The notes under the pieces: model-generated
What the model was told of the DNA's origin: nothing
Seen by the model: the letters and a program-made list of their open reading frames with translations, nothing else
Database searches by the model: none
Assembly (NCBI GenBank): GCA_010909725.1
Contig: JAACMV010000014.1
Span: 744,001 to 808,000, forward strand
Direction of reading: 5' to 3'
Origin: Picochlorum sp. 'celeri'
Lineage: Eukaryota > Chlorophyta > Trebouxiophyceae
DNA length: 64,000 nucleotides
Shown here: piece after piece, positions 1 to 64,000 of the stretch
How positions within the stretch are numbered: position 1 is the first letter of the stretch
Layout: every line of letters begins with the position of its first letter
Made by a program: the position numbers and the translations under genes

Positions 1-237
1 AATAATTCAGATCGAAGCAATGATGTCAGCTCTGCCCGAAGTGTTGACAATCTCATGCCTCAGAAGAAAGGTGCCCGTTTCGCACACATGGAATTCCATG
101 GCCAGAAAAATATTTCAACAAAGGATGCTGAGAACATAGCACCACTGAAAAATAGGCGGAACAAACGAGATCATTGTCCAGTTGCTATGGCTGCTCAAAT
201 GCACTCCATGACATTGACCGAAGGAAATTCGTTATAA
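1..237 (+). CDS. C-terminal end of an unrecognised protein (partial)
   Basis: The frame is open from the first base of the window and runs 78 codons to a TAA at 235-237, so this is the 3' end of a plus-strand gene that starts outside the window. The visible tail is hydrophilic, rich in Asn, Lys, Arg and Ser, with no recognisable domain or membrane segment. It ends 36 bp before the stop of the convergent minus-strand gene at 273, the close tail-to-tail spacing seen elsewhere in the window. No function can be assigned. An acceptor upstream of the visible part cannot be excluded. Confidence 0.5.
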   Translation, partial: NNSDRSNDVSSARSVDNLMPQKKGARFAHMEFHGQKNISTKDAENIAPLKNRRNKRDHCPVAMAAQMHSMTLTEGNSL

Positions 238-272
238 TCAACCATGCAGAAATAAAATTCAATACATCTATT

Positions 273-686
273 CTACGTATTTTGTGTAAATACCATCTTC
301 CCACCGGTACCATCAGAGAAGAGACACGGATTCTGTTTGGGAAACATGGCTCTCCCACAAAGCAAGGCAAGTGGGACAATGTAAACTCCCTTGCCGGCGT
401 CATCCCACTGCTGATGAGCAAATTCTATGCAACAACGACCTTTGGGAATTCGTTCCAGTCGTCCTTCCTCTATTCTACCCCAGTCTCCGTCGATCCCCAC
501 AATTCTACCGACCCTGGTCTTGCTTGGGTTGGTAGGGGACTTGAGCAGCACAACATCGCCGCGCTTATACTTGTGCAGTACTTTATATGAAAACTTATCA
601 AATACTATAATATCTTTTCCGACAAATTTCAACGTGGCAAACAAATCATGGAACACAAATGCGCAAGGCACCCATTTCAAAAGCAT
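273..686 (-). CDS. IMP2-like mitochondrial inner membrane peptidase homologue, probably inactive
   Basis: A 137-residue single-exon ORF resembling subunit 2 of the mitochondrial inner membrane peptidase (S26 signal peptidase family). It keeps the conserved core KRGDVVLLKSPTNPSKTRV, then an IDGDW and an IPKGRC segment matching the family's GDW and PKGHCW boxes, and a C-terminal hydrophobic strand. The catalytic serine box, normally just before the segment read here as KDIIVFDKF, is absent: FVG runs straight into KDIIVF. The lysine of the KRxxALxGD box is replaced, reading GRIVGIDGD. Family members use this Ser-Lys pair to cut presequences of inner membrane proteins, so this copy is probably a pseudoenzyme or decayed gene. 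It starts 56 bp downstream of the stop of the next minus-strand gene. Family assignment is fairly sure; loss of activity is inferred. Confidence 0.65.
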   Translation of the reverse strand: MLLKWVPCAFVFHDLFATLKFVGKDIIVFDKFSYKVLHKYKRGDVVLLKSPTNPSKTRVGRIVGIDGDWGRIEEGRLERIPKGRCCIEFAHQQWDDAGKGVYIVPLALLCGRAMFPKQNPCLFSDGTGGKMVFTQNT

Positions 687-741
687 GACTACTTTCCTTT
701 GCGAAACTTCACAGCCGCACGCGACAAACCTATGGTATTCC

Positions 742-1525
742 TTATTTATGGTTATTTTCTACTTCTGATGCCTTGAGTAATTTCTTTAGGGAATCCATGG
801 TGGCTTTTTTCGGTTCGGAATTCGACCTCTTACTCTTCTTGTACAATGCTGCCAGGGCCTTGGAATCCATCAAACTGCCGACATTCCTCATGGACAATGT
901 CATCGGTTTCGGTGTATCATGCTCCACCCAATGTCTTCGCTTTAAATTCGATTTCATTGGCTGCTCAGCTTGTTCGCCAAATGAAACCATGCCATGTGCA
1001 TCCTTGTCATCCGTCTCTCTGTGAGTTGTTTTCTTCCGTTGATCTCTCTTTCTCAAGAATTCCTTTTTCCTTGCTTTTGATCGCTTTCCTTCCTTCTCTT
1101 CTTCCACAGGGCGAGCAGTCGTCTCTTTCTGTACGCGAGTATTGTTGCCCTCAGCAGGTGCATTACCACGACTATTCTTTCTTCCTTTTGTTTCTTCTTC
1201 AACTCGTGTCCCACCACCAGGAGGGACATGCTCTTTCTTCGTCCCGTGCTTCATTGAAAGCATTTTGCGCATACCAGCTGTCATGTATGCATCCCCCTCA
1301 TGACCCACCACATCTGCATTCTTTTGCTTTTGCTTCTTGTTCTTCCCATCTTTGGTCATGCCCTCCTCCAAAGCAAACGGAGCCCGCCTCATACTCTACA
1401 CACATCATACACCATCGTCATACCAACATCCATCTCATATAGAAGATTGAATCACATACCTTCTTCTCATACTGCGCCTCTAACTGGCGGGAACGCCTTT
1501 TCCTCTTCTTCCCTCCAGATGGCAT
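742..1525 (-). CDS. highly basic, probably nuclear or nucleolar protein (2 exons)
   Basis: Exon 1 (1525-1460) encodes MPSGGKKRKRRSRQLEAQYE plus two lysines. A GTATGT-TGTAG intron (1459-1396, 64 nt) then joins in phase 0 to exon 2 (1395-742), giving about 239 residues. Composition is dominated by Lys, Arg, Glu and Ser with several bipartite nuclear-localisation-like clusters and no globular domain that I recognise. A short C-terminal helix (TMDSLKKLLKASE) is the only ordered-looking part. Such proteins are often ribosome-biogenesis or RNA-associated, but that is composition-based inference only. It is divergent from the rhodanese gene, leaving about 290 bp for both promoters. Confidence 0.6.
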
Positions 1526-1813
1526 GCTGTAATTTGTTTTGTTTCTCTTCCGCCCCTCGTCAACGCCAATGCCCTTCCTCCACCATGAAATAAATTTTAC
1601 TAGGAACCAAAATGTAAATATAATAATGCCTATCGATGTATCGCCTTGTGATCTTTGTTGGCATACACATCTACATTCCAAAACTCTACTTGGAATGGAT
1701 GATCCAGGATGGAACAAAAGATTGCCATCTGTTGTCGTGCCCTTGTAATGAAAACGAATTATTTTTTAATTACAGCACATACGATACAATCTGAAACGAA
1801 TCTTGTACACAGA

Positions 1814-2458
1814 ATGAAAGCTCGTGGTACCCCACTGACCTGCACAAAATTACAGGGTGTTCAACGATGCAGACCCTACGCCAGAAGACCAGTCATCACA
1901 CTTGCGTCTTCTCAGATACAAGGAGCTGGTGCATCAGGGTACGCAGTAGGACAAGGTCTTCGCCCAACATCACCCAAGGCTTGGGAGATGATCTCCACAG
2001 AGTTGCGAAAAAATAAGCTCAAATTCGCAAGTGTTTCTGATGCGAAGAAGAGGAATGTTGTAGTGGTTGATATCAGGCCAAAGGGAGAGTACGATAAGGG
2101 CCACGTGCCAGGTTCAGTCAATGTGGAATTCTTCCAATTGATTCAAGGCTGGGATCCTGTGAGGGTGGCCCGAAGAGCTGTGTATGCATTCTTTGGGGTC
2201 ATGAATGGAACAGAATTCAATCCTAATTTCTTTGATGATTTTGAAAAGGCACTTGCAGGGGACAAGAGAAGGGAAATCATTGTGTATTGCAGTATTGGAG
2301 GGAGCCTGGATCCCTCCGGTCCAAGCGAATTCGGCAGGCAGAGCAGATCTCTGACGGCAGCATACGAACTAATTCGAGCAGGTTACAAAAAAGTCAGCGT
2401 CCTGGACGGTGGCATGTCAGGTTGGATGAAAAGTGGTCAAGACATTGAAATGAATTAA
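1814..2458 (+). CDS. plastid-type rhodanese-like domain protein
   Basis: About 214 residues from the chosen ATG. The in-frame ORF could start at 1709, but residues after 1814 look like a plastid transit peptide (basic, Ser/Thr/Arg-rich, ending near TLASSQ). The body is one rhodanese domain: VVVVDIRPKGEYDKGHVPGS is the N-terminal strand and helix, IVYCSIGGSL carries the active-site cysteine loop, and VSVLDGGMSGW is the C-terminal signature. An insertion rich in Phe and Arg sits between the halves, as in plant STR-type plastid rhodaneses. Such proteins transfer sulfane sulfur or serve as thylakoid scaffolds; which applies is unknown. Its TAA overlaps the stop codon of the convergent EBP gene. 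Confidence 0.85.
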   Translation: MKARGTPLTCTKLQGVQRCRPYARRPVITLASSQIQGAGASGYAVGQGLRPTSPKAWEMISTELRKNKLKFASVSDAKKRNVVVVDIRPKGEYDKGHVPGSVNVEFFQLIQGWDPVRVARRAVYAFFGVMNGTEFNPNFFDDFEKALAGDKRREIIVYCSIGGSLDPSGPSEFGRQSRSLTAAYELIRAGYKKVSVLDGGMSGWMKSGQDIEMN

Positions 2459-3259
2459 ATGCTCTTAATCTGCACAGCAAAGTTTGTATCAGACACGATA
2501 TTCAATGCGCCATGCTTTCATCACATACCTTTTTAGTATTAGTAATCTCCAGAGAATTCACAATCTGTCGCGTCGAATAGGCAAGCACAAGCCCAGGGAT
2601 CACAATCCACAGGGCATTCAGAGTCACAAAGTATCCCCAAAAGTACAATGGCTCTGGTCTCGCATGAATAAAGTCTTCCAAATAGCATGTTCCATAATAC
2701 AATATATCGCCATATATCTGGCACACGGACAAGACGACCATCAGGGGATACTTCCATGATTTATGCTGCAGAATACCAAATACAGCAGCAAAGCACATTG
2801 GCCCAACCATGAATGCCGTTACTGCTTCCATGCTAATAATGAAAGAATCACGAGTCGCATATCTAGAGTCAGCCTTTGTATACTCTTTCCCTGCAACATG
2901 GAATAAAAAAAGAGAGTATATTGGTATATTCCTTACAGGTAGCACACAGCATTCGACATACATGCTTCTGAGAGGTAATTATCCGCAGGATGTTGATAAT
3001 AATCTGGTGTCACAACAACATATCCCTCAATCACCATGTGGATAGCCGCTGTGACCATCAACCAGCAGGAAATAACACGCTCCACAGTTGAAATGTTTCT
3101 TCCTCCACCCGACAGAGCCCACGTGCCTCCCACGAGGGACACAACACAAAGTCCAAATACCATGAAAATATATATTGCTGGTATAGTCATTTCATGATAT
3201 CCAGTCAATCGAAGACCGATGGGAAAGAATGGATGCTTATACGACATTTTGAAAGCCAA
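2455..3259 (-). CDS. EBP: sterol delta8-delta7 isomerase (EBP / HYD1 type), 3 exons
   Basis: Exons 3259-2962, 2890-2529 and 2469-2455 join in phase to 224 residues. The first join rebuilds SEAWKEYTKADSRY, a family-typical sequence, with its Trp codon split by the intron. The protein is a four- to five-helix ER membrane enzyme that moves the sterol ring double bond from C8 to C7. Residues matching the proton-transfer site are visible: His and Glu in AAIHMVIEG, Glu in SMEAVTAF, and the conserved SVCQIYGDILYY and PLYFWGYF segments. The tiny third exon encodes only IKSI and a stop, and makes the stop overlap that of the rhodanese gene. Without that intron the protein would end VCDESMAH. Start could also be Met5. 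Confidence 0.9.
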
Positions 3260-3508
3260 TCAGGACTGATTCAGCCTTTTCAACAACAACAGTCCTATCA
3301 GATAAATAATAAAATGTATATATACCAGATCTGCATGAGAAGAGGCTTTTGCCTCTTCATACGATGGATCTTGATATCAAGCCTTCATGATCATGAAGGG
3401 ATGGGATGAGATGGCAATCATTGCCATTAATGGGAATGTCGGTCAGTATAAAGAATACACACAGGTATTCTTACCTGAAAACAAATATATACTTACTTCT
3501 GACAAGGT

Positions 3509-4562
3509 ATGATGTCTGAACGGAAGGAGAGAACTCGGGCCTTGTTTAAAAAGGGTCAAAAATGTCTCACTCCTCGTTTTGAAGTCGACTATGGCGGTGA
3601 AGATCGTATCTATTTTGAACAAGGAGAGGTATGAGAGGCTTTGTACTCACAAAAGTGATCCAAAACTTGCCAGTCACACGTGAGTTGAGTTGAGCTCTGT
3701 TGCTGTAGGTGATGCGTGCTGAGAAGAGGGTATTGGATGATGATGGGGAAGAATCGATGTATTTTTATCTGATAAAGTTCTCTGGTAGTAAGAAGGCGAA
3801 TGAAGTATGGATGGAGGAGCCAGACCTTTTCAAATATGATGTGGATCTGTTGCACGATGTGAGTACAGAAGCAACGCTTGAAGCGAAGAGGAGGGCGTGG
3901 AGAATATACAAGGAGAAGAAGGAGCAGATGCGTATGATTGATGTGCCGGAGCGCTTGCGACTGCGGGTTCCTCCCCGTATGAAGAAAGAGCTCTATGATG
4001 AGTATGTTTCTGTGGTGGAATCTGGGCAGATTCTTCCATTGCCGAGGGCACCGACAGTGTCTGACATAGTAGAGAATTGGAACAAAAAGGTTGTGGAGGA
4101 GGTAGAGTCCATGTCTGATGAGACGAGAGAGGCTGTTGCCATAGTGGTGAAGAATCTGTTGGAGTATTTCAACTTGGGGCTGAGGCAGTTTTTATTGTAC
4201 CGAAGCGAGGTGCCTCTGTATGACAAGGTACGTGACTATATATCCTTATATAAACTGTTTCTTCATGCATACAGAATACTATAGTGCAACCATACTGCGT
4301 GTAGGTGATTGTTGAAGGGGAAAAGGAGCCAGCAGACGTGTATGGTGCTGAGCATTTAGTCAGGCTTTTAGTCAAACTTCCAGAGCTGGTCTGTGTACGG
4401 ATGATGGCACTTCCAGAGAATGCTAAATATATAGTCATGGCAGAAGATGTGATTCAAGATCTCATGACTTACCTGAGTCAACCAGAGCAGCTTGAAACAT
4501 TATTTGCCCCATCACAAGAATACAAACAATGCTACGAGGTGATGAGCCATATTGCAACATGA
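3509..4562 (+). CDS. MRG/MORF4-related chromatin protein (Eaf3/MRG15 type), 3 exons
   Basis: Exons 3509-3628, 3709-4227 and 4305-4562 join in phase 0 to 298 residues. Residues 20-80 form a chromo-barrel-like domain (FEVDYGGEDRIYFEQ, then YFYLIKFSGSKKANEVWM). Residues from about 120 on form the MRG domain: VPPRMKKELYDEY, then DVYGAEHLVRLLVKLPEL and a C-terminal helix DLMTYLSQ. Known relatives read methylated H3K36 and serve in NuA4/TIP60 acetyltransferase and Sin3 deacetylase complexes. Length fits the family. Introns are 80 and 77 nt with GTATGA and GTACGT donors. Confidence 0.92.
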
Positions 4563-4645
4563 CAATGTTACTATGTCTATCCGTTACACAAATATAGAAA
4601 AATTGTGAAATATCTGCTTTGTTTTCCACGTGGACCATGTGGTGA

Positions 4646-4725
4646 TGATGACTGCCTATATCTCATGACATGTTTATGGCTTGATGACTGCCTATATCTC
4701 ATGACATGTTCATGGCTTGATGACA
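4646..4725. repeat. tandem duplication of a 36 bp unit across the BCCP stop codon
   Basis: Two adjacent 36 bp units (4646-4681 and 4682-4717) differ by one base, and a partial third copy of about 8 bp follows. The unit begins TGATGACTGCC and ends ATGGCT. The stop codon of the minus-strand BCCP gene (4710-4712) lies in the second unit, so the duplication spans the end of the CDS and the 3' UTR. Confidence 0.9.
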
Positions 4726-5659
4726 ACCAATGACTGTCCTGGTGTCACAGGCTTGCCATTCTCTGCAGTAATCTTCACAACTGTTCCACTCACTTCAGCC
4801 TCAATTTCATTCATCAGCTTCATAGCTTCAATGATACCAATCGTCTGTCCTTGGGTCACTGTATCCCCCTCATTGATGAATGCTGGCTCTCCTGGAGCTG
4901 GAGCTCTGTAGAATGTACCAGCCATTGGAGAAGCAATCTCCACGCCATCAACTGCCGCTGGTGCAGCTGCTGGCTTTGGAGCTGGTGCTGCTGGAGCTGG
5001 TGCTGCTGGAGCCGGTGCTGCTGGAGCCGGTGCAGGTGCCGCTGGTGCCATCGGTGCTGCTCCCATTGCTGGAGCTTGCATATGAATAATTTGTGGCTCT
5101 GCCGCCTCCAGAGCTTCCTTCTTCTTCACAGCGAGTTTGAACTTTTTGCTATTGACAGAAAGTTCGACAATGTCCGTCTCGTTGACCATCCTACAACCAC
5201 ATCCGATACACTATTAGATCACAGATTGTACTATAGAATATATCTCGGACGCAATACATCTACATGGATCGAGATGCCCATCCATCTCGAGTGGAGTCAA
5301 CGACACCAACCCTCTCGGAAGACATGTGAGTCCCACACCGTGCTACCGTACCTGATGAGATCAGTCAATTCGTCAAAATCAACCATTGGTGTTTCTTTTG
5401 CAGACCCATTCACGCTAATCGAGGTGTCTTGCTCTTCCGCTGCTGCTTTAGGCACAACGCTGCTTGCCTGCGTTTGAGAAGATGGATGTTATTTGTTCGA
5501 TGCATTGCACTCTCAAAAACTTGGAATATATTTTATTCTACTCTCGCTATGTAATCGTACCTTTCTACCGGCAGACAAGACAGATTTCTTGGGCTGAGCC
5601 ACGGCCGTGGGACGGACGGCACGCCCACGAATGCTCTGGATCGTCGAAACAACCTGCAT
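4710..5659 (-). CDS. accB: plastid biotin carboxyl carrier protein of acetyl-CoA carboxylase (3 exons)
   Basis: Exons 5659-5561, 5467-5352 and 5190-4710 join in phase to 231 residues. The first exon encodes a plastid transit peptide starting MQVVSTIQSIRGRAVRP. The middle carries the domain entry helix (VDFDELTDLIR joined to MVNETDIVELS), then an Ala-Pro linker of about 45 residues, then the biotinyl domain with the lysine acceptor motif EAMKLMNE and flanking APMAG-type turns. It carries biotin between biotin carboxylase and carboxyltransferase in plastid fatty acid synthesis. Nuclear location fits the green lineage. The long Ala-Pro linker creates high-scoring antisense ORFs that are artefacts. 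Confidence 0.95.
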
Positions 5660-6046
5660 TTTTCAATATTCCATTAACTTGAAATAGAATGTGTGAGGAA
5701 TGCCTGCATCAGTGAGGTTGGGCATCGTATCGGGGCAATAACGGGAGTGGCCTTATCATCGTATATCTCGAGAGAGGACCGTCGGGTGTTGTATTTGACC
5801 GAAGAATATATACCAATCTCAAGTGCGAGGCTGTTCCTGCTTCAAATCAAGACATGGTGCTCTGAGCGAATGTATTCATAACGGAATTACAACTGTGTTA
5901 GTTACATAATTTAGGTATTCTTGCATGGGGGATCTCGTGTCGTAGGAACCAAAGAACAGAATCCCCCTGGTAAGAAATTGAGCCTCGTGGGTCAAACGTA
6001 TGTTTCCTCTTGAAATCACCATGGCAGCAATTGTTTAGTGCAAGAA
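5660..6046. promoter_or_regulatory. shared upstream region of accB and the OPR/RAP gene
   Basis: About 390 bp between two divergently transcribed genes, both for organelle-targeted proteins. No convincing coding exon was found: minus-strand frames that reach an ATG end quickly or lack a phase-compatible donor. No TATA box or named operator could be identified with confidence. Confidence 0.5.
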
Positions 6047-8971
6047 ATGATGGAAAGGATAGTATCTATGGGCTTGGAGACTGCGCTGCGAGTGGAAGTG
6101 CACGGAGGTCTGTGGAGGAATGGGAGAAGGAATATTGGGACGGTTCCGAAGAGGGTACGAGCCAGGGGAAACACGACGATTGCGTTGCATGCTTTTCAAA
6201 AAGGTATTGATAACCTTCACGTGATAGGTAGAGAGCTACAATGGGAGAAGAGGTTTCCGAATTTGTCAACGAATGCAACAGACGGAAGTCGAGGAAAGGA
6301 GTCTCGCGGGGAGAAGGAGGTGTCGATTCTACGAATGTCTCCGGATGATGAGAAGTTGGCTCTTAATGCGGGTCATTTCCTGACGAGATTGAAGGAAGCT
6401 GGGTTGGTGGATGATGGAGGACGTGTGACAGGACAGGGTGAAGAGTTTATTGAGAGAATGAATGCAACCCATATACATTTGGCAATCAATAAAATGTTGA
6501 GCATGAATAAGAGGTATCAGACGGTGTTGGCTGTGGTGCGTGATGTTGGAGAGTACATTGGTGCTGTCAATTTGGCAACAGCCATGCATCGGCTTGGGAG
6601 GTTGGTTCGGTCGGCAAAAGCTAACAATCCTCGTGTTGTGAACAAAGTGCTGATGCATCCTCAGTACAAAAAGCTGTTGTCAAAGGCTGAGGATTTCATT
6701 GACATTATGGAGCCGAGGGCGCTGGCGAATTTTTTGTGGGGAATGGCTGCTCTGGGGGATCAGGAAAACACTGGTATTGTTCTTCGAGTGGGAGATAGGC
6801 TCATGGACATTGACCCGAAAGAGTTGAAAACGCAGGAGATAAGTAATGTTGTATGGAGCCTGGCGACATTAGAAATGCACATGCCTGATTTGATGAACAG
6901 GATGCTTGCAGCAGCATGTGATAGAATCGATGACTGCGTGCCCCAAGCACTGAGCAATATGATTTGGGCTTGTGCGACGCTTCGGCATCATAATTCTCGA
7001 TTTATTGACGCCGTCGCTGAAAGTGCTGGACCTCGATTAGACTCCTTTCAAAGTCAAACGTTGGCAAATACTCTGTGGGCGTATAGTGTTCTTGGAATAT
7101 ACCCCTCTGGGCTTTTCAATGTTGCTGCAGAGGAGATTGTTGATAGGTTGACATTGAAGGAGAAGTCAGTGGCATCTCTTAAAGCATACAAGCATTTGAA
7201 AAAGCCTCGAATGATGCAGCATAGAAAAAATTCAAAGCCAAAACAGAACCCAAAGTTTATCGAGAGAGAACAGAGGGCATATTACGAGTTTCGGGGGCAA
7301 GAAATTAGCAATGTTTTAATCGCATATGCACGGGGATGCATCATTCACCCACAGCTATTGGATTGTCTAGAGACTGAGCTCTGTAGCTCAGTTACTATTG
7401 AATCCGATGGAAATCAAGTTCAGATAGATCGTCTAGAACTTTTCACTTCTCAGGCATTGACTAATACACTTTGGGCATTTGCAACACTGCGGTGGTATCC
7501 TGCCAGATTATTGCCATGCATAACACATGCAATGGGAAAACTGGTGAGGAAAATGACTGCACAGGAACTTGCTAATAGTCTATGGTCGTATGCAAGGTTT
7601 GCCTATCATCCAGGTAGGGTCATGTGGTCATTTTTGGCCGTCATGTCTCTGAGGATTGATGAGTTTGAAGCACAGGGGTGCACGAATTCACTCTGGGCAC
7701 TGGCTGTTCTGAAAGCAACTCATTCCCCAGCTTTTATCAAATTGTTGGAAAGATACATTGCTTTGGAGAGAACATCCGTGTCATTTGGTGAACTTCAATA
7801 TAATCAAGTATTACAGGCTGTATTACTTGCTCAGTTTGAATCCAGAGGCGGTAGGGTTGCTTGGCGCCCTGAGGTAGATTTACCAGAGGATGTTGTTGAT
7901 CGGGCCCTTGACGCATGGGCATCTCAGCAAACATCAACTCAATTAAGTGGTTTCCATCTTGATGTGAGTGAGGGTCTCAGTAGGCTTGGTATTAGTCATC
8001 GTATTGAGCATCTTGTTGCCCGGGATTTACTGTCAATAGATATTGCTGTACTGACCGAAGGAAGGTGCATTGCTATCGAGGTAGATGGTCCGTTTCATTT
8101 CCCAGTAAATGCAAGGACTCCATTGGGCCACACCATGATTCGGAGACGATTGTTGCGTGCTGCTGGCTGGACAGTTGTTCCCATACCATGGCATGAGTGG
8201 TTTGAGATGCGCACGTGGGATGAGCGACTTCAGTATCTTGCCAAGGCTCTTGCCAAAGCGGACGATAGTCTTATAGGTCAATTGAAACCCGCAATTGGAG
8301 AATTATTATCCACTGAATTTTCCCCTGGACCTGGTTTGGCATCTAAAGGATCTATTGAGTCAGTAGGGCGCAACACTCCAAGCAGGCAGGACACAAATAA
8401 TGGTATGGAAGATGCTGAGGATGGTCCAGTGCTCACTTACTCTGATACGCTCTATGGTGATTCGAACGGTTCTTCGGGTAATGCTGTTGAGACAGGTTTA
8501 ATGGATGCTTTGAACAGAGACAATGTTCAACTTACTTCTGGTGCAATCAGAAGGCTAAAAAGTATGGGTCTGGAGGAGAATGTACGTGAGATTATTTCTC
8601 GGAAGAAGAAAAGCAAACCATCTGCGGAGGCATACCGATCCACCGCACTTTATCAGAATATTGACTCTTCCAAAAGACAATATCAAGACGAGGATCAAGG
8701 ACAGGGCAAGGAGAGCAAAACAAGAAAAGTTTCAGCAGGGAAGAGGACAACCTCGCAGCCCGTGACGCGATTCAGTCCCAAATTTGTAGATGAAGCCGGA
8801 TGGTCACCCTACTGGAATGCCTCGTTTGTTAATGAATCAGAAGGGGAAGCAAGTGAAGATGTAGAGAATGTGAATGATGATGCGTCAATGAAAAACTCTG
8901 ATACCCTTTTCAAAAAAGTCTTACATGGTAGATCTTCTGCGGCAAAGCAGTCGGATGGAAAAGCAGAATAA
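6047..8971 (+). CDS. OPR/FASTK-like helical repeat protein with C-terminal RAP domain
   Basis: A single exon of about 974 residues. The N-terminus is Arg-rich and suits organelle targeting. From about residue 225 to 540 there are about eight helical repeats of 36-40 residues recognisable by motifs such as RALANFLWGMAAL, EISNVVWSLATLE, ALSNMIWACATLR, TLANTLWAYSVLG, ALTNTLWAFATLR and ELANSLWSYARF. Residues about 640-740 form a RAP domain (IDIAVLTEGRCIAIEVDGP, then WTVVPIPWHEWF). OPR/RAP proteins bind specific plastid or mitochondrial transcripts and act in RNA stability, cleavage or splicing. The acidic, low-complexity C-terminal 230 residues have no domain. The organelle and RNA target are unknown. 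Confidence 0.9.
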   Translation: MMERIVSMGLETALRVEVHGGLWRNGRRNIGTVPKRVRARGNTTIALHAFQKGIDNLHVIGRELQWEKRFPNLSTNATDGSRGKESRGEKEVSILRMSPDDEKLALNAGHFLTRLKEAGLVDDGGRVTGQGEEFIERMNATHIHLAINKMLSMNKRYQTVLAVVRDVGEYIGAVNLATAMHRLGRLVRSAKANNPRVVNKVLMHPQYKKLLSKAEDFIDIMEPRALANFLWGMAALGDQENTGIVLRVGDRLMDIDPKELKTQEISNVVWSLATLEMHMPDLMNRMLAAACDRIDDCVPQALSNMIWACATLRHHNSRFIDAVAESAGPRLDSFQSQTLANTLWAYSVLGIYPSGLFNVAAEEIVDRLTLKEKSVASLKAYKHLKKPRMMQHRKNSKPKQNPKFIEREQRAYYEFRGQEISNVLIAYARGCIIHPQLLDCLETELCSSVTIESDGNQVQIDRLELFTSQALTNTLWAFATLRWYPARLLPCITHAMGKLVRKMTAQELANSLWSYARFAYHPGRVMWSFLAVMSLRIDEFEAQGCTNSLWALAVLKATHSPAFIKLLERYIALERTSVSFGELQYNQVLQAVLLAQFESRGGRVAWRPEVDLPEDVVDRALDAWASQQTSTQLSGFHLDVSEGLSRLGISHRIEHLVARDLLSIDIAVLTEGRCIAIEVDGPFHFPVNARTPLGHTMIRRRLLRAAGWTVVPIPWHEWFEMRTWDERLQYLAKALAKADDSLIGQLKPAIGELLSTEFSPGPGLASKGSIESVGRNTPSRQDTNNGMEDAEDGPVLTYSDTLYGDSNGSSGNAVETGLMDALNRDNVQLTSGAIRRLKSMGLEENVREIISRKKKSKPSAEAYRSTALYQNIDSSKRQYQDEDQGQGKESKTRKVSAGKRTTSQPVTRFSPKFVDEAGWSPYWNASFVNESEGEASEDVENVNDDASMKNSDTLFKKVLHGRSSAAKQSDGKAE

Positions 8972-8989
8972 TATATACATCCTGTAATT

Positions 8990-10138
8990 CTATTCAATGA
9001 CATACTGAACCTTGTACTCATTGGGCCTCTCAGTACGAGGTGAGCGAAGCATGTACTGCATCTGGATCAACAGTAATCTATGATTATCCTTCCTTCTTCT
9101 CATCTCAAAAGTACATTCAAGGCTATCTCCAGGACTACATGCTATGTTTGGATGCACTTGAAATACTTGTTGGCCCCAATGAGTGGCACCTGCTTCATCA
9201 GGTGCAGTAGACAGCACCACGGGAAGATCTGCAGGAGATTGAGGACTGCCTCTAAAATCTGTATCAAAGTACCCTACAAAGCCTTCAATTGACCCATGAT
9301 CTGTAATTTTCATAGTAAAGGTTGATTTCAAAGGCGCTTTGAGCTCCTCAAGTGTCACAGTTTTGAGGTCATATGATTTGATCAAGGCAGCTTCTCCAAT
9401 CACCTGAGAAGGATGAACATCTGCCCATGATGCAGTACTCTTGTAATACTCCATCTGCTCCTTTCTAAAGTCCTCAGAAAGACAGTCAAGGTCTACTCCA
9501 TAGTAGTTGTGCATATCAGACACGAAACTAGCCCAATTTTCCATGCTATTCATGAATGCAAAACTTCTCTGGGATGTAAGGTTTGTTCTGATGGGTGCCA
9601 TGTACAAACGCGCATGGGACGGATACAGTGCACCTTCTGGCTTCAAAAATCTGTCTCGAGCAACCAGAACACTATCAAGCATAGATTCTCTCAACAGAAA
9701 ATACCCCATCCATTCTGATATGATGATGTCAACCTTTTCTGGGATCTCCACAGATTCAATCACCCCTTGGATCACCTCTATAGTATCACCAAACCCTTGC
9801 GCATGCACAATTCGCTTGGCAAACTTGGCCATATCTGTAGCCTCCACGGCATACACCCTTCTCGCTCCCGCCTTTGCAGCAAATATTGCCAAAATCCCAG
9901 ACCCTGTTCCCACATCAAGAACAACTTTATCCTGGAAAACCTTATGATTCTTCATGCACGCATCAAAGTAAGCTCCTGTCCTCTTATGATCCTCAAGCAT
10001 ATCCTTCTGATGATACAGGTACGAATACGTGCAGAAATAATTGGCAAAATCTGTGCTCTCTGGAGCTTGCCCATCCAACTTTGACACCTGCTTCTCATCT
10101 CCAACAACCTCCCTCTGTGTATCATTATCTTGATTCAT
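8990..10138 (-). CDS. PRMT10: protein arginine N-methyltransferase 10
   Basis: A single exon of 382 residues. The opening YFCTYSYLYHQKDMLEDHKR matches the plant PRMT10 subfamily rather than PRMT1. Conserved methyltransferase motifs follow: motif I VLDVGTGSGILA, post-I VYAVEAT, the double-E loop SEWMGYFLLRE, and the THW loop ATHWGQQVF. Plant PRMT10 deposits asymmetric dimethylarginine, including on histone H4R3. All catalytic residues I can identify are intact. The stop lies 18 bp from that of the convergent RAP gene. Confidence 0.95.
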   Translation of the reverse strand: MNQDNDTQREVVGDEKQVSKLDGQAPESTDFANYFCTYSYLYHQKDMLEDHKRTGAYFDACMKNHKVFQDKVVLDVGTGSGILAIFAAKAGARRVYAVEATDMAKFAKRIVHAQGFGDTIEVIQGVIESVEIPEKVDIIISEWMGYFLLRESMLDSVLVARDRFLKPEGALYPSHARLYMAPIRTNLTSQRSFAFMNSMENWASFVSDMHNYYGVDLDCLSEDFRKEQMEYYKSTASWADVHPSQVIGEAALIKSYDLKTVTLEELKAPLKSTFTMKITDHGSIEGFVGYFDTDFRGSPQSPADLPVVLSTAPDEAGATHWGQQVFQVHPNIACSPGDSLECTFEMRRRKDNHRLLLIQMQYMLRSPRTERPNEYKVQYVIE

Positions 10139-10489
10139 TGTGTTTCTCTGAAATATTATACTACCACCAGGTCACTTGTAATCTTCCCAGTGATCTGTTC
10201 GTGCATGAGACAATTTAGGCGGACTGTCGATCTGGCATATCGGACATGATTGCCATCATGTAACAATTCAAAAATACGAATACAATGCATTTGTTATTGC
10301 AAAATATGTGTATACTCCAACTACTTGAGATTCGCAGATCCGAAGTGATTCCTTAAAGAGTATATAAAAAATGCGTGTGTGTGTCATGTCTCCCACATAT
10401 TCCATTGGTAGATACAAGCTCATAGAGAACAAGAATGGAATACGTTGTATATGGCGAAGTTTTGTACATGAGCGATTGGTCGGTTTGAT
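10139..10489. promoter_or_regulatory. divergent upstream region between PRMT10 and the SNARE gene
   Basis: About 350 bp of AT-rich sequence between two divergent start codons. It must hold both promoters and 5' UTRs. I see no ORF of note, repeat or recognisable element. Confidence 0.5.
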
Positions 10490-11361
10490 ATGACAACGTC
10501 AACGCCGACCGAAACCTCTTGGTTGGACGATTACCACGCAGCTGTCAGGTTACAAACTGAAACTCTTCAATTGATTCAGGTGGGTTTAGTCTCTACCATC
10601 TATTAGACAATGTGCATGGTCGCGGGGTCATGGTACTTGGCGAAACTCTGGAACGGACAAGGTCAACCATCACATTCTACCGGTTTTTGTCCTTGTGCAG
10701 GAAAGGAATAGTAAATATCCGGATGGGGGTCCTGAATCTTCGAGATTAACGGCCACTGCGCGTCGTAGACTTGGATCTCTTAAATCTCAGATTGATACCT
10801 TGCAGGCTCAGTTGGAGTCAGACGCTTGTTCGGCTGTGTACGTGTGTGGCATGCAATATGTTGTTGTCTGTATCGAATTTTATACTTGTATCATGATGTA
10901 GATCTGAGAATGAGAAGAATAGACGGAGGAATCTCTTGCTGGCATTGAGGAATGATAGGGATGGAATGATTCAGGGGTTGAAGAGGGTAGGGTATCGGAG
11001 TGTGAATGTAACTAGTAGAGGTGTAGAGACGGATGTTACAGCTGAGAAGAACAATGAACAATTGTTGACGATGCAGACGGCGTTGATGGAGGAACAAGAT
11101 CAGGCTCTAGAGCATTTGGAGAGGTCCACAGTGACGACCAAGCATATAGCACTCCAGATCAATGAGGAGACGCGATTGCAGAATCGGTTGTTGGAGGATT
11201 TTGACCATGAGGTGGATGAGACATCAAATAGGCTTGTGATTGCCCAGAAAAAGCTCAAGGCTGTGATGCAACGGGCAAATGGATGTGTTGCACCAATGTT
11301 ACTTTTTGTCATCATCGTAATCTTGTTGATTGTTCTTGTTCTTGCTTTGAAAGTATTATAA
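10490..11361 (+). CDS. Qc-SNARE of the SYP5 / syntaxin-8 type (3 exons)
   Basis: Exons 10490-10579, 10701-10837 and 10902-11361 join in phase to 228 residues. The last exon holds the SNARE helix: MEEQDQALEHLERSTVTTKH, then NEETRLQNRLLEDFDHEVDET, with the zero-layer glutamine in the second stretch, followed by a single C-terminal membrane anchor (MLLFVIIVILLIVLVLALKV). The N-terminal part (TSWLDDYHAAVRLQTETLQL) matches the SYP5 head. SYP5 proteins act in Golgi to prevacuolar and vacuolar fusion. Introns are 121 and 64 nt. The stop is 6 bp from the convergent neighbour's stop. Confidence 0.9.
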
Positions 11362-11367
11362 ATTTGT

Positions 11368-12506
11368 TCATGCTTTAATAGCTCGTCTTTTGGGAACTTT
11401 GGGCTGATCGTCTTCGTGGGGAGACCAGTAGTATGATGTAGGAGGCTGCGCACATGGCAGCATTTCCATTTCGCTGGCAGACTCTACAACAGCATGCCAA
11501 AACGTGTCTGCATTTGTTTCACCGTTGGCATACTGGCCTCGTCTACTTCGTTTCAGCATAATGATTTCAAGAACCCCATCCTGTATGTACCATGTGCTCT
11601 CTTCTGCCTTGATCTCGCGGTACAGAGTACCTCGCAAAATTGACCTTTCATTGATTTCCACACTCAATCTCTTTGGTTGAAGATCAACTGATACCTTTGG
11701 ATCTGTTGCTTCTTGAGCTACGTGATCTGAAAGCGGTATGAATACTTCAACGTAGGACTGATTTTGCCTCCATTTATAGTTTCCACAGTCGATTCCCAAA
11801 TCTCTGGGAATATCTATCTGTCTATATGACTGGGAGACGAGTGCCATCTTTTGCGCCATCTTCTTCTCATCCTCTTCCCGCTTCTTCATCGCTCGTCGCT
11901 CCTCTAAGGAAAAATTTGGCTCTGCGGAATGCACGCACAAATTGATGATGATGGTGTTAGAGCCCACAATACACAGAAAATGCACACATACCTTGAGGTT
12001 TTGGGTCAACTCTTCCATACATTGACTCCATCACATCCTGCCGAGATGCTCCCGCCCTTTCCAACCTATCTACCTCATCATCTTTCATCACAGCAATTTT
12101 ACCATGCCGACGCATCCATGTTGCAAATTTAGGTTCAGTCTCCTCAATGGCATCAGCAAACTCATTCCTCTTGCAATTCGATTTGTGAAATGGCCAGTAT
12201 TGCTGCATAGACATGGGTATTTTTCAATACATGTATAAAAACAACGTGATACTACTGATAGAAGAGGGAATGCAGAGCAGGATGTATAAAGACACAAACC
12301 TTTTGACATTTGACTCCACAGAACCAAGTGTTATGGCACCGGCTGCACTTCAATAGATTCTCTGTCTCTCCACAGTTTGCTGCACATAAAATGATGCATA
12401 TATTCAGTGAATATCATCGCCATGGATGGAATATGAACTGGTCAACAGACTCACCGCATTCCACACGTTCCTGCCAATCCTCTCGTCGTTCTTCTTGCTG
12501 CTGCAT
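11368..12506 (-). CDS. MYND zinc finger and CS domain protein (4 exons)
   Basis: Exons 12506-12455, 12379-12300, 12202-11992 and 11921-11368 join in phase to 298 residues. Joining exons 1 to 3 rebuilds a complete MYND finger: CANCGETENLLKCSRCHNTW, then FCGVKCQK, then YWPFHKSNC. After a charged linker, residues of about 150-235 form a CS domain (NYKWRQNQSYVEVFIPL, then LSVEINERSILRGTLYREI), the fold of p23 and NudC. MYND fingers bind proline-rich peptides and CS domains often engage HSP90 or its clients, so a co-chaperone role is plausible but inferred. Introns are 75, 97 and 70 nt. Confidence 0.88.
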
Positions 12507-12882
12507 ATTTATTTTAGTTTTGGCCAGGGAAACGTACTATTTTTATAAAAATAAAGTATAGTCGCAGTGTTTGATAAATAGGTGCCCGCATGGGACGATT
12601 CCTTTTGAACCTGTCCATGTTCAGGAACGGAGGAGAGAAAAAAAGTCAACGGTCATCATGTACATGTACATGTACTTTTCTTGCACATGTCCGTAGAATG
12701 GACAGATTCTGGATCGAGTGCTACATGTGACATGTATATTGTTCTTACAGCAAAGACATGTAGACAATGATACGAACGACAGAACAAAATGGAAAAGAAA
12801 TGCTACTCTGGATCACTTTGTGATCTACATGCAAAAGTCAATGATACAGTCATTCGTTACGTGAATGGCTTCACAGCAGTAC
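12507..12882. other. intergenic region with clustered ACATGT motifs
   Basis: About 375 bp with no supported gene. Around 12655-12675 the sequence reads as overlapping copies of TACATG, and further ACATGT or ACATG hits occur near 12690, 12720-12740 and 12765. It lies upstream of the MYND-CS gene, so it may be promoter sequence. The motif's meaning is unknown. Confidence 0.4.
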
Positions 12883-14088
12883 TTATACGAGGCCATCTGC
12901 CATGTTATATGCAGACATATCAACTGGCAATAACATGTCCTCGTCCTCCTCCTCCTCCATTCCATGCATCTGTTTCTGGAGGCTCTGCTCAAGAGGGGGG
13001 ACAGACCATTCCTGAATCGATTTTCTCCTCTCGGCATGCAAAAGTTCATACTCTGCAGTGTCATCGCTCAAGCGTATTGGTAAAGAACTCGGACCATCAA
13101 AAAATGGATAGTCATATGTTGATCTTGAAATATCTTGACGGGGTGGTGCATCAAAAGGATGTCCAAAAGGCAATTTGTAATCGTTTCCAGCGAACAAACT
13201 ACTGGGCACATCATCATCGCTTGCAGAGGTAGTAAAGCAATCATTGGCCATCTGCTTGTGCATGTCCAAGACAGAAACACCAGTAGTTGATGAAGGCAAA
13301 CTCTTGCTTCGAGACACGCGCCTGCTGGACTGCTGTCTCATGGTGGGAAGCTCTGAATATCCATCCTTCAGTCGGGCAGAAATTCTTCGTTTACGCCTTT
13401 CTGTTTTCACAAGGTTTCCTGCGCAGTCCGCATCACGCATCTTTTGCTTTTTGCTCTTTGTGCCATTCTTTCTGGCTCTACTCTTGCTTGGCAACTTTAC
13501 TGGGGCAGCACCAATGGCTTCATACAGCTTCCTTCTTAACCACTCATTATTATTACTATGAGTTGGGGTGCCATACACCAATCTGAACTTTTGCTGCAAC
13601 TCCTTCTGTCCCATCTTTGTCACATCCTTTGCCGCCTCCTTGACATCCTGTGTACCGAAATGAGCAAGAGCTGCAATCCTCTGATCTTGGGATAACCAAT
13701 GCTTCAGCAAATGATGTGCCTTACTCAAATCTTCTACATTCATCAATCTCACTTCGTCATCATCTCCATCTTCCTCCTCTTTCTTCTTCCCCTCTGTGAG
13801 CATTTTAGATGTTGCCGTCTCTGGAGTCTTGATGTCCTGAATGTCCCCAATCTTCTGCGTCGGAGTTCCCATGGGGTCCTTCAAATCATTACCATACGCA
13901 TGCCTATCATTATTGTTTTTATCCACCGGAGAACCAGCAAAGATCTCAAGCCCCTCCTGCTCCTGGCACCCATGGGCAGATATGGCATTATTATTCCTTG
14001 CCTCATCTTCCAGCACATGACCTTGCAACATGAGCGTGTTAAAACTGCGACCAACTTCACCGACCCCAATTTCTTTCATCGCAAACAT
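12883..14088 (-). CDS. unrecognised, probably nuclear, basic protein
   Basis: A single exon of 401 residues. Near residue 165 a compact segment, KELQQKFRLVYGTPT then NNNEWLRRKLYEAIG, looks like a small helical motif seen in some plant chromatin-related proteins. It is preceded by a helix HLLKHWLSQDQRIAALAHFG and followed by basic clusters that read as nuclear localisation signals (KSRARKNGTKSKKQK, ERRKRRISARLK). The rest is acidic, Ser-rich and probably disordered. No catalytic domain or membrane segment is visible. I can give only a nuclear, possibly DNA- or chromatin-associated role, by composition. Confidence 0.6.
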   Translation of the reverse strand: MFAMKEIGVGEVGRSFNTLMLQGHVLEDEARNNNAISAHGCQEQEGLEIFAGSPVDKNNNDRHAYGNDLKDPMGTPTQKIGDIQDIKTPETATSKMLTEGKKKEEEDGDDDEVRLMNVEDLSKAHHLLKHWLSQDQRIAALAHFGTQDVKEAAKDVTKMGQKELQQKFRLVYGTPTHSNNNEWLRRKLYEAIGAAPVKLPSKSRARKNGTKSKKQKMRDADCAGNLVKTERRKRRISARLKDGYSELPTMRQQSSRRVSRSKSLPSSTTGVSVLDMHKQMANDCFTTSASDDDVPSSLFAGNDYKLPFGHPFDAPPRQDISRSTYDYPFFDGPSSLPIRLSDDTAEYELLHAERRKSIQEWSVPPLEQSLQKQMHGMEEEEDEDMLLPVDMSAYNMADGLV

Positions 14089-14862
14089 CCCACGCTTTCC
14101 TGCTATACTGTCTTCAAATCAGAATATTCCTTCAGAATTCTGTAGCTCAACCTGTAGTATGATTCCTTGATATCTAGTTCACAATCGATAGTATTCCTTT
14201 CAAATCCCAAGATTTATTTTCATTCCTCACTTCTGCATAGATACAGTAAAGCATATCAGAATCCTACAATAACGCTGTCTCCGAGACACTTCTCCCCAAA
14301 GAGAATCTTCTCAGTACCATGTCAATAGATTCGCAGTACCCTGCGCACGCACGGCGAGGGAAAAAGCGACCTAGGGCACTGGTCGGAATTTCGATCCCTT
14401 GCTCGCATCAACGCATATAGGCACAAAAAGCATCACAAACTTACCACAACAACATAAAGTAAAGTGAATATCTGTTTGTACGAGGTATCAAGCACGGCTC
14501 CTCCTCCGTCTGACAGAGACACGTGCACGTCGGAGGGTCGTCCAAATATCTGACCGTAATATCGCCGAATTATACCGTATAGTATATAATTAATTTAATG
14601 AACAAGGGTGTGCAGCCTATGATCACATATCTCTCGATCGAATGAATTACGAGACGTTTCCGAGATTGATTCCAAGAGATTCCCCTTCATCACGTAGCAT
14701 TGACCGAATGATTCGATCGGATTCGATGCTTGGCCGATCGATCGCATCAGATGCAGACGTGGCCATGTGGGCACTGTCAACGAGGACGCGTTGTTGTTGA
14801 ACCATCACCAAGCTTTTGGATTTCCTCCGCCATCGACACTGTGGATTGGTTTGTTCATTCAA
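14089..14862. other. intergenic region, no supported gene
   Basis: About 770 bp between two minus-strand genes; it should hold the promoter of the 401-residue gene and the 3' UTR of SecY. A 71-codon minus-strand ORF (14862-14647) starts right at the SecY stop but shows no domain, no similarity I recognise and no independent support. The stretch near 14500-14580 contains short inverted motifs around ACACGTGCACGT. Nothing else was identified. Confidence 0.4.
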
Positions 14863-16533
14863 TTACATTCTAGGTTTACCTCCGGATCCGAGGTCATCAT
14901 ATAGAGAATCCAAATCTCCGTACTTTTGCATGGCCAACTCAGCTTTGAACTTTCTAGCAGTGTCTGTGGCCACTCCTACGAGAATCAGAACAGATGTGCC
15001 CGCAAATCCTCTAAATGCTTGAAGTCCAGTGGTAGCTTCGACTAATGCTGGTGCAGCTGAGAGTGCTCCGAGGAAGGCAGATCCTAAGACTGACATTCTG
15101 TTGAGGGTTTTTGTAATGTAGTCTGCTGTGTTTCTTCCTGGTCGGACGCCAGGAATGGATGCCCCCTGCCTCTTAAGCTGTTCACTAAGTTCTTTTGGAT
15201 CCAACTGAAGGAATGTATACAGGTAATTGAACGCGACAATCAAGGCAACATTGCTGGGCAAGTACAGAGATCCACCTGGGGAGAGCGATGCTGCTGCTTG
15301 CTCAACCACTGGTGAGTGTGCATACCGCGCAAGAGCTGATGGTACTGCCAGAAGCGAGGAGGAGAAAATGACTGGCATTACTCCAGTTGCATTCACCTTG
15401 AATGGGAGGTATGCTTGTCTCTGCAGAGATCCTGCTCTGTAACGAGATGCGTATGTCATGGGAATTTGTCTCTCAGCATCCTGAACATATACAATACCCA
15501 GGGTAGTCAAAATGAATGCCGTCGCATAGATTGATAAATTGGCTTCTTGCGATGTGGATGCTTGTGTGAAAGCGGCTCCAACTGATGAGGGCAACGCTGA
15601 TGCAATATTTGCAAAAATGAGGATGGATGTTCCATTTCCAAGCTTGAGTTCTGTAATGGTATCTGCTACATGAACCAAGATCATGGCACCAGTGGTCAAT
15701 GTCAGAACACCGCCAGCAAGCCAATCAATAGACCAATCATCGACATATGGCCTGATATATGTCAGCTGTCCAGTAGCTTGGACCACAGCAAATGCAAGGG
15801 CAGCCAACTTTTGGTACAGGGTGAATCGAGCTCGGCCCTGGGGCCCCTCTTCTCTCTGAAGCTTTTTCAACGACGGAAAAGCCGTTGCTAAAAGTTGTAA
15901 GAGAATAGAAGCATTAATATACGGCACAATTCCGAGTGAGAATAATCCCACCTTGGAGATTGATCCACCTGACAAGGTGTCAATATACCCCAGCAGTCCA
16001 GATCCAGACATGGCATCCGCAAATGTATCCACATCCACTCCAGGAAGTCTCACATACACTCCTACTCTCGAAAACACAATCAACGCCAACAAAAGGCCGA
16101 CCTTTTTGGGCAAATCACTGGAGAAAAAGTCACCACTTCCACCCCCAGAGGGCTGAGCATTTCTACCCCCCAGAGAAGCAGCTCTCATCCCATCTCCCCT
16201 CCCACGAGAAGATGAACGAAGTGCTACTTCCATAGATGTCGTCAACTCACCATCCAAGCCCTGAAGAGATATCCCCAACGGATTCCACATAAAATCCTCC
16301 TCCTCCCTCACCTCTTTTGTCTTTTCTCTTTCCCATGACTCTATATCAGCACCGTCGCTCACCAGCCGCTTTCCATTTGTTCCCAACCATCTATTCACTC
16401 CAAACGAAGGCAAAATTGCACTCCCGGCAGACGCTCCAACCACCACAGTACCCCTCCTGCCTCTCTTCTGTAAACGACACAGCTGAGGTTTGCTGCAACC
16501 ATTGCCCCCAATATCCTGTCCACGCAATCTCAT
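14863..16533 (-). CDS. secY: plastid SecY preprotein translocase subunit
   Basis: A single exon of 556 residues from the first in-frame ATG; the frame is open further upstream but has no ATG. Residues 1-40 are basic and Ser/Gly-rich, typical of a transit peptide (ending near VVVGAS). Then follow ten membrane helices of the SecY family, including the plug region after helix 1 (LPGVDVDTFADAM), SLGIVPYINASILLQLLATAFPSL, the cytosolic loop LKKLQREEGPQGRARFTLYQ and KELSEQLKRQGASIPGVRPG. It forms the channel of the thylakoid Sec translocon. Nuclear secY with a single-step transit peptide supports a primary green plastid. A second plastid SecY (SCY2) is less likely given the strong conservation. Confidence 0.95.
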   Translation of the reverse strand: MRLRGQDIGGNGCSKPQLCRLQKRGRRGTVVVGASAGSAILPSFGVNRWLGTNGKRLVSDGADIESWEREKTKEVREEEDFMWNPLGISLQGLDGELTTSMEVALRSSSRGRGDGMRAASLGGRNAQPSGGGSGDFFSSDLPKKVGLLLALIVFSRVGVYVRLPGVDVDTFADAMSGSGLLGYIDTLSGGSISKVGLFSLGIVPYINASILLQLLATAFPSLKKLQREEGPQGRARFTLYQKLAALAFAVVQATGQLTYIRPYVDDWSIDWLAGGVLTLTTGAMILVHVADTITELKLGNGTSILIFANIASALPSSVGAAFTQASTSQEANLSIYATAFILTTLGIVYVQDAERQIPMTYASRYRAGSLQRQAYLPFKVNATGVMPVIFSSSLLAVPSALARYAHSPVVEQAAASLSPGGSLYLPSNVALIVAFNYLYTFLQLDPKELSEQLKRQGASIPGVRPGRNTADYITKTLNRMSVLGSAFLGALSAAPALVEATTGLQAFRGFAGTSVLILVGVATDTARKFKAELAMQKYGDLDSLYDDLGSGGKPRM

Positions 16534-17255
16534 ATCATGAAATGTCACTGCATCATATGAAAAACGGCCATCAATCGAAGAATGAGACACAAATGGTGTA
16601 CTCTTGGTACCACGTACTACACCCACGGACGCCTGTCATATCTTTCTCGCTGCGTCTGTCGGTAGATCAGAATGCTCTATTTCACAAGCTATTCAAAGTA
16701 GCGTAACAATGGGGATCGATCCTGCATGTACCATTTCGTGTAGATCCATCTTCTCCTCGTGAGATGATGTCCATCTTCATTCCAAAACCATGGACATGTT
16801 GGAAGAGTCAATAAGCACGGTCAAAGACACTCTGCCATGGGAAGGAAACAACACCAACACTGTTGAGGAAAATGCTCATCATAGAATCAAAATGAGACTC
16901 TGGCCTCTGGGGAGGATGGAGTATATATAAATTTTATCAGAAGGATCATTGTACATGCATCTTTCATAAACAGGTAGGTCATGTTTGTTCAAAGGCATCG
17001 TCTGGTAAAACTGATCGGCACGTGACAGGGTGGCATTGAATATTTTTTAGCTGCTTGCTGAATATTTTGATTCTTATGGGAGTATAAGAGATATTTTATG
17101 GTGCAGTGCCGATTGATTTGAATGAAATAGGTTGATTTCAGGACGACTCAATCGAAGTGAACAGTTTGACTCTCGGGCTGCTACCGTCAACAGAGGCATA
17201 ATTCGTCTTGGAATGTATATTAGAGTTGTTGCGTAAATTGTATTGATAAAACAGT
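16534..17255. promoter_or_regulatory. divergent upstream region between secY and the SNF2 gene
   Basis: About 720 bp between divergent start codons. Short frames exist but none with a domain or plausible splice structure. AT-rich tracts occur at 16920-16945 (GTATATATAAATTTTATC) and 17035-17110. No defined regulatory element was identified. Confidence 0.45.
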
Positions 17256-20200
17256 ATGCAGCCGTATCAAGGGGGTTCGGCAAGGGATGCTGGGACCCGC
17301 GAGGGAGGGCAAAGGAGGTCTTCAGAGGAAGGTGCTGGTCCGTCCACGTCAGGTGGTGTTCAGCAGACGAGGCTCGGAGGTTTGAGCGATCGAGTGTATA
17401 ATCATGCGATGCAAAGCCAGCCGCTTCAGGGTCATCCTCAGATGCCTGTTATGGGTATGCCGCAGGTATCTCATGGTCAACATGTGCTACAGAATGTGGG
17501 TCAGCAGCAGGGTATACAAGAGATGATTACAAAGTACAAGCAACAAATTGAACATAATATTGCGAGTGGACAGCCAGTATCGTCTCAGCAGTTGCAGCAG
17601 TTGCAAACATTGATGCAGATACATTCAAGAAGTACTCAGCAACAACAGTTTCCAAGCTATACTACGGTGCTGCCTCAAGCTGGTTCGAGCATGTATCCCA
17701 TGGTCGCAACGAGTGCTGGGGTGACTCCTTCAGGAACTATGGTGGCACCTCAGCACTATTCTCAGCAGTCTGCTCCGATGAATAGGCCTGTGTATGTGAA
17801 CACGGCTGCCCCAGAGGTGCAACAGGCTAAAAGGCAAGCTGTAAGCAAATCAATGCACGAAGAGGCTGCGAAAATGGCATCCACTGCCTATCAACAGTTG
17901 TATGCGAATGGAAAATTGGATAATCTGAGTAAGAGCGACCAGGAAGGGTTGGTGAAAAGTTTGTATCAGAGGGCAGTGCGACAGTTGACTCAAGCGTTAT
18001 CTCAACCAGGTAGAGGAGCCATGAGGGTTTCAATTGATAAAAGAGAGAAAGCATCAGCTGATAAAATGTTCAATGCGGAGGATACAACTGCTACTGATCA
18101 TGCCAGTGAAGTGATACAGCGTTGTGAAGAAATCACAAAGTCATTGAGGGCCCATGTTGGCGAAGGGAGCAATTTGGAATACAAACAAGTTACTCAGCAG
18201 CAGTTAATTGAAGCATGCGGAGATACAGCTCGATATTTAAAACCGTATCAAATTGTTGGAGTGAACTTTTTGATGCTGCTGTATCGTACAAATGTTGGTG
18301 GTGCTATTCTTGCTGATGAGATGGGGTTGGGAAAAACTGCTCAGTTGATCACCTATATGGGCGCTATATCTAGTTTGGAAAACGATAAAGGGCCTCATCT
18401 TGTCGTGGTCCCTGCATCGCTTTTAGAAAATTGGCAACGAGAGCTTCAGAGATGGTGCCCAAAGATGAAGTCTGTTGTATACTATGGGAAGCATCGATCA
18501 ATCATTAGAAGGCGTTTGAATGATCTAAGGAGTCGACTACAGAAAGGGGAAACCATTGATGATGATTTGAGCGATCTTCAAGACCCTGATTTGCTGGCAG
18601 ATATTGCTGCAAGTGAGAAAATGGCACGAGAGGCAAATAAGAATGATGATTGGGAGGATGATGATTCCAGCTTAGATGCCGGTGGAAATGAATCAGATGA
18701 AGATTATGATATGAAACATGACCAGGATGAGTCAAATGCTACAAGGAAGTCCTTTGTAGATTTGCCTCCACCGAACTGGGATTATTCTGCTTCACTTCCT
18801 CCAGCCCCATTTGACGTTTTACTCACATCTTATACGCTGTTTGAACGAAACAGTGTCGATCAAAGAGCTGACCGAGAGTTTTTAGAGAGCTGGAAATGGA
18901 GCCATTTAATAATGGACGAGGCTCATGCACTCAAGAATAGAGAAGCTCAGCGAACAACAAGGCTTCGTAGAGTTGCAAATGTGAGTAGAAGACGCATCAT
19001 GATGACGGGCACCCCCCTTCAGAACGATTTGTTTGAGCTTCAAAACTTGATGCATTTCCTTTTGCCTCAGGTATTTGCATCTGAGAGTTTTGAGGATCTT
19101 GCAGAGATGGTGAATGATGAGGCAGAGGTCCAAAAGTTGACTGAGAAAATGAAGCAGTTATTAGGTCCTTTTGTTTTGAGGAGATTGAAGACAGAAGTCG
19201 CAGGGCAATTGACTAAGAAAAAGCATGCAACCGAGTTCATTGAGATGACTGAAGAGCAAAAGGCCTTATACCAGGCAAGTCTTGAAAGTATGAGATCCCA
19301 GATAGCCTCCAAGGTATCTGACAAAGTTGTATCAGACTCCTCTGAAGGAGGCATGGAAAAGTTCATGAGATCTATTGGTGCGAAGAAGATCAATCATATG
19401 TTCACCCATCTGAGAAAAATTGCTCAGCATCCATTGCTTATTCGTCATAATTACGAGGATTCAGAAGTCGAGGAAATTGCAAAGAAGGCAGTCGAGCACA
19501 ATCTCTTCAGTGGTAATGCCACACTCAGAAAAGTAACAGACGAGTTGATGACTTACAGTGACTTTAGCCTGCATGCGTTTTGTTATGGTGCTGGCCCAGA
19601 TTTTGAAATGCATAGGCTCTCCAGCAAACATTTGATGACTTCCTCAAAATTCAAATTTCTCGAAGAATTGCTTCCAAAACTGAACGAAAATGGATCGAGG
19701 CCACTAATTTTTTCTCAGTGGACTGCCGTGCTTGATGTTATCGAATGGCTCATGGAGGAGTTGAGATTACCATATGTCAGACTTGATGGGTCAACAGCAG
19801 TTGATGAGAGGCTTGCAACAGTTGATCGGTTTAATACAAGTGATGATGTCTTTGCCTTCCTGTTATCCACAAGGGCAGGTGGACAAGGATTGAATTTGAC
19901 CGGAGCTGACACAGTTATCCTGCATGATGTTGATTTTAACCCTCAAATTGACCGGCAAGCTGAAGACAGATGTCACCGATTAGGACAAACAAAACCTGTC
20001 ATGGTGTATAGGCTGGTCACCAAATCCACCGTGGATCAAAACATTTTTAATTTGAGTCAAAGAAAACTCAAACTTGATGCAGCTGTGCTGGATGGAATCA
20101 CCACTGGAAGAGGGGCAAAACAAAGGCAAAATGCTCAAGAAAGGCAACAAATGGGCTTCATTCTCAGGTCATTGTTTGCAGGGGAAGAAGATTATGAGAA

Positions 20201-20333
20201 CATGGAAGGAGGGAAAAACTTTGAAGATGATGAGGATATCAAAGAGTCCGTGGACAAAGGGCAGGAGGATGATAAAAAAGTGGCGGAGGATGCATCCCCA
20301 TCCAAGGCTGTCAATGAGATTGGCAATAGTTGA
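17256..20333 (+). CDS. SNF2-family chromatin remodelling ATPase, Fun30/SMARCAD1 type
   Basis: A single exon of 1025 residues. Residues 1-190 are Gln-rich and disordered. From about residue 325 the SNF2 ATPase begins: LKPYQIVGVNFL, Walker A DEMGLGKTAQ, VVPASLLENWQREL and the DEAH box MDEAHALKN. An acidic insert (about residues 450-500) lies between motifs Ia and II. The helicase C lobe shows LIFSQWTAVLDVIEWL, FLLSTRAGGQGLNLTGADT and DRQAEDRCHRLGQ. Short-insert features and motif wording place it with Fun30/SMARCAD1, which remodels nucleosomes in silencing and DNA end resection. No CUE domain is evident at the N-terminus. Subfamily is inferred; SNF2 identity is certain. Confidence 0.9.
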   Translation: MQPYQGGSARDAGTREGGQRRSSEEGAGPSTSGGVQQTRLGGLSDRVYNHAMQSQPLQGHPQMPVMGMPQVSHGQHVLQNVGQQQGIQEMITKYKQQIEHNIASGQPVSSQQLQQLQTLMQIHSRSTQQQQFPSYTTVLPQAGSSMYPMVATSAGVTPSGTMVAPQHYSQQSAPMNRPVYVNTAAPEVQQAKRQAVSKSMHEEAAKMASTAYQQLYANGKLDNLSKSDQEGLVKSLYQRAVRQLTQALSQPGRGAMRVSIDKREKASADKMFNAEDTTATDHASEVIQRCEEITKSLRAHVGEGSNLEYKQVTQQQLIEACGDTARYLKPYQIVGVNFLMLLYRTNVGGAILADEMGLGKTAQLITYMGAISSLENDKGPHLVVVPASLLENWQRELQRWCPKMKSVVYYGKHRSIIRRRLNDLRSRLQKGETIDDDLSDLQDPDLLADIAASEKMAREANKNDDWEDDDSSLDAGGNESDEDYDMKHDQDESNATRKSFVDLPPPNWDYSASLPPAPFDVLLTSYTLFERNSVDQRADREFLESWKWSHLIMDEAHALKNREAQRTTRLRRVANVSRRRIMMTGTPLQNDLFELQNLMHFLLPQVFASESFEDLAEMVNDEAEVQKLTEKMKQLLGPFVLRRLKTEVAGQLTKKKHATEFIEMTEEQKALYQASLESMRSQIASKVSDKVVSDSSEGGMEKFMRSIGAKKINHMFTHLRKIAQHPLLIRHNYEDSEVEEIAKKAVEHNLFSGNATLRKVTDELMTYSDFSLHAFCYGAGPDFEMHRLSSKHLMTSSKFKFLEELLPKLNENGSRPLIFSQWTAVLDVIEWLMEELRLPYVRLDGSTAVDERLATVDRFNTSDDVFAFLLSTRAGGQGLNLTGADTVILHDVDFNPQIDRQAEDRCHRLGQTKPVMVYRLVTKSTVDQNIFNLSQRKLKLDAAVLDGITTGRGAKQRQNAQERQQMGFILRSLFAGEEDYENMEGGKNFEDDEDIKESVDKGQEDDKKVAEDASPSKAVNEIGNS

Positions 20334-20394
20334 TTGACACCTAGAGCGCTATTCAAGGGTACATTTGATGGTCAGAATTGTAAACATTTATATT

Positions 20395-23300
20395 TCAAGA
20401 TTGATTTGCTTTTATCGTTCTTAATTGCCAGTCTCCTAGTCCATCTGTCAATTTGAGCTCCATGTGATGATACTTGACAAGGGCAGTGCGCTGGGCAATT
20501 GTCACCAGATTTATACCAAGAGTCTCACTCGCATATTGATACAAACTTTCTTCTACATCAACGGACATAGCGTTCGTGCAATCGTCAAGGACAGCAAATA
20601 TTGGCTTATGGAAAAACATTCGTGCCATTCCCATTCTTTGCTGCTCTCCCAATGACAAAACTTCCCCCCATTTCTTCTCAGTATCCCAACCACCTTCTCT
20701 TTCAATCAAATACCTCAATCTCACTACTCTCATAAGGTTATCAAGTTGAGAATCTAATTCATTGAGATTGCACTTCAAAGTCTCAAGAACATCCTTGACA
20801 GTGAGCGGATAGACAACCTGGTCTCTCAGGGTCCCAATCGTTGTGTAAGGCTTTTGCGTGACATAAAAAATTCCTCCAGGAGGTCCCCTGGGCGGTGAAT
20901 GGATTTCCCCATCGCTCTGGGGCCAAAGGCCAGCTAAAATTCTAAATATGCTTGTTTTTCCACTCCCATTAGGTCCAGTTATTAGAATTGATTTGCCCTC
21001 TGGCATTGAGAAAGACAACTTTCGAGCCATCACAACATTTTGTGGGGTAACAATATCGACACAATCAAACTTGATCATTGTTGAAGTTTTCTTCTCCCTA
21101 TCTTCCAGAGATTGCATATCAAATTGATAAGCTTTTTCTATGGCGCTCATGGTATCGCTGACTCTATTTATGCTGCCTGAAATCTCCGCAAACCTTTTTG
21201 GCAAAGCCAGAATTTCACCAAATGCAGAGAAGCATTGAGTCACAACTGATGCCAAGTATCGCATCTGAAGCACAAGATATCCTTGGAATTTAGAGTCTCC
21301 AAAGTCCCTCTGTTGATCGAGGGCATATAGCAGAGTTAATATCCAAGTCACAGAATGAGGCAACTGCTTTGCAAAGAAATCATCAGCAGCTCCATATTTC
21401 CATTTCAGGTTGATCAGATTGGTCAAATGTCTCATCAGAGATCTATATCCTTTGTCGATTTCACTCCCTTCTCTATGTCCACCACCAAAAAAGGCAATGG
21501 ATTCTGCATGGCTTCTCAATCGTTCATGTGCTCCCCTGAAGGCACCCTCCAACTCATACTGATCGCTCAAAATTTTGGCAAAATCTGGTGTCACCATTCG
21601 GAGGCATCCATATCCCACAAGGGCATACGAATACAATATGATGGCACCTCTAGGACCCGTAAGATTCCATAATTGAAAAGAAAACCAGGCAATGTCTGTT
21701 ACTGGCTTGACCAAGGTTGGAACAAGAGCTGCAAGATCTGTAGATAGTCTCTCAACATCCCTAGTAATGCTTTGATCAACGTGCTTGAAGTTATGCAATT
21801 GACTAACACAGTAAGGACTATAACCTTTCAAATACTTCCTCAAAATAGCATTAGTTAGGCGAGATCTCCAAGTCAATGCGAGCCTATCTGCAACATGGCG
21901 AAGTGAAGGAGCCAGTACAGCGGAAGCAGCACTTTGTAGAACACTTTGACCAATCAGAAGAATGAATCCCTTCAAATTTTGGCGAAGTACAAGATCAACA
22001 CTCCGTCCATTCAATTTTGCTATTCGATCCTGTAATAATGTTCTGAGAACCACGACTGCCGACACAGTAGCAACTTTCAAACCAGAGTCAGCTGGATCAC
22101 CCAAAATAACCTGCAGCACATTCCACCATTTTGATCGCAAGGACTTTCCTTCCGAGGCATGGAAGATTTTCCAGACGTCAGGAATGGGCGAGTCTTCATT
22201 GGGAGCTCGAGCAATGATTGTCTCACTGAAGCCTTCATTTCCATCTTCAAGCTCAATATCTGCCTCCTCCTCTTTTGTGGTCATCCCTTTCAGTACTTCA
22301 CTCACTTCCTTGGAGCGAACTCTCTCAACTGCATCCTTGTTTTTGTTTTGCTTCTTGGGGGACGACATGAGTTTTCCAACATCAGTACCGGCTTGCCTGT
22401 GTCCTGGGTGGATGCTCCACCCTCCTTCCCCATCAAGATTCAAGACAATATCATGGAATGCCATCAATGCGGGCCTGTGGGAGATGGTGATACATGTACA
22501 ACCCATGTCTTTCACAGCATTACTGAAGCGCTCCTCCATTTCGACTGTGACTCCACTGGTACATTCATCCAGAATTGCAAAGGAAGGTTTATGGTAGAAT
22601 AGCCTTGCCATCCCAAGCCTTTGTTGTTCTCCAAGCGACAGAACTTCTCCCCAATTCACAACTTCATTGCTTCCTCCTGATCTATCCAACAAATATTCCA
22701 AATCCACCGATTCTAATAAAGATCTAAGCTCATCTTCTGGTACCGAGGTATCATCTGAATACAAGATAGCGTATCGTCACGGACATGATAGAATAATTAG
22801 AAATGTACAAGCACTCAAAAAGTACAGCATCACATACCTTTTGGAGACAAAGGATACAAAAGCTGTTCTTGAAGAGTCCCAACAGACACATATGGCTTTT
22901 GTGGAACGTAGAATATATCGTGAGACAAACCTGTTTCATCACTTCCTCCTCCTGGCTTTTTAATGACACCGCTCGTCAATGGCCACAGCCCTCCCAACAC
23001 ACGGAAAAGACTCGACTTTCCTGCCCCATTGGGACCTGTTACCAAAAGATTCACTCCAGCAGGAACGCGCAATGATAAATCTTTTACTAGGGTTGTGTTT
23101 GCTGGGGTTACTACCGTGGCATTGACAAATTCAATGGAATCCTCGCTGACCTCGAAACGACCCCCTTGCAACACAGGCACATCATTATCAGTTCCATCAT
23201 TGGGTTGAATCATGTTACCAGATGCCGATATACTCCGCATAACATCAAGAGTTTCTTGAATCCTATCAGAATATGCTCCTAGTTTCAAAAATTTCCGAGA

Positions 23301-24452
23301 AGACGATCCAAGTGTGCCCAGAGCACCAAACAGAGATATAATCACAGACGTATGGTACCTCATATTACTCAGCATCTGAGCTCGACCCATAACAGTTGCC
23401 TCTGGCCGCAAGTGACCACCGAAGAAAGGTCCAATGATTAAAGCTACGGCTACAGTCGCACCAAGGTACTTGAGCAAGAAATCCTGGACCATGAGGAATC
23501 TCCATTGCTTCCCCAACACCAATTTGGTATGCTTCACAACCTGTGAATACATATCCTTGATCAATGAGCCCTCTTTTTCTGTCCCATTGTAGAAAGCAAC
23601 AGATTCACTGTTATGCATTAAACGGTAATGCATATTCCTGTACTCTCCTTCCAAAGATTGCTGTTTCTTGTACAGTCCTCCAAAGTTTGGTGCTGCAACA
23701 GTCATACATGCTCCCACCCCGATCACATACCCTAACACACTCATCGTATATCCATGGGTACCACTATACTTTTTCAGCTGATATGAGTAGAATGTAGCAT
23801 CCACGCAAGCAGTAATCAACTCTTGCAACAATTCAGCCATACCAGCTGTCAAAAGAGGCACATCTTCACAAATCCTCTGATCAGCCTGCTCGATTCGACG
23901 ATCTACATAACTCATTTTATAATACATCATATCATTGAAGTATTTTTTATGCAGCTTGTCAGTCAACTGGTCCCTCCATGTCAACTCAATTTTTGATATC
24001 CATCTCTTTGCCGAAGCCTCTAAAACTGCAGCAACCCCACATAGCAGCACATTCTCTCCTATATTCCTGATGAATAATGGAACTCGACGTAAAAATGCTG
24101 CTCGGAACAAGTATCCTTGCAATTTTGCCAATCTATTCGACAAAAGAGTCTTCATGATTGACAGCCCAATGAGCACAATAATCTTCTCACTGCCCACCAC
24201 CTTCATCAACATCATCATCATCTTTTTCAGCGATGATGCTGGCCTCTTCTTTTTGTTCTTCCTCTTCTGCTTGTCTGACGTCGTCGACTCCTTGCTCGCT
24301 TGCGATGGATCATCGCCACGTATTTTCTTCCTGCTTGGCACTTGCTTCTTCCCTATGACATACCAACCCAGTCCCACAGCACCCACCAGTGCCGATCCCT
24401 GCAAAACTCGCCTCACAACAACCTTGTGCCGATCAGATGCCATCATTGCCAT
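20395..24452 (-). CDS. full-length peroxisomal ABCD transporter (PXA1/CTS type), 2 exons
   Basis: Exons 24452-22838 and 22754-20395 join in phase (LSPKDDTS across the junction) to 1324 residues. Two ABCD half-transporters are fused: membrane domain 1, NBD1 (Walker A GPNGAGKSS, signature LSLGEQQRLGMARL, Walker B FAILDECTSG, H-loop SHRPAL), membrane domain 2, NBD2 (GPNGSGKTS, LSLGEQQRMGMARM). Plant relatives import very-long-chain acyl-CoA and jasmonate precursors into peroxisomes; length and order match. NBD2 is degenerate: the catalytic Glu after Walker B is Asp (VLDDCTN) and the H-loop His is Gln (AQRTAL), so one ATP site is probably weak. The intron is 83 nt. Confidence 0.95.
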
Positions 24453-24809
24453 ACCAAGGTGAGGAAAACGCCCGACACCCGAAACTTGTGGTGACTTGAA
24501 ACAAGATTAATCCCACGTCAGTCTCTCTTTTGAACCCCATCCATGATTCCTATGTAAAAATTCATTGAAAGCAATGCTTCTTCATCCAATACATACACGC
24601 CATTCGATGAAATCGTGGCAATCGAGTTCTTGAGGATGCCCAATGTCGACACGAGGTCATCTCCTATTAAAAATGGCATCAATGGGAGATGTTGTATCCG
24701 CGGTGTGCGCAGTCTCATCAGCCCCGCTGAAGCGTATACCCTCACGATTTCCTCTGCATTGCTTATTCCATATATTCATCAGGATTTTCTTAGAGTGTGT
24801 TTGACAGGA
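24453..24809. other. intergenic region with an unassigned minus-strand ORF (24745-24518)
   Basis: This 357 bp gap lies between the divergent ABCD and L18 starts. The minus strand has a frame, open from about 24770 to 24518, that reads like protein (EEIVRVYASAGLMRLRTPRI, later FLIGDDLVSTLGIL and SSNGVYVLDEEALLSMNFYI). It lacks a good ATG, and any upstream exon would have to lie antisense to the L18 gene. It may be a small gene, a terminal exon or chance. The promoters of both flanking genes must also be here. Confidence 0.3.
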
Positions 24810-25502
24810 ATGATGATGACAAAGGCATTCCTTGTGGGTCAGGCCGTGGTGGCCTCCACTCCAGCCACACGAGGTACGTGGTGTTCTTGTGGATAGATAC
24901 GCAGCGAAAGGGCAAGGGGCTGGTGCATTTGTACTTTATTAGTAAAATGTGCTATATGTGTAACGAGTGAGAGGGAATTATTTCATGGCGACATGGATAG
25001 TAGAGACGAGTGTCGGCCGGTCAGGAAGAGAGGGGGACGGGTTCCTTGTCGTTTGTATGGCTCACGATGTCTGATATGGTTGCTATTTGTGTTTTGTGTA
25101 GGATCAAGACCTCAGAGTGTGAATGTAGTGGCTGCATCGTCGACTCGTCGTTCTCAGTTGGCAAAGAGGCACAAGAGAGTCAGAAATAGTGTCGAGGGAT
25201 CGACTGAGAGGCCCAGGTTGGCAGTGTTTAGGTCTAATAATCACATGTATGCCCAGGTTATCGACGATACTGCTGGAAACACTCTTGTAGCAACATCTAC
25301 ATTGAGTGCATCAGTGAAGGAAAAGTTGGGTGGAAAAGGAACAAATAATGCTGAAGCTGCTGCTGCTGTGGGAAGTGTTATTGCCGAGTTGTGCAAAGAG
25401 AAGAAGATTGAAAAGGTCTGCTTTGATAGGGGAGGTTTCCAGTATCATGGAAGGGTTCAGGCTCTTGCTGATGCTGCGAGGGAAGGAGGTTTGAGCTTTT
25501 AG
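24810..25502 (+). CDS. rpl18: plastid ribosomal protein L18 (uL18c), 2 exons
   Basis: Exon 1 (24810-24873) encodes the start of a transit peptide ([20 protein letters not shown]) and joins across a 228 nt GTACGT intron to exon 2 (25102-25502), splitting a Gly codon. The peptide continues to a likely cleavage site at VNVVAASS. The mature part is a bacterial-type uL18: [55 protein letters not shown] and [11 protein letters not shown]. It binds 5S rRNA in the plastid large subunit. Total about 155 residues. Nuclear location supports a green plastid. Confidence 0.93.
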
Positions 25503-25577
25503 ACTACCAATAGATATTCATTTTCTAGAATCAATACCAGATAGATACAACGTCATGTTACAGTGAAAATAAATACG

Positions 25578-26233
25578 TCACAAAAGACACAATCCCATTG
25601 CAAGGGCTGCTTCTTCTTCCGCTTGCTCCTTTTCCTTCGTGATCAATGCCCGAAGATTTCGCTCGATTTCGAGTTCTTGCCGCAGAACAAGCATACTCTG
25701 CTCCTTTTCTAAAAGCGCATTTTCCTTTGACATGAGTTCCAGCTCCTTCTGCGCAAGCTGAGCCTTGATCTCCTCTAGTTCTCTAATTCTCCCTCTCTTC
25801 TTTGAAACCTTTGTTGTTTGCTCATTCGTATCAGCAGGGGCATTGTCACTGGAAGGAAGAGAGTCTCCACTCTGCTGCTTCTCTTCTGGTTGAACGAGAC
25901 TGATCTCCTCAGAAACTGTCGCATCTTGGGTACTGAACGATTGTAATTCTTCCTGACTACCTATTGCTGGATTTATGCCAATCACGAGTGTCCCTGCACG
26001 CACATAATTTGTATTTGCAATGTTGGACTGGGTACTGAAAATCGATAGTATGACGCACCAATACAGCACACTGAGAGGATATGGGCATTTTTAATTAATT
26101 TAGATATTGTATCATGCAGTATATTCGCCGACAGGTGTCTTGAGGGGGTGTTCTGTCGAGAACAAGGTCGTGGAGCAACCTGCTGCGCACTGCGCCCAGT
26201 GACGACTCTCGTGCAATGTCGAGGTTGTAACAT
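25578..26233 (-). CDS. organelle-targeted coiled-coil protein of unknown function (2 exons)
   Basis: Exons 26233-26059 and 25993-25578 join with a GTGCGT-GCAG intron of 65 nt in phase to 196 residues. The N-terminal 50 residues are Arg/Ser-rich without acids (MLQPRHCTRVVTGRSAQQVA), typical of a mitochondrial or plastid presequence. The splice creates one hydrophobic segment (HILSVCCIGTLVIGINPAIG), a possible membrane anchor. The C-terminal half is a long charged coiled coil (LEEIKAQLAQKELELMSKEN and on). No known family recognised. Using only the single-exon frame would instead start MLYWCVILSIF; the spliced model is preferred because it gives both a presequence and an intact anchor. Confidence 0.6.
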
Positions 26234-26282
26234 TTTACAATTTTATATTGACATGCGATACTTGCCTCGGAAAGAGAGGGAT

Positions 26283-28676
26283 TTACATGAGCGATTCTAG
26301 TCCCTGTTCCTTCAAAAAGTCATTTGTGTCTGGCAGATATGCCTCAATCTCAGGATCCTTTTCAAAGAGGCCGGCTATATCAATGTTTTCGCTGCGAACC
26401 ATCGATACCATCTCCTCCTGGCCAGATATCTCTTTAATTTTGACCAATGCTGATCCCACGAGCCCTCTCCTAGCCTCGGCACCTTCAATGCCCTTGGCCA
26501 AGGAGACCAGAGCAGAAAGAGAAGTGAGGTTCTTTGCGACAGATGTTCCCATCATCTCACCCAGAACTTTGGGAGCGGATGGTATATCAAGCATGGTATC
26601 ATCAAGAATTTCAGTTTGTTTCGTGACAGCTCCCAGGACATCATCAAAGGAAATCACATTGTGGCTGACCAGTTCAATCACCAAACTTGCAGTCTTTGAC
26701 TGCTCTGACATGCTTGGTAAATCATATGCTCTATTGATACCAACATTGACTAGAGTAGGGCCAAATCCTGGAATAACAAGTTCTTGTGCTGCAGATACAG
26801 CTTCTGCCACATCATTGCTTGACAAATAGTCAGTGTACAGAGACTTGCTTAGGGATTCCCTATCCTCATCTGACAAATCTGTCCTAGCAGGCCTACAAAT
26901 AAAACAATGTTGTAGCGATTAGTTTGGTACAATTGATGTATGTCACACCCTTGCTACTTGTATCATTGAGATTGACACAAAATGATATCGGACTTGATGA
27001 GTGTATGTGAGTATATGCAGGTTGTAGACCGATGTGCACCATCCACCAAAAGGCTCGTGTACTCGGAGAGTAAACTGCAACATTAAAACAATTATACATA
27101 ATGCATACCTTGTCGCAGCCCCAGAAGCCGCAGTTGTTTCTGTTACTGGCACAAATTCACCCAGCAGAGATGTGAATTTACCTTCATTCTCTGTTGCACC
27201 AGACGTCATAGCGCCCTTCAATGCTGGGAATAGTTCCATATCATCTGGGCGATTTGGAGCTCCTGGAAGATTTTCCATACCAGGAATCAGAGGGGTGAGA
27301 CCAGGAATCTCCACATCGACAATGCCAAGTTCTGCTTGGGCTTCTGTGCGAATCTCATCAAGCTTTTTCGCAGTATATGTCTCTCTCCTTGCGACCCAGT
27401 TCTGAGAACGGAGGTCGACAACATCCTTGACGACGAAACGAATACGTGGTGCATAGGATGTCGTGTTTGAAAGGCGAGCAAAGTGCTTGAAAATAGCATC
27501 CAGCTTTGTCTTGGAACGCGGTGTGGATTCTAAAGCTGCTCCTGCCACAGTCACTAATTCACACGCCGCCTCCAAAGAATCCTCAGATGGATTATTCTCT
27601 GGTGGACCAAGTAGATCTGACAGAATAAGAAGCATGATTCTGTCATTCACCATACCCTTTTTGAATAATTCTGCAATCAGGCGCACATTACCTAACATTC
27701 TGTTCTTTGCCTTGGCCTGAATTTCTTCCTTATCTGCAGAGGAGGAATTTCCTGCAGCATTCCGTGCAGATTCTGTGGATTCATACTCTTCCTGGCATGT
27801 GTTTGCAAGCATCTTCCTAAATGATTCAGGCTTGCCATCTGGCCCTGTGAATTCTGGCAAAATAGAGTCTAACTCTGCGCACAAATTGGCATACATGGCG
27901 ACAAAAGTTGGCTGCGCCACAGCATTTTCAAACACCAAGGTAATAGTTCCTTGCAAAATCTCATGATTGGTGATCAATGGAATCAGTTGACCCAAGAGTC
28001 TCTCGAATTTCTCAGGAGTCAACTTGTTCAAAATTCCCTTCATCTTCCTCATCACTTGCTGAGATCCTGCACTCTCGTCTCCAGCCGCCCAAGCAGTTCT
28101 ACCTAAATCAGAAGCCCTTTGAATCTTGGACGCATCGCTTGGCTTACCATCCTTGTGCTTGCCCTTCTGATCACCTGCACGAGCCCTACTCCTCCAATCC
28201 CTCTCATCATTCTCATCACCCGCAACTTTCTGAACAAGCTTTCTCTGAGCCTCTCTCTCAGGGTCCGAAGGATCCAGAATAATCTCAATATTCCCAAACT
28301 GCAGCTCTGTAGGAATTCTGGTATACCTCTGCAACACGTACACGTGACCTTCAGTCAGTATCCATGGTCGAAAACACATTCTTCACAACACATATACAAC
28401 ATACCTCTGCAAATTTCATAAGGAACTCTGGAGAATACTTGATAACTTCCCCACGAGGCTTTCTCTTTTCCTCGGTTGTGTTTGCAGACTCGGAGTCACG
28501 CTGCACATGTTCAACACCAATTATACGAGAACCATGTATTTTAAATCATATTATCTTTACCATACCTTGTTCTTTAATCCCATACCCGCCCCATGGGCAA
28601 AACTGGCAAAAGGATTTACGCCGGCACCTGGTTTAAGAGACAAAGGTCTCAGACTGATATCTTCGAATGCCGTCAT
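26283..28676 (-). CDS. translation initiation factor eIF4G, plant eIFiso4G-like (4 exons)
   Basis: Exons 28676-28566, 28500-28405, 28328-27109 and 26892-26283 join in phase to 678 residues. A short N-terminus (exons 1-2, ending YSPEFLMKFAE) corresponds to the eIF4E/eIF4A-binding lead-in. The MIF4G domain spans about residues 140-370 (MKGILNKLTPEKFERLLGQL, MYANLCAELDSILPEF, MVNDRIMLLILSDLLG). The last exon is an MA3 domain (LYTDYLSSNDVAEAVSAAQE and on). It scaffolds cap-binding and helicase factors on mRNA. Its small size fits eIFiso4G. The third intron (216 nt) is about three times the usual size and starts with a 48-codon in-frame readthrough. Confidence 0.93.
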
Positions 28677-29034
28677 CTCCTCGTGTAATCTTCTACTAGA
28701 TCAAATATGGAATTGAAGTGAAGATATTCCCTCCGTGTGGGGAACGTTGCATGCATCGCCAAGAAGAAAAAGACAGCGGCGCTTCGATGTGGACACTCGT
28801 CGATCGAGGTGGTCTGTGGACCGATGATGGCGTCCCTCATGATTCATGATTCCAATTCAATGGTCAAACTGCTCTTTGTGCTTGACGACTCATCACAGCC
28901 AACACAAGTTATGGTATGTACATGGGTGACCAGTTGGCCTCGCAGATCTATACATGTTACAAAGTTTATGGCAACATGGTGCCAGCATCAATTGTGTCAT
29001 CATCAATATGGACCACCTCCGAGTGGAGGATGAA
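28677..29034. other. intergenic region between eIF4G and MIC10
   Basis: About 360 bp between the eIF4G start and the MIC10 stop, both on the minus strand. It contains the eIF4G promoter. Open frames of up to 98 codons occur on the plus strand but are antisense-like and show no domain. Confidence 0.4.
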
Positions 29035-29448
29035 CTATGATTGCCTTGGGGAGGGCATTTGTAAAGCCTTTTGGAACTACACACACCATGTATGGTAACA
29101 ATGAGACTCTGATGAGATAGATTCCATGCACAACATGTACCGTACCATTGCTTGATTTTCATAATATGCACTTCCTGCTCCAAACCCAGCACCAAAGGCG
29201 GTCAATGCAGCTCGAGTGGATCCGCTCCCTACAAAGGATAGCAAGAAGATGTTGATGAGAACGATGAATAGTCGTTGATGTATTCAAAAGCAGGACGTAC
29301 TGAATAAGACCATGGCTGTTATTCCACCAGCAAGTGATCCATAGACTACCTTGCGAAGGGTTGAATCCAAGGCAGCATCCCATTTCTCATCAATGTAATA
29401 ATGACTACCCAATTTAGTATCAGAAGAAGTGTTTTGCTCGCTCGCCAT
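29035..29448 (-). CDS. MIC10: MICOS complex subunit MIC10 (3 exons)
   Basis: Exons 29448-29301, 29228-29146 and 29076-29035 join in phase to 90 residues. The protein has the two short membrane helices and glycine motifs of MIC10: DEKWDAALDSTLRKVVYGSL, AGGITAMVLFR (splice) and SGSTRAALTAFGAGFGAGSA. MIC10 oligomerises in the mitochondrial inner membrane and bends cristae junctions. Introns are 72 and 69 nt with GTACG donors. If the second intron is not removed the tail would read VRYMLCMESI and stop, so the C-terminal 13 residues are the least certain part. Confidence 0.88.
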
Positions 29449-29793
29449 GGTGGACCAGGACCCAGCGTCTACAGAACAATGTTCCAACTTTCAAAACCGA
29501 GGTCGACCGATTGATAACACCCAGTATTTCCTCAATTACTACGCTGTGTGTACTATGTTTTCTTACTTATTTTCCAGTTCGTTTGAAAACAAAATACCAG
29601 AGGAATGGCGTGCTCTGCAGGCGCTCTGTGTCCAGGCAAGATCTTGGCAAGATTATTTTAAAGTATCGTAATACGGAGTTTTGGCAACGGAATTGGTACA
29701 CTGCATCTGTGTTTGTGAAGAACAAGCGTATAAAACGATTACATTGTATTTTATATGGGGATGGCATGGATATCATGAACTGATTGGTCACAG
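29449..29793. promoter_or_regulatory. divergent upstream region between MIC10 and DUS1
   Basis: About 345 bp between divergent starts, AT-rich from 29520 on. Two short plus-strand frames show no domain. No regulatory element was identified. Confidence 0.4.
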
Positions 29794-31173
29794 ATGCAGT
29801 TTGTACCAAGCAGCTCTCGCATGCAAAGCCAACCTACCATCACATTGGCTACATTAAAAAGGAATCTTCCTGTGTCTTGGAATACAGTACATACATTTGT
29901 GTCGAAACGCGTCCATCAGGGACTCACGTGCTGTGCAAGGCCCGCCTCCATGACGACAACGACGACAGAAGAAAAGCGTGGTGTGGAACACTTTAATCCT
30001 TTGGATCAGCAGCATATCGTTGAGAAGGTCAAATGTTTTGATAAAGTGAATAGAATTGAGGATGTGCCGCATGTGGAGGCTGCGTGGGAATGGTTTGCTG
30101 GGCTTGGTAAGCCAAAGTTGTGGGTGGCACCCATGGTGGATCAGAGTGAGTTGGCGTTTCGAATGCTATGCAAGACCTATGGAGCAGATGCTGCGTATAC
30201 GCCCATGCTTCACGCTCGTCTCTTTAATCAGACACCGGCGTACAGAGAGGAGCATTTTCTGACGTGTCCAGAGGAGGACAGGCCCCTGTTGGCACAATTT
30301 TGTGCAAATGATCCAGACATTTTGCTTGCTGCTGCGCGACATGTGGAGCCACATGTGGATGGGGTGGATATTAACCTTGGCTGTCCTCAACGAATAGCGA
30401 AGAAAGGTAGATATGGAGCATATCTGATGGATGATATTCCATTGATTGAGTCTCTTGTGAGAACCTTGGCAGAGAATTTGTCCGTTCCAGTGACTGTGAA
30501 AATTCGTAGGTTTCCGGATATTCGAGATACTATTGAGTATGCAGCTCGTCTTGAGAAGGCTGGGGCCAGCCTTGTTGCAGTTCATGGGCGGTTGCGTGAG
30601 GAAAAGAGGTCAATAGCAAGTATGGCTTGTTGGGAGACAATAGCGGCTGTGAAAAAGTCTTTGCATGTTCCTGTTCTTGCTAATGGGAATTTGAGAAACA
30701 TGTTTGATGTGCAGCACTGTTTAGAGTTGACCGGGGCAGACGGAGTCATGTCAGCGGAATCATTGCTGGAAGACCCAGCAATGTTTTCTCCAAAGAGACT
30801 CTTGCCAGGAGGAGAATACAAGCCCAGCGAAGGACCTCACCTTCTTCTGGAATACTGTGACTGGGCAGAGAAATTTCCACCACCCTATCGGATGGTTCGA
30901 GGGCATTCTTTTGCAATGCTGGGGTCTTGGTTATCTGAATTTATTGACATGCGAGAAGAGTTGCGGACTTCAGTTCGAGATATTCCAGCGCTGCGCGAAT
31001 TCACTGGTCGTTTAATTAAAAAAATTGAAGCAACAGGCAGAGATCATCCTATACCTGCTGTATCCCAAAGGCGCCTGAAGGCCATGGAAGCAGAGGCAGC
31101 AAAGGAAGCTGCAATCCAAGCACAAGAAGAGGAAGAAAAAGCATTGGCTGCCCTGGACTGGAGCGATGCTTGA
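29794..31173 (+). CDS. DUS1: tRNA-dihydrouridine synthase, DUS1 type
   Basis: A single exon of 459 residues. A 50-residue N-terminal extension rich in Ser/Thr/Arg may be a targeting peptide; a second Met at about residue 53 would give a cytosolic form. The TIM-barrel FMN enzyme is clear: WVAPMVDQSELAFRMLCKTY, YGADAAYTPMLHARLF, AQFCANDPDILLAAARHVEP, the catalytic cysteine in DGVDINLGCPQRIAKKGRYG, and HGRLREEK. DUS1 reduces U16 and U17 of tRNA with NADPH. The C-terminal 60 residues form a charged helix ending ALAALDWSDA. Confidence 0.94.
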   Translation: MQFVPSSSRMQSQPTITLATLKRNLPVSWNTVHTFVSKRVHQGLTCCARPASMTTTTTEEKRGVEHFNPLDQQHIVEKVKCFDKVNRIEDVPHVEAAWEWFAGLGKPKLWVAPMVDQSELAFRMLCKTYGADAAYTPMLHARLFNQTPAYREEHFLTCPEEDRPLLAQFCANDPDILLAAARHVEPHVDGVDINLGCPQRIAKKGRYGAYLMDDIPLIESLVRTLAENLSVPVTVKIRRFPDIRDTIEYAARLEKAGASLVAVHGRLREEKRSIASMACWETIAAVKKSLHVPVLANGNLRNMFDVQHCLELTGADGVMSAESLLEDPAMFSPKRLLPGGEYKPSEGPHLLLEYCDWAEKFPPPYRMVRGHSFAMLGSWLSEFIDMREELRTSVRDIPALREFTGRLIKKIEATGRDHPIPAVSQRRLKAMEAEAAKEAAIQAQEEEEKALAALDWSDA

Positions 31174-31262
31174 TTGCTATTTTATGTAGAAAATTTATAT
31201 TAGCTGTGTATACAATAGTTATTTTTTAATTCATTACAGATCATCCAGTTCAATATTCAAGT

Positions 31263-32006
31263 CTACAGTGTCATCTGTTGAAGATCGATCAAGCCCGCAC
31301 TCTCCTTTGCGAGCTCAGATATCCCAATTCTCCCTCGCTGCTTGATAAATGCTGCGACACTTTTCATCTCCTCATCAGATATATAAATATATTTACCTCT
31401 ATCGTCCATAATTCCCGTGATTCTCTTGTCACCTTCCAGCTGCTTCACCTTTTCAATCACATCAGCAGTGCGAATTCCAAACTGTGCTGCCATGTCCTCC
31501 AAGGGAACCATCTTCTTCGTCTTGATGTACTCCACCATATTATTTAATAGTTCTTCTCCATCTTCTTTGGAAATAGCTTCTTCTCCAGCCTCCTGCATCG
31601 TAAACATATGCATCCATTTTTCTGCCTCTTCTTGCTCTTTTGCCTCCCTCTCCTGAGCTACACGAAGCATTTCGGCCCGCTGGGCCTCTTCCTGCGCCTC
31701 CCTTTCAGCATCCTTAGCAGCTCTTCTTTGTTCATATGCATCGCGGCGTGAAACTGGTTTCTGCTGCTCCTCCTCCAGTCGAGGCTCCTCCTCCTCCTCT
31801 TCGTCTTCCTCCAGGCCTCGTCGTCTAGCACCACCTCGCCTTCTACGCAGCCCAGCTCTCATTCTATTTGATCTATCAGCTAATTCATTTCTACCTGGTC
31901 CCTGATCAGATTGTAATTCCTCCTGGCTAGAGACACTTCGGGTTGCAACGATTGCAATTACAACCAGCGCAACAAGTGCCACTATAGCGACCACTAAAGG
32001 AATCAT
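31263..32006 (-). CDS. DDRGK1: DDRGK domain-containing protein 1 (UFM1 pathway)
   Basis: A single exon of 247 residues from the ATG before the membrane helix (MIPLVVAIVALVALVVIAIV). An Arg/Glu-rich coiled coil follows, then the winged-helix PCI-like DDRGK domain with the name-giving sequence GIMDDRGKYIYISDEEM. The family protein anchors the UFL1 ligase at the ER for UFMylation of ribosomes and ER-phagy. Length is shorter than animal forms (about 310) because the coiled coil is shorter. It is convergent with DUS1. Confidence 0.95.
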   Translation of the reverse strand: MIPLVVAIVALVALVVIAIVATRSVSSQEELQSDQGPGRNELADRSNRMRAGLRRRRGGARRRGLEEDEEEEEEPRLEEEQQKPVSRRDAYEQRRAAKDAEREAQEEAQRAEMLRVAQEREAKEQEEAEKWMHMFTMQEAGEEAISKEDGEELLNNMVEYIKTKKMVPLEDMAAQFGIRTADVIEKVKQLEGDKRITGIMDDRGKYIYISDEEMKSVAAFIKQRGRIGISELAKESAGLIDLQQMTL

Positions 32007-32384
32007 ATTGTTATTTCTGGTAATTTGTACTAAATAAATACGAACTAAATACAGTGTCCATGGATTACCGCTGTCTGTGTTGATCAAACGATGGGTGCAT
32101 GTTCAAAACAGGGCTGGTGATCTTGTTCATCTGAATCGTTCCGGCCATCCTGAACTATGGCATTCACCTCGATGCCTTTGTTGCCAGTGTCTTATAGTAT
32201 GCACTTGAATCATGCATGGCTGCCACTGTTGTCGCAGAGATTTTCCATATGGAAGTATGCATACTGAGTAGAGTGGTGGATGCTTTACATTTCAACTGTA
32301 TTCCAGAATGTACAAGTTTATTCATTCATACGTACGTATAAATTATTCACTCTTGCCTCCTACCTATCAGATACACTAGGAACA
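32007..32384. other. intergenic region upstream of DDRGK1
   Basis: About 380 bp between two minus-strand genes. It is AT-rich from 32290 on, with no supported ORF or repeat. It should contain the DDRGK1 promoter and the sulfotransferase 3' UTR. Confidence 0.4.
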
Positions 32385-33341
32385 CTATGACACAGTGATA
32401 TTCGAACAGAGATCCTCTTGCTTTAACACGTGTGATGAGATTCCAAAAAGGCAATAGTCAACAGCATAATGTCTCTCAAGGTCCTTCAATTGCTTCTCAG
32501 ATAGATCTGCTGCTGCAAAGGTAAAATTGTGAATTCCATACTCTGAATCTGAACGAGCTCTTGTTTTCTCCGAGGACCAACGAAAATCACAAGTGGTATG
32601 CGAATGACATGCTGAGAGACCCCCACAGAATGCTCTCTTCATCATGCGCCTTGATCGTTCCACAGGACCAATAAAAATCGAATCTAATCTATTCCTAAAA
32701 CTAATACGTGATTTGATGAAGTTAAACTGAGGCATTAGATGAGGATCAGCTTCTTCACCTTGGAGGACTCTTGATATGAAATGATCAAGGTGCTCTTTGG
32801 ATTGGTGTTCAGGCACAGAGGCTCTTCTGCGCTTCATAACTTCATGGTATCCGGATAAAAATCGCTCTATTGGATCTCTATAAAAGCTTATACACAGATA
32901 TTCCTCACATAGTTTCTTCAGATTGTAATGTTGTACTTCATTGTCACCAGTCCAAGCGCTGAAGACTCGAGCAGCCTCATAACCAAATACACGCCTGCAG
33001 TTATCTCTGAGGTTCTGGCCCTCTGAAGTGCCCCAGCTTTTGTAAATATGAATGTACGCGATTCTCAAGGGATCACATAACCAAAGTTCGTCCCATGGAA
33101 ATACATTTCCATGACGAATCTGTGAAGAATCACTCGAAAACTCGGCTTCCAAGGGGTATGGTCGACCACACTCAGAAAGCCTTCTCATGGAACGCCTTAC
33201 GATGCCATGTACACGGATTTGATTATGGCTATTATTTATGAAAACATGCGATAGGAGAAGTGCTGAGAAGAGAAATACAAAGATAATGAGGATGGTTATG
33301 AGTTGGTGCCCGCGGATAGTATCCGAAAGGTACTCGGGCAT
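32385..33341 (-). CDS. Golgi-type membrane sulfotransferase (Sulfotransfer_2-like)
   Basis: A single exon of 318 residues. It has a type II topology: short cytosolic head, one membrane helix (LITILIIFVFLFSALLLSHVF) and a luminal catalytic domain. The PAPS-binding motifs are visible: the 5'-phosphosulfate loop IAYIHIYKSWGTSEGQNLRD and the 3'-phosphate site CISFYRDPIERFLSGYHEVM. Several cysteines in the C-terminal third (CGGLSACHSHTTC) probably form disulfides. Such enzymes sulfate glycans, which suits sulfated cell-surface polysaccharides of algae; the acceptor is unknown. Confidence 0.8.
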   Translation of the reverse strand: MPEYLSDTIRGHQLITILIIFVFLFSALLLSHVFINNSHNQIRVHGIVRRSMRRLSECGRPYPLEAEFSSDSSQIRHGNVFPWDELWLCDPLRIAYIHIYKSWGTSEGQNLRDNCRRVFGYEAARVFSAWTGDNEVQHYNLKKLCEEYLCISFYRDPIERFLSGYHEVMKRRRASVPEHQSKEHLDHFISRVLQGEEADPHLMPQFNFIKSRISFRNRLDSIFIGPVERSRRMMKRAFCGGLSACHSHTTCDFRWSSEKTRARSDSEYGIHNFTFAAADLSEKQLKDLERHYAVDYCLFGISSHVLKQEDLCSNITVS

Positions 33342-33649
33342 CCTCCCCACTATCAACCTATCAGCATGGATTATTATTAGTTATGGACAAAACAATTTGA
33401 AAATAATCGCTCAGCAATGGTGCTTCTCACAGACGAGAAGGTATCCGTGGTCAAACATGGGATTCATCTTTCCCAGGTTCCAGTTGACCTAATCAGGATG
33501 AGTAGGCCGCCTGGCATGAGATTCTCATAAGGTCATGCAACATAACACTGGCCAGCTCGTTATCAATAGTCTACCCCCCGGTAGAATTAAGCTCATTTTG
33601 AACCTTGTTGGGTGACAGATCTGCGTCTGCCAGTCCTGGCCGTGCCAGC

Positions 33650-35302
33650 GTGACGTGTGTTTGGGTGTGTTTGTGGACGGAGCCGTTTGCCCATCTCCGC
33701 CGTTCCCGACGCACCCACGGGGCATACAAATCAAAATAGCCCCAAATCGGTCTCTGGCGACACCTGGCGCCTCCAGTTCTGGGTGCCCAAGGCGCCCGAT
33801 GTGTTCCGACCTGGTCGGGGAAGCTGGGGGAGAAGCTGCTGGCGTGCCCCATCCGACAAGGCCCGTGAGCGGCAGGTGGTGGCCTGTCCCGTGCCAGCCT
33901 GGCAAATTCAAATTTTGAATGTCACCGTGGATGGGCGTGGCCCCGTGCACAAACCAATTACCACGTGGATACTTTCAACCGGAAAAGAAATAATCTTTGA
34001 ATCTTTTGTGGACAGAGACAGGATGAGACGCTGCGTGAAACGAAGTGTGACACATGTGCTGGACGAGGTGCGTTTTTTGGAAAGTTTCGACAGAGGGCAT
34101 GGCATGTGCATCTGCGTGCTCCATATTGTTTGATAAGTATATTGTGATGTTTTGGGCGTGGGTTCGTGGTGGTTTGTGCGGGACTGGTGTGGTGCCTCCT
34201 CGAGGGTGCAGGCCGTTGGGCAGGGCAGGTTGGGAAGGGGGGAAGAAGGGTTGTTGTTAACCGCGGACGTGCTCCCGGGGTCCCCGACGAGTTGCGGTTT
34301 GAACCCACAGGTTGTATGGGGATCGCAGACTGACGCGACGTGGCTGTTTGTGTTGCAGGATACCACCATCATACCATCAGTGAGAACAACAAGGAGGTCG
34401 AGCAAGAGGCAGAGGGTTGCCGAAGCCAGCAGCGAGGATTCTGCCCTCACCTCCTCCATTCTGGTGCCCCACAACGGCGACAAGGCAGCGGTGGATGCGA
34501 CCACAAAGCAGCACGACATGGAGGCAGCCGAGAAGGCAGTGGTGACAGCCCTGGTGCGGTCCACCTGCCCCCAGGACGGTGGCTTGCCCGTGGTGAGCGC
34601 AGGCCGCCCAAGGAGGCTGTCTGCCAGGAGGACCAAGTACGAGTTGAGGGAGGAGGAGGACACGAGGATCGCGTCGGCCGAGGAGCAGCGCTCCCGTCAA
34701 GCATGCGCCACTCGCACCGCAGGCAGCGGTGTGAACCATGCCCAGGTGGTGGCAGCAGCAGAGAGCCTGGTGCTGTTGAAGCACACAGTCCCCTCCAAGC
34801 GGGGATCCAAGCGGGGGTCCAAGGCCAGGTCCAAGGTGCCCGAAACAAGCTCCATGTGGTCCAACCTCGACCTCCTGGCGACGGCTGCCTGCGACATGAG
34901 CGGGGCCCAACGGGCCACCAGGCGTGGGTTGAGGTCCAGATCGTAGGCACCTCCCACAGGCCACCCCCCTGCCCTACGGTCCTTCTGTGGTCTTCTGTGG
35001 ACAAACAGGACGAGATCGAGATGATACATAGTACAGGAGAACATCGAAGGAAGAAGAAATAGAAACTCAACACTGGACCAGAAGAGGAGAATAGTCTGAT
35101 GGAATGATACAGCACTGAAAACTCTTGCACCGTGTGAACATTTGATAGATTTGATAGATTTGATAGATTTGATTGATGGGCCTATTTCTTTGGTCTGTTT
35201 GGTTTTATTTGCTCGTGATGCAATACCGACGTATTGAACACGCATGAATGCTTTATAAAGGTTGAAACCTGTAACAACAAAAACAACAGCAGCAGCAGCA
35301 TC
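33650..35302 (+). repeat. 1.65 kb GC-rich dispersed repeat, copy A
   Basis: This block matches 46842-48487 at roughly 97-98 percent over its whole length, in direct orientation, offset about 13.2 kb. It is clearly more GC-rich than its surroundings. The left edge lies near 33650, where similarity fades in T/G-rich sequence; the right edge is an (AAC)n(AGC)n simple-sequence tail near 35275-35302. Near 35140-35175 it holds a 9 bp GATAGATTT minisatellite, one unit longer than in copy B. No terminal inverted repeats, LTRs or clear target-site duplication were seen. Confidence 0.95.
33657..34946 (+). CDS. two-exon ORF inside repeat copy A, unknown basic protein
   Basis: Exon 1 (33657-34067) and exon 2 (34359-34946) join in phase 0 across a 291 nt GTGCGT-TTGCAG intron to about 332 residues. 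No in-frame ATG lies near the 5' end, so the start is unknown or missing. The first exon reads GDTWRLQFWVPKAPDVF and TWILSTGKEIIFESFV; the second is rich in Arg, Ser, Ala and Thr with basic clusters (RTTRRSSKRQRV, KRGSKRGSKARSK) like a nuclear protein. Compared with copy B, neither exon has an indel in about 1 kb, whereas the intron has four. No known family. A long minus-strand ORF over the same DNA is not frame-conserved. Confidence 0.45.
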
Positions 35303-35413
35303 ACACCACTAGGCCTGCAGGCCAGGGGAAATCTGGCCGTTGGCTCGGTCATGTATCTGTAATTGTCATATAGACATTTTGCATATTACACAAATGTACA
35401 ATTGATTCAAAAT

Positions 35414-36861
35414 TTATCCCACGATGTTTGGCCTGCACTGAGGAGTCAAACAGCTTTGGTCATTGAACATTTGTCCTGTTGTCAACTTATTCTCACAGCA
35501 TTTTCTGCAGTTTTGCTGCGATGCACAGCTTGCTCCAAGCACCGGTGTGGATGGTGACTGACCAAATGGAGAGCATTGTTGTGTCAAGCAAGATGGATCA
35601 TTTCTCCACGTGCCCTGGATAAACTTTCTCTGGCAGCATGACCTGCAATCTGCTGTTGAGCTGCACTGACTGCCGAGTGGAGGTGGACTTGGTGGTGGAC
35701 TAGGCTTTGGTGCTGGGGGTGGAGGCAAAAATGGCGAGCACTGTGGTGTGAAGCATGAAGCATCATTTCTCATTGTTCCTTTGGTAGCCTTTGAGAAACA
35801 GCAATCTCTGCATGCTGGTCCAGTTGATGCACATTCTGCTCCAGGTGTTGGATTAGGCGGTGCCACAAATGGAGAGCATTCATACGTGAAACAGCTCCCA
35901 TCAGAAGTAATGGTTCCCGTGAGAAGTTTCTTCTCACAGCATGATCTGCAATTTGAGGGTCCAGTGGAAGAACATTGTGAGCCCAGTGGACTCGGAGGAG
36001 GAGAGGGGGTCACACATCCTCCGTTACAGCTACAAATCTGACCCACAGATGCCTTCTGAAACACTGGTGCCGTCACCTGCTGCACTGGCTTGGGCGATAT
36101 TTTTGAACACTGACCACCTGACACAGAGCAAGTACCATCACTGTACTGCACCAATGATGGATCACTCGAACTTCCAGAAATGACTAGTCCTTCAGGACCA
36201 CCAATATATATATTAGTGGTCGAGGTCTGAGCAATATTGGCATTCTGCAACACCTGGTTCAAAGAAACAGGCCCTGCACCCTGCTGAGCAGTAACCTGAG
36301 CAGAACCTAGTGCCCCAATGATGCTCAAGGCTCCCGTCGACTGCTGCGAAATCACAGCAAATGAGTTTGAATTATCAAGACCGACAGTAATATCTCCGCT
36401 GTACCCTATGGTCTGGATATTAAGGGCACTCGAGTTGAGCCCACTCACAACAGTCAAAGCACCAGGACCAGACTGTGAAATTGTGTCCAGCACATCAGAT
36501 GGCATCGTCACTTGAATCCCAACAGGAGAAGAGCTCTTAAATATACCAGTGTTCTCAATATTCAAACTTCCATCCTACATAATATGATACAATGGGGTCA
36601 TATTGGCGTCAGAAAGGAATAACACTGATTCTACCCTACCTTGACATAAGCATTCAAGTTCTTCGTCACAGCCGAGTCCCCAACGAACTCAACCGAATAC
36701 TTTGATGGATCAGATGATGGAATAACAGTCACCTGAGCAGGACCACATTGTCTAATGCTGTTAAATGCGTTCAGATTCCAGACCGTGTTCGCAGACACGG
36801 CGCTCACAAAAGCATGCACAAGCATGCATAGCATGAGATATCTTGTCTCTAATAGTCTCAT
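35414..36861 (-). CDS. secreted GIN-like beta-helix protein with four six-cysteine modules (2 exons)
   Basis: Exons 36861-36640 and 36574-35414 join in phase 0 to 460 residues. A signal peptide (MRLLETRYLMLCMLVHAFVS, cleaved near AVSA) is followed by about 200 residues resembling the repetitive beta GIN/DUF2807 fold (FNSIRQCGPAQVTVIPSSDP; GIQVTMPSDVLDTISQSGPG). Then come four cysteine modules of about 40 residues separated by Pro-rich linkers (PPPAPKPSPPPSPPP), each C-x(5-8)-C-x2-CC-x(12-15)-C-x3-C, for example CSSTADCRSCCQRKF. Pro-rich linkers suggest a cell-wall or extracellular matrix protein. A second gene at 60900-61695 carries the same modules. Confidence 0.8.
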
Positions 36862-37111
36862 TTTTAAACCCTTCACATATAAACACAGTGAAAAGATTAG
36901 AAATGATGAAAAAGTCTTACAAGCATGTGTGGATAGATTCCATCTAAAAGACAAAAGGCCGCGTTGTCCCATCCAAGAAATGACACTCTCTCAGAAACCT
37001 GTGCCACCACCAGGAAACTCAATGGCTTTGACGCTTTTGCCCTTGCATGGCATTCTGAAAACAAAGAAACGAAATTATTTTGAATATATAGATGATTAGA
37101 GTGTGTTTATT

Positions 37112-38802
37112 ATGCCTTTGATACTCGAGCCGTTCTCAACAGTGTTTTCAATTTCTGATTATCAATGCCAGTCCACTAGTTCCACTACAGACGAGTCAAA
37201 TGAGGAAGAAGCAGCACACATTGGTGCATCTATTAGCGAGGAAATCTCCTCTTTGACTCTGGATGCATATGATGCGCCTGGAGCTGAATCGACACGTTCA
37301 AATGACGATGCGTTGGAGCCATGTGCCGGCAGGAAAACCTGTGTGACGTGCGGTATAGTAGCTTTTGAAGATGATTTAGAGCAAAGAATTCATTTTAAGA
37401 CTGATTGGCATCGATTTAATGTGAAGTTGAGGGCACTGAACAAAAAGCCAGTGCTGAAGGAGGAGGATTTCAATGCTCTGGTTGAGCAAGGAGGAGGAGG
37501 CTTGGATGATGACGTTGGTTCTATATCAGGTAGTGATGACGACGTATCTGATGATGATGATGAATTGGATAGGGTGCAAGACGCCAGTCTGTTGGCTCCA
37601 TATATTACATTTCGAGTCAGGAGTATACGTGATGGTACAACAGAGTGTAGGCTGGCAGTCTGGAAGTGCTTGCTCATGCCATCGTCATCTCGAGGCGACC
37701 ATGCGAAGAACTTGGATCCTATAGAATGTGTACAGAGACTTGTGGGGATGAAGAAAGAGGCACAGCAATGGGCTGTGATTATGTTCCAAGGAGGTCATTT
37801 TGCAGCATGTGTGTACTCTATTGAGAGCCCGTCTGAAAATGTATTGCAACGCACTGATAAAGCGAGTCACGAGATTGCTGAACTTTCTATGACGGAAATT
37901 GCACACAAATCATTTCATAGATATGTTGTTAGGGCAAAAGCAGGAGGTAAACAATCTGATAAGGATGCTACAGGTAAAGTTGCAAAATCTGCTGGATCTC
38001 GATTGAGGAGGTATAATGAGGCCATGCTGAACAGGCAAGTTGTGGAGACGTTGGACGCGTGGAAAGATAATCTTTCGAACTGCAATTTGATTTTTGTATC
38101 GTGTCCTGGTTCAAATAGACTGGTACTTTTTGGTGGAGATGCACCCCCTTTGGACAAGAATGATGAGAGGATTCGAAAGGTCCCCTTTATGACTCGGCGT
38201 CCTACGATTTCAGAAACTAAACGAGTGGTCCGTACGTTGCTTACAATGTACAAGTATACTCCCAATCAAATTCATCGGGAAGACAAAGTCGAACGAAAAG
38301 AGGAACATGTTGAATCTCACAAGCCTGACACGGAGGAGCGCCGGAGGGCTGAAAAGTTGGAGCTTCAAAAGCAGCAGCTCATGGCTCAAGAGAGAAATAA
38401 GAAGAAGAAGGAAAGAAGAAAGGAACAAAAACGTGCATCAAGGATGAAGGAAACTCAACTAAAAGAGGGAGAGGGCACGAAGGAAAAAGGAGAAGAAGAG
38501 CCAAAGGCTGATAGCTTGGATGCAGCATTGAAAAGTCTCGCTGCTGCCGCGTCCGAGTCGACCATGAAAAGGTATGATGTACAGTTATGTTCTTTTGTGA
38601 GATTTAAGTACTCCATACTATTATTATCTATCTACCCTGCAGATCAATGGCAGATCAAAAGAAGCCCCCTCAATCAAAAGAAAAGGCACGTTCAAAGAAA
38701 AACTCAGAAAGTATTGCGACGAGACGAGAAAAGCTAGCAGCTGCGGCAGAAGCTCGAGCGAAAGCTTTAGCAGCAGCTTCATCAAGTCAAAAGCTGTGGT
38801 AA
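37112..38802 (+). CDS. VMS1: Vms1/ANKZF1-type peptidyl-tRNA hydrolase of ribosome quality control (2 exons)
   Basis: Exons 37112-38571 and 38643-38802 join in phase to 539 residues. An N-terminal C2H2 finger (CVTCGIVAFEDDLEQRIHF, ending in His) binds the 60S subunit. The catalytic release-factor-like domain follows with the Gln-containing loop RAKAGGKQSDKD and the GSxxRRxNE-type signature SAGSRLRRYNEAML. A C-terminal helix reads RREKLAAAAEAR, an exact fit to the p97/Cdc48-binding VIM consensus RX5AAX2R. The enzyme frees nascent chains from tRNA on stalled 60S subunits. Ankyrin repeats are absent. A GTAAGC just at the stop could be a donor to a further exon; the simple end is preferred. Confidence 0.92.
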
Positions 38803-39001
38803 GCCGAGTATGTGTCATGCATGCAGGTGGACGATGGCATGACGTTGATCCATGTCATTGTCAGGATGTCAGCCATTCTCGGAGCAGGCCTCCTCGTCTT
38901 GACAACAATTCGTCAAAAATATTGAACAGTACTTACGTACATCTCGGATATTTAAATTATAAAAGACTCTATCCAGCATCAGAAGTTGAATCGAGGGTAC
39001 T

Positions 39002-39970
39002 CTAGTCAGCTTTTGGCCCACCTTCTCCACGCTGTTGAATCCATTCCTCAGTCCCAGTTGTCCTCCCTGGCAGATTTGCCTCACTATCCCTCGTCTCGCG
39101 CACCATGGATAGTCGATCCTTCTCATCCTGTCTCTCTAGAATCTTTATTTCATCATGGGAGTATCCTTCCCGCAGAACTCGCGTGTATACATCGCAGCAT
39201 ATTGCCGCCACAGCATTCTCTTCATCTGTTCGAGTTACATACCGCCGTGTTACATCTGCCACAGTATCAAGATCAACACCCACACACAGGTCTACTTTCT
39301 TCCCCCATCCCTCTTCATACAACAATGGCTTGTCTACAATCCCTTCACAGGGATCCACATGAACCCAAACACCTTCTTCCTGTAACAAGACTTCATTCCA
39401 CACATGATCTTTAAAATCCACAACCAATCGAACCTTATATCCCGTAGCCCTGCAACAAAGTCCAAAGCAATTGGACCATTCCCCACAGCGTCCCTTCTTT
39501 GTTTCAAGTAACTTTGTCGCATCATTGTACCGAGGAAACCTGATTGCATTTCCACACATGCCACATTGATACAGCTCTGTCCTGCTTGCACCACCATCAT
39601 GCTGCTCTTCCACTGATGCTGGCACCACGCCCTTCAACGATGTCGAACCCATACAGTAGTCACACGCAGGTGCATTCACCCACTGGAAAAATTCCCGTTT
39701 AAACCATCCACACAGTTCCTCTAGCAAGGACCTTTCCTCAGTCAACCCTTGACCCTCTTTCGAAAGGGTACTCACGCGCTCATACGCCTTTCTATTCAAC
39801 TCATCAATTGGGATTAAACTCAATGCTATACCAACCGCATCCTCGTATGCAGCCACCTTGCGTAATCCATCGTCGATGGCTCTTCGCAAAGCAACACATT
39901 CCTGCTGAATTCCCAAGGCAACGAGTTCCTGCCCTGCTATTTCAATCTGAGCATTCTTCTTCACATTCAT
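39002..39970 (-). CDS. PNG1: peptide:N-glycanase (PNGase, NGLY1/PNG1 type)
   Basis: A single exon of 322 residues with the transglutaminase-like fold. A zinc site comes from two CxxC pairs (CDYCMGS and CGMCGN). The catalytic triad is visible: Cys in KKGRCGEWSNCF, His in FKDHVWNEV and Asp in VHVDPCEG. It removes N-glycans from misfolded glycoproteins during ER-associated degradation. There is no PUB or PAW domain, as in yeast and plant forms. It is convergent with the Vms1 gene 200 bp away; both enzymes work with p97/Cdc48. Confidence 0.95.
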   Translation of the reverse strand: MNVKKNAQIEIAGQELVALGIQQECVALRRAIDDGLRKVAAYEDAVGIALSLIPIDELNRKAYERVSTLSKEGQGLTEERSLLEELCGWFKREFFQWVNAPACDYCMGSTSLKGVVPASVEEQHDGGASRTELYQCGMCGNAIRFPRYNDATKLLETKKGRCGEWSNCFGLCCRATGYKVRLVVDFKDHVWNEVLLQEEGVWVHVDPCEGIVDKPLLYEEGWGKKVDLCVGVDLDTVADVTRRYVTRTDEENAVAAICCDVYTRVLREGYSHDEIKILERQDEKDRLSMVRETRDSEANLPGRTTGTEEWIQQRGEGGPKAD

Positions 39971-39989
39971 AATTATTACAATAAAGAAA

Positions 39990-41342
39990 TTAATGGTGGT
40001 GTGCGTCGAGAAAAGCAGTACCGAGGTGATGCATGGTCACCTCACCTGAGGTCACCTCACCCAACTCTTCCAAAGATTCAACCACTTTGATCTTTCTTCC
40101 AGCTTTCTTCGATACAAACGGCCTCATAAACGCTAAAATAGCTTTTAAGAATCTAGAAGGTCTGACGAGGATGACATACTGTACATTCTTCCTGAAAGGT
40201 CTTGGCAGTGTCTGATACGCCCCCATGATCCAAAATGTGGGAAGCTTGGCCTTTTCTGCCGTAAACACAATCACATAATCCCCAGCAGACACAACTGGCT
40301 CCAAGTGGGTCTTCACATATGTCAATGCAGACGATTTCATTCGAGGAGGCACAGCATCAGCATCCAACACAATCACAGGCCTCCCCAATGCATCAATGCC
40401 TTCTTCATACACCAATCCTTTGAATGTCGACTCCCACTCCTCGCCCATATCAACAACTCTCCTCGTATGACTGGCCACCGTCGCACCAGCAATATCCCCA
40501 GCGGCGGCAGCATCATCATCATCTTTGGCATGATTTGTATCCTCTTTGGCATCCCCTCCATCCTCAGTATCTTTGGCATCATCAATCTGAAGATTCTGAG
40601 CACCCTCCTCTGCAGATATAGCCACTATATCATCACGCAGTTCCTCCTCCTCGTGATCATCATCACGCAGTTCCTCTTGTTCCTCCTCCTCCTCCTGCAG
40701 TGCATGGGCTGTCCCTGCCAATGACCGAGGACTCGTCACCGACGGCGATGGACACGCAGATGAACCAGCTGGTATAGAATCCGCCGTCATCCTCCTCTCA
40801 TCCTGAGACATGACCACCATGCGAACCTCCACCCGCCCTCCCACCACCCCAACCCTCACATCAACATGTTCCTCCTCCTCCCCCTCCTCCTCTTCTTCCC
40901 GCACAAACGACGACGGTGCCGCATCCAACGATCCTCGCTCACCAATCGCATCCTCCTCTTCAATCATCACCCCAGACACCCCCATCTCCTCATACACAGA
41001 CTTGTCATCCTTCTCAGCATTCATGGAACTGGCTATAGACCTCTGATCAAAATCCCCCCTCTTCTTCACCCCAGCCCAATGAAGAGAATCCAAACCAGGT
41101 GCACTGTAATCCTGATTTGCAAATGGCTTATCACCCTGTTCCGCCGGATCCATTGTCGATACCTCCGTGTCCGTCCCAATCGTAGACACCCGCGGTGACA
41201 TGGCAACCTCAGAATTCACACCACCAATAACATTCAGACTACCAGTGCTTTTCATATTGTCCTCCAGAGTCCCTTCTTCTTCCTGCTGCTGCTGCCCAAC
41301 GTGATCTCCGTCATTTGTCGCGTTCGAGGTTGTATGACTCAT
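39990..41342 (-). CDS. CRAL-TRIO (Sec14-like, CRAL_TRIO_2) protein with long acidic N-terminus
   Basis: A single exon of 450 residues. The first 290 residues are low-complexity and acidic (Glu/Asp/Gln runs). The C-terminal 155 residues form a compact CRAL-TRIO_2 domain like those of GDAP2 and RhoGAP1-type proteins: YEEGIDALGRPVIVLDADAV, GDYVIVFTAEKAKLPTFWIM and VQYVILVRPSRFLKAILAFM, ending with KIKVVESLEELGEV. Such domains bind lipids or small hydrophobic ligands. No membrane anchor. Its 3' end lies 20 bp upstream of the PNGase start on the same strand. Confidence 0.82.
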   Translation of the reverse strand: MSHTTSNATNDGDHVGQQQQEEEGTLEDNMKSTGSLNVIGGVNSEVAMSPRVSTIGTDTEVSTMDPAEQGDKPFANQDYSAPGLDSLHWAGVKKRGDFDQRSIASSMNAEKDDKSVYEEMGVSGVMIEEEDAIGERGSLDAAPSSFVREEEEEGEEEEHVDVRVGVVGGRVEVRMVVMSQDERRMTADSIPAGSSACPSPSVTSPRSLAGTAHALQEEEEEQEELRDDDHEEEELRDDIVAISAEEGAQNLQIDDAKDTEDGGDAKEDTNHAKDDDDAAAAGDIAGATVASHTRRVVDMGEEWESTFKGLVYEEGIDALGRPVIVLDADAVPPRMKSSALTYVKTHLEPVVSAGDYVIVFTAEKAKLPTFWIMGAYQTLPRPFRKNVQYVILVRPSRFLKAILAFMRPFVSKKAGRKIKVVESLEELGEVTSGEVTMHHLGTAFLDAHHH

Positions 41343-41573
41343 ATCGGCTACTATCAACAACAATTAGTGCTATATAAATACAATGAAAGGGATATATGAA
41401 TTACTATCGCACCCCAGTGGGCCATCCAAACAGAAACCATCCAACGACTGAGAGAGTTCCCAGGCCCTTCTCCATGCCAGAGTAGTACGACGACTTGGCG
41501 CAAAGATAGAACAAGTATTACATCATTCCCAATACCTATATACTATATATATCAGAAGAACAGGAAAATATGC

Positions 41574-41966
41574 TTACTTCTTCTTTCCCTGCTGCTGCTT
41601 CTTCTTCCCAGCAGCCTTGGCTGCTGCCAACTCCTTGGCCTTTTGCAGCTTGAGCACCTTCTTCACAATCTTCTGCTCCTCCACAAGGAATGCACGAACA
41701 ATCCTCTCCCTCACAACTCCAGCAGCCAAGTGCCCTCCATACGCACGATGCACCGTCTTGTTCTTCTTGCTAATCTTTTTCAATGTATTTGGACGCACAG
41801 CTGGCAATCCATGAAGACGCTGACCAGACACTGGGCAGGTTGGGTGTGACACCTTTTTCTTTAAAGTCAAATACTGCAATTTCCCTCCTGGAGTCCTCAC
41901 AATTCTCTGCTTATTCGACTTGGTCGCGTAGCTATGCCTACGGCGATAGGTCAGTCTCTGAACCAT
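41574..41966 (-). CDS. RPL34: cytosolic 60S ribosomal protein eL34
   Basis: A single exon of 130 residues. It begins [20 protein letters not shown] and contains [30 protein letters not shown] and [20 protein letters not shown], all diagnostic. The tail is Lys/Gln-rich. It is a eukaryote/archaea-specific component of the large subunit. No intron is seen, unlike many ribosomal protein genes. Confidence 0.97.
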
Positions 41967-42699
41967 GGTGCTCTCTGTATCCTCTCAATATATACCTGCA
42001 TAGACACATATAATGTTATTTATAAATATATTGGCATCAGATCGGCGCCTATTCATGGGAGGGCAGTATAGCATAGAAGAGGCCAATGGCGTCGCCGTCA
42101 CCCCCATGGTTCTTTCCCATACACGCGAGTCCCTTTGGAATCATGAATGCCTGGATTTCATCAACATACCTTTATATGTATATATATTGTTCTATGGAGT
42201 GGCATGCGTCGAATATTCTTCTTCTTTCATGATGGACGAATGGGTCCCTTGCTGGCGTCGTCGCCTGCGAGGAGGGGACGGTTCTCCATCCATGGCGATG
42301 GGGAGTCTCAATCGATCAATTGACATTGGACAAAGTAATTCGGTGAACATGTTCTTCTTCTGTTCATTCAGTCTCTGACGATGCCATCTCGTCTTTTATA
42401 CACTGGATGGAATCTCATGGTAGTTGGGAAGTCATCCTGGTGTTCGTTGGACGTCTGGAGTGGAGGTCGGTGCGTCATTCAGAGAGAGGGAGGTGAGTGT
42501 GCATGACCTTGGTTGGTCAAAATTCTTCTCTCTACTAAGACATACTGCCTCCTTCCCCTACTGATAGTACAAAATAATGGCAGAATGTATATGAGATTTG
42601 ATAAACTAGTCTTTAATAATGACGAGAAACGGACGTGCGTGTCTCGGTGTTTTCTGTTGAAAATTCAACCGAGTGCAGACAGGGTTTGTGTCATGGCGT
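41967..42699. other. intergenic region upstream of eL34 and of the large membrane protein gene
   Basis: About 730 bp between divergent genes, containing both promoters. A 121-codon plus-strand frame (42013-42378) has no domain and no plausible context. TATA-like AT runs occur near 41990-42025 and 42178-42190. No repeat or RNA gene recognised. Confidence 0.45.
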
Positions 42700-44850
42700 A
42701 TGAGTAGAATGGTCAGAAATTTAATAATTAGGACACATGAGAGGGAGAGTTCTGGTGCTGTTGGGAAGAATTCTCCCTCTTCTATGATGAATCCAAAGGA
42801 ATCTTTCATTGTCGACGAGACCAGGCGTGTCTCGAATGAGCAAAGGAGGGGTGATTGTCATCGCCGTAGCAGCAGTAGTAGTAGTAGCTGTTGTGAGGAT
42901 GCTGCTATGAATGGTGGTGGCCTGGGGAGTTCGTCAGTTGTACGACTGTCGAGTCTGTGTGTTGGGATGTGGAAGAGTAGGAGACATGCGTCTCTGTGGA
43001 TGATTATCGCGCCGAAGAGGGACGCGTTTGTGTTTGTTGTGGAGCATGAAGAGGTGGATATTGGTTCCGGGGTGTTGAGGCAGCTTGGGGCGGAGAGTCC
43101 GTTTGCTTCATCAAAAAAGACGCGCGGGACTCGGTCTGTGATGCATGGGGTGAAAGATGAAGGGCGTGGCGATGGCATGTCTGTTGCATTCGAAGTGGGG
43201 TTTGATAGTGTGATGGGAGTTGATTATAGTAATCCTCTTGTTCGGAAAGGGAGGATGGTGGTGGAGGCATGTCATGTTGCGAAGAAGGAGTTTCCAAGTA
43301 TGGATGATGTGTTGATGTATTATTATTGCTGTGATGAGGAGAAGCTCGCGACTCGCAAGTGTTCTTGTAGTGTCAATGGAGAGGAGACGCATTCATGTCG
43401 CGATACGGATGTCGAACGGGATAGTATGCGGAAGAGTTTGTTGTCGTCCATGGATACAGTGGCGGATGATGTGTCCTTTGAATTTGATACTGTGTGCGAT
43501 CCACATGCATACAGAGATACAGTTAATAATAATAATAAAGAAGAAGAAGAGGTACAAAGCGGCAAAACGACTCTTGGGATGGAGAAGAATGGGACACATT
43601 CCATGGTGACGATGGACAAGATGCAAGTACGTGAGGGTTTCAGGAATCCTGCTAACAAGGACGATGTGAAAGAGCGAGTGGTCGAGGAGTATGATACGCC
43701 TGTCAAAGTATACTCGTTTCGATCGATTTCTATTGAATGGACTGATGTTCATGTGCCTTGTGCACTATTGCCAGTGTTCGAAAAGGACGAGAGATTGTTG
43801 AAAATGTATGAGAGTGGTCTTCCGACATGGGCCAAGCTGCTTCCTGCGTATGGCTTCTATTATAGGCCATGGTTGAGGTCTTTGACGTGGATTTTATTTT
43901 ATTTATTCTCCATATTTTCATTGGCTGTGGGTTTCTGGGACTTGTACAAGACATTGCCTGGGTTGCAAGAAATGCTTGCCAAGGTTGTAGGATCGTTGTG
44001 GTTGCCACCGACAGCGGTACTGCAGTGGATCGAGGAGCACGCTCAGATCCGATTGTCTATTCTTTTGACATATCTGTTTGGGAAGAGTGAGATATTTTTA
44101 TTCGTGATGAAACATGCTGGACCTTGGTGGAGGAGTGTGTGTGCATTGGTGGAACCTTTGTACGGCAGTACCATGGGTCCTATACTGCTATTTGTGAAAG
44201 TTACTGGATTTCAGGTGGTTCAGTTGACATATAGTGTTGCGAACAGTACGGTAGTTCCTGTCGCAGTGTTCCTTAGAAATGCATGTGGAGTGGTTTTGAC
44301 CCCACTGTTGTTGCTATGGCGATTGGTAAAGCAATCATGGTCTGCATTATCGCTGATATGTGCTACATTCTTTTCTTCTGGATCGGGGTCGACGGCAGTC
44401 ACAGGTGGCTGGCTGTTTTGGGCATTGCCTGCAGAGGCTGTGCGGGCATCATTGGTTCGATCTCTCCGGGCTTTAAATGCTGTGTGGAAGTTTACCGTCA
44501 ATGTTTGCAACGGAATATCGAGGCATCGCCTGACCCTTTCGAGACGTTTTCGTCGATGGAGGATTAGATGTACAGATCAGTTGTCTCGCATTGCCATGAT
44601 CCTGTTTTGGAAGATTGTCGACTTTTTCATGGGCGTGTATGACTACTTGCCCCGCTCCTCTCCATCCAGGGCTTCGAGTGTTCAAGAGCATGGGAAGGAT
44701 TCTTTTGAAGAATCGTGTACGCCTCCTCGTACTTCTGTGACGACTGTCGAACAGTCAAGTCTCTCTTTTTCAAATGCATTTATGAGCGAACATGGCCTTC
44801 GGCAACGACAAGCATTGGAAGATACTGCCGAATCAAAGATTAGATCATAA
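42700..44850 (+). CDS. conserved green-lineage multi-helix membrane protein of unknown function
   Basis: A single exon of 716 residues from the first in-frame ATG. The N-terminal half is hydrophilic, Ser-rich and acidic. The conserved block is LPTWAKLLPAYGFYYRPWLR followed by helix SLTWILFYLFSIFSLAVGFW, a signature I know from uncharacterised plant membrane proteins. At least three more hydrophobic segments follow (ILLTYLFGKSEIFLFVMKHA, MGPILLFVKVTGFQVVQLTY, VAVFLRNACGVVLTPLLLLW), then a basic, Ser-rich tail. No catalytic motif. Function and membrane are unknown. Confidence 0.7.
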   Translation: MSRMVRNLIIRTHERESSGAVGKNSPSSMMNPKESFIVDETRRVSNEQRRGDCHRRSSSSSSSCCEDAAMNGGGLGSSSVVRLSSLCVGMWKSRRHASLWMIIAPKRDAFVFVVEHEEVDIGSGVLRQLGAESPFASSKKTRGTRSVMHGVKDEGRGDGMSVAFEVGFDSVMGVDYSNPLVRKGRMVVEACHVAKKEFPSMDDVLMYYYCCDEEKLATRKCSCSVNGEETHSCRDTDVERDSMRKSLLSSMDTVADDVSFEFDTVCDPHAYRDTVNNNNKEEEEVQSGKTTLGMEKNGTHSMVTMDKMQVREGFRNPANKDDVKERVVEEYDTPVKVYSFRSISIEWTDVHVPCALLPVFEKDERLLKMYESGLPTWAKLLPAYGFYYRPWLRSLTWILFYLFSIFSLAVGFWDLYKTLPGLQEMLAKVVGSLWLPPTAVLQWIEEHAQIRLSILLTYLFGKSEIFLFVMKHAGPWWRSVCALVEPLYGSTMGPILLFVKVTGFQVVQLTYSVANSTVVPVAVFLRNACGVVLTPLLLLWRLVKQSWSALSLICATFFSSGSGSTAVTGGWLFWALPAEAVRASLVRSLRALNAVWKFTVNVCNGISRHRLTLSRRFRRWRIRCTDQLSRIAMILFWKIVDFFMGVYDYLPRSSPSRASSVQEHGKDSFEESCTPPRTSVTTVEQSSLSFSNAFMSEHGLRQRQALEDTAESKIRS

Positions 44851-45311
44851 GACTGCATATGTCACCCTTATTCTGCTTTAGTTTTCGTTATGTAATATCG
44901 TGATTGAGTGAAGCAGTCTTGACTTCAAGTTCAAAGTTTAAAAGCGTAAAAATTCAAATATTGTCTGACCTTTTTTTGCAGGCTGAAATGCTTCTGTTTC
45001 TTCCCATGGTCTCCAGTCGTACAATAAATTTATATTTGATTATATACATCTGCTTTGGAGCGACTATTGTGGGTGCGAGCGTCAAAAAGCGCTCGATACT
45101 ACAACGCAACAACTAATTTGAACTGTTGTTTACCATCGTTGTTAAACTTTTTTAGTCAAAGCCTGGGTGAAATTCGAATTTCAGTTTGACCGTCCATGGA
45201 ACGTCCTACTGCAGCAAGAATCTCCCTGTGTAATGTAGATTTGTAAATTACATATAAATTATAAATACATTATATCGTGTATTGGTGCCAATACGTCGTA
45301 GGAGAATAGAG
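44851..45311. other. intergenic region, no supported gene
   Basis: About 460 AT-rich bp between two plus-strand genes. A 70-codon hydrophobic frame (44904-45116) lacks an ATG and a clear splice context. It should contain the promoter of the FkbM-like gene. Nothing else recognised. Confidence 0.4.
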
Positions 45312-46441
45312 ATGAAAGCACTTGCAAGCAGAGAAGGAGGTGCAGCCGTGTCGGTCAAGTATGGCCTAGTAATGGGTTGCACATGCATCATTCTGCTTTT
45401 ATTTATACGAAAAAATCTTGACATGGGTGTACAGGTGGATCATCCTGAAGCGAGTGAGATCCAACGTGTGCCCAAGGTTGGAGGTCCTCTGAAGTTTGTC
45501 CAATATCGGCCCTCCAAAATTGAACAAGAATGGTATGAAAAAAGGTGGGTATATGAGAGAACTCCATCTGAAATCTGCAAAGATTTGGGCTACCACACTG
45601 AAAAAATGCGTTCTTGGATTGATTTCTTGGACCATGGGGACCATGACCATGGGGATGACTTTGACAGTGATGTATTTTCTCAATTAGTTTTTGAAGACAA
45701 GAATGGAAATGAGCATACAAAGATTATTGAGCCATTGATAGGACATTTTCGCCACCCTTTTGCACTGCCCAACTGTAAGCCAGAAGGCAATGCAGTACAG
45801 ACACAAGATAGGTCTTATATTGCTTTTGGTGGAGCCTGCAGAGTGGACGATTCCTTTTACCCAGGAAAACGGTATCTATTTGATTTGGGAACTGCAGCGT
45901 TTTCGACATCGTTACAGTATTTATCTCTCGATACTCTGGGCTCGGCATTGAGTTTGACAGCATTTGGGCTTGGGAGGCAGAACAAATGCCCAACTACTGG
46001 GACTCTGTTCCACATGATGTTCAGGGGAAACTTCATTTCTACAACCAGGCCATCTCGTCGGATCTCACTTCCCCATCCCATCCATTGAAAATACTCAAAA
46101 CAATATACCAACCGGGGGATTTCGTGGTACGTTGGACAGCAGTTCTTGTTGGATTATATGCGTATTGCCAATTGATCCTGCTACAATTATATACCTCCTC
46201 CTTCCTGGTACAGGTTTTAAAGTTAGACATTGACAATACCCCATTAGAAATGTCCATCATGGACGAAGTTGAAAGGGATGACGCCCTGAGAAATATGATT
46301 TCTGATTTTATGTTTGAACTGCACTACAACTCCACTGACATGCAGGTACATTTTGGCAGTCCAAATATGTCATATGCTGAGGCCCTCATGACGCTTCGAA
46401 GATTCAGAGAGCTTGGGGTTCCCTTGCACTACTGGCCATAA
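45312..46441 (+). CDS. membrane-anchored FkbM-like methyltransferase, reading frame broken
   Basis: The protein starts with a type II anchor (YGLVMGCTCIILLLFI). A luminal domain follows with a SAM-binding-like strand (RYLFDLGTAAF), then, one frame back, GIEFDSIWAWEAEQMPNYW and, across an 87 nt intron (46127-46213), GDFVVLKLDIDNTPLEMSI and FELHYN, ending with LHYWP. The first part is read in one frame up to about 45918 and the rest only in the minus-one frame from 45920. No intron fits the switch. It is therefore a sequencing indel, a programmed minus-one shift or a recent pseudogene. The 87 nt intron is a multiple of three without stops. FkbM relatives methylate sugars or glycans. Confidence 0.65.
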
Positions 46442-46841
46442 TCGACCATGCAAAGGACGTCTAAAACAGTAATATTTCTGATATGACAGCTCACGCAAGG
46501 CTGCAGAGCAGAACATGAGGCATCTGTGAATAATAGGCTTAGACCCATGTAGAATGTAAGATAGGCTGTGCATCTTGAAAAGCAAAGATACGGCTCAGAC
46601 TTGAATGCAAGTATCATCTGCAAAACACAAGCCTCTCGTGAGGTCGAATACCAGCACTAATGCTAACCTTGTGTGACGAAAGCAGCACACCAATCTGGAC
46701 AGCATCTGGTCGAATTACCTCAACGCTTTCCATGTGTACCGAACCACAGAGTCCGATCAGAAAGCTAGGAATTGACTCCTGATGTAATATCAGTATAATA
46801 ACACGACCTCTTCACTTCAATCCGCAACAGCCATCGCGTTG
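46442..46841. other. intergenic region left of repeat copy B
   Basis: About 400 bp with short frames only and no domain. It contains the 3' UTR of the methyltransferase gene and the left flank of the repeat. This flank shares no extended similarity with the left flank of copy A, so the two insertions are independent sites. Confidence 0.4.
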
Positions 46842-48487
46842 CCAGTGTTTTTTTGTGTGTGTTTGTGGACGGAGCCGTTTGCCCATCTCCGCCGGTCCCG
46901 ACGCACCCACGGGGCATACAAATCAAAATAGCCCCAAATGGGTCTCTGGCGACACCTGGCGCCTCCAGTTCTGGGTGCCCAAGGCGCCCGATGTGTTCCG
47001 ACCTGGTCGGGGAAGCTGGGGCAGAAGCTGCTGGCGTGCCCCATCCGACAAGGCCTGTGAGCGGCAGGTGGTGGCCTGTCCCGTGCCAGCCTGGCAAATT
47101 CAAATTTTGAATGTCACCGTGGATGGGCGTGGCCCCGTGCACAAACCAATTACCACGTGGATACTTTCAACCGGAAAAGAAATAATCTTTGAATCTTTTG
47201 TGAACAGAGACAGGATGAGACGCTGCGTGAAACGAAGTGTGACACATGTGCTGCACGAGGTGCGTTTTTTGGAAAGTTTCGACAGAGGGCATGGCATGTG
47301 CATCTGCGTGCTCCATATTGTTTGATAAGTATATTGTGATGTTTTGGGTGTGGGTTCGTGGTGGTTTGTGCGGGGGCCGGTGTGGTGCCTCCTCGCGGGT
47401 GCAGGCCGTTGGGCAGGGCAGGTTGGGAGAGGGGGGGAAGAAGGGTTGTTGTTAACCGCGGACGTGCCGGGGTCCCCGACGAGTTGCTGTTTGAACCCAC
47501 AGGTTGTATGGGGGTCGCAGACGGCGCCGACTGACGCGACGTGGCTGTTTGTGTTGCAGGATACCACCACCATACCATCAGTGAGGACAACAAGGAGGTC
47601 GAGCAAGAGGCAGAGGGTTGCCCAAGCCAGCAGCGAGGATTCTGCCCTCACCTCCTCCATTCTGGTGCCCCACAACGGCGACAAGGCAGCGGTGGATGCG
47701 ACCACAAGGCAGCACGACATGGAGGCAGCCGAGAATGCAGTGGTGACAGCCTTGGTGCGGTCCACCTGCCCCCAGGAAGGTGGCTTGCCCGTGGTGAGCG
47801 CAGGCCGCCCAAGGAGGCTGTCTGCCAGGAGGACCAAGTACGAGTTGAGGGAGGAGGAGGACACGAGGATCGCGTCGGCCGAGGAGCAGCGCTCCCGTCA
47901 AGCATGTGCCACTCGCACCGCAGGCAGTGGTGTGAACCATGCCCAGGTGGTGGCAGCAGCAAAGAGCCTGGTGCTGTTGAAGCACACAGTCCCCTCCAAG
48001 CGGGGATCCAAGCGGGGGTCCAAGGCCAGGTCCACGGTGCCCGAAACAAGCTCCATGTGGTCCAACCTCGACCTCCTGGCGACGGCTGCCTGCGACATGA
48101 ACGGGACCCAACGGGCCACCAGGCGTGGGTTGAGGTCCAGATCGTAGGCACCTCCCACAGGCCACCCCCCCCTGCCCTACGGTCCTTCTGTGGTCTTCTG
48201 TGGACAAACAGGACAAGATCGAGATGATACACAGTACAGGAGAACATCGAAGGAAGGAGAAATAGAAACTCAACACTGGACCAGAAGAGGAGAATAGTCT
48301 GATGGAATGATACAGCACTGAAAACTCTTGCACCGTGTGAACATTTGATAGATTTGATAGATTTGATTGATGGGCGTATTTCTTTGGTCTGTTTGGTTTT
48401 ATTTGCTCGTGATGCAATACCGACGTATTGAACACGCATGAATGCTTTACAAAGGTTGAAACCTGTAACAACAACAGCAGCAGCATT
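46842..48487 (+). repeat. 1.65 kb GC-rich dispersed repeat, copy B
   Basis: It matches copy A in direct orientation. The offset is 13192 bp at the left, 13201 bp in exon 2 and 13194 bp at the right end, so net indels lie in the intron and the 3' part. It ends in an (AAC)n(AGC)n tail at about 48468-48487 and lies 26 bp from the NOP2 stop codon. It is GC-rich relative to its flanks. Confidence 0.95.
46855..48147 (+). CDS. two-exon ORF inside repeat copy B, unknown basic protein
   Basis: Exons 46855-47259 and 47560-48147 mirror copy A, with the same GTGCGT donor and TTGCAG acceptor; the intron is 300 nt. The product is about 330 residues and differs from copy A by around 14 substitutions (for example ATTRQHD for ATTKQHD and STVPETSS for SKVPETSS), with about five silent changes. 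No ATG is present at the 5' end. The high share of replacement changes argues against strong protein constraint, while the lack of exon indels argues for some. Confidence 0.4.
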
Positions 48488-48512
48488 ACATGCCACCATA
48501 CTGAGCATTGTA

Positions 48513-51148
48513 TCATTGCTTTTTGGCCTTCTTTGACCTCTTGGTCTTTTTCGGTTTTGCATTCTTCTTTTCTTCCATTTCAGCTTGCAACTCTTGCAAT
48601 GCCTTTTTATAAATACCTCGGACCCGTTTTTTCTTTTTTTGAACTTCGTCTGCGTGAGGTGGCTGAGATTGACTTGAATGAATTTCTTGTTTATCATCAT
48701 TGTGTTCATTCTCTCGTATCAACTCTTTCGTCTTCGTTTTCTTCCGTTTTTTCTGTTGAGTAGGGGCAACTGCATCTTCAAGAATATGTGATTTAAAAGA
48801 CTCTCGCTGGATGTCTTGCTGTTCTTCTTCCTCGCCACTTTCCTCCTCTTGGCTATCCTGATCGACTGGTTTATTGATGACATCATTAGATACCTTCTTC
48901 AATTTGCACACAAAAAATCCTGAAATAGTAAGATATGAAATATGTTAATAGAAACGATTTGCGTGGCATTAATTATGATCAGAAAAAAACGGAAACATCA
49001 AGCACTCTGTATAAATCCACAGTCTCCTCACAATCATTCAGAAGCAGAACTGACTTATAGGAGTTGTTTCGTCATCGTGCTTGTATCAGTTAGACACGAA
49101 AGCATGTGTCAATTAAGTGGTAATCTTTACGTACCGTCCAAGTTATGTGCATGGGGATAAAATCTGCGAGCCTCTTGGATGGATGGATGGAATCTGAATT
49201 CTCTGTACCGAATGAACCCAGGCCTACCAAAATCCAATCCACATGGAACAACTTTCACGTTTCTCTTTCTCAGAGCATATTGTATCACATTTTCATTTTC
49301 CTCCACCATCATGGAGCATGTTGAATATGTCACATACCCACCAGTCTTGGATTTTGCATCGACAAGGTCAATGGCTGCGAGCAACAATTGCTTCTGCAAA
49401 TGGGCACACTTCCAAATCTCATCTTGGGATTTCGACGACTTGACTGATGGATCTTTTGATATAACACCGGTTCCAGAGCATGGAGCATCCAGTAAGACCC
49501 TATCAGCAGAAAACTCTCCCAAGACCTTTGGTAGTTGCCTTCCATCATAGTTGCAAATAATAGCATTGTTGACCCCCATCCTTTGGATATTCGCCTTCAA
49601 GGACTTGAGTCTATCTACATTGATTTCATTTGCTATGAGAGTTCCTGTATTCCTCATGAGTGCAGCTAGATAGGTGGTTTTTCCTCCTGGGGCAGCAGCC
49701 ATGTCAACCACCTTTTCACCTTCCTGCGGTGCAAGGGTCATCACTGGGAGAAATGATGAGGCGCCTTGAAGCATATAATGTCCAGCCATATACTCTGGAG
49801 TTGCTCCTATGGGAACTTGGGAGTCATATACAACGAGTCCTACTTTCGACCAAGGGCCAATTGGATCCAAATTCACTCCTCTATTGATTAAAGATGCTGC
49901 CAATTCCCGACGCCTGGATTTGAGAGTATTGACACGAATAGTCACAGGTCGAGGCACTTCACATGCTTCAATCAGCTCCAACGCCTCTGCTACAGTAAAT
50001 AAACTCAGCATGGTTTCTACCATGAAGTCATTATATCCATAGTATGTGCAAATGTCGCTTTTGAGTTGAGAAATGTAATCTTGACGTGATCTTCCAGGTT
50101 CTCGCAGTCTTTTAAAATCATCCAAAACCCTCACAATATCTCGAACTCGACGTTGGACCATGGCAAGGTCAGGCGCTGCTAACATTTCAGATTCAATTTG
50201 CTGACCACTTGGCAGCGTGATGACCTCAACATCTTGGATATTTGTCTCCATTGCATCATCTCTAGCCATGAAAGCTGCCTCTTCTTCCGCCTCCTCTCTC
50301 TCAAGCCTCTCTGCTTCATCTAATTCTCTAGCTTCCCTTTCAATATCCATCTCTTCCTCGTCGCTATCCTCATCGCTATCTTCATCGCTATCCTCATCGT
50401 TATCCTCCTCTTCCTCACTGCTTTCAGCAGAGGAATCAAAGAGGTCCTGTTTCTGTACTCTTGTGTCCTCCTCCTCCGCGCCGTCGTCATCATCGTCGTC
50501 GTCGCTATCTTCCTCTCCCTCTTCTTCCTCGTCGTCGTCGCTGCTCTCATCATTTCCAATGTCATGGCTCACACCATCACCCTCCTCTTCACTAGATTCA
50601 CTACTACCAACATCAGAGGATTCCTCCTCCTCCTCCTCCTCCTCACTCGATGATTCAATCTCCTCCTCCTCTCTCTCCTTCTTCTTCGCATTCTTTGATG
50701 AAGATTTAGGTGTCAGCCAACTCCTATTATGGTCCGTAAATCCCCCCTTCTTTGACCTCTGCTTCCCTCCAGGACCCTACACCACAACGGCATACACTCA
50801 ATCCCTCACCATAACTCCACACCATCTCCCTCAGAAACCCAGAAACATACCTTTTTAACAACTATCGTATCCATCTCCCTTTCAACCGGACTCTTTCCAC
50901 TACATATAACAAACACAGCACTCGTGTCACATCGCATGCAAGACATGCTCTCACCCCCAACAGGATACCTTCACATTCCCTCATCCCTTACCACATCCAA
51001 TGCATTAAGTAATTAGAATTACATATAAAGAAAATTCCAAAGCAGCATCTCACCTTTTCCTTGTTGCGGCTGCATCCCCTCCTCCATTCTTTTTCAAGAC
51101 GTTCCCATCCCGCTCAGGAGTGTACCGATTTTTCCTCGTACGAACCAT
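48513..51148 (-). CDS. NOP2: 25S rRNA cytosine-C5 methyltransferase NOP2 (4 exons)
   Basis: Exons 51148-51054, 50899-50851, 50776-49135 and 48919-48513 join in phase to 730 residues. A basic head and a long acidic Ser/Glu/Asp region precede the NSUN-family catalytic domain: SAM loop [39 protein letters not shown] and the second catalytic cysteine in [14 protein letters not shown]. The last splice rebuilds [17 protein letters not shown], a family hallmark, followed by a Lys-rich nucleolar tail. It methylates 25S rRNA and is needed for 60S assembly. Introns are 154, 74 and 215 nt. Confidence 0.95.
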
Positions 51149-51363
51149 GATGAATTATACTCAAATATTAAATGAAAATTTCATCAGTATGGATGCTCAA
51201 CGTCAACACCATGCAGATGCACAGGGGACAGCAACGTATTTAATTCCGAAAGTCAGAATAACAAAATTTGATTCTCTTTGAGAACTGATCAAACCGTATG
51301 GTCATACACAGAACCAAATTGAATGCATATTCATATCAAAAATTCTTTTTATACTTGATTACC

Positions 51364-53127
51364 ATGCGTGGTATCGCTCTTTTCGTTATTGGTGTCCTTG
51401 CCCTTGGGGTGACTGCCAGTGACGACACCCGGGTGGCTACAGGAAAGCGATTTTCATGGCCATTGACGTACCGAGTATCTTGGAAATTCAGTATTCCATA
51501 TGTAGAAACCCTGCAAGAAGGGGGTATGGAGTACACGTACGAGGTTTTGCAGGATTACGAACAAGGCAGGCAAAAGGTTGTAAGGGACGGTGTCGAAACA
51601 ACCATTATTGATGGTGGGTCCAAGGTGTCGTATCAAATCTTCCCTAGAGTTGATTCAATGGTGTGTTGGATATTCAAGGCTGATAAAGAGTCTGGTCCGA
51701 CGCGTCGACTTGCTATGAAGGAGGGGAATGGTGGAGCTCGGTTGGGTTCTGAGGATGGACTTGGTGAGAGTGATCCCAGGGATTATCTCGGGTTTGTGCT
51801 TCCAGATCTGGAAGAAGATCGATGGAAATATCATGGAAGAAAAGATGGTGGGGACTTGGATGTGTGGGTATGGGATTTGACGGAAGGAAAGGACATGGAC
51901 ATGCATTACACGTTTTATGTGGATGCAAGGACCCATGCGCCTGTGAAGCTCGTGATGAAGGGTATCAATTTGTATACCGGGGGACATAAAGATATCTATA
52001 TTGCTGATTATTATGATTTTGAAGAAATACAGGGAGGATTTGCGCCAGAGGAGTTTCTGCCTCCTTCTGATATGTCGTGTGAAAAGCAGGACGATGAGAA
52101 TGGTGTACCTGCTGCCATGAGGACAATCTTCCACCAACATGCACCGTCCATGGGATGGGGGCATAGAGAGTACGATGTATATTCTCACTCGTTTGGTAGG
52201 AGACATGGTAATAAGGGCGAGTATGAAGAGCGTCTTGGATATTTCTTGAAGAATTCAGAGTATATTCGCACAAAGGATGACACAGCATCATTTGAGGTTG
52301 GCCATAACCATTTCATGGATTGGTCGGATGATGAGTATGCGGCTCTCTTGGGGCATCGATACACAAAAGACGAAAATACTTCGCGTATGGTGACGCTTCG
52401 TGATCTTGTGAGTTCTGAGGACTTTTTACCTGGGGAGGTATCATGGAAAGGCTCAATTGCAGATGCTCCTCCAAAAGACCAGGCTGCCTGTGGTAGCTGC
52501 TGGGCCTTTTCTGCAATCGCTGCATTAGAATCTGCAGTGTCTAGGTGCACTGGAAAGCAGCATTTGCTATCGGAACAGTCGCTGATTGACTGCAATTGGG
52601 ATGAGAAGAATACTGGTTGTTTTGGAGGGGAGCAGAAGAGAGCCTTTGAGTGGGTGTTTCATAAGAAGGATGGTGGGTTATTCTTGTCAGATGATTATCA
52701 TTATAAGGGTATTAATGATTTTTGCCAATCAAAGAAAAAAAATGATGCAAAGATTCGTGCAAAGGGTGACTATAAAATAGTAGAGTCTGGAGAGAAGGCA
52801 GTGATGGCTGCTCTGGCCTTGAAAGGACCATTGGCTGTATCTGTCGATGCAGATGATCCAGACTTTCGTTTTTATACAAAGGGTGTGTATTCAAACTCTA
52901 AATGCCAGATGGATCCAACCAAATTGAGTCATGCTGTGATTTTAAGTGGATATGGTGTTGATGAAGCGACAGGGAAAAAGTATTGGTTGGTGAAAAATAC
53001 CTGGTCAAAATATTGGGGTGAGGATGGTTACATTCGCATTGAAAGGGAACCGAATGATTGTGGTATAGCATCAGAAGCCCAGTATGTTGATATTGATTGC
53101 AAATCTTTGAAGAGTCTTGATGTCTAA
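51364..53127 (+). CDS. secreted papain-family cysteine protease of the 26/29 kDa proteinase type
   Basis: A single exon of 587 residues. A signal peptide (MRGIALFVIGVLALGVTA) is followed by an unusual N-terminal beta domain of about 230 residues (YRVSWKFSIPYVETLQEGGM, IYIADYYDFEEI). Then come an I29-like propeptide (NHFMDWSDDEYAALL) and the C1A domain: oxyanion Gln and catalytic Cys in DQAACGSCWAFSAIAA, His in LSHAVILSGYG and Asn in KNTWSKYWGEDGY. The architecture matches insect 26/29 kDa proteinase. It probably acts in a vacuole or lysosome, or is secreted. An in-frame ATG 66 bp upstream is less likely because it would bury the signal peptide. Confidence 0.93.
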   Translation: MRGIALFVIGVLALGVTASDDTRVATGKRFSWPLTYRVSWKFSIPYVETLQEGGMEYTYEVLQDYEQGRQKVVRDGVETTIIDGGSKVSYQIFPRVDSMVCWIFKADKESGPTRRLAMKEGNGGARLGSEDGLGESDPRDYLGFVLPDLEEDRWKYHGRKDGGDLDVWVWDLTEGKDMDMHYTFYVDARTHAPVKLVMKGINLYTGGHKDIYIADYYDFEEIQGGFAPEEFLPPSDMSCEKQDDENGVPAAMRTIFHQHAPSMGWGHREYDVYSHSFGRRHGNKGEYEERLGYFLKNSEYIRTKDDTASFEVGHNHFMDWSDDEYAALLGHRYTKDENTSRMVTLRDLVSSEDFLPGEVSWKGSIADAPPKDQAACGSCWAFSAIAALESAVSRCTGKQHLLSEQSLIDCNWDEKNTGCFGGEQKRAFEWVFHKKDGGLFLSDDYHYKGINDFCQSKKKNDAKIRAKGDYKIVESGEKAVMAALALKGPLAVSVDADDPDFRFYTKGVYSNSKCQMDPTKLSHAVILSGYGVDEATGKKYWLVKNTWSKYWGEDGYIRIEREPNDCGIASEAQYVDIDCKSLKSLDV

Positions 53128-53152
53128 GTCAGCTGTATAATAACACCATTGT

Positions 53153-53907
53153 CTATTTGATCAACAAGTCAAAATGATTGCCTCCAGTGAAAAGCAATCG
53201 AACGGGTCTTCTTGGAGGGGAATCCTTCGTACCTTTTCTATATTTTTCTCCATATTTCTGAATTACTGTAAAACCTGACGTCCCACCGTACTCAGAATCA
53301 GACAAATAGACGAAAATAGGAACCTTCAACATCTGTGACAGGACCATCATCTCAGGCTCGCCTCCCCAGAATGTTGGAGATTGAATCCTCCTACAATAAT
53401 TCTTTAAAGTATCTTCTGCCTCTAGTGCGATCACGGCTTGTCCAAATTGTCTCCTTCTCTTAGGAGTCCGGCACAAAGCCTCTGCGACAGCCAGGCGCAA
53501 GTTGTCTGCTTCTCGCTGTTCGGCATCAGAACCTAGAAATCTCCCCTGATTACGAGCCAATCCTAGCGCAATCGCTCTAAACATACATTTACCATCACCT
53601 CGGACTCGAATGACACGCAAAGACTTTTCAATTCTCGATGATGCCCTGCATAATCCATTCGAATGAGTCACTTGTTGCAACAAGACATCTTGGGAGCAAC
53701 ATAACATGTCACGTACTTGGCCAACGTAAATAGGGGCATTCCCAACCTCTTCTCTGCTAGAAAATCAGTCGATGAGGAAATCGAAGCCATCAAAAGTCCT
53801 GGATTTGACTCCTGTTCAACCCTGGAAAACTGCAGCGTTCCCTGGCTCCTCACCTCAAGAGTCGGCAGACGTACCGTCTGATCGCATACAAATGAACAAT
53901 TTCTCAT
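53153..53907 (-). CDS. OTU-family deubiquitinase (2 exons)
   Basis: Exons 53907-53717 and 53645-53153 join in phase (FTLAKASSRIEKS) to 227 residues. The OTU fold is clear: catalytic Asp and Cys in VRGDGKCMFRAIALGLA, a central region with WGGEPEMMVLSQMLKVPIFV, and catalytic His in TGGNHFDLLI at the C-terminus. The N-terminal 65 residues are Ser/Arg-rich and could be a plastid or mitochondrial targeting peptide; an OTU enzyme in an organelle would be unusual. Convergent with the papain gene, stops 26 bp apart. Confidence 0.88.
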
Positions 53908-54120
53908 TCTGAATCAATGAATTATGATGAATAAAAAATCTTTGGCCCAGAATGGGCTTGTGTGGGTGATATTATCGCATGTGGGTACGCACATGATGTG
54001 CTTGCATCTCAGCCTTAAGCAAGCTTGCTGATGAGATTGCTCCAGATGGTAGTAGAATCGCAATCAGAGCAGGATTTACCGTTTCCAATCCAATTAATTT
54101 TATTAAATATGACAATAGAG

Positions 54121-56022
54121 ATGAATGTATCCCGTCTTGGCCAAGTAAGGTCGCATCAGAGGGTGCAACACATTTCAAAATGCGCTCAGGTCAAGGGCAG
54201 AAGAATCTCCCTCGACAGAGTTTGCACATTATCTAGGCTGCGAAAGAAAAATATACATTGTTCAGCAGCGGGTGACCAAGAGAAAGGCGTCCCTGAAGAG
54301 CAGCGTAAGGGCCTCGGTGCAGTCTTGTCTCAGTATCAGGTGCCAGATGTTGCCATGGCGAAGCAAATGGGGTTGGATCAGGAATTGTTTGAAGCAATCA
54401 TGGAGCTTCCAGGGACAACCGATGTCCGCAGTTTGAAATCGCGGTTGATATCTCTGGCGAAATGGAATAATAAACTATCAAAAGGCACACTCCCAAAAGC
54501 AGAGGAGCTCACCTGGCCAGAGGAGCCATTCAGATCAAAGTTTTTGGAGACACTGCGGAAATTAGGCATGGCACGTTTTACTCAAAAGCACCCTAAGCTT
54601 TTAGGATCATTAATGAAGCAGTTTATGCAGTTGGCGAAAGAGTTTGAGATCGAATCCATGAATCAAAGTTTGGAACAGGAGCAATCCAAGCGTCCAGAGC
54701 AGACGCCTCCTCCATCATCTATGAATCAGGAGCAAAGTCCTGAAAATCAGGAAGATCAGGATTCTGGCAGTGGTCCATCTCAGGGAGATCAAAGCTCTGA
54801 ACCTGGTGAGGAGATGGACGAATCCGAAAGTGGGGATATGTCTAGAGAAGAGGCACGTGATGATCAATTGCGTGTTGACTTGGATGAAGGCAGTGAGAGT
54901 AATGCTGTTGGAGACGATGATATGGACGAGTCCTCGGGTTTTGCAGAAGATCTAGCAGAAAAAATGTTGCAAAAGTTCGAAGATGACTGGTCTCCAGCAT
55001 TGGATGCACTTGAAGCAGCAGAAAATGCTTTTGATGATATTGACCCCTTGTTGGATGGGCCAGAGGGATTTGATGCATCTCAGTCTGTGTGGCATAATTC
55101 TGGATGGCGTGAGCTTGCGTCTCTGAGGAAAAAGTTGGAAAATTTGAAAGAATTACGAGATTTAGTCCGATCGTTGGGACGAGGAGGAGGAAAGGGGCCC
55201 ATCAGAAGAGCACCTCAGCAGGTTTTCCAACCAGGAATGCCTCTTGGCGTGATCCGCTCGGAGGAATCCCCAGAGGAAACAAGAGGTTTGACTAGATCTG
55301 GTGATATTTCAAGGATGCTTCCTGTGGAAGCGAGATTGCTGGCTTCTAGCCGGATGAAGGAGAAGGCAGGAGAAGCCTCTGCATCCTCAAAAGCCAACCG
55401 GAGGCTTTTCATGGCAAGGCGAGCAGAGCGAATGTTGTTGAGCTATGAGAGGGCTGGATGGGTGGATGATCAGCCAGCCAAAGTAACTGATAGGTTAGAG
55501 CTCCGTCCAGCCTCGGAAATGGGCCCCATCATTGTTTGTTTAGACACCTCTGCATCAATGCTTGGACCACGTGAAACAGTTGCCAAATCTTTGACTTTGG
55601 AATGTATGCGGGGTGCCATACGACAGCAAAGGAAATGCATTGTGTATGCATTTAGTGGTCCAGAAAATGTGATGGAGATAGAGTTGGATATTGGTCAAGA
55701 ATCGATCAACAAATTGTTATCATTTCTGACCATGTCCTTCTCAGGTGGTACTGATGTTGATGCTCCATTGGCATTGAGTTTGGAGCGGTTGGGTCGAGAA
55801 GAGTGGAATCTTGCTGATATTCTAATGGTAACAGATGGGGAGATACCACCACCTGACGAAGATATTTTGCAAAAACTGAATGCTGCAAAAGAAGATCTGG
55901 GCCTGAGCGTCCATGGACTTTTGGTAGGCAGAGTCACAGAACCAATTGAGCAGATTTGTTCGGATATCCATGTCTTCAAGTCATGGAATGTCGTAGATAG
56001 TTCTTTTAAGAGTTTATCCTAA
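54121..56022 (+). CDS. plastid-type VWA domain protein (ViaA/CoxE-like)
   Basis: A single exon of about 633 residues; the frame is open to 54025 but residues from 54121 read as a transit peptide (MNVSRLGQVRSHQRVQHISK, ending near IHCSAA). A helical N-domain is followed by an acidic linker and a C-terminal von Willebrand A domain with MIDAS residues: IIVCLDTSASML, SFSGGTDVDAPL and DILMVTDGE. The layout matches bacterial ViaA/CoxE proteins, which partner MoxR-type AAA ATPases such as RavA. No such ATPase lies in the window. Function in algae is unknown; a chaperone-like role is inferred. Confidence 0.75.
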   Translation: MNVSRLGQVRSHQRVQHISKCAQVKGRRISLDRVCTLSRLRKKNIHCSAAGDQEKGVPEEQRKGLGAVLSQYQVPDVAMAKQMGLDQELFEAIMELPGTTDVRSLKSRLISLAKWNNKLSKGTLPKAEELTWPEEPFRSKFLETLRKLGMARFTQKHPKLLGSLMKQFMQLAKEFEIESMNQSLEQEQSKRPEQTPPPSSMNQEQSPENQEDQDSGSGPSQGDQSSEPGEEMDESESGDMSREEARDDQLRVDLDEGSESNAVGDDDMDESSGFAEDLAEKMLQKFEDDWSPALDALEAAENAFDDIDPLLDGPEGFDASQSVWHNSGWRELASLRKKLENLKELRDLVRSLGRGGGKGPIRRAPQQVFQPGMPLGVIRSEESPEETRGLTRSGDISRMLPVEARLLASSRMKEKAGEASASSKANRRLFMARRAERMLLSYERAGWVDDQPAKVTDRLELRPASEMGPIIVCLDTSASMLGPRETVAKSLTLECMRGAIRQQRKCIVYAFSGPENVMEIELDIGQESINKLLSFLTMSFSGGTDVDAPLALSLERLGREEWNLADILMVTDGEIPPPDEDILQKLNAAKEDLGLSVHGLLVGRVTEPIEQICSDIHVFKSWNVVDSSFKSLS

Positions 56023-56049
56023 TGCATCTTTTTTTGTTTGAAAATTAAT

Positions 56050-57446
56050 TTAAGCTTTTGTATTATTACGAGCAGATGGGTCCACCTGCCCAGATTTTAT
56101 CATCAAGCCCTTGGTTTTACCAATCACCATCTGCCCAGTATCTTGCACCGCCTTTAAAAATGCCCTTCCATAATATAAAAAGCCATGTATCACTTCCAAA
56201 ACAACCTTTCTGACTTCATATTGCGCAGCTTTTGCTGTGTTCACAAAACCATGTGGTCGACTCAGGTCCTGGTACTTGACAGCCTTTTTAGCAGCTTTAC
56301 CGGACGACTTTTCGTCCATAACAGACCGTGCCGCCATCTGGGCTGCCAATTGGGCATTTTTCTCTGCCTCCTCTTCAGCCTTTTGCGCTTGGCGATACGA
56401 CTCTAAAATGGCCTCTCCTGCCTTTCTTTCTAATGCATGCTGACATTTGGTAGACGCCTGAATAGCACGTGTTGCAGCTTTTTGGGCTTCTTGTGTCGCT
56501 TCTGATGCAATTTGAGCAGCTACAGATGCTTGATGAGCAAATGTAGCAGCTTGAGAAGCTGCCTTTGCCGACTTTTCGGCCCTGCTCTTCATCTCGGACA
56601 CACTCATGCCTCTTGGTGCCTCATCATCAGAGAACAGCGAATCCCAGTCATTATACGAACTAGTCGCTCCATCTGTACCTTTCTCCTCCATAAAATCAAC
56701 TCGAGCCTTCAAATCATCATACCGTTTTCGCTGTGCCTTCATCTCATCCTCGGCAGCGTGAGCAGCATCTGGCCCCCGAAGAGGTAGATATGGTTCCTCA
56801 ACATCTCCGCTTTTTGTCTCGACTGTAGCACTAGACTCCATCGCATGCTCTTCATTTTCATCTGGCCAACCCGTAGGATATTCTTGTGCAGTCTCTTCTC
56901 TAGGAACCACAGGGGCATACACAGAAGGTTTTCGATGCACCAACCCAGCCTTCCTGTGTGCTCCAGACATGAACTGTCTCACCCTCCCGAGCCCTACTTG
57001 AAACCCAACAGTAAGAAAGATTCCAACAGCAATTAAGAGTAAAGCAAAAGGAGCATCTCCTGCATCACACCAGGTGGTAATACAGTATCAACAAACGTCC
57101 TGAAAAAGCAAGGCTCTACACTCAAACAGAAACTTTCGAACGTACGTTTGAAAATCGATTGCTCGCTTCCCTTACCACTTGCTCCACCCCAGTCATCAAT
57201 CGTATTTTCAGAATCGTTTCGTCCCGTATCATCGCCATGAGCTGTCGGGCAGAGAAGTCTGTCGCGTCTCAGTCTTGTCTGAAGTGTCCTTCCCACACCA
57301 AATCGCCGCTGGTGAGCAAGGGGCACATATTTTACTCCAGTACTAGTAGTATATTCTACGTTTAATGGGTTCTGAGGTCGAATCCACCCACGTACTGGTC
57401 TGGTCATCCCTATTGGGACGTGTCGGAGTAACATTTTTCGACACAT
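56050..57446 (-). CDS. organelle-targeted membrane protein with Ala-rich coiled coil, unknown (2 exons)
   Basis: Exons 57446-57146 and 57059-56050 join in phase to about 436 residues. The N-terminus is basic and poor in acids (MCRKMLLRHVPIGMTRPVRG), fitting a transit peptide. The splice restores a membrane helix (APFALLLIAVGIFLTVGFQV). The second half is a long helix of Ala, Lys, Glu and Gln (AEKSAKAASQAATFAHQASV and on). The tail has a second weak hydrophobic stretch (VRKVVLEVIHGFLYYGRAFL). No family recognised; perhaps a thylakoid or inner-envelope scaffold. The TTG at 57485 was not used because an ATG follows in frame. Confidence 0.55.
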
Positions 57447-57496
57447 CGTGAACCCTTTCGATACTTGGGACAATATCGAATCCAATGAATTAAATA

Positions 57497-60212
57497 TTAC
57501 TCATGTAAAAATGTGGATAATTTTTTAATGGTTCTGAGGCGGACCGAGGTGCTCATCCCAAGAGATTTAGCAGCCTGGAGAACCAGCTGGACATCAGCTG
57601 GGAATGTGCTGGAAATCTTGTCACATTCCTCCTCCGTCACGGTCTCCTCCTCTGCTGTTTGATGTTCATTAGATGGCATCGTTTGAGAATCCTGAACATA
57701 GGGAGAGAAGGCCAATGCTCGGGGGCCTTCCACTTTGGCTTTCTTTTTGCTCTTCTTTGGTGTCTTTGATCTTGTACGTTTTCTGCCTAATACATCTGCA
57801 ATAAATTCCTGTGGTGATTTCTTTCCATCTGGAATGCATTGCGCAATTCTAGGATCGCGATTTCTGGTCGATGATGGATCATACCAGTCATTGTTCGAGA
57901 CTGGCAATGCTGGAAATGACGCCAATTTTGTTGATCTGCATAACAACAAGATGGATTTCAGTATACTGTTGGATTGCATGTTAAGGTATTCACTATCATG
58001 TGCCAACGTACTCGACGAATTTCCAAGCAGGAAAGGGACGTATCTCAAATGGAATACGCTCGGAAGTATCTTTTAGCGACGCTTCATTGAGAGTCTGCTC
58101 TACAAGTCTATAGATTGGATAGCGAAGCTTTTGATGGACAGCTTCTGTAATGGTATACTTGTGCTCCGCTGTTGTGCTCAATTCCTGATCGTCCGATACT
58201 CTTGGAGTGACATCATTAATCCTATCAGATAGTTTGACAAGTGCTGGGTTTGCTCGCCAGGGCGGCAGGAAAATACTGTGATTCACTGAACACACAGTAC
58301 AGGCTCCTTCTCCAAGAGAGTCTCCGCGCAGCTTTCTTGTGTGACAATGAATAAAGTGAGCAAGCATGGACTTGATCGTAAAAGGGAAACAGTTTTTCAC
58401 GATGGCAGTAAATTGTCGCCTGGCAATATGGCACGACCAGGCTGTGCGCATGCCTTCAAACCAGCTTGCTTCACCACTCCAGTCATACAGGCACGAGCGC
58501 AAGGCTTTGAGTTTTCTATTCAAATCATTCGAGCCACTCTCTTGTTGTTGTTGTTGCTCTACAGATAGACTGGATTCGATATCCTGAATCACAGAATCAC
58601 AGAATTGACGTCGCTCATCCGTCAACAAGACGACATTGTAATGATCATTATTATCTTCTCCTTCACCTTGTGATGCACTGTCATGATTGGTTCCTTGCAT
58701 TTGAGCGTCTCTCTCCTCAATAAACCGCATCAGACAACCATCGAATTCGTCAATGGATGATCCTAATTTCGAATGTTTCAAAATCTTACCAGCTTGTAGG
58801 ACGGTAGGATCCTTCTCCATCAAGGGCTCTAGTGGTTCCACTTGCATGCTCCAGTACTCATCGACAAATCTTTTGACATCTTCAATAGGTACATTCCTCT
58901 CGTCCAATCCATACTTTTCATCCACATCACCATATTCCCTCATTATTTGTTTCTGTATCGTTACAGACAATTCGCCAGCCTTGCAGGCTGGGGGCATACC
59001 TCTGCTAAGAATCTCAAAGACCCGTTCCCGCAGCTGCCCCTGTGGCCCAGACCACCGTGGAGTTTTACATTTTGGGCAAAATCTCTGTCTATCCGGATTT
59101 TTCGACCCACAAATGGTAGAGTCTTCTAATCTGTTGAAACACGTCCATCGGGGTATCTTGGTCCTTTTTACTCGCTGATTCAGAATGACAGACACCGTCG
59201 GTCGCTCATCATATGGGACATTGGGTATCCCCCACCTCTCATATTCCTCCTCACTTTCTTCTTCTTCTTCTTCGTTTCTACTATTCTTTTGATTCTTCTG
59301 ATACTGATGCTTTAGTATCTGCAAACCACTTGGTTTTTCGCTTAGTGGGTCAGAAACGCTGCCAAAAGTCTCTCTCCTACGAGGAACATCCAACACAGCA
59401 GGCTTCAAACGATCCGGCAACCTTCCTTCTCGAATAGCAGCTGTCGTCAAACAATAATGACCATACCCTTTCAAACGACATGTTCGACACGCCCCACAAC
59501 GCAACCCCTTGCCCAGTCTCATACCATGACCAGACACAGGCTCATTCAGCTTGGAAGCAAGTGCTGCCACCGTCTCACCATCAACACCACCCAACTGTGC
59601 CTCCCATTCTTTCACCGCTTCCAGTGCCAAACAAGGTATTATCCTGAATCCCTTATCCTTGATACAATTAACGCACATCTGGCATCGCTTTTTGAAACCA
59701 ATAATGCCCTCCACCACCTCCTTGGGCACATTGTCAATCTCTGGAATAGGCAGCTTTGGAATCTTCTCTGGTGCCTGTGCAAGTTTCATCAACGTTGCAT
59801 AGTCCTGGTCTTCTTCATCACCTTCCCTCGAGGGAACCCGTTCCCTATGCTCAGCCTCGTTGTCATCCTTTCTCCCTTCTGACTGCACCCAACTACATCT
59901 CCTCTTCTGCGCATTCTTCCCACCCTTTGGAATCCCTGCACGGCTCCCATGGGGATCATCTACTATAGCTAAACGAGAAAGGTCATGATCCTTTGGATGA
60001 CCGAGAAGCCGTGGCCACGTCCTGTAAATCTCCCTGGTATTCCTGTATTCTTCCCTAGCCCACTCACCCAGTAACGACGCAACCACCTTTCTGCATTATA
60101 ATAATACCACCATGCATCATTGCATATCGATACATATCTAAATAATAGAGTATCATTGGATTCAGACGTACCTGTACTCTTCCGCATCCACAAATTTGTC
60201 TCTGCCGTCCAT
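57497..60212 (-). CDS. nuclear zinc-finger protein with two short CxxCxxC fingers and a RanBP2-like finger (3 exons)
   Basis: Exons 60212-60172, 60090-58012 and 57935-57497 join in phase to 852 residues. The first exon starts MDGRDKFVDAEEYR. Two half-CXXC fingers are visible: RCQMCVNCIKDKGFRIIPC and RCGACRTCRLKGYGHYC. Further on a C4 motif (WTCFNRLEDSTICG then RFCPKCKTPRW) resembles a RanBP2-type finger. A second cysteine group (FIHCHTRKLRG then CTVCSVNH) lies near residue 630. The C-terminal exon is basic (RKRTRSKTPKKSKKKAK). CXXC fingers often read CpG methylation state. The finger sequence RCGxCRTC also occurs in the methyltransferase gene at 61875-64000. Confidence 0.65.
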
Positions 60213-60496
60213 GCTCCATTCAGAGCAACCAGCGCCCTTGCTATCGCAATTACATATGCATATGAAATCTGTCTTTTCAATAGAAATATTGCGGTCTGTA
60301 TCCTACATGAGGTTGGGTTCGATTCAAATACGAATTCTTCTTCTTAGATTTGAAATAAAATTCATGGGAATTTCCCCATGAAATGAGATGAACCACAGTC
60401 CTGTTTGATTCAAATTCAAATAATAATATGGAGAATCTCTATTGTTGAAGAGGAAGAAGGACAGGGCCCGGCATTGTCATCATCATTATCAATATC

Positions 60497-60732
60497 ATGG
60501 GAGGTAAACAATATAGCCTTGTCAAGGGCTATTCCGTTGCTATTATTTCCCTCTTGTCTGGGGCAGCGGTTGTCCATCAGATATACAAACCAGATTTGGT
60601 GCGTGATTTTATATACCATGTGATGGAGTTACGATTGATCAACGCATATTGAAGTATGTGCAGAGAATACCTGTTGGGGCTGCTGCTGGTGAAGAGCAGA
60701 GTGCTGGTGCAGCGGATGGCGGACAACAGTAG
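60497..60732 (+). CDS. BRAWNIN/UQCC6-like mitochondrial microprotein (2 exons, 56 residues)
   Basis: Exon 1 (60497-60598) encodes 34 residues, ending SGAAVVHQIYKPDL, and joins in phase 0 across a 65 nt GTGCGT-GTGCAG intron to exon 2 (60664-60732), starting RIPVGAAAGEEQ. The pattern of one membrane helix, then VVHxxYKPDLxIP, matches BRAWNIN, a small inner-membrane protein needed for respiratory complex III assembly. The intron size and splice sites are typical for this window. The stop codon begins a run of TAG repeats. Assigned by short-motif recognition, so moderate confidence. Confidence 0.7.
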
Positions 60733-60750
60733 TAGTAGTAGTAGTAGTAG
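60730..60750 (+). repeat. (TAG)7 microsatellite starting at the microprotein stop codon
   Basis: Seven TAG triplets run in frame from the stop codon of the BRAWNIN-like gene and are followed directly by TGA, giving eight successive in-frame stops. Confidence 0.95.
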
Positions 60751-60899
60751 TGACATATTCTCATGAGGATACAGTATCACTTACAATACCATACATGTAA
60801 TGCTTTGTGAGGGAAATATGTTTGCTGCAGCTAGCAGCACATGTACATCCAGGGGATTTGACTCAGAGACATGCATATTGCCAAGAATTCAGTGATTCC

Positions 60900-61695
60900 T
60901 TAGTTTTGCAAAAGGCATTCCTTGCATGTTGGATCAATAGTCTTGTCCTGGAACTTGGTCTTGCAGCATCCGACACAGTTCTCTGGGCCCTCACTGATGC
61001 ATGTTGCTCCTGGTGGTCCCTCTCCGTCCTCAACAGTCCAGAAAACTGGGTATCCTGGGTGGCATGCCTTTTTGTAGCAAGAGAAGTCATTGAACTGGTA
61101 GTTCTGGAACTTGGTCTCGCAGCAAGCCACACAGTCAGCAGTGGTGTCACAGGACTCACCAACCAGGACCTTGGTCTTCAACTTTGGATAGCATTCTGGT
61201 TTGTAGCAGGATGGATCAAAGTAGCTGTTCTCAGAGAATTTAAGAGCGCAGCATGCCTTGCAGTCAGCAGTGGTGTCGCATCTGTCTCCGAGGATGTCAC
61301 CTTCTTCGCAGCCTGGATCTGCACAGGTCAGGTCCACCTTGTCAAAGTAGTTCTTGACCTGGCAGCACTTTGTGCACTCTTTGTACTCAATGCAGTCCTT
61401 GCCATACAAAGAGAGAATCTCAACATCTCCGGCCCTGCATACATGAGACTCGACCAAGGTTGAAAAATTTTCCCGCCAACAGGTGCTCTGTGGCGTTGAC
61501 TGCCAACACGATGCCAGCGAGGCCGATCAAATCACAGGCATCTGTCATATACGCAATCAATTTTGCTAAGTGCATGTATTATTCGAGTATAAAGGCAAGT
61601 ATAGACGCAGGAAACAGGCGTTCATTTGTTCCGACATACCTTGCGTTTCCGGCAAACAAGAGAGCAATTGCAGCAATAGTTGTGAACTTGAACAT
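60900..61695 (-). CDS. small secreted protein of four six-cysteine modules (5' join uncertain)
   Basis: The first exon (61695-61640) encodes a clean signal peptide, MFKFTTIAAIALLFAGNA, and ends at a GTATGT donor. The main exon, ending at 60900, holds four modules of about 35-45 residues with C-x(5-8)-C-x2-CC-x(10-14)-C-x3-C, for example CDTTADCKACCALKF and CDTTADCVACCETKF, ending with CKECLLQN. The obvious acceptor (ATGACAG near 61545) breaks the frame; an in-frame solution uses an AG at 61486-61487, giving about 213 residues. There is no other domain. The same modules are found in the gene at 35414-36861. Confidence 0.7.
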
Positions 61696-61874
61696 ATTGA
61701 CGATGTTTGAATGAATCGTATGCTGTTTAAAATATGGATAGTAGAAAATTGTAATGGTTACTTTACCAACGTGCGCATCTCTTCTGTGTGGCTCCACGAG
61801 ATTCTCGATCAGCTCGAGGCACATGCAGCTGCAGCAGGGGTCAAATGATGGTTGACCCTACAACAAATGGATTC

Positions 61875-64000
61875 CTACTCACCCAAAAACAGTTTGAATT
61901 TTTCACGAATCTTCCTCACATTTTCTTCGCGTTGAAACTCATACGTCGTCATGATTGGCATTCTGGATGCAAGCTCAGATGCTCTCTTTGTGTTGAGTAT
62001 TTCGTCTGCTGTCATGGTTCCTGTCAATGGTTCCTGCATAGCCTTCTTCAATCTCTCCCGCACTGCAGCTGCTTCCCCTGGCCAATCTTCAATATCACTT
62101 TGTATAACAATGTGCTCGTCATGCTGCCAAAGGCGGTGCATGCCAATTTCACCATCATCGTATGCCACAGTGTGTTCTGTGCTGACCGGATCATACCAGC
62201 AAATGACGCCCTCAAAGTACTCCTCATCTCCATCCCACCACACAGCGATTCGAGCGCCAATAGCATCTTCGCCACAGATGGCTAATTGCGCTCCGGCATG
62301 ACCACCAAGGGCTGATGCTGTCATTCTCTGTGTCAAACAATCATGTCTCTTTGTACCCTGCATAAGAATCAAACAAGATGTGGAGATGCATGTTGGATGT
62401 ACTCAAGGTGAAGAAACACACGTACCACATAGGCATTCATACATGTTCTGCAACGACCGCATCTGCTCTTGAGGTCAACGCTGGCTGCAGCGGCGGCAGC
62501 TCTAGTCTGTCGCATCTTGTCAGTGGTGAGGCTGCTCTTCTTTTGTTTGACTTTGTGTGATTCGAGAGCATCCTGTAGTGCATGGCCGAGGAGATCGCTG
62601 TACTTGAATTTAGTATCTTTGATAGCAGCATGGGCCTCCTTTTCGTACTTTGTTCTGTGCTTGTCCCATGGAAGCAGGTCATCTGGGTGGTGCCACTGCC
62701 ATTTCCCCGTGTTGATTGGGAAATACAAAACCAGTACCCTTCTGTGGTCAGAGCCTTCAAACTCTTTGGTGTCCCACATGCCATCGAGGGATGTGATTGA
62801 CGCTTTTTTCTGCTCAGGAGTCAGTTTGCTCAATGCATCTTTTGGCAGAGTTCTGCCAAGAGGCATGTGTTGAGGGTCCAGGACTTCTCCTGGCCAATAT
62901 ATACCAGATAAAGGCTCTGGAACCCATACAATCGCTCCAACCATTTCTGAATCGTCAATGATGCCCTTGAGTCTCGTAATTTCAACAGACTACAGAAAGA
63001 GAGTGTTGCATGTGAACACACAAATAGGAATACAATGATTACATCGCCATGTGCCACCACATACCTTTGACGCGATATCCATACTCGAACCAGACATTCT
63101 TCTGAGAATATCATTCGATATATCCCATCCTTTTTCTCTGAGACGATGAATGTATCCAGCCTTTTCCTCAGCAGAAGGACTCCGGCCAACTTGCTCAATG
63201 AAGTCATCCAATGCTTGATATGGGCATGTGATTGGATATTCAGAGGATCGCTTCACAGCAAAGGCACCGATGCCATTCTGCCACCACGCAGATTTTGGCC
63301 ATGTTGATTTCTCCCATGTTTGCACCTTTTCTTTCGAAGAGCTTTGAACGAGTCCTTTCTTGATCTTTTTGACCATTCTCGCCTGAAAGGCATCCTTGTA
63401 CACTTTCAAATCGCTTCCTGAATCAGAACCAGAGACTACAGGCCTCTCCCCTGTTTTCATCGGAGTAATAGCACTTGGCTCTGAGTCTGATGCGGGTCCC
63501 TTGTCTTGACTGGTATGGGACGATTTGGAAGAACTCTTCTCAGCACCTGGACTCTCAGTGTGGGTGCTTGTTTTGCCTGCAAGCTGCTCCACATCTTGAA
63601 TTTCATGCAATTTTGCTCTCTTAAACTCTCGACTCTCTTTAAAAGAAAATATTGCAGCCTCTTGAATCTCGTCAGCAGTAATAAAGCTCCAAACGTTTGG
63701 TCTCCTGCAAATCACACACATGCATCAGCGTCAGTCATCTTGATAGATGCAATGCAAATTTCACCATATTCTGCACACGTACTTTAAAACCCGTTGTTTT
63801 GGTTCAGGTACGCCTTCTTTGAGAAGATGATGTATAGCATGATTACCCTGAGCGAGCCTGTATTTATGCGCATATGGATGCATGAGACGCTCTCCAAGCC
63901 ACCGAGCAACATGTACCGTAACAGCATTCCCCAACAATTGCCACCTCCTCGACGAATGCGTTTCCAAATCCATCTCTTTGTACGGAACTCTTTTGTGAGC
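61875..64000 (-). CDS. DNA cytosine-C5 methyltransferase, C-terminal part with PWWP-like, zinc-finger and Tudor-like domains (partial)
   Basis: Exons 64000-63783 (open at the edge), 63704-63065, 62989-62426 and 62357-61875 join in phase to 634 residues. The first exon ends the catalytic domain: HKRVPYKEMDLETHS, then motif X in RRWQLLGNAVTVHVARWLGE. After an acidic linker and a helical block (WWQNGIGAFAVKRS) comes a PWWP-like domain (MVGAIVWVPEPLSGIYWPGE; WQWHHPDDLLPW), a short finger RCGRCRTCMNAYVGTKRHDC split by an intron, and a Tudor-like barrel (GARIAVWWDGDEEYFEGVIC, WYDPVSTEHTVAYDDGE). The enzyme methylates cytosine in DNA. Motifs I-VIII lie outside the window. Confidence 0.85.

Follow-up and report, generated by a model that had tools for sequence, protein, structure and literature searches.

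A local gene pair so far seen only in Picochlorum, probably kept alike by gene conversion and occasional unequal crossing-over

We have identified in Picochlorum celeri a small two-exon gene that is present as two direct copies about 13 kb apart, and this arrangement probably represents an old, Picochlorum-only local gene pair whose members are kept alike by gene conversion together with occasional unequal crossing-over. The window, that is, the whole stretch of DNA analysed, covers 64,000 nucleotides of contig C14 (C14:744001-808000), and the assembly in which we searched for further copies comprises 27,412,692 bases in 30 contigs. The P. celeri genome has been described as a phased diploid of 27.43 Mb with two sets of 15 scaffolds and 46% GC (PMC7225527), which allows both haplotypes of the locus to be compared.

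The first-pass annotation of this DNA described two direct repeats of about 1.65 kb with 97-98% identity, and our alignment bears this out: the two units, designated copy A and copy B (Table 1), are 98.1% identical, with 31 substitutions over 1603 ungapped columns and six indels. C14 is collinear with C18 at 98.9% identity in a comparison that covered 104 kb of C14, and the two are therefore taken as homologous chromosomes. The C14 haplotype carries one A and one B; the C18 haplotype carries A1 and A2 in tandem, separated by 157 bp, and one B. Copy A of C14 is nearest to A2 (8 differences over 1606 positions, compared with 17 differences from A1), and the sequence common to the A1/A2 tandem starts some 60 bp farther upstream than the part held in common with B. 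On the simplest reading, the tandem copy would have been gained or lost via unequal crossing-over. The flanks of A and B are unlike each other on both haplotypes, so that the pair amounts to a gene-sized duplication, and the simple segmental duplication that the earlier annotation had envisaged for a genome with only two copies and shared flanks is not what we find.

Table 1. Positions of the two copies and their gene features, counted from the first nucleotide of the window
Feature	Position	Strand	Basis
Copy A, whole duplicated unit (gene with its 5' and 3' regions)	33655..35291	+	Direct repeat with copy B; whole-genome matches
Copy A exon 1, 15 codons from ATG	34023..34067	+	Sequence; BPE23 and P. 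renovo models begin with this peptide, except D/H at residue 14
Copy A intron, 291 nt, GTGCGT...TTGCAG	34068..34358	+	Sequence; lengths, indels
Copy A exon 2 with stop, GC3 0.795	34359..34946	+	Sequence
Candidate polyadenylation signal TGTAA of copy A, followed by AAC/AGC tail	35270..35274	+	Chlamydomonas analogy
Copy B, whole duplicated unit	46847..48485	+	Direct repeat with copy A; whole-genome matches
Copy B exon 1	47215..47259	+	Sequence; C18 allele one base short here
Copy B intron, 300 nt	47260..47559	+	Sequence
Copy B exon 2 with stop, GC3 0.779	47560..48147	+	Sequence
Candidate polyadenylation signal TGTAA of copy B	48464..48468	+	Sequence; Chlamydomonas analogy

It had been suggested that the repeats belong to a young mobile or 5'-truncated family, and the copy count across the assembly lends this no support. 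DNA searches, whose counts are lower bounds, were run with the entire unit and separately with its 5' and 3' parts; each query returned the same places, at least five in number, all at this locus or on its C18 homologue, and none revealed a truncated copy elsewhere in the assembly. On this copy number, the reading as a mobile family, whether dispersed or truncated, was rejected. It is also very improbable that a transposon or retrotransposon brought the unit to this place, or that it is a captured gene, ending in a simple-repeat tail. The gene-sized units with their unshared flanks, the AAC/AGC tail and an 8-bp direct repeat flanking one copy of a sister pair, described below, are compatible with such a history; against it, the intron is present in all five copies found and has not been lost as in retrocopies, the edges of A or B share no direct word as long as 6 bp that might represent a target-site duplication, and the product has no Pfam match that would point to a transposase or reverse transcriptase. 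The stated lack of terminal inverted repeats is supported for lengths from 40 bp upwards, as a search of the window for inverted repeats of this size found none.

Both direct copies carry the host-like, spliceable two-exon gene that had been proposed, with the donor GTGCGT and the acceptor TTGCAG in phase 0. The exons have no indel between the window copies, as had been stated, but their length is 633 nt including the stop codon and not about 1 kb; the intron has the two lengths reported previously (Table 1) and differs between copies by four indels. The predicted product is a basic protein of 210 residues, with a pI of 10.5 (A) or 11.1 (B). Searches of Pfam, NCBIfam, PHROGs and PDB sequences gave nothing for it at E 0.1 or better. 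An AlphaFold2 model of the product (P0002) was poor, with a mean pLDDT of 54.8, and we base no claim on it; it matched no fold at E 0.001. The product may be a small basic protein that is mostly disordered and perhaps nuclear, for which several copies could serve dosage. The element ATTTTGAAT, which we take to resemble cell-cycle promoter motifs, lies upstream of the gene in both subfamilies, at window positions 33912 and 47104 and in the sister units on C27 and C15. No known RNA was detected in the window by Rfam at gathering scores.

The AAC/AGC simple tail noted at the end of the repeats is present and directly follows TGTAA. In Chlamydomonas, TGTAA has been described as the main polyadenylation signal, which precedes the site by 14 nt on average, although in the same paper it was near only 12 of 26 recorded poly-A tails (PMC3439250). 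Since the tail comes after this candidate signal, we read it as the end of the transcription unit, and by analogy with Chlamydomonas it probably marks the end of the transcript region rather than a retroposon tail. The duplicated unit would then span the gene from its promoter region to its polyadenylation site.

Searching the translated exons against protein databases recovered 14 relatives, namely three from Picochlorum sp. BPE23, four labelled Picre1 and seven unnamed metagenome proteins, in a profile search that scored only the 7990 candidates sharing most words. We take the labels Picre1 and NNA to denote P. renovo. The best named matches are BPE23 M9434_000203 and M9434_000205 (92% over 100% of the query), so that two copies are annotated in BPE23, likewise here; the Picre1-labelled matches include NNA_003740 and NNA_003750, together with NNA_007037 and NNA_007040, three tags apart, which are relatives of the type found on C27. 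The window protein is 84% identical to P0004 over 93% of the query and 69% identical to P0006 over 82%, and conservation between the relatives occurs in blocks, with a conserved core RRTKY..R.EEDTR. No SENEW3 protein was among the 14 relatives, and a SENEW3-type label (Picsp_1) does occur in the database. Judged from these protein comparisons, the gene family appears so far to have been seen only in Picochlorum. Within the open-access literature searched, full text gave no paper on Picochlorum with concerted evolution, and the listings named nothing on this gene family. A viral origin was considered and rejected, as 16 viral-contig stretches fit a pattern and none was confirmed as a relative.

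The models of the BPE23 protein (207 residues) and of P. renovo join the exon-1 peptide to the start of exon 2 at the junction predicted for P. celeri, and the exon-1 peptide differs from theirs only by D/H at residue 14. Both annotations were made with RNA reads (PMC9615354, PMC6811619). The P. renovo gene models leave the frame in mid-protein. Among the surroundings of the pair, the neighbouring ORF at 42661-44847, used to look for synteny, had 42 matches among the 7998 scored candidates with the most words in common, none of them named BPE23 or P. renovo, and the window ORF at 37100-38734 gave a strong match (E 4.7e-51) to Pfam bVLRF1, which is described as a Bacteroidetes release factor and is found here in a green alga.

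When A and B are compared with BPE23 203 and 205, 20 gap-free variable protein sites are obtained, six of which are of species type, none of paralogue type and 14 private; a 3-residue gap is common to 203 and 205. Species-type sharing of this sort fits either conversion or independent duplications. Under the reading that we consider probable, the pairs would predate the split of the compared Picochlorum species, gene conversion would keep the copies within one genome alike, and occasional unequal crossing-over would have left A single on C14 and in tandem on C18; conversion of the window pair appears supported by comparison across species. The alternative is that the gene was duplicated anew, and recently, in each Picochlorum lineage, giving the species grouping without conversion. 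We regard this as unlikely, although the same site pattern (6 of 20 species-type, none paralogue-type) agrees with it and so does the spacing in BPE23, where the tags are nearer each other than in P. renovo. With 8902 genes in 14.4 Mb for P. renovo (PMC6811619) and 7216 genes in 14.8 Mb for BPE23, the ten tags between 003740 and 003750 correspond to about 16 kb, near the 13 kb observed here, whereas tags 203 and 205 imply about 4 kb, both distances being estimates from tag numbers only; the BPE23 spacing therefore fits the P. celeri arrangement poorly. On the other side, independent duplication would have to occur locally and repeatedly in both subfamilies, the P. renovo tags, which lie 10 and 3 apart, are spaced much like the P. 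celeri copies in both subfamilies, and the sister pair on C27 and C15 shows conversion directly.

Within P. celeri, A and B are distinguished on both haplotypes at 25 of the 43 gap-free variable sites, and recent conversion between the two is therefore unsupported; these sites are also what would be expected from a simple duplication older than the haplotypes. At the other sites, A1 equals A2 against A and B (four), A1 equals B against A and A2 (three), or the state is private (11), and the test for haplotype-specific cis-sharing in the window pair over the 43 sites was negative. The two B alleles differ by no substitutions and four single-base indels. Their near-identity is no evidence for conversion because it is part of a longer region in which heterozygosity is low: the haplotypes differ by only 11 mismatches in the 33 tiles of 500 bp of window 36501-53000, compared with 26 mismatches in the 11 tiles of window 28001-33500. 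The very low haplotype difference of the former stretch is as would be seen after loss of heterozygosity.

The clearest trace of conversion comes from a diverged subfamily on C27 and C15, whose product has 30-39% identity to the window protein over part of its length. This paralogue is a local direct pair too, with units of 1.27 kb that are 3.8 kb apart. Of its 42 gap-free variable sites, eight are cis-shared, none is allele-shared, one is crossed, 32 are private and one is multi-state; in addition, a TG repeat is shortest in both C27 copies. Five of the eight cis-shared sites fall within 36 columns and adjoin one repeat indel, and the eight sites may therefore represent about four events. Pairwise divergence is 0.87% between C27_1 and C27_2 and 2.03% between C15_1 and C15_2, and between alleles it is 2.36% (C27_1 and C15_1) and 1.75% (C27_2 and C15_2), so that cis copies are closer than trans copies for the C27 pair only. 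Such haplotype-specific sharing is a mark of gene conversion, and it is the most useful new point of this analysis. The 8-mer AATTCAAA lies at both edges of C27_2 (C27:585655-586921) and is also found in the C15 allele, which may reflect microhomology or a target-site duplication; an 8-bp edge repeat has a chance of 0.0033 for a random pair of 20-mers, and four copies were examined. Between the C27-type copies there is also a 148-bp repeat pair with 82% identity (C27:585026-585338 and C15:582379-582691).

A second copy, the A1/A2 tandem or the cis-sharing could in principle be an artefact of assembly or phasing caused by misplaced long reads. Two points agree with such an artefact: the assembly was polished with PacBio reads only (PMC7225527), and single-base indels account for all four differences between the B alleles. 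The C18 B allele (C18:767137-768768) has a 1-nt deletion in exon 1, which may likewise be an error in view of the long-read-only polishing, or else a true loss of frame. An artefact is nevertheless very unlikely, as the flanks of A differ from those of B on each haplotype, two copies are annotated in BPE23 and in P. renovo as well, and the mean read insert of 6.4 kb (PMC7225527) exceeds the 1.6-kb unit.

The copies had been described as far more GC-rich than their flanks, which holds except for the final ~330 bp. In copy A, GC is 0.58 in the 5' part, 0.53 in exon 1, 0.57 in the intron and 0.645 in exon 2, and falls at the stop codon to 0.43 in the 3' part, which is duplicated yet not GC-rich. 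Over 104 kb scanned in 600-bp windows with a step of 100, GC reached 0.60 or more in ten windows, all ten inside the two copies. The GC3 of exon 2 in both copies (Table 1) exceeds that of 35 predicted ORFs of at least 300 aa in the same 104 kb (median 0.431, maximum 0.52). Histone H3, RbcS and LHC genes, sampled as 13 stretches that include several copies or alleles of each other, also have a raised GC3 of 0.51-0.71; these control genes are presumably strongly expressed. Because they too are raised, codon choice may give part of the GC bias, with GC-biased conversion giving the rest, and the high GC might thus combine the codon bias of a strongly expressed gene with GC-biased conversion. As the sole cause, GC-biased conversion would not predict the drop at the stop codon, and the C27-type CDS has a lower GC3 of 0.608, though conversion is clearest there. 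The high GC is real and incompletely explained. A more far-reaching account is possible but doubtful, in which two diverged Picochlorum-only members have each been held as a close direct pair by conversion through speciation, on both haplotypes, and GC-biased repair has raised coding GC3 to about 0.8 for one of the pairs, against a genome-wide GC of 46%.

An excess of replacement over silent changes between the copies (about 14 to 5) had also been reported. Our recount gives 10 replacement and four silent changes, and the resulting pN/pS of 0.85 is indistinguishable from neutral (p = 0.76); the values for A1-B and A2-B are 0.56 and 0.93. Positive selection between A and B was therefore dropped.

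Gene pairs shaped by duplication and conversion are of an ordinary kind; here they belong to a family known to date only from Picochlorum. As in duplicate genes described under concerted evolution (PMC3924837), the copies are alike within a genome, few in number and share species-type sites, and the haplotype-specific sharing of that system is matched by the C27/C15 sister pair; the window pair differs in being incompletely homogenised, given its 25 A-versus-B sites on both haplotypes. X-chromosome palindromes with GC-biased gene conversion (PMC8981503) are likewise near-identical duplicates with raised GC, but the window copies lose GC at the stop codon despite their duplicated 3' part. Within P. 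celeri itself, the histone H3 genes resemble the window gene in being multicopy with a GC3 raised to 0.579, although they encode a conserved, known protein, lie on several chromosomes and have a lower GC3, whereas the window gene is a local pair. Three histone H3 genes (C14:447085, C15:59080 and C2:168366) are identical over 378 bp, and such identity on different chromosomes hints at interchromosomal homogenisation. The neighbouring LHC genes at C11:682198 and C11:683609, which differ at 2 of 504 bases, are another near-identical local pair.

In summary, the mobile-element reading of these repeats gives way to a lineage-restricted gene family that forms two pairs of copies in a phased diploid alga and bears traces of conversion. 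Where a sexual cycle is concerned, a study of Picochlorum sp. SENEW3 leaves meiosis undecided (PMC11092101), and P. renovo has been reported to carry a spo11-2 homologue (PMC6811619). The pairs would allow conversion, copy-number change and GC bias to be measured and, if our reading is true, they would be natural recorders of conversion in algae of uncertain sexual cycle.
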